A stretch of DNA of 64,000 nucleotides. Source: Pseudomonas alcaligenes. GTDB lineage: Bacteria > Pseudomonadota > Gammaproteobacteria > Pseudomonadales > Pseudomonadaceae. The notes below the pieces were generated by a model, which worked only from the letters and a program-made list of their open reading frames with translations, ran no database searches and was not told the DNA's origin. A program made the translations under genes and the position numbers. How positions within the stretch are numbered: the stretch's first letter is position 1; every line of letters begins with the position of its first letter. Shown piece after piece: positions 1 through 64,000 of this stretch. The stretch is taken from contig NZ_LZEU01000001.1 of the NCBI RefSeq assembly GCF_014490745.1, forward strand, positions 2,259,501-2,323,500, in the 5' to 3' direction.

Positions 1-408
1 CGCGCCGCCAATCTGCGCCGCTTCCTGGCACCGCAGCGAGAAATCTACGGTCAGCTGGCGCGCAATGGCTCGACCTGGTTCACCCGCGATGACGGCGATT
101 ACTGGAACGAATTGAGCAACCGGCTGATTCGTTATCTCGAGGAGTTGGAGCTGCTGCGCGAGCGGGTAGGGTTGGTGCTGGAGGCTGAGCACCGGCGCAT
201 GAGCGAGAAGATGAATCGCACTTTGTACCTGCTCGGTATCGTCACCGGCTTTTTCATGCCGATGAGTTTTATCACTGGGCTGCTGGGCATCAATGTCGGC
301 GGTATGCCGGGGGCCGAGAACGGCCATGGCTTTGTGGTCGCCTGTGCCTTTCTGGCAGCGGTGGCCGGATTCCAGTGGTGGTTGTTTCGCCGTTTGCGCT
401 GGTTCTGA
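1..408 (+). CDS. cmaX: CmaX, CorA-like inner-membrane transporter (C-terminal part, 5' end outside window)
   Basis: The frame is open from base 1 to the TGA at 406-408, so only the last ~135 residues are present. They show a long charged helix followed by two hydrophobic segments separated by a GIN-type loop (LLGINVGGMPG). That is the variant of the CorA GMN motif found in ZntB-like divalent-cation transporters. The family works as a pentamer in the inner membrane, with the motif at the mouth of the pore. The gene lies directly upstream of crfX, cmpX, sigX and oprF, which is the conserved Pseudomonas cmaX-crfX-cmpX-sigX order, and this supports the name. Substrate cannot be read from the fragment. 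Confidence 0.85.
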   Translation, partial: RAANLRRFLAPQREIYGQLARNGSTWFTRDDGDYWNELSNRLIRYLEELELLRERVGLVLEAEHRRMSEKMNRTLYLLGIVTGFFMPMSFITGLLGINVGGMPGAENGHGFVVACAFLAAVAGFQWWLFRRLRWF

Positions 409-462
409 TGTGACCTGAGCCACGGCGACCACGTCTAGCCCTCATATCCACGCGAGGTGCGC

Positions 463-708
463 ATGCACGATCCGTTTGAAGAATCCCTGCGCGACCTGCT
501 CAAGGTCTCGTCCTCCGACCATGACGATGGCGCCACGCTCGGGCGGGTGCTCAAGACCGCCAATCGCCAGGTCGGCGCTGGTGATCTGTTCAGTCTGCTC
601 GGGCATTGGGCCGAAGCACTGATGATCGCCCTGAACAACGGCTCGGCCCATACCGCGCCGGTTTCCCGCCGCCCGCAAAAATCACGTTCCACAGACAAGG
701 CTGATTGA
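463..708 (+). CDS. crfX: CrfX, small cytoplasmic protein of the cmaX-cmpX locus
   Basis: An 81-residue protein beginning MHDPFEESLRDLLK. The ATG at 463 is preferred over the in-frame GTG at 457 because GAGG at 454-457 is correctly spaced before it. No signal peptide, membrane segment or known catalytic motif is visible; the C-terminus is basic (RRPQKSRS). Identification rests on size, sequence flavour and its place between cmaX and cmpX in the SigX-linked cluster. The molecular function of CrfX is not known to me. Its stop codon lies two bases before the cmpX ATG, so the two are probably co-translated. Confidence 0.75.
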   Translation: MHDPFEESLRDLLKVSSSDHDDGATLGRVLKTANRQVGAGDLFSLLGHWAEALMIALNNGSAHTAPVSRRPQKSRSTDKAD

Positions 709-710
709 AG

Positions 711-1535
711 ATGGAATTCGACCCCTGGACCCAAAGTCTCGTAAAAGCCATGGAAACCGTGTGGACGCCGATCGGGGCCTTCATCCCGCGCCTGTTCGGT
801 TCGCTGGTGGTGGTTCTGCTGGGCTTCGTGGTAGCCAAGCTGCTCGACACCCTGTTGTCCAAGCTGCTGGCCAAGCTGGGCCTGGATCGCCTGATGGCCG
901 GCACCGGCCTGACCAAGATGCTGGCGCGGGTCGGCATCCAGGTGCCGGTCTCGACCCTGATCGGCAAGATGGTCTACTGGTTCGTGCTGCTGATCTTCCT
1001 CGTCTCCGCCGCCGAATCCCTGGGCCTTGACCGGGTTTCCGCGACGCTCGACGTGCTGGCGCTGTACCTGCCCAAGGTGCTCGGCGCTGCCGTGATCCTG
1101 CTGGCCGGCGTGCTGCTGGCGCAGCTGCTCAGCGGCATCGTCCGTGGCGCCGCCGAGGGCATTGGTCTCGACTATGCCCACGGCCTGGGGCGCATCGCCC
1201 AGGGCCTGGTGATCATCATCAGCATCTCGGTGGCGATCGGGCAGCTGGAGGTCAAGACCGACCTGCTCAACAACGTGATCGCCATTGTGCTGATTTCCAT
1301 TGGTCTGGCGGCCGCACTGGCCCTGGGCCTGGGCAGTCGCGAGATCGCCGGGCAGATTCTGGCCGGCATTTATGTGCGCGAACTTTACGACGTCGGGCAA
1401 CAAGTCAAGCTGGGCGAGGTCGAAGGCCAGATCGAAGAGATCGGCACGGTCAAGACCATTATCCTGACCGAGGATGGCGAGCTGGTGTCGGTGGCCAACC
1501 GCACCCTGCTCGAGCAGCGCGTCAGTAGCCGCTGA
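711..1535 (+). CDS. cmpX: CmpX, conserved TM-helix / MscS-like membrane protein
   Basis: 274 residues with several hydrophobic segments (about 20-45, 80-105, 120-145, 165-185, 195-215) of the repeated conserved-TM-helix type. A soluble C-terminal region with a beta-rich MscS-like stretch (QVKLGEVEGQIEEIG, then TIILTEDGELVSVANRTLLE) follows. The family is regarded as small mechanosensitive-type channels of the inner membrane. In pseudomonads CmpX has been linked to membrane stress and SigX activity. The start is set at ATG 711; a TTG at 705 is in frame but would overlap crfX. It sits immediately upstream of sigX. Confidence 0.88.
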   Translation: MEFDPWTQSLVKAMETVWTPIGAFIPRLFGSLVVVLLGFVVAKLLDTLLSKLLAKLGLDRLMAGTGLTKMLARVGIQVPVSTLIGKMVYWFVLLIFLVSAAESLGLDRVSATLDVLALYLPKVLGAAVILLAGVLLAQLLSGIVRGAAEGIGLDYAHGLGRIAQGLVIIISISVAIGQLEVKTDLLNNVIAIVLISIGLAAALALGLGSREIAGQILAGIYVRELYDVGQQVKLGEVEGQIEEIGTVKTIILTEDGELVSVANRTLLEQRVSSR

Positions 1536-1618
1536 TACGCCCAATCCCTGCTAATGTATGCGGCCACAGGCGATGCCCTGGTGGCCGCCATCTGACCTGA
1601 CTGTCGGCACGACCCGTT

Positions 1619-2209
1619 TTGAACAAAGCCCAATCGCTCCCCACGCGTTACGACCCTCGCGAGCTTTCCGACGAAGAGCTGGTTCAGCGTGCGCATGTGG
1701 AGCTGTTCCATGTCACGCGCGCCTATGAAGAGCTGATGCGCCGCTATCAGCGCACGCTGTTCAATGTCTGTGCCCGTTACCTGGGCAATGAGCGCGATGC
1801 CGACGACGTCTGCCAGGAAGTCATGCTCAAGGTTCTCTACGGACTGAAGAACTTCGAAGGCAAGTCGAAGTTCAAGACATGGCTATATAGCATCACTTAT
1901 AACGAATGCATTACCCAGTATCGCAAAGAGCGGCGCAAGCGCCGCCTGCTTGACGCCCTGAGCCTGGATCCGCTGGAAGAAGCCTCGGAAGAAAAGACGC
2001 CGAAGCCGGAGGAGAAGGGCGGGCTCGATCGCTGGCTGGTGCACGTCAACCCCATTGATCGGGAGATCCTGGTGCTGCGCTTCGTCGCCGAGCTGGAGTT
2101 CCAGGAAATCGCCGACATCATGCACATGGGGCTCAGTGCCACGAAAATGCGCTACAAGCGTGCGCTCGATCGCCTGCGCGAAAAATTTGCTGGAGTTGGC
2201 GAAACTTAA
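1619..2209 (+). CDS. sigX: ECF sigma factor SigX
   Basis: 196 residues, the usual SigX length. Region 2 (about 35-105) contains the core-binding and -10 recognition helices (DADDVCQEVMLKV; FKTWLYSITYNECITQYRK). An acidic/basic linker is followed by region 4 (about 135-190) with the -35 recognition helix-turn-helix (EIADIMHMGLSATKMRYKRAL). The start appears to be TTG at 1619: no in-frame ATG or GTG gives the full conserved N-terminus, and this fits known SigX proteins beginning MNKAQ. SigX directs RNA polymerase to oprF and to envelope and lipid genes in response to membrane stress. No anti-sigma gene is adjacent, as is normal for this locus. Confidence 0.95.
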   Translation: MNKAQSLPTRYDPRELSDEELVQRAHVELFHVTRAYEELMRRYQRTLFNVCARYLGNERDADDVCQEVMLKVLYGLKNFEGKSKFKTWLYSITYNECITQYRKERRKRRLLDALSLDPLEEASEEKTPKPEEKGGLDRWLVHVNPIDREILVLRFVAELEFQEIADIMHMGLSATKMRYKRALDRLREKFAGVGET

Positions 2210-2325
2210 CCTGCGCCGAAATATCACAGGCAGGCTGGAATCTGTTTTGGTAGAATGCCGGCCAAGTTGTTCCTTGATAACTAAGGGGCAGCTCAAAGTT
2301 ATCTAAATGATGGGGATTTTTACGG

Positions 2326-3357
2326 ATGAAATTGAAAAACACTTTGGGCGTTGTCATCAGCTCGCTGGTGGCGGCCACCTCGCTGAACGCACTGGCCCAA
2401 GGCCAGGGCGCTGTTGAAGTTGAAGGCTTCGCCAAGAAAGAATATTTCGACAGCGCTCGCGACTTCAAAAACGACGGCAACCTGTTCGGTGGCTCCGTTG
2501 GCTATTTCCTGACCGATGACGTCGAGCTGCGTCTGGGTTACGACGAAGTACACAACGCCCGTGCTGAAGACGGTCGTAACATCAAGGGCTCCAACACCGC
2601 TCTGGACGCTCTGTACCACTTCAACGCTCCGGGCGACACCCTGCGTCCGTACGTTTCTGCCGGTTTCTCCGACCAGAGCATCGGCCAGAACGGCGCCGGT
2701 GGCCGTAACGGCTCCACCTTCGCCAACCTGGGCGGCGGTGCCAAGGTGTACTTCACCGAGAACTTCTATGCCCGTGCTGGCGTTGAAGCCCAGTACAACA
2801 TCGACCAGGGCGACACCGAGTGGGCCCCGAGCGTTGGTATCGGCCTGAACTTCGGCGGCGGCTCCAAGCCGGTTGCCGCTGCTGAGCCGGCTCCGGAAGT
2901 TTGCTCCGACAGCGACAACGACGGCGTTTGCGACAACGTCGACAAGTGCCCGGACACCCCGGCCAACGTCACCGTTGACGCCGATGGCTGCCCGGCTGTG
3001 GCTGAAGTCGTTCGCGTTGAACTGGACGTGAAATTCGACTTCGACAAGTCCAAGGTCAAAGAAGAAAGCTACGGCGACATCAAGAACCTGGCTGACTTCA
3101 TGAACCAGTACCCGTCGACCAGCACCACCGTTGAAGGCCACACCGACTCCGTCGGCACCGACGCCTACAACCAGAAGCTGTCCGAGCGTCGTGCCAACGC
3201 TGTTCGCGAAGTCCTGGTTAACCAGTACGGCGTAGGCGCTGAGCGCGTCAACTCGGTTGGTTACGGTGAGTCCCGCCCGGTTGCCGACAACGCTACCGAA
3301 GCCGGTCGCGCTGTTAACCGCCGCGTAGAAGCTGAAGTAGAAGCCCAGGCCAAGTAA
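2326..3357 (+). CDS. oprF: Major outer-membrane porin OprF
   Basis: 343 residues. A signal peptide of about 24 residues ends ALA before QGQ. An N-terminal eight-stranded beta-barrel domain runs to about residue 180. A Pro/Ala hinge leads to a Cys-containing acidic TSP3-like repeat (SDNDGVCDNVDKCPDTP). The C-terminal OmpA-type peptidoglycan-binding domain (about 225-343) carries the motif GHTDSVGTDAYNQKLSERRA. OprF is the general slow porin that anchors the outer membrane to the cell wall. The ~115-base leader after sigX is where SigX and housekeeping promoters are expected; I could not place them unambiguously. A strong terminator follows. Confidence 0.98.
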   Translation: MKLKNTLGVVISSLVAATSLNALAQGQGAVEVEGFAKKEYFDSARDFKNDGNLFGGSVGYFLTDDVELRLGYDEVHNARAEDGRNIKGSNTALDALYHFNAPGDTLRPYVSAGFSDQSIGQNGAGGRNGSTFANLGGGAKVYFTENFYARAGVEAQYNIDQGDTEWAPSVGIGLNFGGGSKPVAAAEPAPEVCSDSDNDGVCDNVDKCPDTPANVTVDADGCPAVAEVVRVELDVKFDFDKSKVKEESYGDIKNLADFMNQYPSTSTTVEGHTDSVGTDAYNQKLSERRANAVREVLVNQYGVGAERVNSVGYGESRPVADNATEAGRAVNRRVEAEVEAQAK

Positions 3358-3374
3358 TTTGCCTGACGCTCCAC

Positions 3375-3402
3375 AAAAAACCCGGCCTCGGCCGGGTTTT
3401 TT
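3375..3402 (+). terminator. Rho-independent terminator of oprF
   Basis: A run of six A, the arms CCCGGC and GCCGGG around a CTCG loop, and six T: a textbook intrinsic terminator 18 bases after the oprF stop codon. The A and T tracts pair to extend the stem, so it could also work in the opposite direction. Confidence 0.95.
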
Positions 3403-3501
3403 GTTGCCCGAAAAAAGTGCTGTCATCAAACCGACTCGCCAGCGTCATGCCCTCGCCACTGCCATGGGGTGCAATCGCGACAAACAGTGGAGGAGAGCGC
3501 T

Positions 3502-4863
3502 ATGCAACTGTGCGTGATCGGTGCCGGCTATGTGGGGCTGGTGACAGCCAGCTGCTTTGCCGAGATGGGCAATCGGGTGGTCTGCATCGAGCGTGATCCG
3601 CAGCGGGTAGCCCGGCTGGCCCGCGGTGAGGTGCCGATCTACGAACCAGGCCTGGAAGAGTTGCTGCACCGGCACCTGGCCAGCGGCCAGCTGAGTTTCA
3701 GTGCGCAGCTGGAGGATGGCATTCGCAGTGCGGCAATCGTCTTCATCGCTGTCGGGACTCCGACCGGAGAGGACGGCTCGGCCGACCTGTCCCATGTGCT
3801 GGCAGTCGCCGACGAGCTGGGCAGCAAGCTGCAGCAGGCCTGTCTGGTAGTCAACAAGTCGACTGTGCCGGTCGGCACTGCCGAACGCGTCAGTCAACGC
3901 ATCGCCCGGCGCCTGGCCGCCCGTGGCCTGCAGTTCAAGGTGCGAGTGGCCAGCAACCCGGAGTTTCTCAAGGAGGGCTCGGCCATCGAGGACTTCATGC
4001 GCCCGGATCGAGTGGTGCTGGGCAGCGATGATGAGCACAGCCGCGAACAGTTGCGCCGCCTGTATGCACCCTTCCTGCGCAACCATGACCGGGTGCTGAG
4101 CATGGCGGTACGCGCCGCCGAGTTCACTAAGTACGCGGCCAATGCCTTCCTCGCCACGCGGATTTCCTTCATGAACGAGATGGCCGGGCTCTGTGCCCGC
4201 CTGGGCGTGGATGTCGAGGAAGTGCGCCGGGGCATCGGCAGCGACAAGCGTATCGGCACCCATTTCATCTACGCCGGCTGCGGCTATGGCGGTTCCTGCT
4301 TTCCCAAGGACGTGCGTGCACTGATCCGCACGGCTGAACTGGAGGGCTTCGAGCCGGGGATCCTGCGGGCTGTGGAGGCGCGCAACGCGCTGCAGAAAAC
4401 CTTGCTGTTCCAGGCCGTGCGTGAACATTTCAACGGCCATCTGCAGGGGCGGGTGGTGGCGCTCTGGGGCCTGGCATTCAAACCGGGCACCGACGACCTG
4501 CGCGAAGCACCCAGCCTGGTGCTGCTGGATGCCCTGCTGGTGGCCGGTGTACGGGTGCAGGCCTGTGATCCGGTGGCCTGCGGCGGCATGCATGAGCGCT
4601 ACGCCGAGGCGCTGGAAAGCGGCCAGCTGCTGCTGAGCGAGTCGCCTTACCGGGTGGTAGAGGGGGCCGATGCCCTGGTGCTGGTGACTGAGTGGAAGCA
4701 GTTCCGCCAGCCAGACTTCATCCGGATCCGCGGCAGCATGCGCATGCCGGTGATCTTCGACGGGCGCAATATCTACGAGTCGACGGAACTTGCCGAGCTG
4801 GGATTTATCTATCGGGGGGTCGGCAGACCGCAGGTGGGGCATTGTAAGGCCAGTGCCGCCTGA
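3502..4863 (+). CDS. ugd: UDP-glucose 6-dehydrogenase
   Basis: 453 residues. Oxidises UDP-glucose to UDP-glucuronate with two NAD+. The N-terminal Rossmann motif is GAGYVGL (residues 7-13); the substrate-binding loop NPEFLKEGSAI is present; the catalytic cysteine lies in GYGGSCFPKD (Cys ~262); the C-terminal UDP-binding domain contains GLAFKPGTDDLREAPS. The ATG at 3502 is chosen because GGAGGAG sits just upstream and the protein then starts with the conserved first strand. It is followed after 47 bases by galU, which makes the substrate, so the pair supplies UDP-glucuronate for surface polysaccharide. The adjacency matches P. aeruginosa PA2022-PA2023. Confidence 0.95.
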   Translation: MQLCVIGAGYVGLVTASCFAEMGNRVVCIERDPQRVARLARGEVPIYEPGLEELLHRHLASGQLSFSAQLEDGIRSAAIVFIAVGTPTGEDGSADLSHVLAVADELGSKLQQACLVVNKSTVPVGTAERVSQRIARRLAARGLQFKVRVASNPEFLKEGSAIEDFMRPDRVVLGSDDEHSREQLRRLYAPFLRNHDRVLSMAVRAAEFTKYAANAFLATRISFMNEMAGLCARLGVDVEEVRRGIGSDKRIGTHFIYAGCGYGGSCFPKDVRALIRTAELEGFEPGILRAVEARNALQKTLLFQAVREHFNGHLQGRVVALWGLAFKPGTDDLREAPSLVLLDALLVAGVRVQACDPVACGGMHERYAEALESGQLLLSESPYRVVEGADALVLVTEWKQFRQPDFIRIRGSMRMPVIFDGRNIYESTELAELGFIYRGVGRPQVGHCKASAA

Positions 4864-4910
4864 TTAGACTGCGCGACAATTTATCCCCCGCTGCAGTACC
4901 AAGGATTCCC

Positions 4911-5750
4911 ATGATCAAGAAATGTCTGTTTCCGGCGGCCGGTTACGGCACGCGCTTCCTGCCTGCCACCAAGGCCATGCCCAAGGAAATGCTGCCGGTG
5001 GTCAACAAGCCGCTGATCCAGTACGGTGTGGAAGAGGCTCTGGAAGCCGGCCTCAACGAGATTTCCATCGTCACCGGCCGCGGCAAGCGCGCCCTGGAAG
5101 ACCATTTCGACATCAGCTACGAGCTGGAGCACCAGATCCAGGGCACCGACAAGGAGAAATACCTGGTCGGCATCCGTCGCCTGATCGACGAGTGCAGCTT
5201 CTCCTACACCCGCCAGATCGAGATGAAGGGCCTTGGCCACGCCATCCTCAGCGGCCGTCCGCTGATCGGCGACGAGCCGTTCGCCGTGGTGCTGGCCGAC
5301 GACCTGTGCCTGAACCTCGAAGGCGACGGCGTGCTGCAGCAGATGGTCAAGCTGTACAACCAGTTCCGTTGCTCCATCGTGGCGATCCAGGAAGTTCCGC
5401 GCGAAGAAACCTCCAAGTACGGCGTGATCGCCGGCGAGATGATCCGCGACGACATCTTCCGGGTGAACAACATGGTCGAGAAGCCGAAGCCGGAAGACGC
5501 TCCGTCCAACCTGGCGATCATCGGTCGCTACATCCTCACTCCGGACATCTTCGAGCTGATCGAAAAGACCGAGCCGGGCAAGGGTGGCGAGATCCAGATC
5601 ACCGACGCACTGATGAAACAGGCCCAGGACGGCTGCGTGATCGCCTACAAGTTCAAGGGCAAGCGTTTCGACTGCGGTGGCGCCGAAGGCTACATCGAGG
5701 CGACCAACTACTGCTTCGAGAACCTGTACAAGACCGGCAAGGCTTACTAA
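4911..5750 (+). CDS. galU: UTP-glucose-1-phosphate uridylyltransferase
   Basis: 279 residues, typical for GalU. Makes UDP-glucose from glucose-1-phosphate and UTP. The nucleotide-binding signature near the N-terminus (AAGYGTRFLPATKAMPKEML), the acidic metal site in VVLADDLC, and the motif VEKPKPEDAPS are all present. It lies downstream of ugd with a short gap and ends at a strong terminator, so the two probably form one transcript. UDP-glucose also feeds LPS core and trehalose synthesis. Confidence 0.97.
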   Translation: MIKKCLFPAAGYGTRFLPATKAMPKEMLPVVNKPLIQYGVEEALEAGLNEISIVTGRGKRALEDHFDISYELEHQIQGTDKEKYLVGIRRLIDECSFSYTRQIEMKGLGHAILSGRPLIGDEPFAVVLADDLCLNLEGDGVLQQMVKLYNQFRCSIVAIQEVPREETSKYGVIAGEMIRDDIFRVNNMVEKPKPEDAPSNLAIIGRYILTPDIFELIEKTEPGKGGEIQITDALMKQAQDGCVIAYKFKGKRFDCGGAEGYIEATNYCFENLYKTGKAY

Positions 5751-5765
5751 ACCACCGGTGTACAG

Positions 5766-5798
5766 CACGAAAGCCACCTGCGGGTGGCTTTCGTGTTT
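5766..5798. terminator. Terminator between galU and the glyoxalase gene
   Basis: Perfect 13-bp inverted repeat (CACGAAAGCCACC / GGTGGCTTTCGTG) with a TGCG loop, followed by TTT. It lies between convergent galU and the minus-strand glyoxalase gene and probably serves both directions. Confidence 0.85.
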
Positions 5799-6220
5799 CA
5801 GGGAATCGGCATCTGCTCGGAACCCGGCCCCAACGGCTGGCCGTAGCTGAATTCGACATAGTTGCCGGCCGGGTCGCGCAGGCCGCAGTAGTAGCCGACG
5901 GGGTAGGGTTCTTCGCGCGGCGCCCAGATCAGGCAGCCGGTCTCGGCGGCCTGGCGGGCCAGCTCATCGACCTGCTGGCGGCTGTCCACGGCGAAGCCGA
6001 AGTGACTGTAGTCGTCCGCGGCCAGGTGGCGATCCGCTCCACCGGGCATGATGACGAAGATGAACTGGTGCTCCTTGCCCGGCTCGGCTATCCAGACGAT
6101 CCGCGAGCCTTTGCCGCCGCGCTCGTGAATCACCTGCATGCCGCAGAATCGCTGGTAGAAGTCGATACAGGCCTGCAGATCCGGCACGTGCAGGGCAACA
6201 TGGGTCAGGCTGGTAGGCAT
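5798..6220 (-). CDS. VOC/glyoxalase-family protein
   Basis: 140 residues in a single vicinal-oxygen-chelate fold (two beta-alpha-beta-beta-beta modules). Candidate metal ligands are in the expected strands: His in SLTHVALHV, His in YSHFGFAV and Glu in GNYVEFSYG. The start is placed at the Met beginning MPTSLTHVALHV because GGAG lies just upstream; longer in-frame starts would add a low-complexity leader. Homologues beside gor in Pseudomonas (the PA2024 type) are annotated as ring-cleaving dioxygenase or lactoylglutathione lyase-like. The reaction is not established, though its position next to glutathione reductase would suit a glutathione-linked role. Confidence 0.8.
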   Translation of the reverse strand: MPTSLTHVALHVPDLQACIDFYQRFCGMQVIHERGGKGSRIVWIAEPGKEHQFIFVIMPGGADRHLAADDYSHFGFAVDSRQQVDELARQAAETGCLIWAPREEPYPVGYYCGLRDPAGNYVEFSYGQPLGPGSEQMPIP

Positions 6221-6304
6221 AGGCAGGGCTCCTGCAGCGCGCAACGCGGCTGAAACAGAGAGGCTATGGGTTATGCTGGCAGCCAACTGAGGAGATCACA
6301 ACCC

Positions 6305-7663
6305 ATGGCTTATGACTTCGACCTGTTCGTCATCGGCGCCGGTTCCGGCGGTGTACGCGCGGCGCGTTTCGCCGCCGGTTTCGGCGCGCGCGTGGCCGTG
6401 GCGGAAAGTCGCTACCTGGGCGGCACCTGCGTCAACGTCGGCTGTGTGCCGAAGAAGCTGCTGGTCTATGGCGCCCACTTCGCCGAAGACTTCGAACTGG
6501 CCCAGGACTTTGGCTGGAGCGCCGCACAATCGAACTTCGACTGGCCGACCCTGATCGCCAACAAGAATCGTGAAATCCAGCGCCTCAACGGCATCTACCG
6601 CAACCTGCTGGTCAACAGCGGCGTCACCTTGCTCGAAGGTCATGCCCGTCTGCTCGGGCCCCAGCAGGTCGAGATCAATGGCCAGCGCTACAGTGCTGAA
6701 CGCATCCTGATCGCCACCGGTGGCTGGCCGCAGATTCCGGATATCCCGGGCAAGGAGCTGGCTATCAGCTCCAACGAGGCGTTCTTCCTTGAGCAGCTGC
6801 CCAAGCGCGTGCTGGTGGTGGGCGGCGGCTATATCGCCGTCGAGTTCGCCTCGATCTTCCATGGCCTGGGTGCAGCCACCTCGCTGCTTTATCGCGGCGA
6901 GCTGTTCCTGCGTGGTTTCGACGGCGCGGTGCGCCGCCACCTCAAGGAAGAGCTGGGCCGCAAGGGCCTGGATCTGCAGTTCAACAGCGACATCGAGCGC
7001 ATCGAGCGGCAGGCCGACGGCAGCCTGCTGGCCACGCTCCAGGACGGCCGGCAGCTCACCACCGACTGCGTGTTCTATGCCACCGGACGGCGGCCGATGC
7101 TCGATGGCCTGGGGCTGGAAAGCACCGGGGTCGAGCTGGATGACAAGGGCTTCATCCGGGTCAATGAGCACTACGAAAGCAGCGAGCCTTCGATTCTTGC
7201 CATCGGCGATGTGATCGGCCGGGTGCAGCTGACTCCCGTGGCCCTGGCCGAAGGCATGGCCGTGGCGCGGCGCCTGTTCCGCCCGCAGGAATACCGCCCG
7301 GTCGACTACCGGCACATTCCCACGGCGGTGTTCAGCCTGCCCAATATCGCCACGGTCGGCCTGAGCGAGGAGCAGGCGCGGGAAGCCGGCCATCGGCTGA
7401 AGATCTTCGAGAGCCGCTTCCGGCCGATGAAGCTGACCCTGGGCGCGACCCAGGAGCGCACGCTGATGAAGCTGGTGGTGGATGCCGACAGCGACCGGGT
7501 GCTGGGTTGCCACATGGTCGGCCCCGAGGCCGGCGAGATCATCCAGGGGCTGGCCGTGGCGCTGAAGGCCGGGGCGACCAAGCAGCTGTTCGACGAGACC
7601 CTGGGGGTGCACCCGACGGCCGCCGAAGAGTTTGTTACCATGCGCGCCCCCATCGCCGACTGA
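6305..7663 (+). CDS. gor: Glutathione-disulfide reductase
   Basis: 452 residues. Reduces GSSG with NADPH in the cytoplasm. The FAD motif [14 protein letters not shown] starts near residue 10. The redox disulfide is in [13 protein letters not shown] (Cys ~42 and ~47). The second dinucleotide motif is [11 protein letters not shown], the FAD-contacting motif is SILAIGDV, and the C-terminal catalytic dyad is HPTAAEEF. The ATG at 6305 has GAGGAG ten bases upstream; a longer frame opening at 6266 is rejected. The basic residues expected for NADPH preference were not checked in detail. Confidence 0.95.
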
Positions 7664-7670
7664 AGTTTCC

Positions 7671-8294
7671 ATGCAGCATATCTTCTACTTCGCCGACCTG
7701 TTCGGCGTCGCCGTTTTCGCCATTACCGGCGCCCTGATGGCCGGGCGCAAGTCAATGGATCTGTTCGGCGTGCTGGTGATCGCCATCATCACCGCGCTGG
7801 GCGGCGGCACCTTGCGTGACCTGATCCTCGACAACCATCCGGTGAGCTGGATCCGCAACGACACCTACATCCTGGTCGCGTCCCTGGCTTCGTTGGGCAC
7901 CGTGGTCTGGGTGCGCATGACCCAGCCGATCCACGAGCGCGGCCTGCTGATCGCCGACGCCTTCGGCCTGGCGGTGTTCACCGTGATCGGCACCGAGGTG
8001 GCCCTGCAGCACAACGTGCCCTACAGCACGGCGGTGATCATGGGGGTGATAACCGGGGTCGCCGGCGGCGTGATGCGCGACGTGATCTGCAACGAGATCC
8101 CGCTGATCTTCCAGAAGGAAATCTACGCCACCGCCTGCATCGTCGGCTCGCTGGTATTCATCGCCATGCGCGCCCTCGATACGCCGCACTGGCTGGATAC
8201 CGGCCTGGCCATGCTGATCGTCCTGCTCATCCGCCTGGCCGCGATCCACTGGCGCCTGGGGCTGCCACGCTTCCATCTGCTGGATCGTGATTGA
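7671..8294 (+). CDS. TRIC-family (former UPF0126) membrane protein
   Basis: 207 residues with about seven hydrophobic segments arranged as two repeats. Each repeat carries a glycine-rich turn: GGGTLRDLIL and GGVMRDVICNE. This duplicated glycine-rich/RD signature marks the bacterial TRIC (YicG-like) family of trimeric cation channels. The ATG at 7671 follows the gor stop codon by seven bases, so the two are likely cotranscribed. The physiological ion is not known from sequence. Confidence 0.88.
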   Translation: MQHIFYFADLFGVAVFAITGALMAGRKSMDLFGVLVIAIITALGGGTLRDLILDNHPVSWIRNDTYILVASLASLGTVVWVRMTQPIHERGLLIADAFGLAVFTVIGTEVALQHNVPYSTAVIMGVITGVAGGVMRDVICNEIPLIFQKEIYATACIVGSLVFIAMRALDTPHWLDTGLAMLIVLLIRLAAIHWRLGLPRFHLLDRD

Positions 8295-8354
8295 GCGGCG
8301 CAGTGGAGTACCGCTATTCTGTCGAAGGACGATTCACCACTCATGAGGGACAAC

Positions 8355-8663
8355 ATGATGCGTAAACAAGCCTATGTTCTGGCTGCACTGCTCGGCGTCA
8401 GCGGCCTGGCCCAGGCCACCAGCTTCGTGGTCACCACCGACTCGCTGGTGGATGCCACCGCAAGCACTTCCGACGCCACCTCGTCCTCGTTCAAGGATGA
8501 CAAGATTGTCCTGCAGGCCCGCGACGATGCTGCCAGCTTCGTTGCCAGCCAGGGCGAAATCCGCGGCGTCCATCTGGAAGCGGCCCTGCGCCATATGCGC
8601 AGCCACTACCAGGTCGGCCAGGCCGATGACCTGCAACTGGCGCAGGCCATCCTCAGCCTCTGA
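8355..8663 (+). CDS. DUF2388 secreted small protein
   Basis: About 102 residues. A signal peptide ends near AQA; the mature part starts TSFVVTTDSLVDAT. The family hallmark LQARDDAASFVASQGEIRG and a C-terminal helix that includes ALRHMRSHYQV are present. DUF2388 proteins are common as small tandem periplasmic proteins in Pseudomonas and have no established function. Start ATG 8355 (or 8358) is preferred because GAGGGA lies just upstream; the ATG at 8343 has no ribosome-binding site. Confidence 0.85.
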   Translation: MMRKQAYVLAALLGVSGLAQATSFVVTTDSLVDATASTSDATSSSFKDDKIVLQARDDAASFVASQGEIRGVHLEAALRHMRSHYQVGQADDLQLAQAILSL

Positions 8664-8766
8664 GTGATGCCGGGGCAATTGCCGGCCCGGGCTGAACAGC
8701 CTGGCGCCGGTCGGCGCCCAGCAGCCGGGTCGAACCGGCCGGAACATGCCGTGGGAGATGCAGTGC

Positions 8767-9444
8767 ATGAGTGAGCAAGGCCAGACGGGGCCGCAGGTGA
8801 GCAGCGGGCAGGATCTGCCTGCTCTGCACGAGCTGATCGCCTGCCACGAGTGCGACCTGCTGATGTACCACCCGCATCTGGGCGAGGAGCAGAAGGCCAA
8901 CTGCCCGCGCTGCGGCTACGAACTGCTGGTACATCGCCGGCAGATGCGCCGGCGCTCGCTGGCCTTGGTGCTGACTGCGCTGCTGCTGTTCGTGCCGGCC
9001 AACTTCCTGCCGATCATCAGTCTCAACCTGCTTGGCCAGAATGCCGTGGACACGGTCTGGACTGGGGTGCTCGGCCTCTACTCCAGCGGCATGCAGGGAG
9101 TGGCCCTAGTGGTACTGCTGTGCAGCATGCTGGTACCGCTGATCAAGCTGCTGTGCCAGTTGTTCGTCCTCCTGAGCATGCCGTACCCGGCCCTGCGCCC
9201 GCAGGGCATACAGCTCTACCGGGCCTACCACCACCTGCGTGAGTGGGGCATGCTCGAGGTCTACCTGTTCGGCATCCTGGTCTCCATCGTCAAGCTCAAG
9301 GACATGGCCGACCTGCACCTGGGAGTGGGCCTGGCCTGCTTCGTCGGGCTGATGCTGGCCCAGGTCTGGCTGGAGGTGACGATGTCGCCGCACCAGGTGT
9401 GGGATGCCCTGAGCGAGGAGGAGGCCGGCGATGCGCGCACTTGA
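8767..9444 (+). CDS. PqiA-type membrane protein, first copy
   Basis: 225 residues. An N-terminal zinc-ribbon-like segment (CHEC ... CPRCGYE) is followed by four hydrophobic helices with the PqiA signature FVPANFLPIISLNLLG. It corresponds to one half of E. coli PqiA/YebS, inner-membrane partners of MCE-type lipid-transport proteins. It overlaps the next gene, which encodes the second half, by 14 bases, so the two form a coupled pair. The usual pqiB/mlaD-like partner is not downstream. Confidence 0.85.
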   Translation: MSEQGQTGPQVSSGQDLPALHELIACHECDLLMYHPHLGEEQKANCPRCGYELLVHRRQMRRRSLALVLTALLLFVPANFLPIISLNLLGQNAVDTVWTGVLGLYSSGMQGVALVVLLCSMLVPLIKLLCQLFVLLSMPYPALRPQGIQLYRAYHHLREWGMLEVYLFGILVSIVKLKDMADLHLGVGLACFVGLMLAQVWLEVTMSPHQVWDALSEEEAGDART

Positions 9445-10060
9445 TGCCGGCATCCTGGTGTGCGGCGAATGCCACCAGCTGGAATACCTGCGCGAAGGCG
9501 AGGAGCAGCACTGCGCCCGCTGTGGCGCGCACCTGCACATACGCCGACCGAACAGTCTGGCGCGCACCTGGGCGCTGCTGATCACCGCCGCCATCCTGTA
9601 CATCCCGGCCAACCTGCTGCCGATCATGACGGTGAACTTCCTCGGCAGCGGCATGCCGGCGACCATCATGGAGGGGGTAATCGAGCTGATTCAGGCCGAC
9701 ATGCTGCCGATCGCCCTGGTGGTATTCGTCGCCAGTGTCCTGGTGCCGACCTTCAAACTGGTCGGCATCGCCTCGCTGCTCTATTCGGTGCAGCGGCGCC
9801 AGCCGATGTCGGCGCGCCAGCGCATCCTGATGTACCGATTCATCGAATGGATCGGGCGCTGGTCGATGCTCGATATCTTCGTCATCGCCATCCTGGTGGC
9901 GCTGGTCAACTTCGGTAACCTGGCTAGCATCGAAGCCGGCCTGGGCGCTGCGGCCTTCTGCCTGGTGGTGATCCTGACCATGCTGGCGGCGGTGACCTTC
10001 GACCCGCGGCTGATCTGGGACAACACCTTCGACGCCGAAGACGACGGCGACGCCGACTAA
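9431..10060 (+). CDS. PqiA-type membrane protein, second copy
   Basis: 209 residues with the same architecture as its upstream neighbour: cysteine pairs (CGEC ... CARCGAH), then four membrane helices including YIPANLLPIMTVNFLG. The two genes look like a split PqiA/YebS. Ends four bases inside the 3' end of the convergent LysR gene. No MCE-domain gene is present on either side. Paraquat inducibility cannot be judged from sequence; no SoxR-type site was noticed. Confidence 0.85.
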   Translation: MRALDAGILVCGECHQLEYLREGEEQHCARCGAHLHIRRPNSLARTWALLITAAILYIPANLLPIMTVNFLGSGMPATIMEGVIELIQADMLPIALVVFVASVLVPTFKLVGIASLLYSVQRRQPMSARQRILMYRFIEWIGRWSMLDIFVIAILVALVNFGNLASIEAGLGAAAFCLVVILTMLAAVTFDPRLIWDNTFDAEDDGDAD

Positions 10061-10929
10061 CCCGGCGCCGCCTGCACCTCGCTCAGTAGTTCGATAAAGG
10101 CCTTGAGTGCCGGCGTGCGGGTGCCGCGCCGCCACAGCAGCCAGGTCACGGCCGGGCCATGCTCGGCATCCAGGCTGTGGGCCTGCACGCTGTGCCGCCC
10201 GCTGAGGCTGTCGAACATCATCCGTGGCACCAGGGCCACGCCGGCACCGGCTGCCACGCAGGCGAGCATGCCGTGGTAGGACTCCATCTCGACGATCTTG
10301 CCCGGTAGGGTCTGGCTGGCGGCGAACCAGTGTTCGAAACGGCGCCGGTAGGAGCAGGTGTCGCGGAAGGCGAACAGGGTGGCGCCGGCCACATCACGGG
10401 CATCGTGCACCGGGCCATGGGCGCTGCTGGTTATCAGTACCAGTTCCTCGCTGAAGGCCGGCACGCCGTCCAGCTGCGGGTGGTTCAGCGGGCCGTCGGC
10501 GAAGGCCGCGCTGAAACGCCCGGACAGTACCCCGTCGAGCATTTCCCCGGAAGGCCCGGTGGACAGCTCCAGCTGCACCTTGGGGTGGCACTGGTGGTAG
10601 CGCGCCAGCAGCGGCGGGATGCGCACCGCCGCAGTGCTGTCCATCGAGCCGAGGACGAAGCGCCCCTGCGGTTCCTCGCCGCTGGCCACCTGGCGCGCCT
10701 CGGCGGCCAGTTCGAGGATGCGCTCGGCATAGTCGAGAAAGCTCACCCCGGTGGCCGACAGGCGCAGGCGCAGTTTCTCCCGGATAAACAGCTCGGCACC
10801 GAGCTCGGCCTCCAGTTGCTTGATCCGCGTGGTCAGGTTGGAGGGCACCCGGTGCAGGCGTTCGGCGGCCTGGGTGATGCTGCCGGTCTGCGCCACGGCG
10901 CGGAAGATTTCCAGCTGGGCCAGTTCCAT
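10057..10929 (-). CDS. LysR-family transcriptional regulator
   Basis: 290 residues. The N-terminal winged helix-turn-helix (AQLEIFRAVAQTGSITQAAERL, with recognition helix VPSNLTTRIKQLE) is followed by a LysR substrate-binding domain. The gene is divergent from the succinate-semialdehyde dehydrogenase gene with a 100-base intergenic region, the usual arrangement for a LysR protein controlling its neighbour. The inducer is unknown. A C-terminal hydrophilic tail ends at AAPG. Confidence 0.88.
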   Translation of the reverse strand: MELAQLEIFRAVAQTGSITQAAERLHRVPSNLTTRIKQLEAELGAELFIREKLRLRLSATGVSFLDYAERILELAAEARQVASGEEPQGRFVLGSMDSTAAVRIPPLLARYHQCHPKVQLELSTGPSGEMLDGVLSGRFSAAFADGPLNHPQLDGVPAFSEELVLITSSAHGPVHDARDVAGATLFAFRDTCSYRRRFEHWFAASQTLPGKIVEMESYHGMLACVAAGAGVALVPRMMFDSLSGRHSVQAHSLDAEHGPAVTWLLWRRGTRTPALKAFIELLSEVQAAPG

Positions 10930-11029
10930 TTTCTCTCTTGGAGAATGATTCGTTCTTGATTATTCATTTTACGTGAAATAAGGGCCAGCTTACTGTCTGC
11001 CCATTCCAGCCAGAGTCTGTGAGGACAGC

Positions 11030-12409
11030 ATGAGCCAGACCGCCGCCATATCCCGTAACCCTGCCACTGGCGAGGAAATCGCCCGTTACCCGTTCCAGGA
11101 TGGCGCCGCCCTGGAGCACAGCCTGCAGCGCGTGCACAGCGGCTTCCAGCACTGGCGCGACACGCCGCTGGCTGCCCGTGCCGAGGCCCTGCGCCGCATG
11201 GCCCGGGCCCTGCGCGAGCAGGCCGAAGAACTGGCGCGCTGCGGCAGCAGCGAGATGGGCATGCCGATCAGCCAGGCGCGGGCCGAGGTTGCCAAGTGCG
11301 CGGCCCTCTGCGACTGGTACGCCGAGCATGGCCCGGCCATGCTGGCCGAGGAACCAACCTCGGTGGAGGAAGACCGCGCCCGCATCGCCTACCTGCCGCT
11401 TGGCGCGGTGCTGGCGGTGATGCCCTGGAACTTCCCGTTCTGGCAGGTGATGCGCGGTGCCGTGCCGATCATCCTCGGCGGCAACAGCTACCTGCTCAAG
11501 CACGCGCCCAACGTGATGGGCTGCGCCACGCTGCTGGCCCGGGTCTGGCACGCCAGCGGCCTGCCGGACGGAGTGTTCGAGCTGCTCAATGTCACCCCCG
11601 ATCTGGTTTCGCGCGCCATTGCTGACCCGCGCATCGCCGCGGTTGCGGTGACGGGCAGCGTCGGTGCCGGCGCGGCGATTGCCGCCCAGGCCGGTGCTGC
11701 CCTGAAGAAATGCGTGCTCGAACTGGGCGGCTCCGATCCTTTCATCGTGCTGGCCGATGCCGACCTCGACGAAGCGGTAAAGGCGGCCGTGGTCGGGCGC
11801 TTCCAGAACAACGGGCAGATCTGCATCGCCGCCAAGCGCATCATTCTCGAGGCGCCGATCGCCGCCGACTTCACCCGCCGTTTCGTCGCCGCGGTGGCGG
11901 CGCTGAAGATCGGTGATCCGCAGGACGCAGCCACCTATCTCGGGCCCATGGCCCGTGCCGATCTGCGCGACGAGCTGCATGGCCAGGTCTGCGCGACCCT
12001 GGAAGAGGGCGCCGAACTGCTGCTCGGCGGCCAGCCGCTGGCGGGGCCGGGCAACTACTACGCGCCGACTGTGCTGGGCGGAGTGCGCCCGGGGATGACC
12101 AGTTTCCGCCGGGAAGTATTCGGCCCGGTGGCCTCGCTGATCGAGGCGCGCGATGCCGAGCACGCCATCGAACTGGCCAACGACAGCGAGTTCGGCCTCG
12201 GCGGCAGCCTGTGGAGCGCCGATGTCGAGCAGGCTCAGCGCCTGGCCCGGCGCATTGTCAGCGGCGCGGTGTTCATCAACGGCTACGCCGCCTCCGACTC
12301 GCGGGTGCCAATCGGCGGGGTGAAGAAGAGCGGTTTCGGCCGCGAGCTGTCGCACTTCGGGTTGCGCGAGTTCCTCAACGTGCAAATGGTCTGGCGCGAC
12401 CGCCGCTGA
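11030..12409 (+). CDS. sad: NAD-dependent succinate-semialdehyde dehydrogenase (Sad/YneI type)
   Basis: 459 residues of the aldehyde dehydrogenase superfamily. Motifs: cofactor-binding MPWNFPFWQVMRGAVP, glutamate in LELGGSDPF, catalytic cysteine in NNGQICIAAKR, and the C-terminal KKSGFGRELSHFGLREF. The long invariant blocks AEVAKCAALCDWYAEHGPAM and LLKHAPNVMGCA are those of E. coli Sad (YneI) rather than GabD, so oxidation of succinate semialdehyde to succinate with NAD+ is the likely reaction. Divergent from a LysR gene that probably regulates it. Confidence 0.88.
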   Translation: MSQTAAISRNPATGEEIARYPFQDGAALEHSLQRVHSGFQHWRDTPLAARAEALRRMARALREQAEELARCGSSEMGMPISQARAEVAKCAALCDWYAEHGPAMLAEEPTSVEEDRARIAYLPLGAVLAVMPWNFPFWQVMRGAVPIILGGNSYLLKHAPNVMGCATLLARVWHASGLPDGVFELLNVTPDLVSRAIADPRIAAVAVTGSVGAGAAIAAQAGAALKKCVLELGGSDPFIVLADADLDEAVKAAVVGRFQNNGQICIAAKRIILEAPIAADFTRRFVAAVAALKIGDPQDAATYLGPMARADLRDELHGQVCATLEEGAELLLGGQPLAGPGNYYAPTVLGGVRPGMTSFRREVFGPVASLIEARDAEHAIELANDSEFGLGGSLWSADVEQAQRLARRIVSGAVFINGYAASDSRVPIGGVKKSGFGRELSHFGLREFLNVQMVWRDRR

Positions 12410-12414
12410 ATGCC

Positions 12415-13599
12415 TCAGCCCGGCTGGCCATCGACCCGCGGCTGGCAGAGCAGCGCCGCGTAGTGGCGCAGGAACAGCATGAAGGCGACTGCCCAGGCCA
12501 GTGCCGCCAGCCACAGCCCGGCGGGCAGCAGGGCGGCCAGCACTACCCGGCAGGCGGCGCCGAGGTGCAGGCTGGCGAAGGCCCAGGCGATTGCCGGCGC
12601 CGGCTGTAGCGGGCGGCCGGTGTGGCCCAGGCTGACCCGCGCCAGCATCGCCAGGATCATCCCGCCCATGCCGCCGACTGCCAGGGCGTGGCTGGCCAGG
12701 CTGGGCTGCCTCAGCCAGCCCAGGTGCCAGGCGGCCATGCCCAGGGCGGCCACGGCCAGCCAGGCATAGGCCAGGTGCAGCGACCATAGCAACGGCACGC
12801 GCCAGATCCCCGGCTGATACCAGCGCCACAGGCGCAAGCCATGCAGGCTGGCTATCAGCAGGAACAGCGGCGCCAGCCAGGGCTGCGCCTGCAGGCCCAC
12901 GCCGCTGGCGGTCAGCCCTGCCACCAGCAGTGCGGCGCCCAGGCCGAGGCGATCCAGCCGCGGGGCAGGGCGTGGTGCCTGCGTTAGGCCCAGGCCGCGC
13001 TGGGTGAAGAAGGGAATGACCCGCCCGCCGATGATGCCGATCAACGCCGCCACCAGCCACAAGGCCGCCAGCACGCCACGCCGCTGCAGGTGGTCGTCGG
13101 CCTGTGCCAAGCCATAGAGCGTCTCGGCCTGACACAGGCTCAGCAGCCCGAGCACCAGCACCAGCGGGTAGTTGTGGCGCTGCCGTGCGGCATGCAGGCG
13201 GACACCGAGAACCACCGCCAGCAGCGGTAGAAAAGCCAGCTGCAGGGGGATCAGTACGGCCAGCGGCGGTTGCAGCAGCCAGGCCAGGCGCGCCGCCAGC
13301 CAGACTCCGAACAGCAGCATCAGCGGCCGGCCGCGCAGGCCGGGGTGGTTCGTCCAGTTCTGCACGGCGGTGAGCAGGAAGCCGGCGATGATCGCCGCGC
13401 CGAAACCGAACGGCATCTCGTGGCGGTGCCAGACCAGGCTGCCGCCGACGGGCTGCCACTGCAGCCAGCCGGCCAGCAGGGCGCCCCAGGCGGCGATGGC
13501 CAGCACCGCAAAGGCGCTGCCGGCGAGGAAGAACGGGCGAAAGCCCAGGCGCCAGAGCGGCTGGATCTGCAGGCCGGCACCAGGTTCAGAAAGCAGCAT
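12415..13599 (-). CDS. nnrS: NnrS-family heme/copper membrane protein
   Basis: About 394 residues with roughly twelve hydrophobic segments. Typical NnrS blocks: WRLGFRPFFL at the N-terminus, WHRHEMPFGFGAAIIAGFLLTAVQNW, and GGRVIPFFTQRG. NnrS proteins are associated with resistance to nitrosative stress. The ATG at 13599 is preferred because GGAG lies upstream; a GTG two codons earlier is possible. It overlaps the 3' end of ppyR by about 14 bases and lies in the fhp neighbourhood, as in P. aeruginosa PA2662-PA2665. Confidence 0.9.
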   Translation of the reverse strand: MLLSEPGAGLQIQPLWRLGFRPFFLAGSAFAVLAIAAWGALLAGWLQWQPVGGSLVWHRHEMPFGFGAAIIAGFLLTAVQNWTNHPGLRGRPLMLLFGVWLAARLAWLLQPPLAVLIPLQLAFLPLLAVVLGVRLHAARQRHNYPLVLVLGLLSLCQAETLYGLAQADDHLQRRGVLAALWLVAALIGIIGGRVIPFFTQRGLGLTQAPRPAPRLDRLGLGAALLVAGLTASGVGLQAQPWLAPLFLLIASLHGLRLWRWYQPGIWRVPLLWSLHLAYAWLAVAALGMAAWHLGWLRQPSLASHALAVGGMGGMILAMLARVSLGHTGRPLQPAPAIAWAFASLHLGAACRVVLAALLPAGLWLAALAWAVAFMLFLRHYAALLCQPRVDGQPG

Positions 13600-13846
13600 G
13601 GGCACACTCCGCCGGCGTCGCGCGGCGCAGCTGGTAGGCGGCCAGCAGGCGCATCACGTAGCCGATCTTGATGGCCGTCGGGCCGAGGATGGTCAGGGCA
13701 TGGGCCCCGACCAGCTCGACGATGCTCAGCTGCAGATCGAGTACATAGGCCAGGGCGATGCCGACCAGCAGCATGGCCAGACCGGCAGTGAGGGTCAGGC
13801 TGGAAAGGTGCAGCAGGTTACGCGGTTGGCGGATGTAGTCGATCAT
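13586..13846 (-). CDS. ppyR: PpyR-like small membrane protein
   Basis: 86 residues with two hydrophobic helices (about 15-38 and 42-65) and a basic C-terminus. Its place between nnrS and fhp is the conserved position of ppyR (PA2663 type), named in P. aeruginosa as a membrane regulator affecting Psl and pyoverdine genes. The identification is mainly by synteny and size. There is no enzyme motif. Confidence 0.75.
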   Translation of the reverse strand: MIDYIRQPRNLLHLSSLTLTAGLAMLLVGIALAYVLDLQLSIVELVGAHALTILGPTAIKIGYVMRLLAAYQLRRATPAECAHAAF

Positions 13847-13876
13847 GCTGGCAGGCTCCGATCGGTAGGGATGCTT

Positions 13877-15058
13877 TCAGGCTTCCAGCGCGCTGGCCGG
13901 TCCGAAGAACTCGTAGTGGCTTTGCTCCTGCGGTACGCCCAGCTCGCGCAGGTGGCGTTTCACCTGGGCCATGAAGGGTTTGGGACCGAGGAAGTAGGCG
14001 TCCAGGTCGCGCTCGGCGGGCAGCCAGGCATCCAGCAGCTCGCGAGTCAGGAAGCCGCTGGCATGGGCCTGATCCTCGGCCCGCGGTTCGCTGTAGCAGA
14101 AGTAGTGGCGAATCTGCGGGTGCGCCGCGCTCTGCGCCTCGACCCAGTCGCGGAAGGCATGCACCGCGCCGTCACGGGCGCAGTGGATGAAGTGGATCGG
14201 CCGACCGCTGCTGCGCGCGCTGTCGAGCATGGCCAGGGCAGGGGTGATGCCCACGCCGGCACTGATCAGGGCCAGCGGTTTGCTCGACTCGCGCAGCACG
14301 AAGTGGCCGGCCGGCGGGAACAGTTCCAGCCGCGAGCCCACCTGCACCTGCTCGTGCAGGTATGCGGAAACCCGCCCGCCATCCTCGCGTTTGACGCTGA
14401 TGCGGTACTCGCGACCGTTGGCGCCGGCCGACAGCGAATAGTTGCGGCGCACTTCCTGGCCGTCGAACAGCAGGCGCAGGCCGATGTACTGTCCCGGCTG
14501 ATGGGCGATGATCGGTTCGCCGTCGATCGGAGCCAGGTAGAAGGAGGTGATTTCCGCACTCTCCACCTCCTTGCGTACCACGCAGAAGTCGCGACCGCCG
14601 CGCCAGCCGCCCTCGGCCGCGGCGTTGGCGGCGTACTGCTGCTCCTCGGCACCGATCAGGATATCGGCCAGCTGGCCGTAGGCCGCGGCCCAGGCGGCGA
14701 TCACCTCATCGCTGGCGATCTCGGCGCCCAGTACCTCGCGGATGGCGCGCAGCAGGCAGGCGCCGACGATCGGGTAGTGCTCGGGCAGGATCTGCAGGGC
14801 GACGTGCTTGCTGACAATCTGCCCGACCAGCGGGCCCAGCGCTTCCAGTTTGTCGATGTGGCGGGCATACATCAGCACGCCATTGGCCAGGGCGCGCTGC
14901 TGATCGCCGCTGGCCTGGTGAGCCTGGTTGAACAGCGGGCGCACCTCGGGGTACTCACTCAGCATCATCTGGTAGAAGTGGCGGGTAAGGGCCTCGCCAC
15001 CGCTTTCCAGCAGCGGAACGGTGGCTTTGATGATGGCGCGTTGTTGTTCGGACAGCAT
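13877..15058 (-). CDS. fhp: Flavohemoglobin, nitric oxide dioxygenase
   Basis: 393 residues. The N-terminal globin domain (1-~140) has the proximal histidine region SKHVALQILPEHYPIVG. An FAD domain follows with the RxYSxS motif (RRNYSLSAG), then an NAD domain with GVGITPALAML and the C-terminal YFLGPKPFM. It oxidises NO to nitrate using O2 and NADH. The start MLSEQQRAIIKATV is the family start; a longer frame is rejected. Expression should depend on the sigma-54 promoter at 15129-15146 and on FhpR, encoded divergently. Confidence 0.97.
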   Translation of the reverse strand: MLSEQQRAIIKATVPLLESGGEALTRHFYQMMLSEYPEVRPLFNQAHQASGDQQRALANGVLMYARHIDKLEALGPLVGQIVSKHVALQILPEHYPIVGACLLRAIREVLGAEIASDEVIAAWAAAYGQLADILIGAEEQQYAANAAAEGGWRGGRDFCVVRKEVESAEITSFYLAPIDGEPIIAHQPGQYIGLRLLFDGQEVRRNYSLSAGANGREYRISVKREDGGRVSAYLHEQVQVGSRLELFPPAGHFVLRESSKPLALISAGVGITPALAMLDSARSSGRPIHFIHCARDGAVHAFRDWVEAQSAAHPQIRHYFCYSEPRAEDQAHASGFLTRELLDAWLPAERDLDAYFLGPKPFMAQVKRHLRELGVPQEQSHYEFFGPASALEA

Positions 15059-15128
15059 GGCAATCTCCTCTGGGGCACTATTGGTCGGATCGACCCTGAG
15101 CGTGCTAGCGTTAGGGATATCCTGGTTT

Positions 15129-15146
15129 ATCAGGAAGCGTGCCAAT
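15129..15146 (-). promoter_or_regulatory. Sigma-54 (-24/-12) promoter of fhp
   Basis: On the minus strand the sequence reads TTGGCACGCTTCCTGATA. This gives the -24 GG within TGGCACG and a -12 element TGA that departs slightly from the TTGC consensus, with the normal GG-N10-G spacing. Transcription would start near 15117, leaving a leader of about 60 bases before the fhp ATG. It fits a flavohemoglobin controlled by a sigma-54 activator encoded next door. Confidence 0.8.
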
Positions 15147-15186
15147 TTTTATTTCCTTTAAATTCAGTTATTTATGTTTTTATTAG

Positions 15187-15241
15187 GTCAATTTGACTCG
15201 TGTATTTTCGAGTCCGATTGACTCCAAAGAGTCGAAATGAC
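15187..15241. promoter_or_regulatory. Three GT-N7-AC enhancer sites for FhpR
   Basis: Three matches to the NorR-type site lie in the fhp-fhpR intergenic DNA: GTcaatttgAC (15187-15197), GTccgattgAC (15212-15222) and GTcgaaatgAC (15231-15241). They sit about 70-125 bp upstream of the predicted fhp start, suitable for an activator hexamer. The third overlaps the fhpR start codon at 15237, so FhpR binding could also hold back its own gene. Confidence 0.78.
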
Positions 15242-16790
15242 TACAAACACCCTGCTACAGAGTTTTCTCCCGCTGGTGGCGGATCTGTCCCGCGAACTCA
15301 GCGACGAACAGCGTTACGGGCGCCTGTTGGCCGCCGCGCGGCAGCTGTTTCCATGCGATGCGGCGGCGCTGCTGCGCCTCGACGACGATGAGGTACTGCG
15401 CCCGGTGGCGGTCGAAGGGCTGAGCCCGGACACCCTCGGGCGGCGCTTCAAGGCGGCCGAGCACCCGCGTCTGCAGGCGCTGATCGACAACCACCAGCCG
15501 ACCCGTTTCGCCACCGACTGCGAGTTGCCAGACCCCTACGACGGCCTGGTGGAAGGGCATAGCGGGCATCTCGAAGTGCACGACTGCATGGGTTGCCCGC
15601 TGTACCTGGACGACCAGCTGTGGGGGCTGCTGACTCTCGATGCGCTCAATCCGCGGGGCTTCGCCCAGGTCGACCTGGCCAGCCTGCAGGCCTTCGCCAG
15701 CCTGGCTGCGGCCACGGTCAAGGCCAGCGAACGCATCAGCGGCCTGGCCCGGCGGGTGGAGGACGAGCGGCAGCTCAATGAGCTGTACCGCCAGGCCAGC
15801 CAGCAGGCCCGCGAGCTGATCGGCCAGAGCCCGGCGCAGCGCAAGCTGCAGGAGGAGGTGAGGCTGGTCGGCGATAGCCAGCTGACCGTGCTGATCACCG
15901 GCGAAACCGGGGTCGGCAAGGAGCTGGTAGCCGAGGCCATCCACGCTGCCTCGCCACGAGCGCGGCGGCCACTGATCAGCCTCAACTGCGCAGCGCTGCC
16001 GGACACCCTGGTGGAGAGCGAGCTGTTTGGCCATGTGCGCGGCGCCTTCTCCGGGGCGGTCAACGAGCGCAAGGGCAAGTTCGAACTGGCCGATGGCGGC
16101 AGCCTGTTCCTCGACGAGGTGGGTGAGCTGCCGCTGGCGGTACAGGCCAAGCTGCTACGGGTGCTGCAGAGTGGCCAGCTGCAGCGGGTCGGTTCCGATC
16201 GCGAGCACCATGTGGATGTGCGGGTGCTGGCCGCCACCAACCGCGACCTGGCGGCGGAGGTACGGGCAGGGTGCTTCCGTGCCGATCTCTACCACCGCCT
16301 GAGTGTTTACCCGCTGCGAGTGCCGGCACTGCGTGAGCGCGGCCGCGATGTGCTGCTATTGGCGGGCTACTTCCTCGAGGAAAACCGGGCGCGCATGGGC
16401 CTGCGCAGCCTGCGCCTCGGTGGCGAGGCACAGAAAGCGCTGCTGGCTTATTCCTGGCCCGGCAATGTGCGCGAACTGGAGCATCTGATCGGCCGCGCCG
16501 CGCTCAAGGCCCTGGCCAGCCACAGTGAGCGGCCCCGCATTCTCAGCATCGACGAGGCGGCTCTGGATCTGCCGGTGGAACTACCTGCTGCCGACCAGGC
16601 TGAGCCGCTGGCGAGTGTTGTGTCGGATAGCCCGGGCGTCGACTTGCGCAGTGCCGTGGACGCCTACCAGCGCCAGCTGATCGAACAGGCACTGAGCCGG
16701 CACCAGGGCCGATGGGGCGAGGCGGCCCGCGAGCTGGGGCTGGATCGGGCCAACCTCAGCCGCCTGGCCAAACGCCTGGGGCTGCGCTGA
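15237..16790 (+). CDS. fhpR: FhpR, NorR-like NO-responsive sigma-54 activator
   Basis: 517 residues. The N-terminal GAF domain (about 20-165) keeps the residues proposed to hold the non-heme iron of NorR: Arg78 (HPRLQ), Asp99 and Asp102 (LPDPYDGL), Cys117 (HDCMG) and Asp135 (TLDA). A central AAA+ domain has Walker A GETGVGKE (~222-229) and Walker B SLFLDEVGEL. The C-terminal Fis-type helix-turn-helix ends GLDRANLSRLAKRLGL. The sigma-54 contact loop reads GAFSGA (269-274) instead of GAFTGA. Activates fhp in response to nitric oxide. Confidence 0.95.
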   Translation: MTTNTLLQSFLPLVADLSRELSDEQRYGRLLAAARQLFPCDAAALLRLDDDEVLRPVAVEGLSPDTLGRRFKAAEHPRLQALIDNHQPTRFATDCELPDPYDGLVEGHSGHLEVHDCMGCPLYLDDQLWGLLTLDALNPRGFAQVDLASLQAFASLAAATVKASERISGLARRVEDERQLNELYRQASQQARELIGQSPAQRKLQEEVRLVGDSQLTVLITGETGVGKELVAEAIHAASPRARRPLISLNCAALPDTLVESELFGHVRGAFSGAVNERKGKFELADGGSLFLDEVGELPLAVQAKLLRVLQSGQLQRVGSDREHHVDVRVLAATNRDLAAEVRAGCFRADLYHRLSVYPLRVPALRERGRDVLLLAGYFLEENRARMGLRSLRLGGEAQKALLAYSWPGNVRELEHLIGRAALKALASHSERPRILSIDEAALDLPVELPAADQAEPLASVVSDSPGVDLRSAVDAYQRQLIEQALSRHQGRWGEAARELGLDRANLSRLAKRLGLR

Positions 16791-16795
16791 GTTCG

Positions 16796-17488
16796 TCAGC
16801 TACTGGCGAAGTCGACGGCGGCCTGGGCGTGCAGGAAGGTCGAATCGAACACCGCCAGCTCGCCGTCGTCGGCACCGATCAGCAGGCCGATCTCGGTGCA
16901 GCCGAGAATTACCGAATCCGCCCCCGCCGCCTTGCCGCGGGCGATAACGTCGAGAAAGGCCTGGCGCGATTGCGGGCGGACAAGGCCTTGGCACAGCTCG
17001 TTGTAGATCACCTCATGCACCAGGCTGCGATCGTCAGCATCCGGCACCAGGGCCTCGATGGCGAAGCGCGCCGCCAGCCGCTCGCGGTAGAACGCCTGCT
17101 CCATGGTGTAGCGCGTCGCCAGCAGCAGCGGCCGGCGCTTGCCGGCACGCTGCAGGGCCTCGGCGGTGATGTCGACGATGTGCAGCAGCGGCACCTCGAT
17201 GTGCTCAGTCAGCGCCGCGGCAACCTTGTGCATGGTGTTACTGCAGATCAGCACACAGGCCGCGCCGGCGCGCTCCAGCTGCTGAGCGATCTGCGCCAGC
17301 TCGGCGCCGGCCTGATCCCACAGCCCCTGCTGTTGCAGCTCGGCAATCCGGCTGAAATCCACCGAACGCAACAGGATATCGGCCGACACCAGGCCACCAT
17401 GGCGCTGGCGCATACGTTCGTTGATCTCGCGGTAATACACCGCGGTGCTTTCCCAGCTCATGCCGCCAATCAGGCCGATGGTTTTCAC
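16796..17488 (-). CDS. Aspartate/glutamate racemase-family protein
   Basis: 230 residues. The N-terminus IGLIGGMSWESTAVYYREIN is typical of the YgeA-like Asp/Glu/hydantoin racemase family. Two catalytic cysteines are in place: ICSNTMHK (~Cys83) and LGCTEIGLL (~Cys197). PLP-independent interconversion of an amino acid's L and D forms is expected; which amino acid is not clear. Convergent with fhpR, whose stop is 5 bases away. Confidence 0.88.
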   Translation of the reverse strand: MKTIGLIGGMSWESTAVYYREINERMRQRHGGLVSADILLRSVDFSRIAELQQQGLWDQAGAELAQIAQQLERAGAACVLICSNTMHKVAAALTEHIEVPLLHIVDITAEALQRAGKRRPLLLATRYTMEQAFYRERLAARFAIEALVPDADDRSLVHEVIYNELCQGLVRPQSRQAFLDVIARGKAAGADSVILGCTEIGLLIGADDGELAVFDSTFLHAQAAVDFASS

Positions 17489-17638
17489 AGACAGTTGCCT
17501 CGTTGCTGGAGGGGGAAGGAGGGCACTGCCGCAGTGCTCTGTGCATGATTCTTGTCAATAAAGCTGCCCACGCAAAGGCGCGCGTTGGCGAACGTGAACG
17601 CCAGTGCAAACCTGGAGCCGGCAGCTCTGGCCCGGGAA

Positions 17639-19927
17639 TTAAGGCATACCGAGCTGCCGCCTGATCTGCGCCAGGCGCGGATCAGCAGGTGCCGCTTGCT
17701 GCATGCGCTCGAGATAGGAAAGCGCCTGGTCGCGTTGCTGTAACGAGCCGTGCAGGTAGATCAAGGCATACAGCAGGTCGGCATCTTCCGGAGCCTGATC
17801 CAGTCCAGCCTCCAGGGCGCCCTGAGCCTCTTCGGCGCGGCCTAGCTGCAACAGCAGCAAACCCTGGTTGTAGCGAATGCGCGGGTTGTTCGGCAAGGCG
17901 TTGGCTGCTTCCCCCAGCCAGTGCGCGGCTTCTTCTGCTTGGCTTTGTTCGGCCAGCAACAGTGCGAGCATATAGGCCAGGTTGCCGCGATCGGCTGGCG
18001 GCATATCATTGAGCGCCAGGCCCTCGCGTAGCGTCTGCTGGGCCTCGTCCTGATGCAGTGTGGTATTGGCCAGGGTCACCAGCTTGACGCGGGCAGGAGA
18101 GAAGTACGGATCCATTCGCAAGGCCTGACGGTATTGCTCCATGGCTTCCAGCTGACGGTTCTTGCGCTCCAGTAGTAGTCCTAGGGAAAGGCGGCTGCTT
18201 GGCAGGTCGGCATTGCTGCGCAGACGTTTTTCATACTCGTCCAGAGCGCTGCGGAAGGCTTCCCTGCGCGATTCCGGCAAGGCGAGCAGGGGGATGCCCG
18301 TCAATGCGCGCAGAGCCTCGTCGCGTACCGCCAGATTGGCATCGTCAAGCAGCGGCAGCAGCCGCTCGACACGGGTAACCGGCTCGAGCTCGGCAAAGCC
18401 CGGAATGCTGTAGGCGCGTACCAGGGGGTTCTCGTCCTTGAGTGCCTGGGTCAGGCTGGGCAGAGCTGCAGCATCGCCGAGTTCAACCAACTGCTCGGCG
18501 GCGCTGGCGCGCACTATGGCGGGCTTACTCATGTCGCCGATCAGCGCGGCCAGTTGCGCCAGCGCCGTAGCACTACCCAGCCTGGCAGCATTCAGGCTCT
18601 GGCCATAGTGTGGCGGTCGTTGCGGCTGCTTGAACCAGTGCTCGATGGCCCCCGCGGCCCAGTTTGCAGATTTGCCCGCATGACAGGAGGTGCAGGCATC
18701 CGGGCTGGCCAGCTGGTCGCTCAGGTCTGGTCGTGGAATGCGAATGCTATGGTCGCGACGCGGGTCGATCACCATGTAGGTCTTGCTCGGCATATGACAA
18801 TTGACGCACTGGGCGCCGGCCGACCCGGGCTCATGGTGATGGTGTTCCGGGCTGTCGTAGAGCTTCGCCTGCAGACTAGGGAAGCGTGCCGGTGGCCGTT
18901 CCTGGTGGCATTGCAGGCACAGGCTGTTGCCTTTGGCCTTGAGCTTGGCGGTGTGGGGGTTGTGGCAGTCCGTACAGGTCACGCCCGCGGCGAACATCTT
19001 GCTCTGGGTGAACGAGCCATATTCATAGGCCTCGCCATCTATCTGCCCGTCGGCATGGTAGAGGTCGGCCCGTAGAGAGGCGGGCAGTGCGCTGTCCAGC
19101 AGCGGATGGCCGGGTTGCTGGCCAACCCCCAGGCTCTGGCGGCGACTATGGCAAAAAGCGCATTGCTCGACCTGGCCCCGGCTGCCGAGGCTCTTGAAGT
19201 CCACCTGCAGGCCTATCTCGCTGGCCGAGGTGTATGCCTGCTTGTGCTGGCTCTGAGCCCATTCGACATGGGCCAACCCCGGGCCATGGCAGCCTTGGCA
19301 GCCGACACTCTGTTCATGCCAGGTACTGGCGAAGCTGTCGCTCTTGTCGTCGTAGTGCTTGAGCAGGTTGCTCGAATGGCAATCGGCGCACATGGCGTTC
19401 CAGTTCTGGTAGCGGCCAGTCCAGTGCAGCGGGTCGCTGGGCGAGAATTGTCGCCCGGGGTAGAGCGAGAACCAGCGCTGCCCGCCGGCATCCTTGGGGC
19501 GGCTGTCCCAGGCGATGGTCAGGCTCTGCAGGCGGCCGCCGGGAAACTCCACCAGGTATTGCTGCAGCGGCTGGTGACCGAATGTATAGCGGATCGGAAA
19601 GTTGGCTGGCTTGCCATCAGCGCCTTCGGTGTTGACGAAGAACCGACCACCCTGACGAAAAAATCGGGCTTGCACGCCAGCTTCCTGGAACCGTGCATTG
19701 TTGAAATTGCCCAGCACGTTCTCTGCTGTCGCATCGCGCATGGCCCAGGCATGGTCGGACTTCTCCCAGCCCCGGGCTTGCTCTCTGTGGCAACCCATGC
19801 AGCTTTCTGCCGGGGCATAGCCGGCCGAATCCTGGGCCAGTCCTGGCGAATGCACCTCACTGGCCAACAGGGCCGAACTTGGCAGGGTTAGCAGACACAG
19901 ACAAGTGAGCAGGCGAAGCAGGATCAA
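17639..19927 (-). CDS. Secreted octaheme c-type cytochrome with HEAT and TPR repeats
   Basis: 762 residues with an N-terminal signal peptide (about 22 residues). Eight CXXCH heme sites lie in the first ~420 residues: CMGCH, CADCH, CQGCH, CAFCH, CTDCH, CLQCH, CVNCH and CTSCH. The middle (about 455-560) looks like HEAT-type repeats. The C-terminal third holds tetratricopeptide repeats (for example AMEQYRQALRMDPYFSPARVKL and IRYNQGLLLLQLGRAEEAQGAL). A periplasmic electron-transfer protein is likely. The partner and substrate are unknown, and no quinol oxidase or assembly gene is adjacent. Confidence 0.85.
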   Translation of the reverse strand: MILLRLLTCLCLLTLPSSALLASEVHSPGLAQDSAGYAPAESCMGCHREQARGWEKSDHAWAMRDATAENVLGNFNNARFQEAGVQARFFRQGGRFFVNTEGADGKPANFPIRYTFGHQPLQQYLVEFPGGRLQSLTIAWDSRPKDAGGQRWFSLYPGRQFSPSDPLHWTGRYQNWNAMCADCHSSNLLKHYDDKSDSFASTWHEQSVGCQGCHGPGLAHVEWAQSQHKQAYTSASEIGLQVDFKSLGSRGQVEQCAFCHSRRQSLGVGQQPGHPLLDSALPASLRADLYHADGQIDGEAYEYGSFTQSKMFAAGVTCTDCHNPHTAKLKAKGNSLCLQCHQERPPARFPSLQAKLYDSPEHHHHEPGSAGAQCVNCHMPSKTYMVIDPRRDHSIRIPRPDLSDQLASPDACTSCHAGKSANWAAGAIEHWFKQPQRPPHYGQSLNAARLGSATALAQLAALIGDMSKPAIVRASAAEQLVELGDAAALPSLTQALKDENPLVRAYSIPGFAELEPVTRVERLLPLLDDANLAVRDEALRALTGIPLLALPESRREAFRSALDEYEKRLRSNADLPSSRLSLGLLLERKNRQLEAMEQYRQALRMDPYFSPARVKLVTLANTTLHQDEAQQTLREGLALNDMPPADRGNLAYMLALLLAEQSQAEEAAHWLGEAANALPNNPRIRYNQGLLLLQLGRAEEAQGALEAGLDQAPEDADLLYALIYLHGSLQQRDQALSYLERMQQAAPADPRLAQIRRQLGMP

Positions 19928-20167
19928 GCGGGTTTCCTTGGCTGGTTGGAAGACTCAAGGCCGGCAGTTTATCGGCTGTCATCGAGTGATTAGAGAAAAA
20001 TCGACAGGTGCTGCTCGTCTACGCCCTGGCAACTGAGCGCGATGTACTGGCTGTCTGCAGACTATTGGCCGCCAGCGGGGCGGGCACGAAAGACGGCCGC
20101 TAGCCTCTGGCGAGCAAAGGGGCAGGGGGGACGTAAAGAGCCCCCGGTTCAAGCGCAGGCAGTCAGC

Positions 20168-21208
20168 CTAGGATGCGCTGCCTTGACGTTTGCGCTGCTG
20201 TTTCACCCGGTACATTTCGCGATCCGCCAGCTTGATGGCTTCTTCCGCCGTCATGCTTTCAGGCGTGACGGCCACGACCCCGATGCTCGCGCCCTGGTAG
20301 TGGATATCGTCGAGGCCATGGCCCAGTTCATATTGCCCGACCGTCGCCGCGGTCAGGCGCTGCTGGAGCAGCTCGGCGGCATGCCGCATGCCCGCGGCCA
20401 GGTTTTCGTGTTCGGCCGGGGTACCCAGGGCGATGATGACGAATTCATCGCCGCCCGTGCGCCCGAGGATATCGCTGGCCCGCAGGCCGTGCTGCAGCTT
20501 GGCCGCGATACCGCGCAGGAACTGGTCGCCGGCCATATGGCCATGGGTATCGTTGATGAGCTTGAAGCCATCCAGATCGATAACCCCCACGAGCAGGTAT
20601 TTGAGCTCCCGCTGGGCCAGGGCAAACAGGTGCGCCGATTCGCTCAGGACGGCACGCCGGTTGGGCAGGTCGGTCAGGGAGTCGGTGAGGGCCAGCTTGG
20701 CCAGCGCGCTATTGGCGGACTGCAGCTGCTCGACCAACTGCTCGCGCTCAAGCGAATAGCTCAGCAAGCCTGACAGCAGCATCAGCAGTGGCTCAGCCTC
20801 GGAGGAGCGGGGCACCTGGGCCGAGCTGGCAGCACAGACCGTGCCCAGCACCCGGCCATCCTGGGAGCGGATCGGCGCGCTCACATAGGTCTTGATCCCC
20901 AGAGCCGCGGCTGCTTCCGAATCGCCCCAGCATTCGGCGACGTTATCCGAATACAGCCGGTTTTCCTCCAGGGCCCGCTTGCACAGCGTATCGGCCCAGG
21001 GCACCACCAGGCCTTCAGGGATGACCATGCTGCCGACGTTGCGGGAATACTCGATGCGCTGCACACCTTGCTCGGTATCGATGGTCGTCAGGTAGGTCGA
21101 CTCCATGCCGGTCACCTGACCGAGCAGTGTCAACAAGGGCCGTGTCAGTTCTTCCAGCGTGCGGGCTTTGGGAATGGTTTCGGAGAGAAGCGAAAGTATC
21201 TGATCCAT
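20168..21208 (-). CDS. GAF-GGDEF diguanylate cyclase
   Basis: 346 residues: an N-terminal GAF sensor domain (about 15-155) and a C-terminal GGDEF domain (about 172-340). The active site is intact (TGGDEFVII, 251-259). The inhibitory site RASD (243-246) lies five residues upstream, so product inhibition by c-di-GMP is expected. There is no membrane segment, which suggests a cytoplasmic enzyme. The ligand sensed by the GAF domain is unknown. It stands alone between the cytochrome and the photolyase cluster. Confidence 0.92.
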   Translation of the reverse strand: MDQILSLLSETIPKARTLEELTRPLLTLLGQVTGMESTYLTTIDTEQGVQRIEYSRNVGSMVIPEGLVVPWADTLCKRALEENRLYSDNVAECWGDSEAAAALGIKTYVSAPIRSQDGRVLGTVCAASSAQVPRSSEAEPLLMLLSGLLSYSLEREQLVEQLQSANSALAKLALTDSLTDLPNRRAVLSESAHLFALAQRELKYLLVGVIDLDGFKLINDTHGHMAGDQFLRGIAAKLQHGLRASDILGRTGGDEFVIIALGTPAEHENLAAGMRHAAELLQQRLTAATVGQYELGHGLDDIHYQGASIGVVAVTPESMTAEEAIKLADREMYRVKQQRKRQGSAS

Positions 21209-21449
21209 TGCGGTACTTCGGCGGCAGACAGGTATCGCGATTGTTAGCCAAATGGCCGCTTGCTGGAAAGCTGCCTACGTCACCGTATGAGTGGTCAGGC
21301 GAAGCAATCGAGCTTTTCCGTCAGGGACTTAGACATGAGATATGACAGGAGCTCTCCTCAGCCGGACGAAATGCCTCGCGAAAAAACCTATACATAAACT
21401 ATTGTCTGTATAAGTATTGCCTATGTGTGAGCAGATCCAGAGGATTGTC

Positions 21450-22001
21450 ATGGCCCTGTCAATTTCTACCTCGCCGACGTTGCGCCTTGTTGCCTGGCTT
21501 TGGTTGCTGATGGCGGCTCCATCGGCCTGGGCGGATTGGCGTGCTGAGCTTCCCGGCGCCGCACTGGTCGGCCAGGGCAACTTCACCTGGTTCGGCTGGC
21601 GGGTCTACCAGGCGCGTCTGTGGAGCCCTGCAGCTTCCGTGAGCTGGGAACAACCCTTTGCCTTGGAGCTGATCTATCGCCGCGAGCTGTCGCGGGACAC
21701 TCTGGTGCGAGCCAGCATGGAAGAGATGCGCCGGCTGGGCGGCGCTTCGGTCAATGAGGCCCGCCTGGCGGCCTGGGACGGCGAGATGCGCAAGGCCTTT
21801 GTCGATGTCCAGCCGGGCCAGCGCATCACCGGCCTCTACCAGCCGGGCAAGGGCGGCAGCTTCTATGTCGACGGCGAGTTCCGTCACGCGGTGGCCGACA
21901 CCGACTTCGCCCGCGCCTTCTTCGCCATCTGGCTGGATGCCCGCACTCGCCATCCCCAGCTGCGCCGCGAGCTGCTGGGGCTCAATGAGACAAACCCATG
22001 A
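21450..22001 (+). CDS. Chalcone isomerase-like periplasmic protein
   Basis: 183 residues. A signal peptide ends in SAWA before DWRAELPGAALVG. The mature domain resembles the bacterial chalcone isomerase-like family (LVGQGNFTWFGWRVYQARLW; FVDVQPGQRITGLYQPG). These bacterial proteins are not known to act on chalcones. It overlaps the next gene by four bases (ATGA) and opens a tightly packed set that runs to the photolyase. ATG 21450 is chosen over upstream starts because the signal peptide then begins correctly. Confidence 0.8.
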   Translation: MALSISTSPTLRLVAWLWLLMAAPSAWADWRAELPGAALVGQGNFTWFGWRVYQARLWSPAASVSWEQPFALELIYRRELSRDTLVRASMEEMRRLGGASVNEARLAAWDGEMRKAFVDVQPGQRITGLYQPGKGGSFYVDGEFRHAVADTDFARAFFAIWLDARTRHPQLRRELLGLNETNP

Positions 22002-22555
22002 GGACGTTGCCGATGCGCATCGGGGTCTGGTTGTTGTGCTGCCTGCTGCTGAGCGCTTGCGGCAGTGTCGAGGTCGAGCACTACGCCAATGAGCGCCCGC
22101 AGCTGGATCTACCGGGGTACTTCTCGCGGCCGGTGCAGGCCTGGGGCATCTTCCAGAATCGCTCGGGTGAGGTGGTCAAGCGCTTCAAGGTCGACATCAC
22201 CAGCCGCCGCGAGGGCGAGCGGCTGATCCTCGACGAGCGCTTTCTCTACAGCGACGGCACCCGCCAGCAGCGGATCTGGAGCCTGGTTCCGGCAGGTGAG
22301 GGGCGTTGGCTGGGGCGCGCTGCGGACGTGATCGGCGAGGCCCGTGGCGAGGTGGCTGGCAATGCCTTGCGCTGGCGCTATCGATTGAACCTGGACGTGG
22401 ACGGCACGACCTGGGAAGTGGACTTCGATGACTGGATGTACCTGATGGATGAGGACACCCTCATCAACCGTTCGAGCATGAGCAAGCTCGGCGTCGAACT
22501 GGGCCAGGTGACCCTGTTCTTCCGCCGTGACCCCGGGCCGGACGCCAACCACTGA
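21998..22555 (+). CDS. DUF3833 lipoprotein
   Basis: 185 residues. A lipoprotein signal has the lipobox LLLSACGS (Cys ~21). The mature part carries typical DUF3833 blocks: AWGIFQNRSGEVVKRFKV, LDERFLYSDGT, and DDWMYLMDEDTLINRSSMSKLG. In many gammaproteobacteria DUF3833 genes cluster with chalcone isomerase-like and photolyase genes in light or singlet-oxygen stress loci. The molecular role is unknown. Confidence 0.85.
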   Translation: MRTLPMRIGVWLLCCLLLSACGSVEVEHYANERPQLDLPGYFSRPVQAWGIFQNRSGEVVKRFKVDITSRREGERLILDERFLYSDGTRQQRIWSLVPAGEGRWLGRAADVIGEARGEVAGNALRWRYRLNLDVDGTTWEVDFDDWMYLMDEDTLINRSSMSKLGVELGQVTLFFRRDPGPDANH

Positions 22556-22590
22556 GAAGGCGCCGCGGCGAGCGGCAGGAGGACTCGGCG

Positions 22591-22896
22591 ATGAATCTTC
22601 AGCAACTGGGCGAGGCCGCGCTGGCGGGGCGTGTCGAGGGAGTCGAGGTGGTGTCGCTGGAGGGCGGTTTCTACATCCTGCAGGCGAGGCTCGCTTCGGG
22701 TCTCGAGCCGGTGCGAGACGAGCAGGGAAGGGTGCTGCACTTGCGCTCGGCCACTCAGATCCGTGAACTGCTGCAGGACATGCCGCGGTTGCCTTGCGAG
22801 CTGGTACAGCACTGCGCCCATGACGAGATGTGCGGCGTTCGCGAGGGTGCGATAGGGCCGCTGCGCCTGCCGCTGTCGCTGGAGCAGCGCTGGTGA
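22591..22896 (+). CDS. DUF6482 small cytoplasmic protein
   Basis: 101 residues starting MNLQQLGEAALAGRV, with the family blocks VVSLEGGFYILQARL, LHLRSATQIRELLQD and HDEMCG. GGAGGA precedes the ATG. Its stop overlaps the GTG start of the photolyase gene (GTGA, 22893-22896), so the two are translationally coupled. No function is established for the family. Confidence 0.72.
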   Translation: MNLQQLGEAALAGRVEGVEVVSLEGGFYILQARLASGLEPVRDEQGRVLHLRSATQIRELLQDMPRLPCELVQHCAHDEMCGVREGAIGPLRLPLSLEQRW

Positions 22897-24434
22897 GCGA
22901 CGCCGTACGCCGCCTTGGTCTTGTGCTGGGCGATCAGCTCAGTTTCGACCTCTCGCTGTTCGATGCCCTCGACCCAGCCCGTGACGCGGTGCTGATGGCC
23001 GAGGTGAGCGAAGAGGCGTGCTACGTGCCGCATCACCCGCAAAAGATCGTGCTGGTCTTCAGCGCCATGCGCCACTTCGCGCAAGCACTGGAGACGCGTG
23101 GCTGGCGGGTGATCTATGTGCGGCTCGACGCCCCCGACAACAGCGGCAGCCTGGCGGGGGAGTTGCGTCGCTGGCATGCCGCCCTGGGTGGGCCGGCGCT
23201 GCACCTGAGCGAATGCGGTGAGTGGCGGGTGGAGGAGGCCCTGCGTACCGGCGGGTTGTCGCTGAACTGGCACGTCGACCGGCGTTTCCTCTGTTCCCGC
23301 GAGGAGTTCGCGCGTTGGGCGGGCAATCGTCGGCAGCTGCGCATGGAGCTCTTCTACCGCGAGATGCGTCGGCGCAGCGGACTGCTCCTGGAGCCCGACG
23401 GTGGGCCGCTGGGCGGTAGCTGGAACTTCGATGCCGACAATCGCAAGGCACTGCCGAAAGGTGCGCGGGGGCCGTTTCCCGCACGCTTTCGGCAGGACGT
23501 GATTACCCGTGAGGTGGTGGCCCTGGTGGGCGAGCGGTTCGCCAGTCACTACGGCCGCCTGGAGGGCTTCGACTACCCGGTGACCCACGCCGAGGCGCAG
23601 GAGCTCTGGCAGCATTTCCTCGAGTTCTCCCTGCCATCGTTCGGCGACTATCAGGACGCCATGGCCGAGGGCGAGCCCTACCTGTTCCATGCGCGTATCA
23701 GCGCGGCCCTGAACATCGGCCTGCTGGATCTGCGCCAGCTCTGCGCCGACGTAGAAAGCGCCCACCGTCAGGGTCAAGTCCCGCTCAACGCGGCCGAAGG
23801 TTTCATTCGCCAGTTGATCGGCTGGCGCGAATACGTGCACGGCATCTACTGGCTGCGCATGCCTGATTACGCCGCGCTCAATGTGTTCGGCAATCGCCGG
23901 GCGCTGCCAGAGTTGTACTGGAGCGGCCGTACCGAGATGCGCTGCATGGCTCAGGCGATCAGCCAGACGCTGGAGCTGGGCTATGCCCATCACATCCAGC
24001 GGCTGATGGTCACCGGCAACTTTGCTCTGCTCGCCGGTATAGCTCCCTCGGCCATCTGCGAGTGGTACCTGGCGGTCTACCTGGACGCCTTCGAGTGGGT
24101 CGAGCTGCCCAACACCCTGGGCATGGTGATGCACGCCGACGGCGGCTACTTAGGCTCCAAACCCTATTGCGCCAGCGGCCGCTACATCCAGCGGATGTCC
24201 GATCACTGCGGCGCCTGCCGTTACCGGGTGGATCGGGCGACCGAGGATGACGCCTGCCCGTTCAACTCGCTGTACTGGCACTTCCTGATGCGCCATCGTG
24301 ATCACCTCGGTCGCAATCCACGCCTGGCCATGGCCTATCGCAACCTGCAACGCATGGACGAGTCCCGCGTCGCCGCGCTCTGGCAGCGTGGCGAGCAGTT
24401 GCTGGCGCGGCTGGATGCTGGAGAGGCACTGTGA
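22893..24434 (+). CDS. Fe-S bacterial cryptochrome/photolyase (PhrB-like, (6-4)-type)
   Basis: 513 residues from a GTG start. The N-terminal alpha/beta domain begins RLGLVLGDQLSFDLSLFDAL. The FAD-binding helical domain contains FIRQLIGWREYVHGIYW. The C-terminal cysteines of the FeS-BCP class are visible: Cys in SAICEWYLAVY and three in HCGACRYRV...DDACPFN, which would hold a 4Fe-4S cluster. The family repairs (6-4) photoproducts with blue light, or acts as a cryptochrome. Coupled by GTGA overlaps to DUF6482 upstream and DUF2256 downstream. Confidence 0.9.
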   Translation: MSDAVRRLGLVLGDQLSFDLSLFDALDPARDAVLMAEVSEEACYVPHHPQKIVLVFSAMRHFAQALETRGWRVIYVRLDAPDNSGSLAGELRRWHAALGGPALHLSECGEWRVEEALRTGGLSLNWHVDRRFLCSREEFARWAGNRRQLRMELFYREMRRRSGLLLEPDGGPLGGSWNFDADNRKALPKGARGPFPARFRQDVITREVVALVGERFASHYGRLEGFDYPVTHAEAQELWQHFLEFSLPSFGDYQDAMAEGEPYLFHARISAALNIGLLDLRQLCADVESAHRQGQVPLNAAEGFIRQLIGWREYVHGIYWLRMPDYAALNVFGNRRALPELYWSGRTEMRCMAQAISQTLELGYAHHIQRLMVTGNFALLAGIAPSAICEWYLAVYLDAFEWVELPNTLGMVMHADGGYLGSKPYCASGRYIQRMSDHCGACRYRVDRATEDDACPFNSLYWHFLMRHRDHLGRNPRLAMAYRNLQRMDESRVAALWQRGEQLLARLDAGEAL

Positions 24435-24607
24435 AGAAGCCTCATCTGCCACAGAAAACCTGCGTGGTCTGCGGCCGGCCGTTTGCCTGGCGGCGCCGCT
24501 GGGCACGCTGCTGGGAGGAGGTACGCTATTGCTCCGCCCGTTGCCGTGGGCAGCGCGACTACCGAGCGTTATTGCCCCAGCTAAGTGACCACCCAGAAGC
24601 AAGATAG
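24431..24607 (+). CDS. DUF2256 small zinc-type protein
   Basis: A 58-residue gene starting at the GTG that overlaps the photolyase stop (GTGA at 24431-24434). The product reads KKPHLPQKTCVVCGRPFAWR, then RRWARCWEEVRYCSARCRGQ, the recognisable DUF2256 pattern with C-x2-C and C-x3-C pairs, basic and probably zinc-binding. DUF2256 genes commonly accompany PhrB-type photolyases. The second overlap of the same kind supports one coupled operon. Function unknown. Confidence 0.85.
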   Translation: MKKPHLPQKTCVVCGRPFAWRRRWARCWEEVRYCSARCRGQRDYRALLPQLSDHPEAR

Positions 24608-24695
24608 GCCGCCTTGCAGTTGCTGATCTGCGCCAGCAAGCCCGCACAAGACCTGACCCGCCTCCACGGCTCGTACAGGCGAGTCAGGGCAGCCC

Positions 24696-24905
24696 TCATC
24701 CCTGCGGTTTTTGGCTGCGGTACTCGGTGGTGGTCATGCCTGCGTAACCCCAGTTATCGGTGTCGACTTCCTCGATTACGATGTGAGTGAGTTCGGGCTG
24801 CTTGTTAAGTACGCGCTGCAGGGTCTCGGTGATTTCCTTGATGACCTGGGCTTTCTGCTGGCGGGTTACGCCGTCACGGGTGATGCGGACACTGACGAAG
24901 GGCAT
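24696..24905 (-). CDS. 4-oxalocrotonate tautomerase-family protein
   Basis: 69 residues starting MPFVSVRITRDGVTRQQKAQ. After removal of Met the catalytic Pro1 is exposed. A second typical stretch is HIVIEEVDTDNWGYAG. Small tautomerases assemble as hexamers and interconvert enol and keto acids. The start is set at this Met because the Pro must be first; the longer frame is rejected. Lies downstream of the SDR gene on the same strand, so the two may be cotranscribed. Confidence 0.9.
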   Translation of the reverse strand: MPFVSVRITRDGVTRQQKAQVIKEITETLQRVLNKQPELTHIVIEEVDTDNWGYAGMTTTEYRSQKPQG

Positions 24906-24972
24906 GGTGTTGCTCCTGTGGGGGGAAGTTCTCAAATGGGGAGGCGCGGGCCGCCCCGTTAGGTTTAGCCAA

Positions 24973-25704
24973 TTACCATTTACCGACGCTCATTCCGCCG
25001 TCGACCGGGAGTACCACGCCCGTGGTGAACTGAGCATTGGCCAGGTAGAGCACGGCATCGGCGATATCGCTGACGCGGCCGATGCGCCCGGCCGGTTGCA
25101 GGCCGTTGAGGAAATCGAAGCTGGCCGGGTCGTGCATCGGCGTCTCGATGATGCCGGGGGCCACCGCATTGACCTGGATATTGTGGGGTGACAGCTCCAG
25201 CGCCAGGGCCCGGGTGACCTGGTTCAGGCCACCCTTGATCAGCACCGGAAGAGCGGCGGGCACGGCGAGGTTGGGCTGCAGCGCCACGGCGGCGGTGATG
25301 TTGATGATCTGCCCCTGGCGCCGCTCGATCATGTGCGCGGCAGCGGCCTGTGAGGCGTAGACCACGCCCTTGAGGTTGGTTTCCAGCAGGCCGTCGATGT
25401 CCGCGGGGCTGTATTCGATGAAGGGCTTGGGCAGGAAGAAGCCAGCGTTGTTGACCAGCACGTCGACCTGGCCGAAGGCCTCGATAGCGGCCTTGATCAG
25501 GCGGCGCGCTGTGTCCGGCCTGGCGATGTCGCCGGCCACACCGATAAAGGCAGGGTTGTCCAGTTGCGCCCTGGCTTCGTCCAGGCGCTCGGCGGAGCGA
25601 GCGTTGCCGACCACGTTGAAGCCGCTGGCGAGGAAGGCCTGGGCCAGGCCGAAGCCGATGCCGCTGGAGGCGCCGGTGATCACCACGGTTCTGCTGTTAC
25701 TCAT
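24973..25704 (-). CDS. Short-chain dehydrogenase-like protein with altered active site
   Basis: 243 residues with an SDR Rossmann fold: TGASSGIGFG near residue 10, NNAG (~87-90), C-terminal VLPVDGGMSVGKW. The catalytic region differs from the classical Ser-Tyr-Lys set. The strand IINITAAVALQ has no serine at the usual place, and where YxxxK is expected the sequence reads LPVLIKGG, so Lys is kept but Tyr is replaced by Pro. A binding or non-redox role, or a different chemistry, is possible. Divergent from a LysR gene. Confidence 0.82.
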   Translation of the reverse strand: MSNSRTVVITGASSGIGFGLAQAFLASGFNVVGNARSAERLDEARAQLDNPAFIGVAGDIARPDTARRLIKAAIEAFGQVDVLVNNAGFFLPKPFIEYSPADIDGLLETNLKGVVYASQAAAAHMIERRQGQIINITAAVALQPNLAVPAALPVLIKGGLNQVTRALALELSPHNIQVNAVAPGIIETPMHDPASFDFLNGLQPAGRIGRVSDIADAVLYLANAQFTTGVVLPVDGGMSVGKW

Positions 25705-25820
25705 GTCGTTTCTCCCGATGAGGAGGCACCGAGTGGTGCCGATGGGAGGACTATATTTTTGCGCGCTATACGGATAAATATGTATCAGAGAACTTCAGTT
25801 GATACATGGTGTAATCAATC

Positions 25821-26747
25821 ATGCAGCGCCAATTCGACGACATTCTGCTTGGCAGCATCGAATTGTTCTGCCTGGCGGCGGAGCTGGGCAGCTTCACCGC
25901 GGCCGGGCTGGCGGCCGGCGTAACGCCGGCGGCGGTCAGTCGCTCGATCGGTCGACTGGAGGAACGCCTGGGTTCCCGGCTGTTCGTGCGTACCACCCGC
26001 AGCATTCGCCTGACCGAGGGCGGGCGCGGCTACTACGAGCAGTGCCGGCAGGCGCTGACCCAACTGGTGGAGGCCGAGCGCGCGGTGACAGGCCAGCAGC
26101 AGGAGCCTTCGGGTACGCTGCGCATCAGCCTGCCGACCACCTACGGTCATCACCGCATCCTGCCGCTGCTGCCCGAGTTCCGCCGGCGCTACCCGAAGGT
26201 GCAGGTCGATATCCACCTGGGCAACCGCAATATCGACTTCGTCGGCGAAGGCTACGACCTGGCCATCCGCGTGCGCGCGCAGCCGGACTCGACGCTGATC
26301 GCCAGACCGCTGGAGGATGCCCGGCTGGTGGTGGTGGCCACGCCCGAGTACCTGGCGCGCGCCGGTGTACCACAGACTCTGGGTGACCTGGCGCGGCACG
26401 ACTGCATCCAGTTCGAGCTGCCCAGCAGCGGGCGGCGCATCACCTGGCTGTTCAGCGAGGATGGCCACGAGCGGGAGATCCTCACCGAGGGCGGCTACGT
26501 CTGCTCGGACGACGTACTGGGCGGCGTGACCCTGGCCAAGCATGGCGCGGGGCTGTTCCAGACCTACCGCTTCATCGTTGAACGGGAGCTGGCTGAGGGT
26601 TCGCTGGTCGAGGTGCTGCAGCCGTTCGCCGGACGCTCGCGGCCCTTCTCCCTGTTGTATCCCCAGGGCCGGCATATGCCGCTGCGCCTGCGCGCGTTCG
26701 TCGACTTCATCATGGAGCAGCAGCCCCAGTGGGCCGCTGACGCCTGA
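25821..26747 (+). CDS. LysR-family transcriptional regulator
   Basis: 308 residues. The N-terminal helix-turn-helix (IELFCLAAELGSFTAAGLAA; recognition helix TPAAVSRSIGRLEERLG) is followed by a substrate-binding domain with the typical TLRISLPTTYGHHRILPLLPEF. It is divergent from the SDR gene across ~115 bases and probably regulates the SDR-tautomerase pair. Last intact core gene before the island. Confidence 0.9.
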   Translation: MQRQFDDILLGSIELFCLAAELGSFTAAGLAAGVTPAAVSRSIGRLEERLGSRLFVRTTRSIRLTEGGRGYYEQCRQALTQLVEAERAVTGQQQEPSGTLRISLPTTYGHHRILPLLPEFRRRYPKVQVDIHLGNRNIDFVGEGYDLAIRVRAQPDSTLIARPLEDARLVVVATPEYLARAGVPQTLGDLARHDCIQFELPSSGRRITWLFSEDGHEREILTEGGYVCSDDVLGGVTLAKHGAGLFQTYRFIVERELAEGSLVEVLQPFAGRSRPFSLLYPQGRHMPLRLRAFVDFIMEQQPQWAADA

Positions 26748-26928
26748 GCGCCACCCTGTGTATCTGTCGCGCACTGGACGCGCTGGCATACAAAGCGAGC
26801 GCCACTCCGATACGTGCCAGATACGAGCGCGCGGCCAAATGGCGACACCCGACTGATGCTCATCAGGGCTTCCAGGAGTCCCAGCTGAATCAGAAAGCAC
26901 GCAGCTCGCGGGGCGGTCGGGAGACCGT

Positions 26929-27015
26929 GGGCACGTGGGCAACATCTACAAGTACTACGTCGCCTACAAGCTGGCAGAGGAGAAGAACGCGCGGCGTAAA
27001 ACGGCGCAGCAGTAG
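26929..27015 (+). pseudogene. Orphan 3' end of an unidentified gene beside the island end
   Basis: The frame ending at TAG 27013-27015 encodes GHVGNIYKYYVAYKLAEEKN followed by ARRKTAQQ. It looks like a genuine protein C-terminus, but upstream the frame soon becomes non-protein-like and hits a stop at 26854. It is a displaced or duplicated gene tail. It ends 36 bases before the predicted transposon end, resembling an attachment-site remnant at the 3' end of a host gene. I could not identify the parent gene. Confidence 0.45.
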
Positions 27016-27491
27016 CGAGATTGGCTTTCATCAATATTTAACGTGCAGGGATGTGAAAGTGGGACTTTGAAGAAAGTGGGACTATTCCGTTTTTAAAAGT
27101 TTTGCAATATTGAGGCTCATTTCTATTCCAATTCCCTCTTAAACTCACCTCTATTTCGTTCCGTTGAGCGCTGCATTATCTCGATCACTTCTATATCTCA
27201 GCGCGTAATGAAAGTCCCACATTTCCCTCTGGAAGACAACTTGGATCTCGACGAGATCTGGAAGGTAGTTTGGAACTCTTGAGGGTTCCCTTCCGATAAC
27301 CGTTGGGCTAGAGCTCTTTGTTGAAAAAATCGCTTCCTCGTCAGAATTATACTTGGTCCGGTTTGCTCAAGTCCTGTCCAGTCTCGATAGCGCATATTGC
27401 GATTAACATGGGAGTAAAATTTCAAAAAGATATTACGCGCCCAGAATTCTGGACCTTAATTGATTCATAACCTGATCACAGGGAATGGATC
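27016..27491. other. AT-rich non-coding end region of the island
   Basis: No convincing gene is seen in this 476-base stretch. It holds the repeated GAAAGTGGGACT motifs described separately, then AT-rich DNA that should contain the promoter for the four transposition genes. A 75-codon open frame on the minus strand (27198-27425) lacks any protein-like character. Confidence 0.6.
27052..27220. repeat. Putative Tn7-type transposon end with transposase-binding repeats
   Basis: The sequence starts TGTGAAAGTGGGACTTTG. GAAAGTGGGACT occurs at 27055-27066 and again at 27072-27083, spaced 17 bases. A third copy in reverse orientation (AAAGTCCCAC, 27211-27220) lies further in. A TGT terminus plus several ~12-bp repeats in varied spacing is the usual layout for TnsB/TniA binding sites at Tn7- and Tn5053-type ends. 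The matching far end was not found in the window. Confidence 0.6.
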
Positions 27492-28106
27492 ATGCCAGCG
27501 CTTGGGCTAGAACCTACCGTAGTAAAGAGAAAGAAGGGGCAGAACGAGTATCTGATTTGGAGCGCCAAGGCTGGCGCAGCCCTAACTTTGTACGAAAAAT
27601 CCCACGTCCTATATCTCCTCCGCCAAGAATTTAGTCCCCACGTGACAGCATTGAGCGGAGAGGCCTTTCAGTTGAAGACCCCTTATGGGACAGCTGTTAT
27701 GCCCATTTCTGCGAGTCTTGGAGACCAACTGAAGTTAGCCATATTTGACTCTCCTCAATTGGTAGTGCAGCAGGTGGCCGCTCTTTGCGAGCAAAGAGGA
27801 TGGATCTTGGATGTCATCACCACCTCACAACATACGGACTCCAGCCACGAATTCTGGAATTTGCTCGAGATGCAGCAATGGCTTCTCAGGTGGGGAGGCG
27901 GTGTCCGAGAGAAAGACATTCAGATATTTGCCAGGAGTATGCGTTCAGGCCATTCATTTGCGCTGCAACAGCAATTGTCAAGCGAAGATGCCGTTAATCA
28001 ATTGACAATGATTTATGAGTTGGTGCGGCGAGGGCGACTGGTCCCTCAGGATATTTGTACAAGGCGAATTTGTCAGGACAGTATCTTTTTAGTTCGTGGT
28101 GATTAG
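27492..28106 (+). CDS. TnsA-like transposition protein, apparently lacking nuclease residues
   Basis: 204 residues. The layout follows TnsA: an N-terminal segment with a helix like ESxLERDxLYLLEFDP (here YEKSHVLYLLRQEFSP), then beta strands, a CEQRGWILDVITT strand matching the CAxRGWxxxVVTE block of TnsA, and a C-terminal winged-helix-like stretch (MIYELVRRGRLVPQDI). Where TnsA has the catalytic Asp of YTPDF and the Lys of EVK, this protein reads VMPIS and LAIF, so the PD-(D/E)xK site seems lost. First of four packed genes; 2-base gap to the next. Confidence 0.55.
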   Translation: MPALGLEPTVVKRKKGQNEYLIWSAKAGAALTLYEKSHVLYLLRQEFSPHVTALSGEAFQLKTPYGTAVMPISASLGDQLKLAIFDSPQLVVQQVAALCEQRGWILDVITTSQHTDSSHEFWNLLEMQQWLLRWGGGVREKDIQIFARSMRSGHSFALQQQLSSEDAVNQLTMIYELVRRGRLVPQDICTRRICQDSIFLVRGD

Positions 28107-28108
28107 AA

Positions 28109-29977
28109 ATGACCCAAGCGCGATTTTCGATATCGGAGCTTAGAGACTCCGGTCTTGATATTGATAGTTGGCCAGAGCCAGAGACAAGCGCGCTGTCGGC
28201 TAAAGAAAGAGGTCTAGTCGATAAGAAGATTGCTGCCGTTAAATCTTATTTCAAGGATGGCCTTACACTTTTTGAAGTCAGGAATAAATACGGAATTACC
28301 AAAAGCACCTTGTACAGATTGATTGAGCGTGGTCAACGCATCGTCGATGGCCAACCCCTCGGATTCTTGGGTGCTATGCCATATATACGGACTAGACCGC
28401 GCAAGGATTTAGAAAATAAACTAACTGACAAAGGCAAAGAAAATAAGAGTGGAATTTTTTCAAGATTACTAAACACGTACCCATCATTGAGCGAAGAGCT
28501 CTCTAGCTTGGTAGAGATTTATAGAAAAAAACAAAAAAGAATTTCGGATCTTCATCAGTCGTTTCTAGACGCCTGCCGAGATCAGGGCGTTGGGGATAAG
28601 GACTACCCATTCAGCGAAGCCGACCTCGCTAGGCGGACATTTGAAACGCATCTCAAAGCTAAATATAGGGAACGTCAGGCGGAGATTGAGCTTGAGAGTG
28701 CAAGCAGAATTTCTGAAAGGATTGAGCCAACCGAAGCGCTTGATGAAGTAGAAGTAGACGGCCATCAAATAGATCTTCGATTAGTTATAGAGGATTATGA
28801 CCTCTATGGAGAGCCGGTTAGATATGAGATTCTTCGCGTATGGCTAATCCTAGTTATTGATGTATTTACTAGATGCGTATTGGGATACAGCATCGCTTTA
28901 GGGAAAAACTACGACCAGCAGGATGTTCTCTCAGCTATCTTCAATGCCTTGGCGCCGCACAGCAGACCAAAAGCAGTTATCACGAATGCATTATACGAAC
29001 AAAGTGGTGGTTTTCCCTCTGAGCGCGGAGATGAATTTGCGTGGGCCACATGGCGGTGTATCAAGCTGGACAATGCACTTTCGCATAAAGCTATTCGGGT
29101 AAAGGAAATACTCGATAAGAAGGTGGGGTGTTTAGTTGATTACGGTCCGCCTCATCAGCCAAACGCGCGCAGTATAGTTGAGCGATTCTTTAGGTTCATA
29201 GCAGATAATTTCTCTCATCGACTGATTGGAACTACCGGCTCAAGCGTTAAAGATCCAGTTAGAGAGGCGTTATCGCCATCCTCCAACTCTGGACTATCGC
29301 TGTTAATGACACTAGACGAACTCCGACACGGTATCGATATCGTTCTATCAGATTATAACGGACGACCTCATTCTGGTGTATTTGGAAATTCGCCTTTAGA
29401 GCTTTTTACCTCGCGGCTCGCGAGGAGGCAACTCTTGATCGGGAAGCTCAAGCCTGAGGATCGCAACGAATACGACTTCATGAAAAGAGTTCAGATTGCG
29501 ACGGTTCGATCTTCGAGCAAAGAGACAGGGGCGTATATTAATTTTGCCAATGTAAAGTACAAAGACCCCCTGATTCTAAGAAGTGATCTAACCGGTCGAA
29601 AAATTCAAATCACGTACGATGTTAGGGATATTTCCCATGTTCGCGCTTATACGATGGATGGCAAATTTATTGGTCCGCTTAAAGCGAGTGGACCATGGGG
29701 CAGGGAGCAACACTCTCTGCAGCTCCGGCAGACATTATTCAAGGCGTTCCGAGACCGAGCTATAAGATTCAAAGTCGGGCAAAGTTTATTGGATGCTTGC
29801 AATCAACTACGTAATCGGACCGGAAGGAGTCTGACGACGAATACTGCTCATTACGAAATAATTCAATCACTTAAGACGCAGGAAAAATCTGGGCCTGATA
29901 AATCTATGTCGGCGGACATTAAGCCACTTGTTAAAGAAGCTGTGGCTATGCCTTTAACCAAAATCTTTGTTTCCTAG
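28109..29977 (+). CDS. TnsB/TniA-type DDE transposase
   Basis: 622 residues. N-terminal helix-turn-helix segments (FEVRNKYGITKSTLYRLIERG) are followed by an integrase (rve) core with the DDE triad: Asp217 (EVEVDGHQID), Asp321 (IKLDNALSH) and Glu358 (NARSIVERFFRF). A C-terminal beta-rich domain of Mu-transposase type follows (about 460-540). This is the transposase that binds the element ends and joins 3' ends to target. It is part of a four-gene set with TnsA-like, TnsC-like and TniQ-like proteins. Confidence 0.9.
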   Translation: MTQARFSISELRDSGLDIDSWPEPETSALSAKERGLVDKKIAAVKSYFKDGLTLFEVRNKYGITKSTLYRLIERGQRIVDGQPLGFLGAMPYIRTRPRKDLENKLTDKGKENKSGIFSRLLNTYPSLSEELSSLVEIYRKKQKRISDLHQSFLDACRDQGVGDKDYPFSEADLARRTFETHLKAKYRERQAEIELESASRISERIEPTEALDEVEVDGHQIDLRLVIEDYDLYGEPVRYEILRVWLILVIDVFTRCVLGYSIALGKNYDQQDVLSAIFNALAPHSRPKAVITNALYEQSGGFPSERGDEFAWATWRCIKLDNALSHKAIRVKEILDKKVGCLVDYGPPHQPNARSIVERFFRFIADNFSHRLIGTTGSSVKDPVREALSPSSNSGLSLLMTLDELRHGIDIVLSDYNGRPHSGVFGNSPLELFTSRLARRQLLIGKLKPEDRNEYDFMKRVQIATVRSSSKETGAYINFANVKYKDPLILRSDLTGRKIQITYDVRDISHVRAYTMDGKFIGPLKASGPWGREQHSLQLRQTLFKAFRDRAIRFKVGQSLLDACNQLRNRTGRSLTTNTAHYEIIQSLKTQEKSGPDKSMSADIKPLVKEAVAMPLTKIFVS

Positions 29978-29986
29978 GGGGTGCTA

Positions 29987-30973
29987 ATGAACATTGCTGA
30001 TCTGCCTCCTGCAGATATTGATATGGAAGATCACCCAATCAATACCGAGCGCTATTTAATACCTACTCAGCCTATCGGTAGGTTAATGGCTGTATTGGAG
30101 AAGATTGTACGCCGCCGAACGTCTGGATTACTCATACATGGCCGGCCTCGCTATGGTAAATCCAAGGCGATCAAATACTGCTCAAATGCAATAAAGGATA
30201 TATTCCCTGGGCTTCCTGTATGTATATTCAGTGCACCAGAAAAAATGACCGCTTCCGAGGATGCTTTTTACTCGCAGTTATTACAAGCGCTAGGCCATAA
30301 ACAGTTAGGCGGAAAGCCGCACGAAAAGCGCCAGCGCATTCTGAATCTTATCTATGAGCGCTCGTGTCGGTATAAGAGGAGGATGTTCCTTCTTTTTATC
30401 GACGAGGCTCAAAAATTTTTCGACAAGCACTTTGAGTGGCTCAGAGATATCTATGATAATTTGGAGCTACATTTTGAGGTGCGACTGGTTGTGGTTCTTG
30501 TAGGTCAGCCAGAACTCGTCATTGTAAAAGAGCAGTTTCTTAGTGCGCGTAAGCAGTCAATTATTGCGCGCTTCATGATTCAGGATATGGAGTTTCAAGG
30601 GCTCAGCTCGGCTCAAGAAGTTGCAGAGTGTCTAGGCTGCTATGATGCAGCCGTGTATCCAGCGGACACAGATTGGACTTTCACCAGGATATTTTTCCCA
30701 AAAGCATTCGCCAACGGCTTTAGGCTGGGCAACTATGGGCAGCAGTTTTGGCGTATTTTTGGATTGCATCATAATGAGCATGGTCAGATTAGTGACCTAA
30801 GCATTCCAATGAGATTCTTTACGAAGACTATCGAGATATTTTTCACTGAGTATAAGCATCTAGATGATATAAGTTTTTTGTTAACAGATGAGCTAATCAA
30901 TGAGGTGATTTCAGAGACTTGGTACTACCTTTATCAGAAGGATGTTCGGCAAATGGACTATTTAGATAGCTGA
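29987..30973 (+). CDS. TnsC/TniB-type AAA+ ATPase
   Basis: 328 residues. Walker A HGRPRYGKS (~51-59) and Walker B MFLLFIDEAQKFF (Asp-Glu ~139-140) are visible, with a downstream Arg-rich sensor region (KQSIIARFMIQDMEFQG). TnsC/TniB proteins form ATP-dependent filaments on target DNA and connect the target selector (TniQ) to the transposase. The ATG at 29987 has AGGGGG five bases upstream; the GTG at 29981 is part of that site. The stop shares one base with the next ATG. Confidence 0.88.
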   Translation: MNIADLPPADIDMEDHPINTERYLIPTQPIGRLMAVLEKIVRRRTSGLLIHGRPRYGKSKAIKYCSNAIKDIFPGLPVCIFSAPEKMTASEDAFYSQLLQALGHKQLGGKPHEKRQRILNLIYERSCRYKRRMFLLFIDEAQKFFDKHFEWLRDIYDNLELHFEVRLVVVLVGQPELVIVKEQFLSARKQSIIARFMIQDMEFQGLSSAQEVAECLGCYDAAVYPADTDWTFTRIFFPKAFANGFRLGNYGQQFWRIFGLHHNEHGQISDLSIPMRFFTKTIEIFFTEYKHLDDISFLLTDELINEVISETWYYLYQKDVRQMDYLDS

Positions 30974-32304
30974 TGAAAATTGTTCCTTTTCCTGCATTCA
31001 GTCGCATTTCTGCGAACTGCTCAATCACGCCGCGTCTTGTGGGGTTTGAATCTGCGTATTCTATTCTTAGCAGATTTGCATCTGCCAATGTTGTATCTGG
31101 AGCTGCCGTGGTTGGCATGTTCAAGAACCATAGCGAGAGATTTCGAAGTTATCGTTCTCGCACGAATAACTTATCCAGCTTATATTCAGTAAATATTGGT
31201 GCTTTCGAAAGGGAGCTTAGTTTGGCAAAGAGGGAAGTTTATGACTTGTTTTTAACGCCAAACTACCTGCACGATCACTGGTCATTGTGTGGTTTGCTTC
31301 GATTTTGTCCTTGTTGCATGTCGCAGGGCGTTCACTATGCAGTTTTTCAGTTCGATAAATTAGTTAACTGTCCGATTCATAAGGTGCCGCTTGAGGTGGC
31401 CTGTAGATTTTGCGGCGCCGCAACACCGTACACCTTGAATTCGCAGACATTCAGAACCCCTTTTGGCTGCGCGAGTTGCAAGTGTTCGTTGCTGCAGGGC
31501 GACTATCGCATGTCGAGTTCAGCTCTCCAGGCGGCGAGTGGATTGCCGCTGGAAGTAGAGCGAATTTACAAGACATTCAGCGCCATGGCTGGCAGCCGGC
31601 TTTGCATGCCACTTTTAGGAGCCAGTAGAGTGCGCGCTGGGCAAGTTATTCCGGCGATGCGACTTGAAGTGGACTGTGGCGAAGAAGAGGAGCAATTTTT
31701 CTCAAGTATGGTGAGCGCGCCCATGCCTCATTCCATTCTGCGGTTTGACTTTATTAGTCGAGTCTGCCAAACGGATTTGCCACATCCTCCCGAAGTTGGA
31801 GGCAGCGAGTTCACGTTGCTCGTTGACGAATTGGCATCAGTATTGAAATCGCTCATCCGACACAACTGCTTTGTTGAGCATGTCTCTACAAGAACCGTAG
31901 CATTGGTCTCTGATAACGATCTTATCGAACACACGGTTCAATCTCTTACAAATAGTATCGAAGGGCTCAAAGTCCTGGTGTCGTGGCGAAGGCTGTGGTG
32001 TGTGAACGCCACGTTTCGAGGGCGTGCGGCTATCGGCTACGCGATTTCGTCTTGGTTGGGGCGCTTTTGCCAAGAGAGCCGGACGCTAGCGCTTTCCGCC
32101 AAGGAGCGTTCATGGTTGGCTAAGCATGCTTTTGCCGATGAGGTACTGCACTCGCTAACTGAGTTTCGTCGCAATCGCAAGCTTGACGCAGGGCTCCCCA
32201 TCAGTGACCAGACCGCTTATGTGGCGCCCTGTTGGGCGGTCGAAGTGGATGAGGATGACCCAGAAATTCGCAGGATCAGTTACACGCGCCAGGCGGCTGT
32301 TTGA
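30973..32304 (+). CDS. TniQ/TnsD-type target-selection protein
   Basis: 443 residues. The N-terminal TniQ domain contains the recognisable sequence GFESAYSILSRFA. A zinc-binding block follows, CPCCMSQG...CPIHKVPLEVACRFCG (about 112-150), and then further cysteines (FGCASCKCS). Proteins of this length often recognise a fixed chromosomal attachment site, as TnsD does, or serve as a smaller TniQ adaptor. It overlaps the TnsC-like stop by one base (TGATG). No CRISPR-Cas gene is nearby, so guide-RNA targeting is unlikely here. Confidence 0.82.
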   Translation: MKIVPFPAFSRISANCSITPRLVGFESAYSILSRFASANVVSGAAVVGMFKNHSERFRSYRSRTNNLSSLYSVNIGAFERELSLAKREVYDLFLTPNYLHDHWSLCGLLRFCPCCMSQGVHYAVFQFDKLVNCPIHKVPLEVACRFCGAATPYTLNSQTFRTPFGCASCKCSLLQGDYRMSSSALQAASGLPLEVERIYKTFSAMAGSRLCMPLLGASRVRAGQVIPAMRLEVDCGEEEEQFFSSMVSAPMPHSILRFDFISRVCQTDLPHPPEVGGSEFTLLVDELASVLKSLIRHNCFVEHVSTRTVALVSDNDLIEHTVQSLTNSIEGLKVLVSWRRLWCVNATFRGRAAIGYAISSWLGRFCQESRTLALSAKERSWLAKHAFADEVLHSLTEFRRNRKLDAGLPISDQTAYVAPCWAVEVDEDDPEIRRISYTRQAAV

Positions 32305-32316
32305 CGCTCATAAAAC

Positions 32317-33207
32317 TCAACTTTTGGTTTTCTTTTTTGCACGGCCCGCAGCTTGCCGCTCCAGAAGCTCGCACCGAGTCAGTAGTTCCTGGCGCTGCTG
32401 TTCTGATTGCGCGTAGGCGGTCTGCTGCATGTCCAGCTCAGTCGCCTTGTGGTTTAACTGTTGCTGAAGGGCCCGCTGCTCGCGCAGCTGCTGCTGCGCT
32501 TCGCTTAGCAAGCGGGCGTTGTCGCGATTGAGTTGTGTGAGTTCGTCCTGCTTGATCATTAGAGTCTGTTGCAGCTGGCGTATCTCGGCCTGAAGCTGGC
32601 TAGTCTGGGCTTCATGGCGGCGCTGCTCCTGTTCACGCTGCTCCTTGCTGGCCTGGCGGTAATGCTCCATGCCATCACGAGCGTGCTGATGCATGTTTTC
32701 AAGCGACTGGATGCGCTCATCGCGCTCCCGCACTCGCACCTCCAGATCCTGCAGGGATTGCAGCATTCGGGCGTTATCGACTTCGACGGCTTGTCGCTGT
32801 TGCTGCTCCTGGAGAATCAACTCTTGGGCCGCTTGCAGCTGTAGAGCCAAGCCTGAGTGCTGAGATTCGATGTCTCGCATCCGGGACTCAAGCACGGCTG
32901 ATTGCTGCTGTACTGCAGCGCGCTCGCGTAGGAGCGCTTCATGGGCCTGGGCGACGGATTGCTGAGCCTCTTGCTTCAATTGCTCCAGAAGCTGCTCCAT
33001 GAGATTCGTTAGCGGAGCGCTTAACGCGGCACTGGATGTGGCCTGCTCGCTGGCTTCCAGTTCCTTCAAATAGCGGTGGATGGTGGTCTTGGAGCCGGTG
33101 TTGCCCAGCTCGACACGCACTGCATCAATGCTGGGGTGAATGCCGCGAGCGAGGAGGGCATGCCTGGCTTTCTGCACGACCGCTTTGTTGATTCCACCGC
33201 GGGCCAT
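32317..33207 (-). CDS. tnpT: TnpT-like KfrA-type DNA-binding coiled-coil protein
   Basis: 296 residues from the ATG preceded by AGGAG. An N-terminal KfrA-like DNA-binding domain (about 1-55: ARGGINKAVVQKARHALLAR and then TGSKTTIHRYLKELE) is followed by a very long Gln/Glu-rich coiled coil and a basic tail (AAGRAKKKTKS). A KfrA-like protein divergent from a tyrosine recombinase is the arrangement of tnpT and tnpS in the Tn4651/Tn4652 family, where TnpT assists cointegrate resolution. Its stop lies 12 bases from the TniQ stop, so it is packed against the transposition genes. Confidence 0.78.
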   Translation of the reverse strand: MARGGINKAVVQKARHALLARGIHPSIDAVRVELGNTGSKTTIHRYLKELEASEQATSSAALSAPLTNLMEQLLEQLKQEAQQSVAQAHEALLRERAAVQQQSAVLESRMRDIESQHSGLALQLQAAQELILQEQQQRQAVEVDNARMLQSLQDLEVRVRERDERIQSLENMHQHARDGMEHYRQASKEQREQEQRRHEAQTSQLQAEIRQLQQTLMIKQDELTQLNRDNARLLSEAQQQLREQRALQQQLNHKATELDMQQTAYAQSEQQRQELLTRCELLERQAAGRAKKKTKS

Positions 33208-33235
33208 AAGTGGGTCTCCTGACGATTTCGTTCCG

Positions 33236-33260
33236 TGGTACGTACCATGTAAGTACATGG
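33236..33260. other. Candidate TnpS recombination (resolution) site
   Basis: Two adjoining palindromes lie between tnpT and tnpS: TGGTACGTACCA (33236-33247, perfect) and CCATGTA-AG-TACATGG (33245-33260, 7-bp arms). Inverted arms with a small centre are what a tyrosine recombinase core site looks like, and the resolution site of the Tn4651 family lies between these two genes. The palindromes could also serve as TnpT operators. Confidence 0.55.
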
Positions 33261-33389
33261 CATCTTATCAAAATTTTCCTTTGTGACCCGCTTGTATTCT
33301 AGAATTGAGTAATCACGAATTATCCAAGGTGAAGCGGCGTTTTCGTCGTTTGACGCTCGCTCACCGGTACACCAAGGGGATGTGCTCAG

Positions 33390-34349
33390 ATGAGCCAGGA
33401 GGTTGAGCGGTACCTGCAGGCCGGCACTCGCGCCAACACGCGACGCAGCTACCAGCAGGCGCTTGAGCATTTCGAGGTCACTTGGGGCGGCTTCTTGCCG
33501 GCGACCAGCGATGCCATCGTGCGGTACCTGGTCGACCACGCCGCCACACTGTCCAGCAACACCTTGAAGCTGCGTCTGGCGGCATTGGCGCAGTGGCATG
33601 TCAGTCAGGGCTTTCCGGATCCGACCAAGACCCCTCTGGTCCGCCAGATCTTCAAGGGGATCCGTACCCTGCACCCTCGCCAGGAGAAACAGGCCGAGCC
33701 CTTGCAGCTGCGTCAGCTCGAGCAATGCGTGCTTTGGTTGGAGCGATCCGGTGAGCGTGCACGCGCTGAGGACGATTGGCCGCGACTACTGCGCTGTTGC
33801 CGCGATCGTGCACTGGTCCTGATTGGCTTCTGGCGGGCGTTCCGCAGTGATGAGTTGTGCCGCCTGCAAGTCGAGCACATCCAGGTGCGGGCCGGGGAGG
33901 GGATGCAACTGTTTCTGCCGTGGAGCAAAGGCGACCGCGACAACCAAGGCCAGACCTTCAGCGCGCCGGCGTTGGCCAGGCTGTGCCCAGTACAAGCTTA
34001 CGTCGACTGGATCAGCGTGGCGGGCATCGCGCGTGGGCCGGTATTCCGTGGAATTGATCGCTGGGGGCATTTAGGTGAGCAGGGTTTGCACCCAAATAGC
34101 GTTGTCCCACTCATGCGCGCCGTACTGCAGGCGGCAGGGCTGCCTTCGGAGCTGTACAGTAGCCACTCGCTGCGCCGCGGGTTTGCCACCTGGGCCACCC
34201 GCAGCGGCTGGGATCTCAAAGCGCTGATGCAGTACGTAGGCTGGAGCGATGGCCAATCCGCATTGCGCTATGTGGAGAGCACAGGCGTGTTCCCTGGGCA
34301 GCTGAGTGCGCTACAACACATCTCAAACTGGCCCGAGGGACTGCCATAA
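33390..34349 (+). CDS. tnpS: TnpS-like tyrosine recombinase
   Basis: 319 residues. An N-terminal core-binding domain begins MSQEVERYLQAGTRANTRRS. The catalytic domain shows Arg in WRAFRSDELCRLQVEH, the box SHSLRRGFATWATRSGWD (His-x-x-Arg), a later Trp in YVGWSDGQSALRYVE, and the nucleophile Tyr in ALRYVES. The size and the sequence of blocks match TnpS of the Tn4651 family. It catalyses resolution of cointegrates at the site between tnpS and tnpT. A general phage-type integrase role cannot be fully excluded. Confidence 0.82.
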   Translation: MSQEVERYLQAGTRANTRRSYQQALEHFEVTWGGFLPATSDAIVRYLVDHAATLSSNTLKLRLAALAQWHVSQGFPDPTKTPLVRQIFKGIRTLHPRQEKQAEPLQLRQLEQCVLWLERSGERARAEDDWPRLLRCCRDRALVLIGFWRAFRSDELCRLQVEHIQVRAGEGMQLFLPWSKGDRDNQGQTFSAPALARLCPVQAYVDWISVAGIARGPVFRGIDRWGHLGEQGLHPNSVVPLMRAVLQAAGLPSELYSSHSLRRGFATWATRSGWDLKALMQYVGWSDGQSALRYVESTGVFPGQLSALQHISNWPEGLP

Positions 34350-34377
34350 GACCGCCTTCCGCGGCCCCGATCCGCAC

Positions 34378-35274
34378 CTAGCTGCGCACTGGGAACACCA
34401 GCTCGTCATGTGCGGTGCAAATGAGTCGATGGTCCAGCACATGGAAAATTGCAGGGTTCTTGACATCCTGGGCACCCACAAAGAAGAGATAACTGCGGGA
34501 TGCCTGCTTATCTTTTTTGGCTTTCATGTTCTCTTGGCGGGCTATTTCCAGCTCATTTTTCAGTCGCCCGCGGGCAGCCGCTGACCACTCGCTCCAGAGG
34601 ACGACCACCTGGTAAGGCGTTAGTTTTTTCTCTTCCCATTCGCCCGCGTTGAGTGAAATGGTCAAGTGTTCGGGCGATTCAGCGGCTGGCGTCCAGGCCA
34701 GTTCCCCATAGAAAATGCGTGCATTAGGGCATGGCTCCAACCCTTTCGACCTAAGTTTCTTGAAGGCGGTTTGATAGGTCGCTGGGGCAATACCCGGGAT
34801 GGCTAAAGAAAGATGCCTATCGAAGGGGAAGCGCAAAAAAGCACGGCAGATAGGGCGAATGCTGTTCGCTGCGCGTCGTCCTTCTCGGCGCACCAGGCCA
34901 GTGGCTCCATCCGACCGCCTGACGCTCTGTGTCTGAGACTCGGTGTGAGGTAGCGCAGGACCGACGATTGTACGGTCTTCAATCAGCTGCAGCCGGGCGG
35001 GCGATAAACCTGGCGAGGTCTCCAACTCCTGCTGAACACTGCCGCGCTTGCCCTGCGCGATAACCTTGGTTTCGCCCTCCACCTCACAACCTGAGACGTG
35101 AGGGTCACGCAGTTGAAAGTGAGCCCGAACCAAGTTCTCCGGGCGATAGGAACGCGGGAAGGCCTGAGTTTTGCAACCAGGGCATTGGTAGCCATAGGTA
35201 TCCACTGCCGCCAGCAGTTTAAGGTCCTCGGCCTCAACAATTTCCTGGGTAATACGATCACGAGCGTTGTCCAT
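34378..35274 (-). CDS. CoiA-like protein with N-terminal zinc motif, function unknown
   Basis: 298 residues. Near the N-terminus YGYQCPGCKTQAFPRSYR, followed by a His and a Cys (VRAHFQLRD...SGC), resembles the zinc-binding start of CoiA-like proteins. The rest has no recognisable catalytic motif; a C-terminal domain contains PYQVVVLWSEWSAAARGRLK. GGAGAC precedes the ATG. It is divergent from the exonuclease gene by 88 bases, so they share a promoter region. I do not recognise a specific function. Confidence 0.6.
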   Translation of the reverse strand: MDNARDRITQEIVEAEDLKLLAAVDTYGYQCPGCKTQAFPRSYRPENLVRAHFQLRDPHVSGCEVEGETKVIAQGKRGSVQQELETSPGLSPARLQLIEDRTIVGPALPHTESQTQSVRRSDGATGLVRREGRRAANSIRPICRAFLRFPFDRHLSLAIPGIAPATYQTAFKKLRSKGLEPCPNARIFYGELAWTPAAESPEHLTISLNAGEWEEKKLTPYQVVVLWSEWSAAARGRLKNELEIARQENMKAKKDKQASRSYLFFVGAQDVKNPAIFHVLDHRLICTAHDELVFPVRS

Positions 35275-35362
35275 GACGCTGACGTCTCCATGGGGGTGGG
35301 TGTTCGGCTTATGCAGCTCACCGCATACTGTCCGAATGGGTCGGAGTAAATAAAGGGGTGAA

Positions 35363-35911
35363 ATGGTGAGCGATGAGCTTTATGTTTCCGTCGACGTAGA
35401 AACTTCCGGGCCGGTACCGGGCATCTATAGCCTGCTTTCCATCGGCGCTTGCGTCGTCTCAGAGCCCGCTCAGTCAATCTATCTCGAGCTCCAGCCAGAC
35501 GGCCTACAGCACGATCCGGAGGCTGTCGCCGTAACTGGCCTTGACCTCACCAAGCTCGAAAACGAAGGACTAGCCCCACAGACGGCGATGCTCAAGCTGG
35601 AGCAATGGTTGAACCAGCTATGTTCGGCAGATCAGAAAGTCGTTTTCGTGGGGCTGAATGCCCCGTTCGACTGGTCGTTCATCAACTACTACTTCCATAA
35701 GTATTCTGGGGCGAACCCCTTTGGGTTCACCGCACTCGACATGAAGGCGTATTACATGGGGGTTACCGGATGCCGCTGGAAGGAAACTAAATCCTCGCAA
35801 ATGACAGCTCGGCTCAACCCCCAAAGCGCACCCAACCATAACGCGTTGGACGATGCACGATTTCAAGCGGAGCTTTTTGCGCTAATGCTGGCAGAAGGGT
35901 GTAACCGCTAA
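35363..35911 (+). CDS. DEDDh-family 3'-5' exonuclease
   Basis: 182 residues in one RNase H-like fold. The acidic residues are in order: Asp11 and Glu13 (VSVDVETSGPVPG), Asp in NAPFDWSFINYYF, and the His/Asp pair in NHNALDDARFQAE. The fold is that of RNase T, oligoribonuclease and DnaQ epsilon. AAGGGGTG precedes the ATG. It converges on cap3 of the CBASS operon with a 4-base overlap, so it may be a defence accessory nuclease. Substrate (RNA or DNA) unknown. Confidence 0.85.
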   Translation: MVSDELYVSVDVETSGPVPGIYSLLSIGACVVSEPAQSIYLELQPDGLQHDPEAVAVTGLDLTKLENEGLAPQTAMLKLEQWLNQLCSADQKVVFVGLNAPFDWSFINYYFHKYSGANPFGFTALDMKAYYMGVTGCRWKETKSSQMTARLNPQSAPNHNALDDARFQAELFALMLAEGCNR

Positions 35912-36399
35912 CCTGGCCAGCTACCCCATGCAGCTTCTACATAACGCCCCTCCCTGAAGGACCAAGCCTTTATGCCTTCAGGGCTGCCGGAGTTGCCCAC
36001 GATGATTGCCAGCGGGTGCGGCAGATCTTGTGTGTAGCGCGCTGCAAACCTGGAAAAACTTCCGACATCAGTGGGGGAGATCATAGGAATGCTTTGCGGG
36101 TGAGTATGCCAGTACCCCACCAGTCGGAGCCCTGCAGCATTGGCTCGTTCAATTTCATCTCGGCAGCGGTGGGCATTCAACTCCAGCCAAGTTCTTCCAG
36201 CCCGGTCATCTCGATGGGGGGGAGTCGCCAAGGCAAGTACCAGTCCGGTAGCGCTTGCGGGGTCGACAAATAGCTGTCCCCCACGCTCCACATCGAAGCG
36301 CCTCTGCCGATAGCGCTCCAACAGGTTCGCAACGTCCTGCGATACCAACAGATGCGTGTCCACCCCGGGCCAGCTCCATTGCCAGGCGATTGCCGTCAT
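35908..36399 (-). CDS. cap3: Cap3, JAMM-type isopeptidase of type II CBASS
   Basis: 163 residues. The JAMM zinc-protease motif is complete: Glu in VERGGQLFV and the block GYWHTHPQSIPMISPTDVGSF (His-x-His ... Ser-x-x-Asp). In type II CBASS, Cap3 reverses conjugates that Cap2 makes on the CD-NTase. The start at 36399 gives an ATGA overlap with the cap2 stop; a longer frame from 36426 is rejected. Last gene of the operon. Confidence 0.9.
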   Translation of the reverse strand: MTAIAWQWSWPGVDTHLLVSQDVANLLERYRQRRFDVERGGQLFVDPASATGLVLALATPPHRDDRAGRTWLELNAHRCRDEIERANAAGLRLVGYWHTHPQSIPMISPTDVGSFSRFAARYTQDLPHPLAIIVGNSGSPEGIKAWSFREGRYVEAAWGSWPG

Positions 36400-38159
36400 C
36401 GAGCTGTCTCCAAATGCTCCGGCCAATCACGCTCCAACTGAGCCTGCTGCATGCCAGCAGGTAGTTCAGGACCCAGATACTGCCCTCCCAGCGTCGCCAC
36501 GTCGTGGGGGCCATTGATGCTGCTGACCCAGATCGGGGCTCCGGTGCCGCCGCTCAATGCTCGTAATGCGGCCTGAGAGACCATTGAAGCAATGTTCACC
36601 ATTCCCAGAGAACCTCCTGGGATGAAACTCTCTCCGCAGGCGGGAAGGGCGACAACGCCACCTTCCGGCCAATCGGTGAACTTGTGCCTAAATTCACCGT
36701 TTTCTGTGAATAGGCCTCGAGCATCAAATGCACCCGATGGGGCAAGGAGCACATGCCCCACCTGCGTATGAGGTTCGCTCCAGGCCTGGAGTAGACCCCA
36801 GGATGTGCCATTCGACTTGGAGCTCCACAGAGCCACCTCTGACTGCCAATCCGCAGTGGTGACTACGACCAGATCCGCTTTATCAAATACCTCGGGATTC
36901 TGGTACATCACCACTTCAGCGAAGTCTGCGAACGCAGCGACCTCCGTGGTAGGTAGGTCTTTGCGAATTCGCTCCTGAAGCGCTTCGGCCTTGGCCAGGC
37001 CTAGGTCATCGGCCCCGAGTACATGCCTGCCGAGATTCGCCGACACCAAGTAATCCGGGTCAATGAGTGTCAGATGGCCAACACCCGAGCGCGCCAACTG
37101 TAGGGCAACCGTGCCACCCAACGAGCCCACACCAACACAAACTACGCGAGCCGCTTCCAGGTTCTGCGCCATACCGCTGAGGTCACGGGACAAAATCTCT
37201 GTCCGATCCAGCACATCCAGGGTCGTTGCTCGGATCAGAACTGGGGGATGGCTGACTGCAACTGCTGGCCGGCGCCGCGCTGAACGCAGGTAAAACTTTG
37301 ATCCTCGATCCAACTGTGGGCCGTACGCGCGAACGTTAAGGCAGTAGATCGGAGCACCGGCATCTCCCGGAAGCTCCAAAGCGATCCAGCGGTTAGGTAG
37401 CGAGCCACGCTCATTGAACCAAGCCAGCAGCTGCGTGCTGTCGCCAGGAGCAAGGTGTGGAATGAGCCATGTGAGCAGTAACTCCGGGGCCGGAATGCGC
37501 AGGTCCGGATAACTCTGAAGCTTTGCGTAGAAGCCTGGGGTCTCGGGAGCACGCATCCTGGGGGATCTGCCAATCGTGCGTCTGCAGTGCCTTTTCAGCG
37601 ATGACAGATCTGTTGCGAGCCAGACTGTTTCCTGGCCGGACGGCAACGCTTGTCGAGGATCGCTTAGGGCAAACAGCTTCGAGGCAGCTTGGGGGCGATC
37701 CAGAAGAATAAGGTTCTGTTGAGACAGCCCCTGCTGCCTCGACCAGTAGGATGTGATTTCGCGCCGAAATTCGGCATCCCGGGCAGCCACGCATGACCCC
37801 ATTTGGGACAAGCTCACGATCTTGCGTAACCGAGCTAGGCTATCCGACACCACGTATTCAGGGGTGCCCATCACTGGGCGCTCCTGGAAGCCATGCAGAC
37901 AGAGCCCGACTTCCATGGCGTGGGGCCATATAAGCCATGGCGAAGGTTCGACAGTAAGCCTTAATCCGCCGCGGGGGAAACTCCTCGGAAAGCTGATACG
38001 TAGCCGCCGCTCCGTGCCCGTATAGTCGACGGGCAAAGGAAAGTAATAACTCGCAGCTTCGTCTGCTCGTGTGGTTGCAGGCTGAAGCAGTGCAAGTGCG
38101 GCATCTTCGCCAAGAGCGCTTTGCAGCGCGGCTATCCCCCGCTGCAGAGGCGTCTCCAT
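36396..38159 (-). CDS. cap2: Cap2, fused E2-E1 ubiquitin-transfer-like enzyme of type II CBASS
   Basis: 587 residues. The N-terminal E2-like domain has the candidate active cysteine in MEVGLCLHGF (~Cys87). The C-terminal ThiF/E1 domain has the nucleotide loop VGVGSLGGTVALQLARSGVG and the acidic LTLIDPDYL. The candidate adenylation-domain cysteine lies in LPACGESFIPGG. Cap2 links the C-terminal glycine of the CD-NTase to target proteins, priming nucleotide second-messenger synthesis. Start: ATG 38159, just after the CD-NTase stop; TTG codons upstream are possible. Confidence 0.92.
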   Translation of the reverse strand: METPLQRGIAALQSALGEDAALALLQPATTRADEAASYYFPLPVDYTGTERRLRISFPRSFPRGGLRLTVEPSPWLIWPHAMEVGLCLHGFQERPVMGTPEYVVSDSLARLRKIVSLSQMGSCVAARDAEFRREITSYWSRQQGLSQQNLILLDRPQAASKLFALSDPRQALPSGQETVWLATDLSSLKRHCRRTIGRSPRMRAPETPGFYAKLQSYPDLRIPAPELLLTWLIPHLAPGDSTQLLAWFNERGSLPNRWIALELPGDAGAPIYCLNVRAYGPQLDRGSKFYLRSARRRPAVAVSHPPVLIRATTLDVLDRTEILSRDLSGMAQNLEAARVVCVGVGSLGGTVALQLARSGVGHLTLIDPDYLVSANLGRHVLGADDLGLAKAEALQERIRKDLPTTEVAAFADFAEVVMYQNPEVFDKADLVVVTTADWQSEVALWSSKSNGTSWGLLQAWSEPHTQVGHVLLAPSGAFDARGLFTENGEFRHKFTDWPEGGVVALPACGESFIPGGSLGMVNIASMVSQAALRALSGGTGAPIWVSSINGPHDVATLGGQYLGPELPAGMQQAQLERDWPEHLETAR

Positions 38160-38163
38160 CTGA

Positions 38164-39417
38164 TCAACCAAGACGCCCAACTGGCTTCACATCCTCTTGT
38201 GAGTTCGCTGTTCCGCTGACACCGCCAAACAATGCGCCCATCGACGCGAAGTTTCGGGTGGTTCCGTCCGGGCGGCCTGGCATCGTCCAGTTGGACGGAA
38301 TCTCGCCATTCACTGCCGAGATGAAGGCAGGGCCGATGCCAAAGTTTTCCTGAACTGCCTTGGCAAAGGCCTCTGCGGACTCGAAGCTCTCAAGCCCCAT
38401 TGACACGGATGCGCTGGCATTCGAGTGCCAGTCTTGGAACGCCCGGCGGTAGCGATGTCCTTCACTCGGTCTATTCCATTTCTCCGCGAAGTTTTCACCG
38501 CTGTCGGCGGGGTTGCAGACCAAGCATTCGTTCCCGCGGTGTTTGACGTGATCCGGCATCCTCCGGACGATTTCGAGGATCGCGTCCAGCGGCCTTAGCG
38601 GTCTCGACTGAGACTCTTTCGCCACGTCCAGGTAGGCATGAGTGGCGAGTGTAGTGATGACTGCTGAAATAGGCCGGAAGCTCTCATTCTTGGTCCGAAT
38701 GGCCCACTCATCCCGATGCCGCTTCAGCAGCTTGATCGTCGCCCGAAGTGGGTCTTGATCGAGGTACTCCTCATATTGAGGCAACGGATCCTGAGTGGCG
38801 GCATCAAAGGCACGCTGACTTTTCGCGACAGCCAGGTGCTCCTCGAAGGATATCGTCTGGGTAGAAGCGACCTGCAGCCAGTTAGAGTAGGGGATGGGGC
38901 TGCTCGCCTTCCATCCTGTCTCCCGATCTGGCACTTCCAGCTTACCTTCGCCATTGCCCTGAGAGTTCCCATTGATGGCACGCGCTGGCGTGACATCAAT
39001 ATGGAAGCCGGGGTTTTCGTCGGCATAGACGATCCGGATGCCGCGACGCAGCGGTTTGATTTCTTCCTGAACGCGGCTGCCGGCTCTGAATCGCTCTTCG
39101 ATAGCATCCAGAATTGCTTGAGCGCCCGCCCCCTGGGCATGGGGAAGCCAAATGATGGCGTCCGCATCGATGGTGTCCAGATCCTCGGGAGCACCAGAAA
39201 CGGGTTTGATCGTCGTTTTCAGGCGCATGGAGCCCTGAGGAAAAATATGTGCTCCTGCCAGTAGCGGATCGCTGGATGCATTAAGGATCTTCTGCAGCTG
39301 GGAGTATCGATCGCTGATCTTCTCGTACTGTGCTTCCGACAGCGAGATCTCCCGTGCTGCGCGGAGCAGAAAGTGTTCCCAGCTCCCGCGCTTGGTCTGT
39401 TCATTGCTCATGGACAT
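38164..39417 (-). CDS. CBASS CD-NTase (cyclic oligonucleotide synthase)
   Basis: 417 residues. The nucleotidyltransferase core shows the GS helix (AHIFPQGSMRLKTTIKP), the paired aspartates in DTIDADAIIWL and a third acidic residue in GFHIDVTPA. The C-terminus ends PVGRLG, a terminal glycine, which suits Cap2-mediated conjugation. On infection it would make a cyclic di- or trinucleotide that switches on the SAVED effector. The exact clade and product cannot be read here. Start overlaps the upstream effector stop (TGATG); 5-base gap to cap2. Confidence 0.92.
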   Translation of the reverse strand: MSMSNEQTKRGSWEHFLLRAAREISLSEAQYEKISDRYSQLQKILNASSDPLLAGAHIFPQGSMRLKTTIKPVSGAPEDLDTIDADAIIWLPHAQGAGAQAILDAIEERFRAGSRVQEEIKPLRRGIRIVYADENPGFHIDVTPARAINGNSQGNGEGKLEVPDRETGWKASSPIPYSNWLQVASTQTISFEEHLAVAKSQRAFDAATQDPLPQYEEYLDQDPLRATIKLLKRHRDEWAIRTKNESFRPISAVITTLATHAYLDVAKESQSRPLRPLDAILEIVRRMPDHVKHRGNECLVCNPADSGENFAEKWNRPSEGHRYRRAFQDWHSNASASVSMGLESFESAEAFAKAVQENFGIGPAFISAVNGEIPSNWTMPGRPDGTTRNFASMGALFGGVSGTANSQEDVKPVGRLG

Positions 39418-40592
39418 CAGCGGACCTCCTGGGCCTGGTGGCCCAACTGTAGTGTTGGCGTGAACCTGTTTTGGTTGTCTTTGTCTCGATCGAAAATCAG
39501 GTAAGGGTGCCGATGTTGCGTGGTAAGCAAGGCACCGAATTCAATTGCCAACGCAGCTGGGATGGCCGCAAACACATGAATTGTGTCCGCCGTCGTGGCC
39601 TCAAGTCGGCTCAAGTGCATTTGTAGGGCGTCGCGAAAAGCGTGAATCACGCGACGGTTCTGAACCATCGCGTAACTCGGTTCTGGAATGCTTAACTCTG
39701 CGATACGTGCGCCAGGCAGTGCCTCTTCGACGTCGCGAAGCGCGACCTGAGCGGAAATAGACAGCACCAGTGCAAGCGGGCCATCCCCATCCGCTGGAGG
39801 AGTGAACAAAAACTCCGGGGGTTCAGCTGACTGGTCAGGCCAGCGCAGCTGATGCTCGCGGTGGAATGAAAAGAGCAGGCGCTTGGAGCGATCGCCTAAG
39901 GACTGTCCCAGCATCATCAGCGCCGGAATATCTGCCAATCCCACCACGGCCAACGTAGGGGCGTCCCCATAGGCTCCTCCACGACGCCTTAGCTGCTGCT
40001 CTAACTCGTGCTGAACGCTGTCCTGGATGCTCTGCCAGTAGTGGGCATCCCTGCCACGATGACTCGGGGCCGGAAAAGTGATCTTGATGGCATGATCGAA
40101 TGCAGTTAGTCCCTCTGCGGACATCGCAACCAACAGATCACGAACAGGGATGTCGTTGATCGTCGCGAAATGCTGGCTCTGCACAATCACCGGAATGGCT
40201 CTGCCGCCGTCAGGCGTGGTTGCCGCAAGCCGGACTCGCTCCAGATAAGCCTGGTGCAGGCCGCTAAGATCGCTTTCCGGATATCCATCAGCATCGCGAT
40301 CGATTTTGTCATGGCAGCCAGGGCAGAGCAGCATGAGGTTAGCGGTATTGTTGGTGAGCGACTCAGCCTTAGCTTCATCATGATCATCTCGCCCCCTTGG
40401 CCCCTTAGGGCTAGCCGGCAGGATGTGGGCTACCTCGCCCCATTTCATGGGCTTACCTGCACGGTAGTCGTACATGAGGTCGGTGCCGCACAGCTCACAA
40501 TGGCCTGCAGCCTGAGTCCACACGACACGCTTCGTCACGTCGTCGGTGTCATAGCGACCGGTGGCAGCATTGGCTTTTTCTTGTTTTCCCAC
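39417..40592 (-). CDS. cap5: Cap5, HNH-SAVED effector nuclease of CBASS
   Basis: 391 residues. The N-terminal HNH endonuclease (about 20-105) has zinc cysteines in HCELCGTDL and LLCPGCHDKID and the catalytic stretch WGEVAHILPASPKGPRG. A C-terminal SAVED domain (about 150-385) would bind the cyclic nucleotide and drive oligomerisation. When activated, such effectors degrade DNA and kill the cell. GTG start with GGAGG upstream. First gene of the operon, ahead of the CD-NTase, whereas effectors often come last in type II CBASS. Confidence 0.9.
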   Translation of the reverse strand: MGKQEKANAATGRYDTDDVTKRVVWTQAAGHCELCGTDLMYDYRAGKPMKWGEVAHILPASPKGPRGRDDHDEAKAESLTNNTANLMLLCPGCHDKIDRDADGYPESDLSGLHQAYLERVRLAATTPDGGRAIPVIVQSQHFATINDIPVRDLLVAMSAEGLTAFDHAIKITFPAPSHRGRDAHYWQSIQDSVQHELEQQLRRRGGAYGDAPTLAVVGLADIPALMMLGQSLGDRSKRLLFSFHREHQLRWPDQSAEPPEFLFTPPADGDGPLALVLSISAQVALRDVEEALPGARIAELSIPEPSYAMVQNRRVIHAFRDALQMHLSRLEATTADTIHVFAAIPAALAIEFGALLTTQHRHPYLIFDRDKDNQNRFTPTLQLGHQAQEVR

Positions 40593-40839
40593 TAGGCCTC
40601 CTCAAGGCATCTGCATCGCTGATGCGTACTGGCTCTTTGAGATCAAGTGAGGTCGCTAAATCGGATTTCAAGGGGAGGGAAGCGAAGCGGCTAAAATATG
40701 ATTCTCTCGCGCTCAGAGGGGTTGAGCTTCGCCCGGAGGTAGCTATTGAGAACCGGGAGTTAGTCGATCCCACGCTTCTTAGAGCCGTAGTAGCAATTCG
40801 CACAAACTAACAGCGCCAAGAGGCTGAACGGAGCCCAGC

Positions 40840-41580
40840 ATGAAAAATCCAGTGCTCCACAAACCCTATCTTCTACTTGAGCTTGCCCCCGACCGACGCA
40901 AGCGCAAGCGCCAACTGGGTAGGATAGTGACTGACGTTCCGCTTCGCTCTGAAGGAAGGTCTACGGACCATACCGAGATCTACTCAATCATCTGGATGCT
41001 TCGGACTGACTGCCCCAAACAGATGCAGCCGATCAAGGTGGTTCACTCGGACCGTCCAGATATTCAACTTCAGTGCGCAAACTTAACGATTGGGATCGAA
41101 ATCACTGAGGCCGTTTCCAGCAACAACGCCAGCATGGATCGGTTGCGCGAGACAGAACCGCATTTGTGGCGAACACCTGGTGACGATATCGCCATCTTCT
41201 TTCCGCGCAGGGCAGGCGTGGGCGAGGACAAGCTCACAGCCAAAGCCCAGCGCCAATTGATACGGGACAATCAACCCGGTGAGCCATGGTGTGGCAATGG
41301 CGCCGAGAGCTGGGCCGAAGCGATGGCATACTTCGTGTCGCAGAAGTTGAAGAAAGCAGATGGTTACGTCCGATTCGACAAGAATTGGTTGCTTATCTAT
41401 GACAACTGGAATGAGCCTGGCCGTCGAGTTGAATTGGCGGACGCTGCCCTTGACCGCATATTCCAGACGGAGGGAGTCTTCAACACCTTCGACAGGGTAA
41501 TGATCCAAGATGGCCATTCCCTGGCGAGTTTCTGCTCATCAGGCATTCGCAGGCAGCGGAGGCCCCGGCACGGCAGATAA
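40840..41580 (+). CDS. Hypothetical protein, weak nuclease-like motif
   Basis: 246 residues, divergent from the CBASS operon. The N-terminus is basic (RRKRKRQLGRI). A central stretch PDIQLQCANLTIGIEITEAV resembles the strand pattern of PD-(D/E)xK-fold proteins, with Glu-x-Thr instead of Glu-x-Lys. No other motif is visible; the C-terminus is Arg-rich. I do not recognise the family. It might be a CBASS accessory or an independent island gene. Confidence 0.55.
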   Translation: MKNPVLHKPYLLLELAPDRRKRKRQLGRIVTDVPLRSEGRSTDHTEIYSIIWMLRTDCPKQMQPIKVVHSDRPDIQLQCANLTIGIEITEAVSSNNASMDRLRETEPHLWRTPGDDIAIFFPRRAGVGEDKLTAKAQRQLIRDNQPGEPWCGNGAESWAEAMAYFVSQKLKKADGYVRFDKNWLLIYDNWNEPGRRVELADAALDRIFQTEGVFNTFDRVMIQDGHSLASFCSSGIRRQRRPRHGR

Positions 41581-41612
41581 CTGAGCCGTCGGACCTCAAC
41601 CAGAGGGTTGTC

Positions 41613-42002
41613 ATGATGAAGAAGCTTATTGAGCAAATTGGACTGCCCCAGAGCCATTACCATCTGCACCTAGCGATCATGACGGGGCTCCCCGCTGAGC
41701 TAACCGCTCGTCTGGGTGAGATGCTGGGTGTTGATTCGGGCACCGTAGCAGCCTGGATCGGAAAGGCTCCAGAGGCCTCCCTCATGACGCCCGCTGAGGG
41801 CGATGCGTTTTGCCGACTCGCGGGCCTGGCCGACGTGCTGATCAACGTGCTGGAGGCAGATCACGCCGCAGCGACTCGCTGGCTCACGTCACCCAATATC
41901 GCGTTAGGAAACCTGCAGCCCGTCTCCCTGCTGAGCAGCGAGGCCGGTGGGCGGGCTGCACGCCAGGTGTTGCTCGCTATCGAGCACGGTCTGCCGGCCT
42001 GA
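41613..42002 (+). CDS. MbcA/ParS/Xre-type antitoxin-like protein (DUF2384)
   Basis: About 129 residues with an Xre-like helical N-terminus (LAIMTGLPAELTARLGEMLG) and a C-terminal MbcA/ParS-like segment (ALGNLQPVSLLSSEAGGRAARQVLLAIEHG), which normally wraps the partner toxin. These antitoxins are usually followed by a RES-domain toxin. Here the next gene is on the opposite strand and no RES domain is present, so it looks like an orphan. It follows the hypothetical gene by 32 bases. Confidence 0.65.
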   Translation: MMKKLIEQIGLPQSHYHLHLAIMTGLPAELTARLGEMLGVDSGTVAAWIGKAPEASLMTPAEGDAFCRLAGLADVLINVLEADHAAATRWLTSPNIALGNLQPVSLLSSEAGGRAARQVLLAIEHGLPA

Positions 42003-42486
42003 CTGAATCGCCGATCAGGTCATCTTCAAGCGGGCCTTGGCGGCGGAACTCTACATCCAGTGGAGTCACCAGCGGCCACCTAGCATGGATCCAGGCGTAC
42101 TCCGCCGGCGGGTCCGTGGTCACCACGTAAACACGGCGTTCATCACCTTCGCCAATCACCAAGCACTCTAGGGCGCAGCCTTCTTGGACGTCGAACCAGT
42201 GCGAAGGGCGGTTCTTCTCTCCTGGCTTTCCTTCCTTCTCCATAAAGCGCTGCACCATCCCAAAGCCGCGGCGAGGCCGATACTTCCTCCAGCCGCCGGC
42301 CTGTACGGTGTGGAATCGAGCCCAGCCGCCTTCAGGTCCTGTCCCCGGTTCGTCCTGCCGCCGCCCCCAATGAATCCATTCGAGCTGACTACTGTCCTCG
42401 AACAGCACCGGTATCGCTGCCTTGGGGTTCGGGAAGTAGATATTCCAGACCTTGTCTGCCTCGCGGGCCTCTACACCACCGCACAT
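41977..42486 (-). CDS. SRAP/HMCES-like protein, divergent
   Basis: 169 residues starting MCGGVEAREADKV, so Cys would be residue 2 exposed after Met removal, as in SRAP proteins that crosslink to abasic sites. Other parallels are YFPNPKAAIPVL, WIHWGRRQ, and the block RRVYVVTTDPPAEYAWIHARWP, matching the TxxA...IHxRMP block with the key His. The NAR asparagine and YEW glutamate of classical SRAP were not found, so activity is uncertain. It sits near the UmuD/UmuC-like genes. Overlaps the end of the antitoxin-like gene. Confidence 0.55.
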   Translation of the reverse strand: MCGGVEAREADKVWNIYFPNPKAAIPVLFEDSSQLEWIHWGRRQDEPGTGPEGGWARFHTVQAGGWRKYRPRRGFGMVQRFMEKEGKPGEKNRPSHWFDVQEGCALECLVIGEGDERRVYVVTTDPPAEYAWIHARWPLVTPLDVEFRRQGPLEDDLIGDSVRPADRAR

Positions 42487-42587
42487 AGTCGATCCTCCAT
42501 TGTGGGCCGCTGCTCAAACGCCTTGCTAACCATGTTCTAGACTGCCCGTGCAGGACGCACATTCCCTCAATCGAAAAGGACTTTCGC

Positions 42588-42794
42588 ATGGGCTACCTGA
42601 GCCTCACTCGCCGCGATGGCGAGAACATCCGTTTGACCATCGACCCCGGCGTCGACGCCGACAAGCTGTTAAAGCAGCTACTGCGCGACGGGATAACGAT
42701 CCGCATCGACACCAGAGGGCAAGGGGCTGTTCGCGTGGGCATCGAAGCCCCCAAGCAGGTAGGCATCTACCGTGAAGAGTTGCTCGACGTCTGA
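42588..42794 (+). CDS. CsrA/RsmA-family RNA-binding regulator, divergent
   Basis: 68 residues. CsrA pattern: LSLTRRDGENIRLTI for the first strand and VRVGIEAPKQVGIYREELLDV for the core and helix, including the RNA-contacting Arg of the xxREE motif. The middle (DADKLLKQLLRDGITIRID) differs from chromosomal RsmA. CsrA-type proteins bind GGA-containing leaders and block translation. Carriage on a mobile element suggests post-transcriptional control of the element or host. Transcribed toward the SOS cassette. Confidence 0.78.
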   Translation: MGYLSLTRRDGENIRLTIDPGVDADKLLKQLLRDGITIRIDTRGQGAVRVGIEAPKQVGIYREELLDV

Positions 42795-42850
42795 GTGCCT
42801 CCTGTCGGTGGAAATCACTCTCCGATTGACCACTCCTGAGCCTTCGCAAA

Positions 42851-42870
42851 TACTGTTTGCATATACAGTA
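42851..42870. promoter_or_regulatory. LexA (SOS) box
   Basis: TACTGT-TTGCATAT-ACAGTA: a perfect match to the CTGT-N8-ACAG operator with extended TA arms. It ends four bases before the likely start codon of the UmuD-like gene, so LexA would block transcription of the umuDC-like pair until DNA damage. Confidence 0.93.
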
Positions 42871-42874
42871 TTTG

Positions 42875-43330
42875 ATGGATGTTCCGATGTCATCTCTCTC
42901 GATACTCGCCCGCAGCGAGCTAATCCGCGAGCGCCTGCTTACCGATGTGGCCGCAGGCCTCCGCATTACTGGCTTTCAATCGCCCGCCGACGATGAAAAG
43001 GAGAGGGGGCTTTCGCTAGATCTCCTGACCGATCTCGGCGCCCCTCACATGTGGCCGGTGCGAGTGTTGGATATGAGCCTGGTGGGGTTCGGCATCTTCC
43101 AAGGTGACAGGCTGGTCATTAACCGTGCAGCGGGCCATGTGGATGACCGCCTGGTGATCGTCGACTTGGGCAGCGAGGGCTACCAGGTGCGCTGGGTCGT
43201 GAAGGATATGTTTGGCGGCCGCTGGTTGCGGGCTGCCGAGTCGCATATTCAAGATGTGCAATTAGATGGTGAGGTGCCTATCGAGGTGTGGGGAGTGGTG
43301 CGCTTCATACTCAGCAAGGTGGCTGAGTGA
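42875..43330 (+). CDS. UmuD/LexA-like (S24) protein without the usual catalytic lysine
   Basis: 151 residues. The candidate cleavage site region reads RITGFQSPADD (Thr32-Gly33), similar to the CG-FPSPAADY site of UmuD. Ser68 lies in LDMSLVGFGIFQGDRLVI, exactly 35 residues after the glycine as in UmuD. Where UmuD has Lys97 (GEFTVKKL) this protein reads GYQVRWVV, that is Arg106. Self-cleavage may therefore be weak or absent. ATG 42875 (or 42887) follows the LexA box; the stop overlaps the umuC-like GTG start. Confidence 0.75.
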   Translation: MDVPMSSLSILARSELIRERLLTDVAAGLRITGFQSPADDEKERGLSLDLLTDLGAPHMWPVRVLDMSLVGFGIFQGDRLVINRAAGHVDDRLVIVDLGSEGYQVRWVVKDMFGGRWLRAAESHIQDVQLDGEVPIEVWGVVRFILSKVAE

Positions 43331-44601
43331 GTACCTCCACACGCGTGTTCGCGTTGGTCGATTGCAATTCTTTCTACTGCAGCTGTGAGCGCATCTGCCA
43401 ACCGCAGCTCAAGCGCCGGCCCGTCGTGGTGCTGTCGAACAACGATGGATGCGTGATTGCTCGCACTTCGGAGGCCAAGGCTCTGGGCATACCTATGGGG
43501 GCGCCGTTTCATGACGTCCGCAAGCTGATACGTGAACATGGTGTCGCTGTCCGGTCCAGCAACTACACGCTCTATGCCGACATCAGCAACCGCGTCATGC
43601 GAGTGATGGCTGACATGCTGCCCGGCATCGAGGTGTATTCCATCGACGAGGCCTGGGGAGACATGACGGGCGTCGAGGACCTGGAGGGACTTGCGTGGAG
43701 CATTCGCCAGCGCCTGGCGCGCGATATAGGCATGCCTGTGGGGGTAGGCATCGGCACTACCAAGACGTTGGCGAAGCTGGCCAATTGGGCCGCGAAAAAG
43801 TGGAGGGGTACCGGCGGTGTGCTCGATCTAACCGATCCGGTTCGCCAGGAAAAACTGCTGCGTCTCGCGCCGGTGAGTGAGGTGTGGGGCGTTGGCCACC
43901 GCTCCGCGGCGAAGCTGGCCGCGTTGAACATTTCTACTGCCTGGGATTTGGCGCAGTTCGATGTCGGTACGCTGCGAAAGACTTTTGGCGTGACCATGGA
44001 GCGTACGGCGCGTGAGCTGCGTGGCGTCAGTTGCATCGGTTTCCACCAGGGGCCTCCACCCAAGCAAGCCATCTGCTCGAGCAAGATGTTTGGAACCCGC
44101 CAAACGGAGCTGCCGCCAATCCGTGAGGCGCTAACCTCGTATGTCACTCGTGCAGCGGAGAAGCTGCGAAAGCAGCAGTCGCTGTGCAGCACTATCCAGG
44201 TTGGCCTGCAGACCCAGCTGGCGGACCTCAAATGTCCTCGTTATGCCAATGCCATCACCCTGGCGCTGCCGGCGCCCACTGACGATACCCGTGAGATTCT
44301 CGCGCTGGCCCAGCGTGGCTTGGGCCAGATCTATCGCCCAGGATTTCCGTTCTCGAAGTGCTCCATCCTGCTGATGGATCTGAGTCAGCGCGGAGAGGTG
44401 ACTGCAGATCTATTCACACCGACCCCGCGCCCAGGTGCCGAAAAACTGATGACAGTGATCGACAGCATCAACGAGCGGGAAGGGCGGGGCGCTGTGCGTT
44501 TTGGCCGAGTGCCGAAGAAACCGAAGTGGGCCATGCGACGCGACATGCTGAGTCAGCGTTATACGACCTGCTGGGATGAGCTGATTGGGGTGCGGGGATG
44601 A
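43327..44601 (+). CDS. umuC: Y-family DNA polymerase V subunit UmuC
   Basis: 424 residues, full length for UmuC/RulB. Motifs: VDCNSFYCSCERICQP at the N-terminus (metal-binding Asp and steric-gate region), YSIDEAWGDMTG (catalytic Asp-Glu), the HhH stretch VWGVGHRSAAKLAAL, and a C-terminal little-finger domain. It performs error-prone lesion bypass after DNA damage. GTG start with a four-base overlap with the UmuD-like gene; the pair is under the LexA box at 42851. Confidence 0.95.
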   Translation: MSTSTRVFALVDCNSFYCSCERICQPQLKRRPVVVLSNNDGCVIARTSEAKALGIPMGAPFHDVRKLIREHGVAVRSSNYTLYADISNRVMRVMADMLPGIEVYSIDEAWGDMTGVEDLEGLAWSIRQRLARDIGMPVGVGIGTTKTLAKLANWAAKKWRGTGGVLDLTDPVRQEKLLRLAPVSEVWGVGHRSAAKLAALNISTAWDLAQFDVGTLRKTFGVTMERTARELRGVSCIGFHQGPPPKQAICSSKMFGTRQTELPPIREALTSYVTRAAEKLRKQQSLCSTIQVGLQTQLADLKCPRYANAITLALPAPTDDTREILALAQRGLGQIYRPGFPFSKCSILLMDLSQRGEVTADLFTPTPRPGAEKLMTVIDSINEREGRGAVRFGRVPKKPKWAMRRDMLSQRYTTCWDELIGVRG

Positions 44602-44681
44602 ATCCACTCTTCAGCCGAGGTGCTGGCGATCATGACCTGGTTGGGTGAGACTGACTGCATCCGGCTTTCTGGGGAATTGAA

Positions 44682-44939
44682 ATGACAATGCCTGATGAGC
44701 GCTCACGCGCGGTGGTACAGACCCGAGATTTCCTCGTCAACTTGTCTCGAGATAGCGGCGTGCCCGAGAAGGTACGGAACGATGCCAAGTTTCTGTTGCG
44801 CCACTTCCCTTCGCGAGATGACGTGATCTTGGCCGGGAGGATAGAGGAGCAATCGGAGACCTTGCCATTGGGCGCTATGGGGCCAGTCTTCAGCTCCACA
44901 TTCAAAGAGTTCGTTCCGGCTTCTGTCAGCCAGAAATGA
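44682..44939 (+). CDS. Small BPSL0761-type conserved protein
   Basis: 85 residues: MTMPDERSRAVVQTRDFLVN, then LRHFPSRDDVILAGRIEE. This short helical family (I recall it as BPSL0761-like) is frequent in mobile elements and near regulatory genes of proteobacteria. No function is known. Eighty bases downstream of umuC, followed by a hairpin. Confidence 0.65.
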   Translation: MTMPDERSRAVVQTRDFLVNLSRDSGVPEKVRNDAKFLLRHFPSRDDVILAGRIEEQSETLPLGAMGPVFSSTFKEFVPASVSQK

Positions 44940-44942
44940 TAA

Positions 44943-44963
44943 AGGCGGCCTTAGGGGCCGCCT
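44943..44963 (+). terminator. Hairpin, possible terminator after the SOS cassette
   Basis: AGGCGGCC and GGCCGCCT form an 8-bp GC-rich stem with a short loop directly after the stop of the 85-residue gene. There is no T-tract, so termination would be weak or Rho-assisted. Confidence 0.4.
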
Positions 44964-45054
44964 CGAACCAAGTTTCATCACCGGTACAACGCCCGGGAGA
45001 GGAAGCTCTTGGGCTGCGCGCATAGGATAGCTGGCAGGGGATCGCGAAACCAGA

Positions 45055-45288
45055 TTATTTCGCTGGATGCTTCGGGGCGGAGCCGTCCCACGTGTTCACA
45101 AGCTCATCTATCCGTTCGGGAATCTGCGGCGACTTACTGAGCACAAGGCAGCGGGTGGAGCCGATATATTCTTCGATGAGGTAGAGGCTGTCCCCGACGT
45201 CGACACCCAACTCCTGAAGTACCTCATCGGGAATGCGGATAGCACCGTCGCCATCCCAGTCCTCAATCACCACCTGCATCGACTTCAT
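45055..45288 (-). CDS. AbrB/MazE-type DNA-binding protein
   Basis: About 77 residues. It has the swapped-hairpin AbrB pattern IEDWDGDGAIRIPDEVLQELGVDVGDSLYLIEE at the N-terminus and a short C-terminal extension. AbrB/MazE proteins are antitoxins or transition regulators. It lies 10 bases after the Xre gene on the same strand. No clear toxin is adjacent, so this may be a regulatory pair rather than a toxin-antitoxin module. Start ATG 45288 is used; a TTG at 45306 is possible. Confidence 0.72.
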   Translation of the reverse strand: MKSMQVVIEDWDGDGAIRIPDEVLQELGVDVGDSLYLIEEYIGSTRCLVLSKSPQIPERIDELVNTWDGSAPKHPAK

Positions 45289-45298
45289 CTGCACATGC

Positions 45299-45589
45299 CT
45301 ACTCAAGTGACAAACTGCCTTTCAGGCTCGTAATTTCTCGTTGGATCTTTTTCAGCAGCTCATCAGGCTTTAGTCCAGGTGTTTGCCTTTGATAAGCCAG
45401 AACCAGAAGCGTCAAAGGGTGAATGCCGACAACGTCGGCAATCTGTTCAACCTTTTCGATGGATGGCTTCCACTTACCGCGCTCGATCGCGCTGATGTAG
45501 CTCTGACTGGGGCCCAACCCTTCCTGAGGTAGTTCCCTCGAATTTCGTAGATTCTTGATCACCAGACCAAGGGCTTCGTTGAGTTCCAT
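45299..45589 (-). CDS. Xre-family helix-turn-helix regulator
   Basis: 96 residues. The Cro/C1 helix-turn-helix is NLRNSRELPQEGLGPSQSYISAIERG. The tail LLKKIQREITSLKGSLSLE is amphipathic. Cotranscribed with the AbrB-like gene. Divergent from a hypothetical gene across a region containing the palindrome GCTATATATAGC, a likely operator. Confidence 0.82.
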   Translation of the reverse strand: MELNEALGLVIKNLRNSRELPQEGLGPSQSYISAIERGKWKPSIEKVEQIADVVGIHPLTLLVLAYQRQTPGLKPDELLKKIQREITSLKGSLSLE

Positions 45590-45642
45590 TTTGCTGTCTC
45601 GCAAAAGGAACGATGAAGCCTTTTTAGCGTCTCTGGGGCTAT

Positions 45643-45654
45643 GCTATATATAGC
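45643..45654. promoter_or_regulatory. Palindromic candidate operator for the Xre regulator
   Basis: GCTATATATAGC, a perfect 12-bp palindrome, lies between the divergent Xre gene (start 45589) and the hypothetical gene (start 45673). Its position, overlapping likely promoter sequence on both sides, suits autoregulation by the Xre protein. Confidence 0.4.
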
Positions 45655-45672
45655 TTAAAAGAGGATGTGCTG

Positions 45673-46110
45673 ATGTTTATCACGTACAGGCGCGCTGAAA
45701 TCGCGTATCCGCCGCTGCTTGGGGAGGACACCCAAATGTGGCGATTCGTCGAGTTCGAGGAGCATCGCCCTTGGTTCTACGTGATGGTGAACCGACGCCA
45801 GAAGGCAGCAGCGTGGAGAACGATGCTTCTAATACCATCAGAGGATGAGCTTGAGGACATGCTGAAAAGGCGCACAGCTGGGACGCTGATCGAAGCGATC
45901 CAGGTTGTGCTGCCTGCACGCCTGAATGGATCCGCTGATTGGACGATGGAGAGGCTGACAGAGCTGGTAAGGGTCTATGACCAGGACGAGCGAGTCTTGG
46001 GTTACGACTTCACGACAGCTTCAGGCAATACGTATTCTCAGAGAGAATGCCGGCATGCGTTGGACGCGGCGAAGCATCAGGTTTACAGCTCTTCAATGGG
46101 TTCGGCCTGA
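45673..46110 (+). CDS. Hypothetical protein
   Basis: 145 residues, soluble, no signal peptide or membrane helix. A Trp-rich start (MWRFVEFEEHRPWFYVMVNR) and an acidic middle are seen; there is no family I recognise. GAGG precedes the start at 45661. Divergent from the Xre-AbrB pair and possibly controlled by it. Confidence 0.55.
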   Translation: MFITYRRAEIAYPPLLGEDTQMWRFVEFEEHRPWFYVMVNRRQKAAAWRTMLLIPSEDELEDMLKRRTAGTLIEAIQVVLPARLNGSADWTMERLTELVRVYDQDERVLGYDFTTASGNTYSQRECRHALDAAKHQVYSSSMGSA

Positions 46111-46195
46111 GGTGCGAATGGCCATCGCCGAGAGATTTGGCTCTCAATAGGTACTGCGCGGGAGGCTTGCTTCAAGACGTTAGCGGTAAATCCGT

Positions 46196-46801
46196 ATGAA
46201 ACCACTCCACGAGTTGATCCTGGAAGCTAGTCAGCGCTTTCCAGAAGGCCAAGTGCTTACCCCAGAACTATTTCTGAATTTAGGAAGCCGTGCCGCAGTA
46301 TCGCGATGTCTGTCCCGCTTGGTACACCGTGGACGCCTGATGAGGGTGTCGCGCGGATTGTATGTGGTACCAGTAGCCACAAAATACGGCCCACATGGCT
46401 TCCTTCCTCCAAGACCCTACAAGGTCATCCAATCGCTAGCTGCTGTCACGAACGAGGTCATTGTTCGGCACGGGGGTTATGTAGCGAATGCGCTAGGTCT
46501 GACGACTCAGATGCCTTTGCGCGAAATTTTCCTAACCAACGGCCAAGCTCGCACGCTTCGGTTTGGTGCGTATCGGGTTGAAATCAGATGCGCACCGGCG
46601 TGGCTAATGTCGCTTGGAGCGACGCTGGCTGGGGATGCAATTCGAGCGCTGCAATGGATGGGCGAGCCCAGTGCAACGAAGGCTGTGGCAAGGCTTCACA
46701 CCTTGTTGCCTGAGAGCGAATGGCAGGCTCTGGAGTCAGCACAAGGATCTATGCCTGGCTGGATGGCTGATGCAATCTGTGCTCAGTCGAAGCGTGCTTG
46801 A
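46196..46801 (+). CDS. DUF6088 / AbiEi-like antitoxin-domain protein
   Basis: 201 residues. The N-terminal winged helix (LTPELFLNLGSRAAVSRCLS, then RLVHRGRLMRVSRGLYVVP) is the AbiEi antitoxin-type DNA-binding domain. A conserved middle (HGGYVANALGLTTQMPLREIFLTNG) and a C-terminal helical end (MPGWMADAI) are typical of DUF6088. The partner in complete loci is an AbiEii-type nucleotidyltransferase toxin immediately downstream. Here 342 bases without a gene follow, so it is an orphan or a relic. Confidence 0.75.
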   Translation: MKPLHELILEASQRFPEGQVLTPELFLNLGSRAAVSRCLSRLVHRGRLMRVSRGLYVVPVATKYGPHGFLPPRPYKVIQSLAAVTNEVIVRHGGYVANALGLTTQMPLREIFLTNGQARTLRFGAYRVEIRCAPAWLMSLGATLAGDAIRALQWMGEPSATKAVARLHTLLPESEWQALESAQGSMPGWMADAICAQSKRA

Positions 46802-47143
46802 TCCGTTGAGCCGCATCCCTATGTGACTACTTCGCTGACTTTCTTGGCTGCGTGAGGCCGCGGTTGAGCACTCCCAGCCATAAGCGGACTACGCAAAATC
46901 TGCGTCCAGAAATGGGATTCTATAATCGCTCTATAATTGACTATAAAGACCTATAAAGCTCGTCCTAGAGCGCCTAGTTGCCTTTGTCGCTTCTGGATTC
47001 AGATTGATTGCCTGAGATATTGCTCCCCGCCTGGGGCAACCTAGCATCGGGACGAACGACGGTCATTTGCGAGGCGAGCTTTCCAAAGGACCAGGTCAAA
47101 AGTGGCCGTTCGCGATTAACTGAGAACGTGCTACTGGCGATCT
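46802..47143. other. Gene-free stretch with four phased CTATAA repeats
   Basis: No gene is seen. CTATAA occurs at 46920, 46931, 46941 and 46951, that is every 10-11 bases, two copies reading CTATAAT and two CTATAAA. They contain -10-like TATAAT sequences and lie on one DNA face. The function is unknown; candidates are an operator array or tandem promoters. Confidence 0.6.
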
Positions 47144-48349
47144 TCAATCCTCGATTGGTGCGGATTTCGATGGGAGGCTGAAGCTTGCCAGCAGGCTTAT
47201 AGCCACCAGAACAGTCATTGCCGCCAGCAAGGCTTGTGGCCCTAGCTTATCCACTGCGATTGCGGCCACAACCGGGCCAGTGGCTTGAGCGATCAGCATG
47301 GGGCGGGCCAGTAGCCCCATTCGCGCTCCGTATCCTTCTTTGCCGAAAAGCACCAAGGGCAGCGTGCCGCGAGCGATGGTTAGAATACCGTTGCCAGCTC
47401 CATACAGCGCCATCGCTACAAAGGCCAGCCATGGCGCACCAGGCATCAACATGACGATGCCAACACCACTCAGCAGAATGGCTCCTCGTGCCGGCCAAGT
47501 CGGATGTAGGTTGCGGCCTATGGAAAACTCCGCGAGGCGGCCCACTACCTGTGCCGGCCCGATCACCATGCCAATGGCGAGCGCGGTGACAGAGGCGATT
47601 CCTAGCAGTTTCAGCACATCAAGCAGGTGAACAGAAACGGCAGAAACCACTAGCGATTGAAGCGTCAGGAGTAGCGCCAGCAATAGAAAGAGCTGTCGGT
47701 ACTTTGGTGATGGTGGTGGAGTATTTGCCGACTGAGCATGGCTGCTCTGCGCAGCTGTTGAAGCTTCTTTGGGTACCACCACGAGGTAGATTGGCAGCCC
47801 GATAAATAGATGAGCTCCTGCTAGCACGAAGCAGCTGTATCGCCAGCCAAGCTCGTGTTCCAGGCCCGCAATCAGAGGCCAGCCCAGCGTGCTGGCGAAC
47901 CCCCCAAGCAAGGTCAGGCCGGTCATCGAGGTACGTGCACCGTCGCCGAGTAAGCGACCAAGGGTGGAAAACGCCGCGTCGTACAGACCTGCCGCCATCG
48001 CCGCACCGATGCATGTCCAGGCTAGGTAGTAGACGAGCAGGTTGCCGGCCGCTCCCATCAGAAGCAGCCCCAACGCCATCAACAGCGAGCTGCTGGCTAG
48101 GACGGGCCGCCCCCCGTGGCGATCAATCTGGCGGCCTGCCAGTGGCGAGCAGATACCCGCTACCAGCAGCCCCCAGGACAGGCCGGCGACGACGCTGGTC
48201 AGTGACCATCCCATGGTCTTGGAGATTGGTGTCGCCAGTACGGCCGGCAAGTAGTACGTCGTGCTCCAGGCCAGGATCTGGGCGATACCTAAAGCCCAGA
48301 CGAGTTTGACTCGATTAATCGTTGGCTGGCGGCTTTCAGGTTGGGTCAC
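47144..48349 (-). CDS. MFS transporter of the arsenic cluster
   Basis: 401 residues with about twelve hydrophobic segments, a central loop rich in Ser/Ala/Pro (~200), and MFS motif A-like GRQIDRHGGRPVL. It has a GTG start. It is the last gene of a minus-strand set after arsR and the flavin monooxygenase gene, divergent from arsC-arsJ. A role in exporting an arsenical (inorganic or methylated) is inferred from this context only. Confidence 0.75.
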   Translation of the reverse strand: MTQPESRQPTINRVKLVWALGIAQILAWSTTYYLPAVLATPISKTMGWSLTSVVAGLSWGLLVAGICSPLAGRQIDRHGGRPVLASSSLLMALGLLLMGAAGNLLVYYLAWTCIGAAMAAGLYDAAFSTLGRLLGDGARTSMTGLTLLGGFASTLGWPLIAGLEHELGWRYSCFVLAGAHLFIGLPIYLVVVPKEASTAAQSSHAQSANTPPPSPKYRQLFLLLALLLTLQSLVVSAVSVHLLDVLKLLGIASVTALAIGMVIGPAQVVGRLAEFSIGRNLHPTWPARGAILLSGVGIVMLMPGAPWLAFVAMALYGAGNGILTIARGTLPLVLFGKEGYGARMGLLARPMLIAQATGPVVAAIAVDKLGPQALLAAMTVLVAISLLASFSLPSKSAPIED

Positions 48350-48404
48350 GTAAAGGGCTCTAGTTGTTATGACTGCAATGCGGTACTGCTCAGGCAGGGG
48401 CAGC

Positions 48405-49451
48405 CTACAAGTAACGAAGCAGGTGCTTCAGATTGTGCTCGATGTCTGGGCCGACTCCGCGCAGCGTGGCCGAGGCGAAGTTGCGTTGTTTCGGCAGACC
48501 CACGAAATACAGGCCGGGAACACGAGTAGCGACGCCATGCCGTTGTAGTACGTTGCCTCGATCGTCCATCACCGACAGGCCTTCGAGGAAGGGCAGATTG
48601 GGACGGAAGCCCGTTGCGAATATCAGACTATCAATGCGCTCTACTTGCCCATCAGCCCAAACGACGCCGGAGGGCGTCACCTGGTGGAACATAGGGCGCT
48701 GGCTGTAGCGACCGGCCTTCAATGCCCGTCGATAAGTTCCATCGTCCAGCACCGGCGTGCTCTGGTCGCTGAGCCAGCGGGTTTTACCCAAGCCAGTCCA
48801 CTTCAGCCAATCATGGAAGTCGGCACCGAGTATGCGTTGGGGCATAAAGCGGATGGCCTCGCGCGTGGCCAGGGTGACTTGCGCCACTTGTGCCAGCTCG
48901 TGAGCAATCTGCACCGCTGAGTTGGCCGCGCCAATAACCACGATGCGTTGCCCTTCGAATCCGGCAGAGTTGCGATATTGCGCACTATGCAGGCGCGTGC
49001 CGCCGAAGCTGTCGAGCCCCGGGATATCTGGCGTGTACGGTCGGCTGAAGGCTCCCGAGGCCACTATCAGCGCCTTGGCGAGAAATTGCTGGCCATTGGC
49101 CGAGTCGACGCGAAACACAGTTTCTTCGCGATGCACCGCGGCCACCCGCGTGCTGGGGTGGATCGGCAGCTGGAAGCGCTCGGTATACTGCTCGAGATAG
49201 CTCACCACTTCGTGTCGCGACGGGTAGTGCTTCGCTGGTCCAGGGAATGCCATGCCAGGTAGCGATGAGTAAGCCGCCGGTGAGAACAGCTTCAGGCTAT
49301 CGTAGTAGTTGTGCCAGTTCCCGCCCGGACGCTGCTGTTCATCCAGGATGAGGAAATCCAGTCCCTGTTGGCGCAGATGCCAGCCTGCCGCCAAGCCGGC
49401 TTGCCCGCCGCCAATGACGATGACATCGATAATCCGGCTATTTGCGTTCAT
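48405..49451 (-). CDS. arsO: Flavin-dependent monooxygenase of the arsenic cluster (ArsO-like)
   Basis: 348 residues. FAD motif GGGQAGLAAGWHL near residue 13, the second nucleotide motif VIGAANSAVQIA (~170), and a C-terminal block including FATGFRPNLPFL. Related proteins in arsenic operons are called ArsO and are thought to oxidise arsenicals or protect against their products. Cotranscribed with the ArsR gene above it and the MFS gene below it. Other flavoprotein substrates are possible. Confidence 0.72.
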   Translation of the reverse strand: MNANSRIIDVIVIGGGQAGLAAGWHLRQQGLDFLILDEQQRPGGNWHNYYDSLKLFSPAAYSSLPGMAFPGPAKHYPSRHEVVSYLEQYTERFQLPIHPSTRVAAVHREETVFRVDSANGQQFLAKALIVASGAFSRPYTPDIPGLDSFGGTRLHSAQYRNSAGFEGQRIVVIGAANSAVQIAHELAQVAQVTLATREAIRFMPQRILGADFHDWLKWTGLGKTRWLSDQSTPVLDDGTYRRALKAGRYSQRPMFHQVTPSGVVWADGQVERIDSLIFATGFRPNLPFLEGLSVMDDRGNVLQRHGVATRVPGLYFVGLPKQRNFASATLRGVGPDIEHNLKHLLRYL

Positions 49452-49489
49452 TTATGCGCACCTATGCACGTATTTAAGGAAATGAAAAC

Positions 49490-49840
49490 TCAGGGCTGGC
49501 TGCCCAGGCAGCAGAAGGGAGCGATGGCCTTGGTGTGCTGCAGGATGTCTTCCAGCCTCTTGATGATGGCCGGCCCATCGACCTCGTAGAACACCTGGCG
49601 GCCTAACTTGGCCGAGCGAACGATGCCGGCCTCAAGCAGCACCTGGAGGTGACGAGAAACCACGGAGCGTTCTTGCGGTAGCTCCGCTGCGATCTCGGTT
49701 ACGTCAGCGCGGCCTAGCTGCATGACGCGCTTCAACACCGCCACTCGCGGCGGCTCGCAGAGAGCCTTGAAGAACGCGCTGTCGAGCGAGTCGATGGCCG
49801 CTTCGATGGCCTGAGTTCGGAGAGTTGTGCTGCTGTTCAT
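49490..49840 (-). CDS. arsR: ArsR-family repressor with C-terminal vicinal cysteines
   Basis: 116 residues. Winged helix-turn-helix with the recognition region ERSVVSRHLQVLLEAGIV. It lacks the classical ELCVCEL metal site. Instead it has a Cys pair near the C-terminus (PFCCLG, 110-111), reminiscent of ArsR types that respond to trivalent methylarsenite. It is divergent from arsC; the perfect palindrome at 49853-49872 just upstream of its start is the likely operator. Confidence 0.82.
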   Translation of the reverse strand: MNSSTTLRTQAIEAAIDSLDSAFFKALCEPPRVAVLKRVMQLGRADVTEIAAELPQERSVVSRHLQVLLEAGIVRSAKLGRQVFYEVDGPAIIKRLEDILQHTKAIAPFCCLGSQP

Positions 49841-49852
49841 GCGGAACAATAT

Positions 49853-49872
49853 ATGTGCATGCTTATGCACAT
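49853..49872. promoter_or_regulatory. Palindromic operator between divergent ars operons
   Basis: ATGTGCAT-GCTT-ATGCACAT: perfect 8-bp arms, 13 bases upstream of the minus-strand arsR start and about 90 bases before arsC. A related sequence (TATGCGCACCTATGCACGTA) lies at 49454-49473 between arsR and the monooxygenase gene, suggesting a second site for the same repressor. Confidence 0.65.
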
Positions 49873-49964
49873 GTAAAGCCTAGGGTCGAACTCTCTTGTG
49901 GTCGCTTTACAGGTCATATGGAAATCCATATATTCGATTAAGCGAATATGTTGTGGTGTTCTCG

Positions 49965-50378
49965 ATGAGCAACAAAAGCAGTGTGCTGTTCGTGTGTGTG
50001 GCCAATACCGCCCGGTCTCAACTGGCCGAGGCCCTGCTGCGCCATACCGACTCCGAGCATTTCGAAGCTTTCAGCGCAGGCACAGAGCCTGGCGGGGTCG
50101 ACCACCGAACGATTGAGGCGCTGGAGCATCTAGGTGTGGCTGCCCAAGGTTTGCGGAGCAAGTCCATCGATGAGTTCGAGGGGCAGCGTTTCGACTATGT
50201 CATCACCCTGTGCGACAAGTCGGCGCTGGAATGTCACGCGCTCCCCGGTGCTGGCGAGGTTCTCGCGTGGAACTTTGAAGACCCGGTTACGAGCAGCAAG
50301 CCGGAAGCATTCCGCCACACCCTTCATAAGATTCATGAGCGCATCAAGATGTTCGTCCTGGTGAAAACCAAACGCTGA
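49965..50378 (+). CDS. arsC: Arsenate reductase, low-molecular-weight phosphatase type
   Basis: 137 residues. The P-loop CVANTARS (Cys11 to Arg17, CX5R) is near the N-terminus. Two further cysteines, Cys83 and Cys90 in LCDKSALEC, are spaced seven apart like Cys82/Cys89 of thioredoxin-coupled ArsC, followed by WNFEDPV. It would reduce arsenate to arsenite. ATG 49965 gives the standard start; a longer frame is rejected. First gene of the plus-strand ars operon. Confidence 0.88.
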   Translation: MSNKSSVLFVCVANTARSQLAEALLRHTDSEHFEAFSAGTEPGGVDHRTIEALEHLGVAAQGLRSKSIDEFEGQRFDYVITLCDKSALECHALPGAGEVLAWNFEDPVTSSKPEAFRHTLHKIHERIKMFVLVKTKR

Positions 50379-50385
50379 GGTCGCT

Positions 50386-50742
50386 ATGGCTAAATCCCTA
50401 ACCCCCATCACCGTTTTCAAATGCCTGGCTGACGAGACGCGTTTGCGCGCCATGATGCTGATCGTGGAAGAGGGTGAGCTTTGCGTGTGCGAGCTGACCT
50501 GTGCGCTCGATGAGAGCCAGCCAAAGATTTCTCGCCATCTAGCCCAGCTGCGCACCTGTGACCTGCTTGAAGATCGTCGCCAAGGCCAATGGGTGTACTA
50601 CCGCCTGCACCCCGAGCTGCCGGAGTGGGTCATGCAGATCCTCCAGGCTACGCACGCGGCGAACCGCACCTTGTTCGGTGAAGACCCTCAGCGTCTACAG
50701 CAGATGGGTGATCGCCCGGAGCGGGCAGCAACCTGCTGCTGA
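50386..50742 (+). CDS. arsR: ArsR repressor, classical arsenite-sensing type
   Basis: 118 residues with the metal-binding motif ELCVCELT (Cys33, Cys35, with Cys39 nearby) in the DNA-binding helix region and the recognition helix SQPKISRHLAQLR. The tail ends ATCC. It is released from DNA by As(III). Lies 7 bases after arsC, so it is cotranscribed. It is the second ArsR in this locus, different in sensing site from the minus-strand one. Confidence 0.93.
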   Translation: MAKSLTPITVFKCLADETRLRAMMLIVEEGELCVCELTCALDESQPKISRHLAQLRTCDLLEDRRQGQWVYYRLHPELPEWVMQILQATHAANRTLFGEDPQRLQQMGDRPERAATCC

Positions 50743-50796
50743 CACCGATTGAACGTCCCCAGACGGGGGCTAGTACCTGATTTAGTAGGAGTAACC

Positions 50797-51513
50797 ATGC
50801 AAGACGACCTGTTGCCTAACCTGGATGTCGACCTGGCTCACTTGCCGACACTGGATAAGCTCGGCGTCGAGTCGGCTTCATCCCATCCGCCGCGCATCCT
50901 GCTGTTGTACGGATCTACCCGCGAGCGTTCTTTCAGCCGCCTGCTGACCGAAGAAGCAGCACGCTTGCTGCAACGCTTCGGTGCCGAGACGCGCATCTTC
51001 GATCCGAGTGGCCTGCCGCTGCCGGATGATGCTCCGGAAAGCCATCCCAAGGTGCGGGAGTTGCGCGAGCTGATGCAATGGTCGGAAGGCCAGGTGTGGT
51101 GCTCCCCTGAGCGTCACGGCTCGATGACCGCCGTGTTCAAGGCGCAGATCGATTGGGTGCCGCTGGCCATTGGCGCGGTTCGCCCGACCCAGGGCAAGAC
51201 CCTGGCGGTGATGCAGGTATGCGGTGGCTCGCAGTCATTCAACGTGGTCAACCAGCTGCGTGTGCTCGGCCGCTGGATGCGCATGTTCACCATCCCTAAT
51301 CAGTCCTCTGTGCCCAAGGCTTATTTGGAGTTCGACGCGGACGGCCGAATGAAGCAGTCCTCGTTCTATGACCGTGTGGTGGATGTGATGGAGGAGCTGG
51401 TCAAGTTCACGCTGCTGCTGCGCGACCGCTCCGACTACTTGGTTGACCGCTACTCCGAGCGCAAGGAGTCGGCCGAAGAGCTATCCAGGCGCGTCAACCA
51501 GCGCGCCATCTGA
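50797..51513 (+). CDS. arsH: ArsH, NADPH-dependent FMN reductase of arsenic resistance
   Basis: 238 residues, with the flavodoxin-like phosphate loop [35 protein letters not shown], and the C-terminal region typical of ArsH. ArsH oxidises trivalent organoarsenicals to the less toxic pentavalent forms. Start ATG 50797 is preceded by TAGGAG. Part of arsC-arsR-arsH-gapdh-arsJ. Confidence 0.95.
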
Positions 51514-51562
51514 TCAACCCGTTCGACGCAATCTGACCCACACCTTTACGCGAGACCGCACC

Positions 51563-52567
51563 ATGACGATCAAAGTTGGTATCAACGGATTCGGCCGCAT
51601 CGGCCGCCTGGCCCTGCGCGCTGCTTGGAACTGGCCCGAGCTGGAGTTCGTGCAGATCAACGACCCGGCCGGCGATGCCGCCACCCACGCTCATTTGCTG
51701 AACTTCGACTCGGTGCATGGTCGCTGGCAGCATGAGGCGGGCAGCGATGGTGAGAGCGTGGTGATCGACGGCAAGCGCATTCGCGTCAGCGCCAACAAGG
51801 CCATCGCCGATACCGATTGGAGCGGCTGCGACCTGGTGATTGAGGCCAGCGGCAAGATGAAGACCGTCGCCGTGCTCCAGGCCTATCTGGATCAAGGCGT
51901 GAAGCGCGTGGTGGTCTGCGCACCGGTCAAGGAGCAGGGCGCGCTGAACGTGGTGATGGGGGTCAACCAGCACCTGTTCGACCCGGCGCAGCACCGCATC
52001 GTCACTGCCGCGTCCTGTACCACCAACTGCCTGGCGCCGGTGGTCAAGGTGATCCACGAGAACCTGGGCATCCGCCACGGCTCGATCACCACCATCCACG
52101 ACCTGACAAACACCCAGAGCATCCTCGACACCCCGCACAAGGATCTGCGCCGTGCGCGCGCCTCCGGCATGAGCCTGATCCCGACCACCACCGGTTCGGC
52201 CACAGCCATCGCCGAGATCTTCCCCGAGCTGCGCGGCAAGCTGAATGGTCACGCCGTGCGCGTGCCGCTGGCCAACGCCTCGTTGACCGACTGCGTGTTC
52301 GAGGTGGAGCGCGCGACCACCGCCGAGGAGGTCAACGCTCTGCTCAAGGCGGCCGCCGAAGGCCCGCTGAAGAACATCCTGGGCTACGAAGAGCGACCAT
52401 TGGTGTCCATCGACTACCGTACCGATCCGCGCTCCTCGATCATCGACGCACTGTCGACTCTGGTGGTGGCGGGCACCCAGGTGAAGATCTACGCCTGGTA
52501 CGACAACGAGTGGGGGTACGCCAACCGAGCGGCGGAGCTGGCTCGACTGGTTGGCGCGGCGGAGTAA
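51563..52567 (+). CDS. Glyceraldehyde-3-phosphate dehydrogenase of the arsJ pair
   Basis: 334 residues, complete GAPDH: NAD motif [15 protein letters not shown], catalytic Cys in [12 protein letters not shown], and the C-terminal [11 protein letters not shown]. Placed directly before arsJ. In this pair the enzyme forms 1-arseno-3-phosphoglycerate from arsenate and glyceraldehyde-3-phosphate, which ArsJ exports. It is therefore probably an arsenic-resistance enzyme rather than a glycolytic one. Confidence 0.93.
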
Positions 52568-52576
52568 GCAGCGATC

Positions 52577-53797
52577 ATGAAGGCGTTGTCAGCCCTTTCA
52601 GCTGAAGTGCGTCAGTACCTATTGGTTACCGGCAACTACTGGGCTTTCACTCTCACCGACGGCGCGTTGCGTATGTTGGTGGTGTTGCACTTTCACACCC
52701 TGGGCTACACGCCACTGCAAATCGCTGCGCTGTTCCTGTTCTACGAGATCTTCGGCGTCATCACCAACCTGGTGGGTGGCTACCTCGGTGCTCGCCTAGG
52801 TCTGAACCGCACCATGAACATCGGTCTGGGCATGCAGGTGCTGGCTTTGCTGATGCTGACAGTGCCGGCCGCGTGGCTGACCGTGCCCTGGGTGATGGGA
52901 GCCCAGGCGCTGTCCGGCATCGCCAAGGATCTCAACAAGATGTCCGCCAAGAGTTCGATCAAGCTCTTGGTGCCGGACAATCAGCAGGGCACGCTGTACA
53001 AGTGGGTGGCCATCCTTACCGGCTCGAAGAACGCGCTCAAGGGCGTCGGTTTCTTCCTCGGTGGAGCGTTACTGGCCTTACTCGGTTTCACTGGATCGGT
53101 GTTGGCCATGGCGTCGGTGCTTGCCTTGATCTGGCTGGGCAGCCTGGTGCTGCTGAAGAAGGATCTGGGCAAGGCCAAGGCCAAACCAAAGTTCCGCGAC
53201 ATGCTGTCCAAGAGCCGGGCGATCAACATCCTCTCGGCCGCGCGGCTGTTCCTCTTCGGCGCTCGCGACGTATGGTTCGTTGTGGCGCTGCCGGTGTACC
53301 TGAGTACCGTATTCGGTTGGGACTTCTGGCTGGTGGGTGGATTCCTCGCCGCCTGGATCATCGGCTACGGCATCGTGCAGTCCTTCGCCCCTAGCATCAC
53401 CGGCAAGAAGAGCGGACACGTGCCGGATGGCCGCGTTGCCTTCTCCTGGGCTCTGGCCCTGGCCGGGCTGCCGGCGCTGATCGCACTGGGGCTGAGCACC
53501 GGCTGGTCGGCACAGGTGGTATTGCTGGGCGGGCTGATGCTGTTCGGGGTGCTGTTCGCGGTGAACTCGTCGCTGCACAGCTACCTGATCGTTAGCTACG
53601 CCAAGGAGGACGGGGTGTCCCTGGACGTGGGCTTCTACTACATGTCCAACGCTCTGGGTCGCCTGATTGGCACGCTGCTCTCGGGCTGGGTATTCCAGCA
53701 GTACGGGCTGGGGGCCTGCCTGTGGGTGTCCAGTGGCTTCGTGCTGCTGGCGGCGCTAATCTCCGTCGGGCTGCCTCGGCACCAGATGCCCTCCTGA
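52577..53797 (+). CDS. arsJ: ArsJ, organoarsenical efflux MFS transporter
   Basis: 406 residues with about twelve membrane helices. Typical ArsJ blocks: TGNYWAFTLTDGALRMLVVLHF, MSAKSSIKLLVPD, ILTGSKNALKGVGFFLGG and VGFYYMSNALGRLIGTLLSG. It exports 1-arseno-3-phosphoglycerate, which breaks down outside to arsenate. Nine bases after the GAPDH gene. Last gene of the operon. Confidence 0.94.
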   Translation: MKALSALSAEVRQYLLVTGNYWAFTLTDGALRMLVVLHFHTLGYTPLQIAALFLFYEIFGVITNLVGGYLGARLGLNRTMNIGLGMQVLALLMLTVPAAWLTVPWVMGAQALSGIAKDLNKMSAKSSIKLLVPDNQQGTLYKWVAILTGSKNALKGVGFFLGGALLALLGFTGSVLAMASVLALIWLGSLVLLKKDLGKAKAKPKFRDMLSKSRAINILSAARLFLFGARDVWFVVALPVYLSTVFGWDFWLVGGFLAAWIIGYGIVQSFAPSITGKKSGHVPDGRVAFSWALALAGLPALIALGLSTGWSAQVVLLGGLMLFGVLFAVNSSLHSYLIVSYAKEDGVSLDVGFYYMSNALGRLIGTLLSGWVFQQYGLGACLWVSSGFVLLAALISVGLPRHQMPS

Positions 53798-53866
53798 TGA
53801 GGCGGGCGTCTTGGCTTGTCTGATGCTTCGATGCAATGGTCCATCGGGTAGCGATCGCGAGTGAAG

Positions 53867-55249
53867 TTATGACCCAGATAGCCTGGGAAACTCCATGTGA
53901 AAGCCAGTGATGCCATCGGCCGAGGTGCACCAGATCCGTCCTCCGTGGGCCTCGACTATTGATCGGGTAATCGCCAGCCCAAGACCCGCATTGCTTGGGC
54001 TGCCTTCCCGCCGGGCGGGATCAATTCGATAAAAGCGATCAAAGAGCTTCGCCAGGTGTTCTGGCTTGATCGTTTCGCCGGGGTTCTCGACAGTCAGGGT
54101 GACAGAGCTCTCGGTCTGGTGGACGGCTACCGAAATGGCCCGTCCAGCGGAGGTATAGCGCAGAGCATTAGACAGTAGATTGGAGATAGCCCGATCAAGC
54201 ATCAGCCTGTCGCCAAGAACACGGCCCCCGCCGGAAGCTTTGAGGAAGATGCCATGATCATCAGCTACTAGGTGGTAGTAATCAAACAGCTTGGCCACAA
54301 CGTCCGCTAGATTGATCGGGGCTCGTTCAGGGGTGATCAGTCCATTATCTGATTTTGCTAGGAAGAGCATGTCATCAATCATCCTGGACATGCGCTTCAA
54401 GTCCTCCAGATTGGAAAACAGGTTGTCCTCGTAGGCATCGGTATCACGTTTTTTGCTCAGGACAACCTCAGTGTGAGTCATCAGATTGCTCACCGGAGTA
54501 CGCAGCTCGTGAGCAATGTCCGCTGAGAAATTGGAAAGCCGGACGAACGCATCCTCCAACCGAGCCAGCATGGCATTGAAAGCCTGAACGAGTTGCTGCA
54601 GCTCCAACGGCACAGGCTCTAGGGGGATTCGTTCCTGTAGCGATCGTGCGGACATCGAGGTGGCGAGACTCGTGACTTGTCGCAAGGGCCTGAGCCCGCT
54701 TCGAGCAACTACCCAACCCAGTGCGGCGCTGATCAGGGCGCTGATGGTCAATCCAATCCAGAACCATCGCTGTAGCGTGTCGAAGAAATGTGCGTGATTG
54801 GTGACGTCGAGAATGAGTACTGCCGTGAGTGGTTGAGGCTGATTGGGTACCGTGATCTTGGCGGTCACTCCGCGGTACATCTGCTCGCCGTTTTGCCAAT
54901 CCCACATCCCTGTACTCTCAGTTCGCTTTAAGTCGTCGGGGATCTCCAACGCCTTGGTATCGGAAAAGAGCACAGTGCCATCGCTGGCAAGTATGGTTGC
55001 CGCCAGTTCCTGATGAGCGCCGAGCAAGGCCCGCAACTGAGGTAGTTCTTCGGTAAGGTTCGATCCGTTGCGGGCGTTGTTGAGGAGATGCCTGGTCGAT
55101 TCGAGTTTTTCTTCTAAGGCCTGCCTATCCAACATTTTGAAGTGGTGCTGGCTAAGCATGTTGAAGCTCAAGCCTGCCGCTGTCAGAACAGCGATCACTG
55201 CGGACATGAACATCAGGCTCATACGTGCGGTTAACGAAAGATGGCGCAT
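53867..55249 (-). CDS. copS: CopS-like heavy-metal sensor histidine kinase
   Basis: 460 residues. Two membrane helices (about 10-32 and 165-185) flank a periplasmic sensor loop. A HAMP domain, the H-box FSADIAHELRTPVSNLM and the ATPase lobe (NLLSNALRYTSAGRA; NAGLGLAITRSIVEAHGG) follow. The typical CusS/CopS-type architecture and the position directly after copR support copper sensing. The stop of copR lies two bases before its start. Confidence 0.88.
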   Translation of the reverse strand: MRHLSLTARMSLMFMSAVIAVLTAAGLSFNMLSQHHFKMLDRQALEEKLESTRHLLNNARNGSNLTEELPQLRALLGAHQELAATILASDGTVLFSDTKALEIPDDLKRTESTGMWDWQNGEQMYRGVTAKITVPNQPQPLTAVLILDVTNHAHFFDTLQRWFWIGLTISALISAALGWVVARSGLRPLRQVTSLATSMSARSLQERIPLEPVPLELQQLVQAFNAMLARLEDAFVRLSNFSADIAHELRTPVSNLMTHTEVVLSKKRDTDAYEDNLFSNLEDLKRMSRMIDDMLFLAKSDNGLITPERAPINLADVVAKLFDYYHLVADDHGIFLKASGGGRVLGDRLMLDRAISNLLSNALRYTSAGRAISVAVHQTESSVTLTVENPGETIKPEHLAKLFDRFYRIDPARREGSPSNAGLGLAITRSIVEAHGGRIWCTSADGITGFHMEFPRLSGS

Positions 55250-55251
55250 GC

Positions 55252-55929
55252 TTACTCCGGAGCATCCATCATGTAGCCCATTCCACGGGCGGTATGGATC
55301 AGCTTGAGATCGAAATCGTCATCGATCTTTGCGCGCAACCGGCGCACTGCAACCTCAATGACGTTGGTGTCGCTATCGAAGTTCATGTCCCAGACCTGGG
55401 AAGCAATCAGCGACTTTGGAAGAACCTCACCGCGCCGTCGCAGCAGCAATTCAAGTAATGAAAACTCCTTCGCCGTCAGGTCGATTCGCTTTCCTCCGCG
55501 GACAGCGCGTCGCTTCATCAGATCGACTTCCAGGTCTGCAATCCTCATGGTGGCCTGCGTAGGGGAGCCATTGCCTCTGCGCAGCAATGTCCGAACCCTG
55601 GCCAGAAGTTCTGAAAACGCGAATGGCTTGATCAGGTAGTCGTCTGCACCCAGCTCGAGACCTTTAACCCGATCTTCCACACCATCGCGTGCGGTCAAGA
55701 ACAAGACCGGAACATCCTTTCCTGCCGCTCGCACCATGCGCAGCACTTCCCATCCATCCAGCCCCGGCATCATCACGTCAAGGATCAGGAGGTCATAGGC
55801 TTCGCTCAGCGCGTGCTGAAGCGCATCGGTACCTGTCATGACCCGGTCGACATTGAACCCTGCCTCGGTGAGCCCTTGCTGCAGATACGCACCGGTTTTG
55901 GGTTCATCTTCAGCTACCAGAAGTTTCAT
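55252..55929 (-). CDS. copR: CopR-like response regulator
   Basis: 225 residues of the OmpR class: receiver domain with phospho-acceptor Asp51 ([16 protein letters not shown]), conserved Lys in [13 protein letters not shown], and a C-terminal winged helix ([35 protein letters not shown]). The start is at the Met of [10 protein letters not shown]; a longer frame is rejected. It is divergent from the copper genes, with a cop-box-like site upstream. Confidence 0.9.
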
Positions 55930-55994
55930 GCGAGCAGATTCCTGAAGTCGTGTGGGGCTGAGTTTGGAGGCAAACAGGGCCGCCAACCAGAAGC

Positions 55995-56008
55995 TTACGA
56001 AAATGTAA
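55995..56008. promoter_or_regulatory. Cop-box-like CopR site
   Basis: TTAC-gaaaat-GTAA lies between divergent copR and the downstream copper genes. It is an inverted repeat of the CopR/CusR type (TTACA-N4-TGTAA-like) about 65 bp from the copR start, so it may serve both directions. A weaker copy occurs at 57268-57281. Confidence 0.6.
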
Positions 56009-56137
56009 TTCTGGCTTCAGGTCCCTGACAGGGTGGCTGGTCTAGGGTGCAAACATGAGCACTGGGTTGTGCTCTCGGCCCTCATTAGACAAGACCAAGA
56101 GGTGCCGGCCACAGCTTTCACTGATGGAGACTGCCCT

Positions 56138-56497
56138 ATGAAATCGCTGAAACCTTTGCTCCTGGTTGGTTCGCTGCTGCTGTCTTCTATGGCTTGGGCC
56201 GAGGGGGGCAGCGATCGAGTCTTCGAGCGCATACAACAAATGAGCGACAAAGCCGAAGCCGTGCTGATCCAGGCGGAGCAGGCCCCTGTCGGTGAGCGGC
56301 ATGTGCACTTGAAGGAGCACATGAAAATGCTCGAAGACATCATGAGTAAGCTGCACAACGAACACCCAGCTCCAGGCATTTCTGCCGAAGAGCATCTGGC
56401 CTGGATGGAAACGCACGACAAGCTGGTAGACGGCGTGCTGGCTCAAATGATTCGTGAGCACAAGCTGATGATGGCCGACAAAGAGTGCCATAAGTGA
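56138..56497 (+). CDS. Small periplasmic His/Met-rich protein of the copper cluster
   Basis: 119 residues. A signal peptide ends SMAWA before EGGSDR. The mature helical protein contains HVHLKEHMKMLEDIMSKLH and ends HKLMMADKECHK, rich in His and Met that could bind copper. The family is found in Pseudomonas copper loci next to copRS; its role is not established to my knowledge. The CopR-type site upstream suggests copper induction. Confidence 0.72.
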   Translation: MKSLKPLLLVGSLLLSSMAWAEGGSDRVFERIQQMSDKAEAVLIQAEQAPVGERHVHLKEHMKMLEDIMSKLHNEHPAPGISAEEHLAWMETHDKLVDGVLAQMIREHKLMMADKECHK

Positions 56498-56661
56498 GAT
56501 TTCCCCATCTTCCAGGCCTTCCGTGATTGCTCCTTTGGCCTAGCGGCGCCACATCGGCGCCGTACTTTTTCCTGGTGACGCAATTGTAGTTTTGGGGTCA
56601 GCGGTCTGACAGGAAGCGGGGAATAGCATGAGATTTCCAACACCCCAAGCGAGGTCTCACC

Positions 56662-57210
56662 ATGAAACGCATAACTCCAAATCTGCTGATCAGCGCGCTG
56701 TTCATCAGCACCGCTTTTCCGGCGTTAGCCGAGACCAGTGACGACGTTGGGCAACTGGCCCAGTCGACGCCGACTACACGTACCATCTTCGTGAAGATGG
56801 ACGACATCAGCTACAGCCAAAAGACCATCGATGTGCAGCCAGGCGAAACCGTGCGTTTCGTTCTGAAGAACGAAGGCGCATTGATGCACGAGTTCAACAT
56901 AGGCCAAGCGGCGACCCAACTGGAGCACCAGCTCGAGATGGCGGCCTTGTTCAAAGACGGCACGTTAACGCCGACAGGCATGGCCGAAAGCATTGTCTGG
57001 CACGAGCGTTATGGCACCGGTGAGGCAAACCCGCCTGGGTATCCGGAAGTCATCAAAGCCAAGCATGACGATCCAAACGCGATTCTCGTCGAGCCCGGCA
57101 CAACCAAAGAGTTCGTGTGGACCTTCCCTAAGGCTGGGAGCTTGAGCTTTGCCTGCACACTGCCTGGACATTATCAGGCGGGAATGGTGGGTGAGTTTGC
57201 CCTACGTTAG
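56662..57210 (+). CDS. Cupredoxin-domain periplasmic copper protein, copy 1
   Basis: 182 residues. A signal peptide ends ALA before ETSDD. The cupredoxin fold has type-1 copper ligands: His in ALMHEFNIG and the Cys-His-Met set in FACTLPGHYQAGMVG. The long insert between the ligand strands (about 100-150) is typical of the CopI-like cupredoxins in copper-resistance loci. It is a paralogue of the gene at 57356. Likely binds or oxidises Cu(I) in the periplasm. Confidence 0.85.
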   Translation: MKRITPNLLISALFISTAFPALAETSDDVGQLAQSTPTTRTIFVKMDDISYSQKTIDVQPGETVRFVLKNEGALMHEFNIGQAATQLEHQLEMAALFKDGTLTPTGMAESIVWHERYGTGEANPPGYPEVIKAKHDDPNAILVEPGTTKEFVWTFPKAGSLSFACTLPGHYQAGMVGEFALR

Positions 57211-57219
57211 ATCAGCAGC

Positions 57220-57254
57220 GGTGCTACCCGTTAGCCGTGGGCTTGGGTAGCACC
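57220..57254. terminator. Hairpin after cupredoxin copy 1
   Basis: GGTGCTACCC and GGGTAGCACC form a perfect 10-bp stem around a 15-base loop. TAGATC and GATCTA flank it and could extend the pairing. No T-tract follows. It may end or attenuate the upstream message. Confidence 0.5.
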
Positions 57255-57267
57255 GATCTAACGAACC

Positions 57268-57281
57268 TTACTTAGATGTAT
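57268..57281. promoter_or_regulatory. Degenerate cop-box-like site before cupredoxin copy 2
   Basis: TTAC-ttagat-GTAT matches the site at 55995-56008 in spacing but has one mismatch in the second arm. It lies about 75 bases upstream of the second cupredoxin gene, consistent with direct CopR control of that gene. Confidence 0.35.
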
Positions 57282-57355
57282 TTTTCGCGCCAGCGTGCCG
57301 GCAGCTTCGCCTAACTAGCATCAGGGCGTTCCTCCCCCCACCAAAGAGGCTCACC

Positions 57356-57889
57356 ATGAAACTCAGATCACTTCACCTAATGACGACCATTGGCTTTCTC
57401 CTCAGTGCTGCCAACGCTCTCGCAGGCCCTGGCCACAACAAAGACAGCATCGGTCAGCCGGGAGACAGCAAGGAGGTAGACCGCACCATCGAAGTACGGA
57501 TGGGCGACATCTTCTTCGAGCCCAAGGCAATTGAAGTCAAGGCGGGCGAGACGGTGCGTTTCGTATTGCAGAACGAGGGAGCTCTGCTGCACGAATTCAA
57601 TCTGGGCAAAGCAGCGTCCCATGCCGCGCATCAGAAGGAGATGGCCGCGATGTTTCAGAACGGCACGCTGTCCCCGACGGCTGCGCATGACATGACCAAG
57701 ATGGACCATGCCATGGGAGGCATGAAGATGGCCGGTATGAAGCACGACGACCCCAACAGTGTTCTAGTAGGACCTGGTGCACGCGAGGAGCTGGTTTGGA
57801 CCTTCTCCGAGACCACTGATCTGGAGTTCGCTTGCAATGTCCCTGGGCACTATCAGTCAGGAATGGTCGGTAAGGTGACCGTACGCTGA
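57356..57889 (+). CDS. Cupredoxin-domain periplasmic copper protein, copy 2
   Basis: 177 residues. A signal peptide ends ALA before GPGHNKD. Cupredoxin ligands: His in ALLHEFNLG and FACNVPGHYQSGMVG. Its insert differs from copy 1 in being Met/His-rich (MTKMDHAMGGMKMAGMKHDD), a likely extra Cu(I) site. The strands are otherwise closely parallel to copy 1, so the pair arose by duplication and diverged in the insert. Confidence 0.87.
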   Translation: MKLRSLHLMTTIGFLLSAANALAGPGHNKDSIGQPGDSKEVDRTIEVRMGDIFFEPKAIEVKAGETVRFVLQNEGALLHEFNLGKAASHAAHQKEMAAMFQNGTLSPTAAHDMTKMDHAMGGMKMAGMKHDDPNSVLVGPGAREELVWTFSETTDLEFACNVPGHYQSGMVGKVTVR

Positions 57890-57969
57890 ACTCTATTGAT
57901 AAGCGTCAACTCAGGTGAAAACTCAGCGGCCTATGCTGATCCAACAGCCATTGAATCGAGGCTACTGTC

Positions 57970-58215
57970 TTGGAGCACACCCATCATTCCAGCGCGGCGG
58001 AACCACCTTTCTGGAAGCGCAAGATCGGCATCGCGTTGATCATGCTGGCCGTCATCGGCGTCTTCTATGTGGCGCGAGAGCATTACGGCCATCTTTCACA
58101 GGCTCTGCCGTACCTAATCCTGCTGCTGTGCCCGCTGATGCACCTGTTTGGCCACAATCATGGCGGTCAATCGCGTTCCAGCAGCGCCGTTTCCAAGGAC
58201 GAAAATAGGACATAG
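57970..58215 (+). CDS. DUF2933 small membrane protein
   Basis: 81 residues from a probable TTG start. A His-rich N-terminus (EHTHHSS), a transmembrane segment (about 18-35) and a second one ending [13 protein letters not shown], the DUF2933 hallmark. Such proteins accompany copper and silver export ATPases and may hand metal to them. Five bases before the P-type ATPase gene, so cotranscribed. Confidence 0.75.
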
Positions 58216-58220
58216 ATCGC

Positions 58221-60590
58221 ATGCACAACCCCTCCAGCCTTCAAGACCAGGATCATTCCCATCACTCCCATGGACACCCAGGGAGTCTGCGCGACCCGGT
58301 GTGTGGCATGGAAGTCAAACCTGACAGCCCTTACCACAAGAGCATTGAAGGGAAGGCCTATCACTTCTGCAGTGCGAAGTGCCTGGAGAAATTCCAAGCA
58401 GAACCTCATCAGTACCTGGGGCATCAATCGCATGCTGGGCATCACCAGCCTGCCACTTCGCCGCAGCCTTCGGCGCCGGCAAGCCCGGGTACTGAATACA
58501 CCTGCCCGATGCATCCTGAGATCCGCCAACCCACTCCTGGGAACTGTCCGATCTGCGGCATGACGCTAGAAACTGTCATCCCGGAGCTGGAGGAGGAAGA
58601 GAATCCGGAGCTGAAAGACTTCTCGCGGCGGTTCTGGTGGACCCTGCCGCTGACCATCATCGTGACCGTGCTGGCGATGGCTGGTCACTCCTTACAGCTA
58701 TTCCATGGCACGACCCAGAATTGGGTCGAGCTTGTTCTGGCAACGCCCGTGACGCTATGGGGCGGCTGGGTATTCTTCACCCGCGGCATCGAATCCATTC
58801 GCCACCGTAGCCCCAACATGTGGACCCTGATTGGTTTGGGAACGGCAGCTGCCTATCTCTACAGTGTGTTCGCTACCTTGGTACCGCAATGGTTTCCGGC
58901 AGCCTTCGTTCAGGATGGCCGCATCGGCGTCTACTTCGAGGCTGCTGCGGTGATCATCTCGCTCACGCTCTTGGGCCAGATGCTCGAGCTCAAGGCCCGC
59001 TCGCAAACTTCTGCAGCCATCAAATCGCTGCTGGGGTTGGCCCCCAAGACAGCGCGGCGCATCAGGCCCGACGGCCAGGAGGAAGATATTCCTCTGACTC
59101 ATGTCCATCAGGGCGACCATCTGCGTGTCCGGCCGGGTGAGAAAGTCCCCGTGGATGGCACGGTGCTGGAGGGGGAGAGCGCGGTCGACGAGTCGATGCT
59201 CACCGGAGAGCCGGTACCCGTCACCAAGCGGGCAGGGGACTCCCTGATAGGCGCCACCATGAACACCCATGGCAGCCTGGTGATGGAGGCGCAGAAAGTC
59301 GGCGCAGAAACCATGCTGTCGCAGATCGTTCAGATGGTGGCAAAAGCCCAACGCTCTAAGGCGCCCATGCAGCGAATGGCCGATGCCGTGGCGGGGTATT
59401 TCGTGGTCGGGGTGATCCTGATTGCGATCCTGACCTTCTTCGGCTGGGGGCTATTCGGGCCGGAATCAGGTTGGGTGTTCGGCCTGATCAATGCCGTGGC
59501 AGTGCTGATCATCGCCTGCCCCTGCGCGTTGGGGCTGGCGACGCCCATGTCGGTCATGGTCTCGACTGGCAAGGCCGCCAGCAGCGGTGTGCTGTTCCGC
59601 GATGCCAGCGCTATAGAGAACCTTTGCAAGATCGACACGCTCATCGTCGACAAAACCGGAACGCTGACTGAGGGTCGACCGGTCTTCCATAGTGCAGAGG
59701 GAACCGGATCGTTCGACTCGGACGAGGTGTTGCGCTTGGCCGCTAGCCTTGACCAGGGCAGCGAGCATCCGCTGGCTCACGCCATCGTCGATCATGCCCG
59801 TAGCACAGGACTCACCTTGGCCAAGCCAGACACATTCGAGTCAGGCTCAGGCATCGGTGTGAGAGGGCTGGTCGATGGTCATCAATTGCAGCTAGGAAAC
59901 ACAGCCCTAATGGATGAGGCTGGCGTCGACATTACCCCGCTACGCAATCGTGCCGAGCAGCTGCGCCTAGAGGGTATCAGCATCATCTATCTGGCAGTGG
60001 ATGGCCGCCTGGCGGGGCTGCTAGCCGTATCCGATCCGATCAAGCCGACCTCCCAGCAGGCCGTCTCCAAACTGCAAAGCGAGGACGTGAAGGTCATCAT
60101 GGCGACCGGTGACGGTCTGACGACAGCAAAGGCCGTTGCCAAGCAGTTGGGGATCGAGGAAGTCCATGGGGAGGTCAAGCCGCAAGACAAGGAGAAGCTG
60201 GTCGCCGATCTGCAGAGCTACGGTCGGCGTATCGCCATGGCGGGTGACGGGATCAACGATGCGCCGGCTCTGGCCAGGTCCGATGTGGGTATCGCCATGG
60301 GTACAGGCACAGACGTGGCCATGAATAGCGCCCAGGTGACCTTGGTTAAGGGCGATCTGATGGGCATCCTGCGAGCACGCACGCTGTCGGTGGCCACGGT
60401 GAAGAACATGCGGCAGAACCTGGCCTTTGCATTCCTCTACAACGCGATGGGTATTCCGCTGGCGGCTGGGCTGCTGTACCCGCTGACGGGCCATCTGCTG
60501 TCGCCACTGATAGCCGCCCTGGCGATGAGCGTGAGTTCTGCGTCGGTAGTCTTCAATGCGCTGCGACTACGGCAAACACGGATCGATTAG
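58221..60590 (+). CDS. copA: Copper-exporting P1B-type ATPase with YHS and metal-binding N-terminus
   Basis: 789 residues. A His-rich start ([11 protein letters not shown]) leads to a YHS domain (RDPVCGMEV...HFCSAKC) and then a heavy-metal-binding segment [22 protein letters not shown] instead of classic CxxC HMA domains. The membrane CPC motif is in [15 protein letters not shown] (~433), the phosphorylation site in [10 protein letters not shown] (~477), and the hinge in [12 protein letters not shown]. Such ATPases export Cu(I) (or Ag) to the periplasm. Follows the DUF2933 gene. Confidence 0.93.
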
Positions 60591-60604
60591 TCTTGATCGC
60601 AAGA

Positions 60605-60625
60605 AGGGGCCGTATCGCGGCCCCT
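60605..60625. terminator. Terminator hairpin between copA and the ATPase gene
   Basis: AGGGGCCG and CGGCCCCT make a perfect 8-bp GC-rich stem with a TATCG loop, between the convergent copA and the AAA-family gene. There is only a short T-containing tail, so it is a moderate bidirectional terminator. Confidence 0.6.
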
Positions 60626-63229
60626 CTATGCTTTACGCGCCTTTTTGATCGCAACAGCACGGGTCTCTACCCGAGATCTCCATGATTCCAAGCGTTCAAT
60701 ATCCGCGAGCAACTCTTCAGGATCAGGTACCGCCACACCACCAGCCAGGGCCTTATCATGCGCATAGTTTGAACACTGGCTCATCCCAGCAAAAACCTCT
60801 CGATAGTCGTCATCCTCGACGACCACCTCGTCCAATCGCTGAGTCTCGACACCTTTGCGGAATCGCAGGATCACCTTGCGCAGCAAGACCTCCTCTACGG
60901 CCCGCTCCCAAGCCATGCGCAGATGAAAATACGCCTCCACAGTTTGTTTACGATGTTCGGGCTCATCACCTACTCGATATAGCTTGGCAATTTGTTGCTG
61001 ATGGGCGCGGAGGGCGCCGATACGCCGGCTTGTATTTTTGCCCTCAAACGGTAAATCAGCTTCGGCAACGCCAAAGCCTTCAGGGCGCCGGTTCAGGCTT
61101 TGAGCCAGCATGGGGATGTCCCGCTTCTCGGCCTCGTCGACAAGCAGGTACAGGAAGTAGATGTCGTGGGTAAGAATGATGACCTGGCGTTTGGCCGCCT
61201 CGGCGACAAGTCGTTGAACAACACGCTCTCGCCGCCGGTGATCGAGGGAGGACACCGGGTCATCAAAGATAACAGCGCCTCGACTACCGGAAAGCTCCAC
61301 CTCAGATAGAAAAGCTGCGATGGCAATTGCCCGCTGCTCACCTTCGCTAAGAAGGTCACCCGGACTTCGGCTCTGCGTCGTTTCGAGCTTCAGCCTGTGG
61401 AGCGCTTTGCCTTTGTCGGCCCGACTTTTGAGGGCAAGTCGTAGCGTACCCACCCCCAGAGCTTTGAACTCGCGGTTAAGGGTATTTTCCAGCTCTTGAG
61501 AGACAACTTTTTCTGCAAGCTCTCCGGCCTTGGTAGAAATGCCTGTGGTCTTAAGATCTCCCAGGCAGGCCTTCAGCTTAGCTTGCAGGACCAACTGGTT
61601 GATTGCCGCCACGACGGCATCTCTAACTGCCTGCAGGCGCACTCTGGCATCCAGATCTGTAAATTGCTTCTGTAGTGCTTCGCGAGCCTTCTCATCGGAT
61701 GCTTGCTCCAATGAGTCTGCGCTTCGATTCAACGCCTGAACCAGTATCTGCAGACGCTCTGCGGGGCTGGGTGGGATCTCGCCGATCTCACTCCATGCAT
61801 TATCGATAACAGCCTGCTTCAAAGCTGCTTGCCTAGATTTCAAGACAGTTTCGAAAGCCGTCACCTCAGCAGCCAAGCCAGGCACCTGGGCCTCTATCTC
61901 ACCCAGGGTGACTTCATCTGCCCCTAGTCCCAGATCGTGCTGTTCCAAAGCTCTGAAGTCGGCGTACAAGTCGCGGCGCCGCTGTTGGGCGTGAGTTTTT
62001 GCTTCGGCCAGTACGAACTGCTCGAAGCGATGCAACCTCTCAGCCCCCTCTCCAAGGGGCTGCTGGCAGAGCGGGCAGGGGGCCTCTGCGCTGAGATGGG
62101 GAAACACTTGCCCAGGATGGGACTCCACTGCGTACCGGCGGGCTGCTTCGAAAAGTTCCTGCCACACCTCGCCGCCAGTTCCTGGCAGAAGGGTTTCTTG
62201 TTCTACAAACTGTTTGGCGGCTATTTCAGCCGCGGATTTAGCTTTTTGATAGACCTCAGTTTTCTCCCGCAGGCCAGCCGCAACGACGCCATCCACCAGT
62301 TTGGTTTTGTCCGCAACGCTAGTTGCGATTGCCTCCACCCGTTTTGCCAACTGACGGTGCTGAGTTGCCTTCTCCTTCGGGTTCGCCTCGAGGAGGCTTT
62401 TGCCCCAGGCTTCGTGTTGAGCTAGCTCCTCTAGCGTGAGCGTTGCAAGTGCATCGATTTGCTCCACCTTCGTCTTAGCAGACAATGTGGCAATCAACTG
62501 CCCCACCGGCGTTGCGCCTTGAAGCGGCGCAAACAGCGTCAAATCGACTGCCGCCTGGGCTATTTCTGCGTCAATGATTGCTTTCAGCTGCCGGTAGAGT
62601 TTTGCGAGTCCCTCGAACACATCGAGGCCGTACGGGACGTATGAAAAGTCGTCTTCCGTATCAAGATATGCACGTGCGCAGCGTGTATCGAAGATGGCGA
62701 GTGATGACAGCACGGCAGGAGCGGTCAGCCCCTGCACCCACTGAACACCCTGTGCGGCTCCGTCAACAGAGATATCAAACCATGCTTCAGGCACCGCAGC
62801 CTTGTCAGCAGGTAGATTCGCATTGGGGTGGATGGGCTCAATCTGATCCCTCGCACGGCAGGCCCGTTTGAGGACCCGAGAGTAGCCCGATTTTCCCGAT
62901 CCGTTATCGCCATAGATAACCGTCAACCCCGAACCACCGATAGGCAGCACCTGCCCTTCAGCAATGGCATTCACATGCCTGAAATCCCTAATTGCGTGAA
63001 GCAGGACAAGAGTGTCCGCCTTCACCGGCTCGGGTATTTGTCCGGCCTGAAGCGGGCTGGGTTCGCGCTTGTGTGCGTCTTCAATCCCATGCGTCGACTT
63101 CAGTAAGGCCAGTAGGTCGGCCTGATCCGCCGCCTCCAGCTCTGGTCTCGCGAGCAACCGGGCGAGTGCGTCACTTTGCCAAGGAGCTAGTGACTGCGAC
63201 CAAGCATGAATTTCTTGAAGCAGTGACAT
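60626..63229 (-). CDS. PrrC/RloC-like ABC-type ATPase, candidate defence protein
   Basis: 867 residues. Walker A VIYGDNGSGKSGYSRVLKRA (~110), a long coiled-coil middle with a CPLC pair (EAPCPLCQQPLG) like a zinc hook, ABC signature LLSEGEQRAIAIAAFL, Walker B AVIFDDPVSSLDHRRRE and H-loop ILTHDIYFLYLL. The C-terminal domain has an Arg-x3-Glu (LRMAWERAVEE) and a later His (SNYAHDK), a pattern reminiscent of PrrC/RloC anticodon nucleases. Start MSLLQEIHAW with GGAGG upstream. No restriction genes are adjacent. Confidence 0.65.
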   Translation of the reverse strand: MSLLQEIHAWSQSLAPWQSDALARLLARPELEAADQADLLALLKSTHGIEDAHKREPSPLQAGQIPEPVKADTLVLLHAIRDFRHVNAIAEGQVLPIGGSGLTVIYGDNGSGKSGYSRVLKRACRARDQIEPIHPNANLPADKAAVPEAWFDISVDGAAQGVQWVQGLTAPAVLSSLAIFDTRCARAYLDTEDDFSYVPYGLDVFEGLAKLYRQLKAIIDAEIAQAAVDLTLFAPLQGATPVGQLIATLSAKTKVEQIDALATLTLEELAQHEAWGKSLLEANPKEKATQHRQLAKRVEAIATSVADKTKLVDGVVAAGLREKTEVYQKAKSAAEIAAKQFVEQETLLPGTGGEVWQELFEAARRYAVESHPGQVFPHLSAEAPCPLCQQPLGEGAERLHRFEQFVLAEAKTHAQQRRRDLYADFRALEQHDLGLGADEVTLGEIEAQVPGLAAEVTAFETVLKSRQAALKQAVIDNAWSEIGEIPPSPAERLQILVQALNRSADSLEQASDEKAREALQKQFTDLDARVRLQAVRDAVVAAINQLVLQAKLKACLGDLKTTGISTKAGELAEKVVSQELENTLNREFKALGVGTLRLALKSRADKGKALHRLKLETTQSRSPGDLLSEGEQRAIAIAAFLSEVELSGSRGAVIFDDPVSSLDHRRRERVVQRLVAEAAKRQVIILTHDIYFLYLLVDEAEKRDIPMLAQSLNRRPEGFGVAEADLPFEGKNTSRRIGALRAHQQQIAKLYRVGDEPEHRKQTVEAYFHLRMAWERAVEEVLLRKVILRFRKGVETQRLDEVVVEDDDYREVFAGMSQCSNYAHDKALAGGVAVPDPEELLADIERLESWRSRVETRAVAIKKARKA

Positions 63230-63353
63230 CCTTTGCCCTCCCTGGATTTCTCCCAATCCGAGCTGATGCTGAGCATTTACTGCGTGCCCTTATTTCATAG
63301 CTCGCGCTTCGCTTACTTGCCAAAAATATTGCCCAGAGTCATTTGGCGGGGCA

Positions 63354-63384
63354 TTGACCTTGCCAGGGTGTCAAGGTTGATTCT
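63354..63384 (+). promoter_or_regulatory. CueR-type promoter/operator of copZ
   Basis: TTGACC (-35, 63354-63359), then a 19-bp spacer and GATTCT (-10-like). The spacer contains the dyad ACCTTG-ccagggtgt-CAAGGT (63357-63377), the layout of MerR-family copper promoters. Transcription would run into the chaperone gene at 63425. No cueR gene is in the window. Confidence 0.78.
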
Positions 63385-63424
63385 TAAGCACGGCAATCGT
63401 GCCGATCTAGAGAAGAGGTGATTT

Positions 63425-63634
63425 ATGGTCGTTCTGAAGGTAACGGGAATGGGCTGCGGCAGCTGCGTCAGCAAGATCACCAGGTCTATTCAGCTCCTAG
63501 ATTCGGAGGCGCGCGTGGTGGTTGATCGAGCCGCCGGCACAGTTTCTGTAAACACCCAAGAAAGCGCAGCAACGGTATGTGAAACGGTACGTGAGCTGGG
63601 TTTTGGGGCTGAGATTGGCGAATGGGCCGCCTGA
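63425..63634 (+). CDS. copZ: CopZ-like copper chaperone (HMA domain)
   Basis: 69 residues, one HMA domain. The metal motif is GMGCGSCVSKI (CxxC) after the first strand VVLKVTG, with a typical second half (VCETVRELGFGAEI). It carries Cu(I) in the cytoplasm to export ATPases. The CueR-type promoter just upstream supports copper induction. Confidence 0.9.
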   Translation: MVVLKVTGMGCGSCVSKITRSIQLLDSEARVVVDRAAGTVSVNTQESAATVCETVRELGFGAEIGEWAA

Positions 63635-63689
63635 ATCGATGTCTCGTTCTTCGAAGACCGTTGCCGGGCAACGGTCTTCACATGCCTAC

Positions 63690-64000
63690 CTAGTGTCGAA
63701 CCAGCAGTCCGTCACTGACCCACTGCTTCAACCATATCGCCGCTTGGAGGGGCGCTTGCTCGCCATGCGATGTAAGTAGCGACTCGCAGAGCTCGGCGAA
63801 TGACTCGCCACCAGCAAACAGCCCCAGCGCCTTCGCCTCATCTGGCTCCAGGCTTCGATACCGACATACCAAATCATGGTGCCATACGAGGCAACTCTGA
63901 TCCACTGGCATGCGAGTACTTGGGGGAAGAGGGCTTTCGGCTTTGGCGGCCTTCCATATCTCCAGCGTGTTGTACTGCAGATGCAGCCAGTTGACCGATG
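63690..64000 (-). CDS. HvfC/BufC-like protein, C-terminal part (5' end outside window)
   Basis: The minus-strand frame is open from the window edge to the stop at 63690; about 102 residues are visible. They include WLHLQYNTLEIWK, CLVWHHDLVCRYRSLEPDEA, LFAGGESFAELCESLL and AAIWLKQWVSDGLLVRH, which resemble the C-terminal end of HvfC/BufC (DUF2063-type) proteins. Those proteins act with HvfB/BufB in maturing small copper-binding RiPPs. The neighbouring copper genes fit this. The assignment is tentative because only the tail is seen. Confidence 0.55.
   Translation of the reverse strand, partial: SVNWLHLQYNTLEIWKAAKAESPLPPSTRMPVDQSCLVWHHDLVCRYRSLEPDEAKALGLFAGGESFAELCESLLTSHGEQAPLQAAIWLKQWVSDGLLVRH

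Follow-up and report, generated by a model that had tools for sequence, protein, structure and literature searches.

A Tn7-like transposon with a degenerate TnsA-like protein and a TnpS/TnpT module beside the chromosomal dif site of Pseudomonas alcaligenes

We identified a Tn7-like element of 57,651 bp in the genome of Pseudomonas alcaligenes (G000). It begins at position 27042 of the window, the stretch of 64,000 nucleotides analysed here, and ends at 84692 in the same numbering, 20.7 kb beyond the window end. Positions outside the window are given below in the window frame.

27037..27041, left copy of the 5-bp target-site duplication TTTAA; right copy at 84693-84697, outside the window (junction reading and comparison with two other insertions)
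27042..27491, + strand, transposon left end, terminus 5'-CGTGC, with TnsB-like repeats (identity to G378 from 27042 onward; repeat scan)
27492..28106, + strand, tnsA-like gene, 204 aa, predicted TnsA fold without the active-site Glu and Asp (AlphaFold and fold search; profile alignment and column counts)
28109..29977, + strand, tnsB, DDE transposase, 622 aa (Pfam Mu-transpos_C; motifs)
29981..30973, + strand, tnsC, AAA+ ATPase, 330 aa (Pfam AAA_22, TniB)
30973..32304, + strand, tniQ, presumed target selector, 443 aa (Pfam TniQ, PF06527)
32317..33258, - strand, tnpT, KfrA-type helper, 313 aa (Pfam KfrA_N; divergent from tnpS)
33259..33389, tnpT-tnpS intergenic region, presumed rst (alignment; same position as in Tn4651-group elements, passages of PMC7157771)
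33311..33326, + strand, conserved 16-bp core AATCACGAATTATCCA, presumed TnpS crossover site (core scan; ancestry changes)
33390..34349, + strand, tnpS, tyrosine recombinase with R, K, HxxR, W and Y motifs, 319 aa (Pfam Phage_integrase; motif alignment)
34350..64000 in the window, the element continuing to 84692, cargo with defence genes, an ImpB/UmuC-kind DNA polymerase and metal-resistance-like genes
84768-84792 (G000:C1:2344268-2344292), dif, beyond the element right end

The six open reading frames lie where the original prediction had placed them, and five of them have a Pfam match. Motif searches of the translations found D/D/E-type stretches in TnsB (at 215, 319 and 352), Walker A and Walker B in TnsC, three CxxC pairs in TniQ, and AFRSDE, WSKGD, HSLRR, GWSD and RYVE in TnpS, which thus keeps its catalytic residues. 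A single-sequence AlphaFold model of TnpS reached a pLDDT of 38.5 and was discarded. The genes comprise TnsB and TnsC together with TniQ and a TnsA-like protein, as in Tn7-like elements, which combine TnsB and TnsC with TnsA and/or TniQ. Because tniQ stops at 32304 and the tnpT stop codon starts at 32317, the gap between them is 12 bases; tnpT and tnpS are divergent and 131 bp apart, both as first described.

The region initially described, 27492..34349, is only the left 7 kb of the 57.7-kb element. Both element ends carry TnsB-type repeat arrays and are flanked by the 5-bp duplication, as expected of a Tn7-like element. On the left, a repeat scan with a consensus derived from these same ends places the TnsB-like repeats at 27049-27067, 27212-27230, 27231-27249 and 27260-27278. 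Two further Pseudomonas genomes, L002 (= G378; TnsB 100%) and L003 (= G054; TnsB 89%), hold copies elsewhere with different duplications and with the same six-gene order. The termini, 5'-CGTGC and, on the opposite strand, 5'-CTTTC, are the same in the three copies and differ from the usual Tn7-like 5'-TGT...ACA-3'. The P. alcaligenes element is a complete Tn7-like transposon of a Pseudomonas clade, with tns/tni genes and tnpS/tnpT inside one bounded unit.

The first protein of the set had no Pfam match at E <= 0.01, nor at E <= 1, and TnsA-like proteins and profiles gave no informative match to Pfam, NCBIfam or PDB sequences. Its identification as TnsA-like rests on the TnsA fold, recovered by AlphaFold and a fold search with modest TM-scores (0.43-0.56 by query) and large rmsd. 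In a profile alignment with column counts, the active-site Glu and Asp are missing in 35/35 aligned relatives, at odds with Tn7-type cut-and-paste; some family members may retain the Lys of the site. The gene has a dN/dS of 0.14. We infer that the protein is a catalytically dead structural scaffold, and the modelled fold and the alignment bear out the earlier impression that it looks nuclease-dead.

The core AATCACGAATTATCCA was found in 8/9 loci scanned. Ancestry switches at this core in 6 of 28 comparison loci, in at least four events, for which reason it looks like a crossover site, presumably that of TnpS. A divergent tyrosine recombinase (Phage_integrase) and KfrA-type helper (KfrA_N) with the site between them is the Tn4651 arrangement, and the assignment of the tnpS/tnpT module to that kind stands.

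DNA of the tnpT-tnpS region matched in 323/398 Pseudomonas genomes and TnsB in 29/398; tnpS/tnpT mostly occurs without Tn7-like genes. Several unrelated tns sets adjoin tnpS/tnpT. The elements of G000 and G332 enclose the same tnpS/tnpT and cargo, and differ in the tns genes and both ends together. The tnpS/tnpT pair is swapped among transposons, and the proposal that it defines a distinct lineage is not sustained. The pair, or another recombinase, occupies the same slot after tniQ across deep TnsB divergence and also adjoins TniA-TniB-TniQ sets without TnsA. In G287, a 216-aa open reading frame upstream of tniA was considered as a TnsA and rejected, as it is a TetR-type regulator.

Local HMMs run on the fetched tns loci placed a catalytically complete tyrosine recombinase beside intact TnsA in 5/6 loci and beside degenerate TnsA in 12/22; another 8/22 degenerate loci show no recombinase within the fetched stretch. 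An association between TnsA loss and a neighbouring recombinase was thus not borne out, and TnsA loss does not predict a recombinase here. Some relatives carry an inactive tyrosine-recombinase-like protein, but none was found in the element of the window. A local search with a single seed gave 0 serine resolvase matches in the fetched loci.

These distributions bear on the possibility that cut-and-paste persists, relying on some remaining activity of TnsA or on a nuclease of the host, with TnpS/TnpT kept for dimer resolution or for cargo exchange between islands at rst. The recombinase beside intact TnsA would fit, as would the exchange between elements visible at rst and the many genomes that have tnpS/tnpT without these tns genes. 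The loss of Glu and Asp from every aligned relative argues in the other direction, as do the recombinases found at the constant place after tniQ and those next to sets without TnsA, and we consider persistent cut-and-paste unlikely.

On plasmids L004, L006 and L007, tnpS/tnpT lies within a different, Tn3-type element with a Tn3 transposase gene at its far end. These elements share with the P. alcaligenes element tnpS (95%), part of tnpT and cargo blocks (79-90% DNA identity). The condition named originally as refuting, that the pair belongs to a separate insertion, therefore holds on these plasmids but not in G000, G378 or G054, where the pair lies inside the Tn7-like element. For G000 a separate insertion was rejected, given no Tn3 tnpA/tnpC match in the element at E <= 1 (a Tn4651-group Tn3 transposon would have a Tn3-type TnpA) and three bounded copies that enclose the pair. 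It has little probability, in our view, that tnpS/tnpT and the copper cargo are a remnant of a Tn4651-type (Tn3 family) transposon beside which the tns genes landed, unserved by its resolution system: the plasmid elements speak for such a remnant, but the missing Tn3 genes, the ends and tns genes that change together around the same interior, and the several unrelated tns partners speak against it. An origin of tnpS/tnpT and cargo from a Tn3-type element is possible; lack of function does not follow from it.

The right end of the element faces the chromosomal dif, at which joined chromosomes are separated (chromosome-dimer resolution), a feature that the original prediction did not see. Since the right flank is dif, glmS and comM were rejected as target of this element. 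Among the 29 tnsB-bearing Pseudomonas genomes, 21 have tnsB and dif on one contig and eight could not be judged. A right end with matching duplication lies 27-169 bp from dif in 18 of the 21, two of which (G265 and G059) have end-match scores inside the control range; the other three are 335-498 kb away. G201 has no duplication-matched end beside dif. All 18 insertions are right end first and 16/18 are on the same arm's side, and we take the insertions to be mostly on the dif arm side opposite to the XerC side used by ISAjo2. No uninterrupted empty site was found in 38 relatives, though dif matched. Beyond the genus, TnsB was found in 5/369 genomes besides G000; dif was found in four of these five, on the tnsB contig in 4/4 but left of tnsB in three. 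Possible transposase-site repeats near dif were seen by eye in L170 and L171. Better survival of large islands near the replication terminus, rather than targeting, would accommodate the varying distances and the three remote elements, but is very improbable given that 18 elements have a right end, with matching duplication, no more than about 170 bp from dif, in every case oriented with this end toward dif and in 16/18 on the same arm's side.

The combination of replicative Tn7-like transposition with a tyrosine resolvase, originally put forward as a distinct lineage, had already been predicted in 2021 for branches without tnsA (passages of PMC8649781). As in Tn7 and Tn7-like elements, we find TnsB, TnsC, TniQ, a TnsA-fold protein, end repeat arrays, 5-bp duplications, a right end toward the target, and cargo with defence and metal genes. 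Unlike those branches, the P. alcaligenes element keeps a TnsA without catalytic Glu and Asp, has C...G in place of TGT...ACA termini, and combines the heteromeric TnpS/TnpT with dif as target. It resembles the res-site hunters Tn5053/Tn402 in its DDE transposase, AAA+ ATPase, TniQ and separate resolution system, and in inserting, at distances that vary, close to the site of a recombinase (passages of PMC11406308). It differs in the TnsA-fold protein, which Tn5053/Tn402 lack, in its presumed tyrosine resolvase, where Tn5053/Tn402 have the serine resolvase TniR, and in lying beside chromosomal dif rather than plasmid or transposon res. With Tn4651-group Tn3 transposons it shares the divergent tnpS and KfrA-type tnpT with a site between (passages of PMC7157771) and, with plasmid members, cargo, but it has tns genes instead of Tn3-type TnpA/TnpC and ends. 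Like ISAjo2 of the IS1202 family, it has a TnsB-like transposase, a 5-bp duplication and a single orientation beside dif; ISAjo2, however, is a 1.5-kb insertion sequence that encodes one protein and sits 5 bp from the XerC side (passages of PMC10132070), whereas here a multi-protein machine inserts mostly 27-169 bp away. The inactive recombinase-like protein of some relatives recalls Tn6022-like transposons with TnsF (passages of PMC10293859), which target comM; no such protein was found in the element of the window. PMC8649781 lacks the word Xer, and the passages of it consulted name no dif site; 'dif site', XerC and XerD are absent from PMC10293859. Within open-licence literature we found no publication combining TnpS, TnpT and TniQ; Tn7-like, dif site and XerC do co-occur in papers of that literature.

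We propose that the element is probably a dif-adjacent Tn7-like transposon that copies itself out with a dead scaffold TnsA and is then resolved by TnpS/TnpT. TnsB would cut and join the 3' ends, and TnsC with TniQ would direct insertion to the vicinity of dif, with the right end toward it, possibly by sensing dif or the XerCD-dif complex. TnsA would be retained as a structural subunit unable to cut 5' ends, and transposition should therefore proceed by copying and leave a cointegrate. TnpS, with help from TnpT, would resolve this cointegrate at the core between their genes.

A wider proposal, to which we give even chances, is that a large clade of Tn7-like elements seeks out the chromosomal dif through recognition of dif or the XerCD-dif complex by TniQ/TnsC, as Tn5053 senses resolvase-bound res, and that the branch in the window is distinguished by dead-scaffold TnsA, copying and TnpS/TnpT resolution. 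A shared rst would let unrelated transposons (Tn3-type, TniABQ-type and several Tn7-like) trade parts, and one cargo island could therefore be carried by several transposition machines. If true, the chromosome's own dimer-resolution site would be added to the targets of Tn7-like elements, linking two families thought of apart, Tn7 with its sequence targeting and Tn5053 with its hunting of a recombinase's site. A dead yet conserved TnsA would naturally separate the structural from the cutting role of the protein, a distinction also relevant to engineered CRISPR-associated transposons. The changes of ancestry at rst allow a direct test of whether transposition machinery is exchanged beneath a cargo of metal-resistance and defence genes that stays constant.

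All six genes of the original prediction were identified where it had placed them:

27492-32304, forward strand, tnsA-like gene, tnsB, tnsC and tniQ
beyond these, reverse strand, tnpT
up to 34349, forward strand, tnpS

Genome comparison with Pseudomonas sp. GD04019 (G378, locus L002) revealed 99.95% identity from window position 27042 on, with a different left flank, and the match reaches position 84692 in the same numbering, 20.7 kb past the window end, excepting a 12.8-kb insertion. A diverged copy in MRCP1333 (G054, L003; 77.6-92.4% DNA identity across matched blocks) has the left gene order and the kind of right end in common with the window's element. Given the shared limits and the 5-bp duplications in all three genomes, the tns set and tnpT/tnpS constitute a single mobile unit, as had been proposed.

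Elements with both junctions read (genome, length, 5-bp duplication)
P. alcaligenes (G000), 57,651 bp, TTTAA
GD04019 (G378), 70,449 bp, GCAAT
MRCP1333 (G054), 54,194 bp, AACGC

TnsB-like repeats occur at both ends (four at the right end), and all six matches of at least 15/19 bases in a scanned 124-kb stretch are at the two ends, from which the consensus itself was derived. The termini read 5'-CGTGC and, on the opposite strand, 5'-CTTTC; TGT is absent. The insertion in the G378 copy, at window 43439-43446, carries an 8-bp repeat and interrupts an ImpB/UmuC-type polymerase gene (43327-44601).

The right flanks of the first-read copies contain TTTAACATAATATACATTATGCGAA, or a one-base variant, the Pseudomonas dif site. 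The pattern is present in 28 of the 29 TnsB-positive Pseudomonas genomes, and only once in 27 of those. Adjacency could be judged in 21/29, where tnsB and dif share a contig; dif is right of tnsB in 21/21, within 160 kb in 18, and at 335-498 kb in the exceptions G320, G190 and G193. In 18/18 genomes with dif within 160 kb, the right end is beside dif and its 5-bp duplication matches that of the left end. Measured after the duplication, sixteen of these ends lie on the TTTAAC side of dif at a distance of 27-169 bp, and those of G362 and G125 are on the opposite side, 41 and 82 bp away. Right ends were identified by junction reading (G000, G378, G054, G332, G113, G148, G102) or by scanning for the duplication and an inverted end match of 15-22/24 bases (G302, G243, G265, G194, G242, G336, G023, G234, G059, G362, G125). 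Controls, covering nine of the eleven scanned genomes, reached a maximum of 16/24 among 180 shuffles and 16 among 72 mismatched pairs, with four at 15 or more in each set. Because controls reach 16, the calls for G265 (15) and G059 (16) depend less on the end-match score than on position and repeats. The scan of G201 for a duplication-matched end beside dif gave no match. An end also adjoins dif in G287, a TnsA-less relative (duplication TACCT, 21/24). The G287 locus (L126) and L166 are transposase-TniB-TniQ elements without TnsA, with tnpS/tnpT and TGT...ACA-type ends, inserted beside dif.

TnpS has the tyrosine-recombinase motifs, and AATCACGAATTATCCA is found between tnpT and tnpS in 8 of 9 loci scanned, one variant allowed. 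For 28 other tnpS loci, we determined the identity to G000 of the non-coding DNA on each side of this core. The two identities differ by no more than 18 percentage points in 22 loci and disagree in six, L126 being the mirror case.

Loci with disagreeing flanks (left, right identity to G000)
L080, 35%, 87%
L124, 44%, 90%
L125, 44%, 89%
L127 and L128, 25%, 81% each
L126, 65%, 37%

L124/L125 may represent one event, as may L127/L128, giving at least four ancestry changes. As these all fall at one 16-bp core, site-specific exchange fits the flank comparison better than homologous recombination.

The tnpT-tnpS DNA has a match in 323/398 Pseudomonas genomes (E <= 1e-10) and TnsB in 29/398 (E <= 1e-20). 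Two of 20 further tnpS/tnpT loci fetched (L124, L126) adjoin a transposase-TniB-TniQ set, with weak TniQ matches and no TnsA match upstream; the other 18 have no tnsB match within the fetched stretch, some being at contig edges. Plasmid tnpS/tnpT pairs are inside elements that have a Tn3 transposase and share copper cargo with the window's element. A tnpS/tnpT-like pair without tns genes is also found in a seemingly conserved neighbourhood on many Pseudomonas chromosomes (L131-L138, L140, L141 and others).

Three relatives (G332, G113, G148) encode a divergent tns set (TnsB 43-45% identity), yet their tnpS is 90-97% identical and their tnpT 83-85% over 248 residues. G332 shares much cargo DNA with the window's element, and both ends differ. 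This combination indicates that transposition modules, ends included, have been swapped around a common island. The defence-related cargo of the window's element is as follows; the CBASS-type genes are all strong PADLOC matches, and related plasmid elements lack them and the DNA onward to ~45.8 kb.

34378-35274, defence-like gene, PD-Lambda-4_B (PADLOC 2.9e-78)
35363-40592, CBASS-type genes: exonuclease effector, JAB, E1-E2, nucleotide cyclase, SAVED-HNH effector
60626-63256, defence-like gene, candidate PDC-S06 (PADLOC 1.6e-209)

Among 28 loci with a TnsA-like gene, judged by eye on an alignment, TnsA is apparently intact in six (L080, L083, L084, L087, L088, L089) and degenerate in 22. Their recombinases are of three types: TnpS, one further active type, and a TnsF-like type that is inactive. 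The simple idea that TnsA loss brought in the resolvase is opposed by the counts, as a catalytically complete recombinase accompanies 5/6 intact and 12/22 degenerate TnsA genes (the L052 recombinase is partial, at the stretch edge); the remaining ten degenerate loci have recombinase fragments (two) or none in view (eight). Tyrosine-recombinase-like proteins without catalytic residues adjoin the tns genes of L047-L052, L083, L084 and L087-L089, and are reminiscent of TnsF target selectors.

Without the 5' cut, Tn7-type chemistry yields a cointegrate by way of a Shapiro intermediate (PMC11406308). The window's element, predicted to lack this cut, would follow the same route, and TnpS/TnpT acting at rst, their presumed site between the two genes, is a fitting candidate for resolving the cointegrate. 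For Tn7-like branches without tnsA, replicative transposition with tyrosine resolvases was already predicted in 2021 (PMC8649781), and PMC10132070 defines dif and describes dif-seeking by small IS1202-family elements. Searches of an open-licence library turned up no published Tn7-like transposon located at dif, no description of a TnsA that is conserved but dead, and no TnpS/TnpT within a Tn7-like element.

Insertion near dif, one end first and with variable spacing, resembles the hunting of res sites by Tn5053, and this likeness suggests that TniQ/TnsC may sense dif itself or its XerCD complex. Outside Pseudomonas, dif was found in four genomes; it shares the tnsB contig in 4/4 and lies to the left of tnsB in three of them. 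Possible transposase-site repeats adjoin dif on the tnsB contig of two such loci, L171 (G591) and L170 (G565), and thus dif targeting may extend past the genus Pseudomonas.
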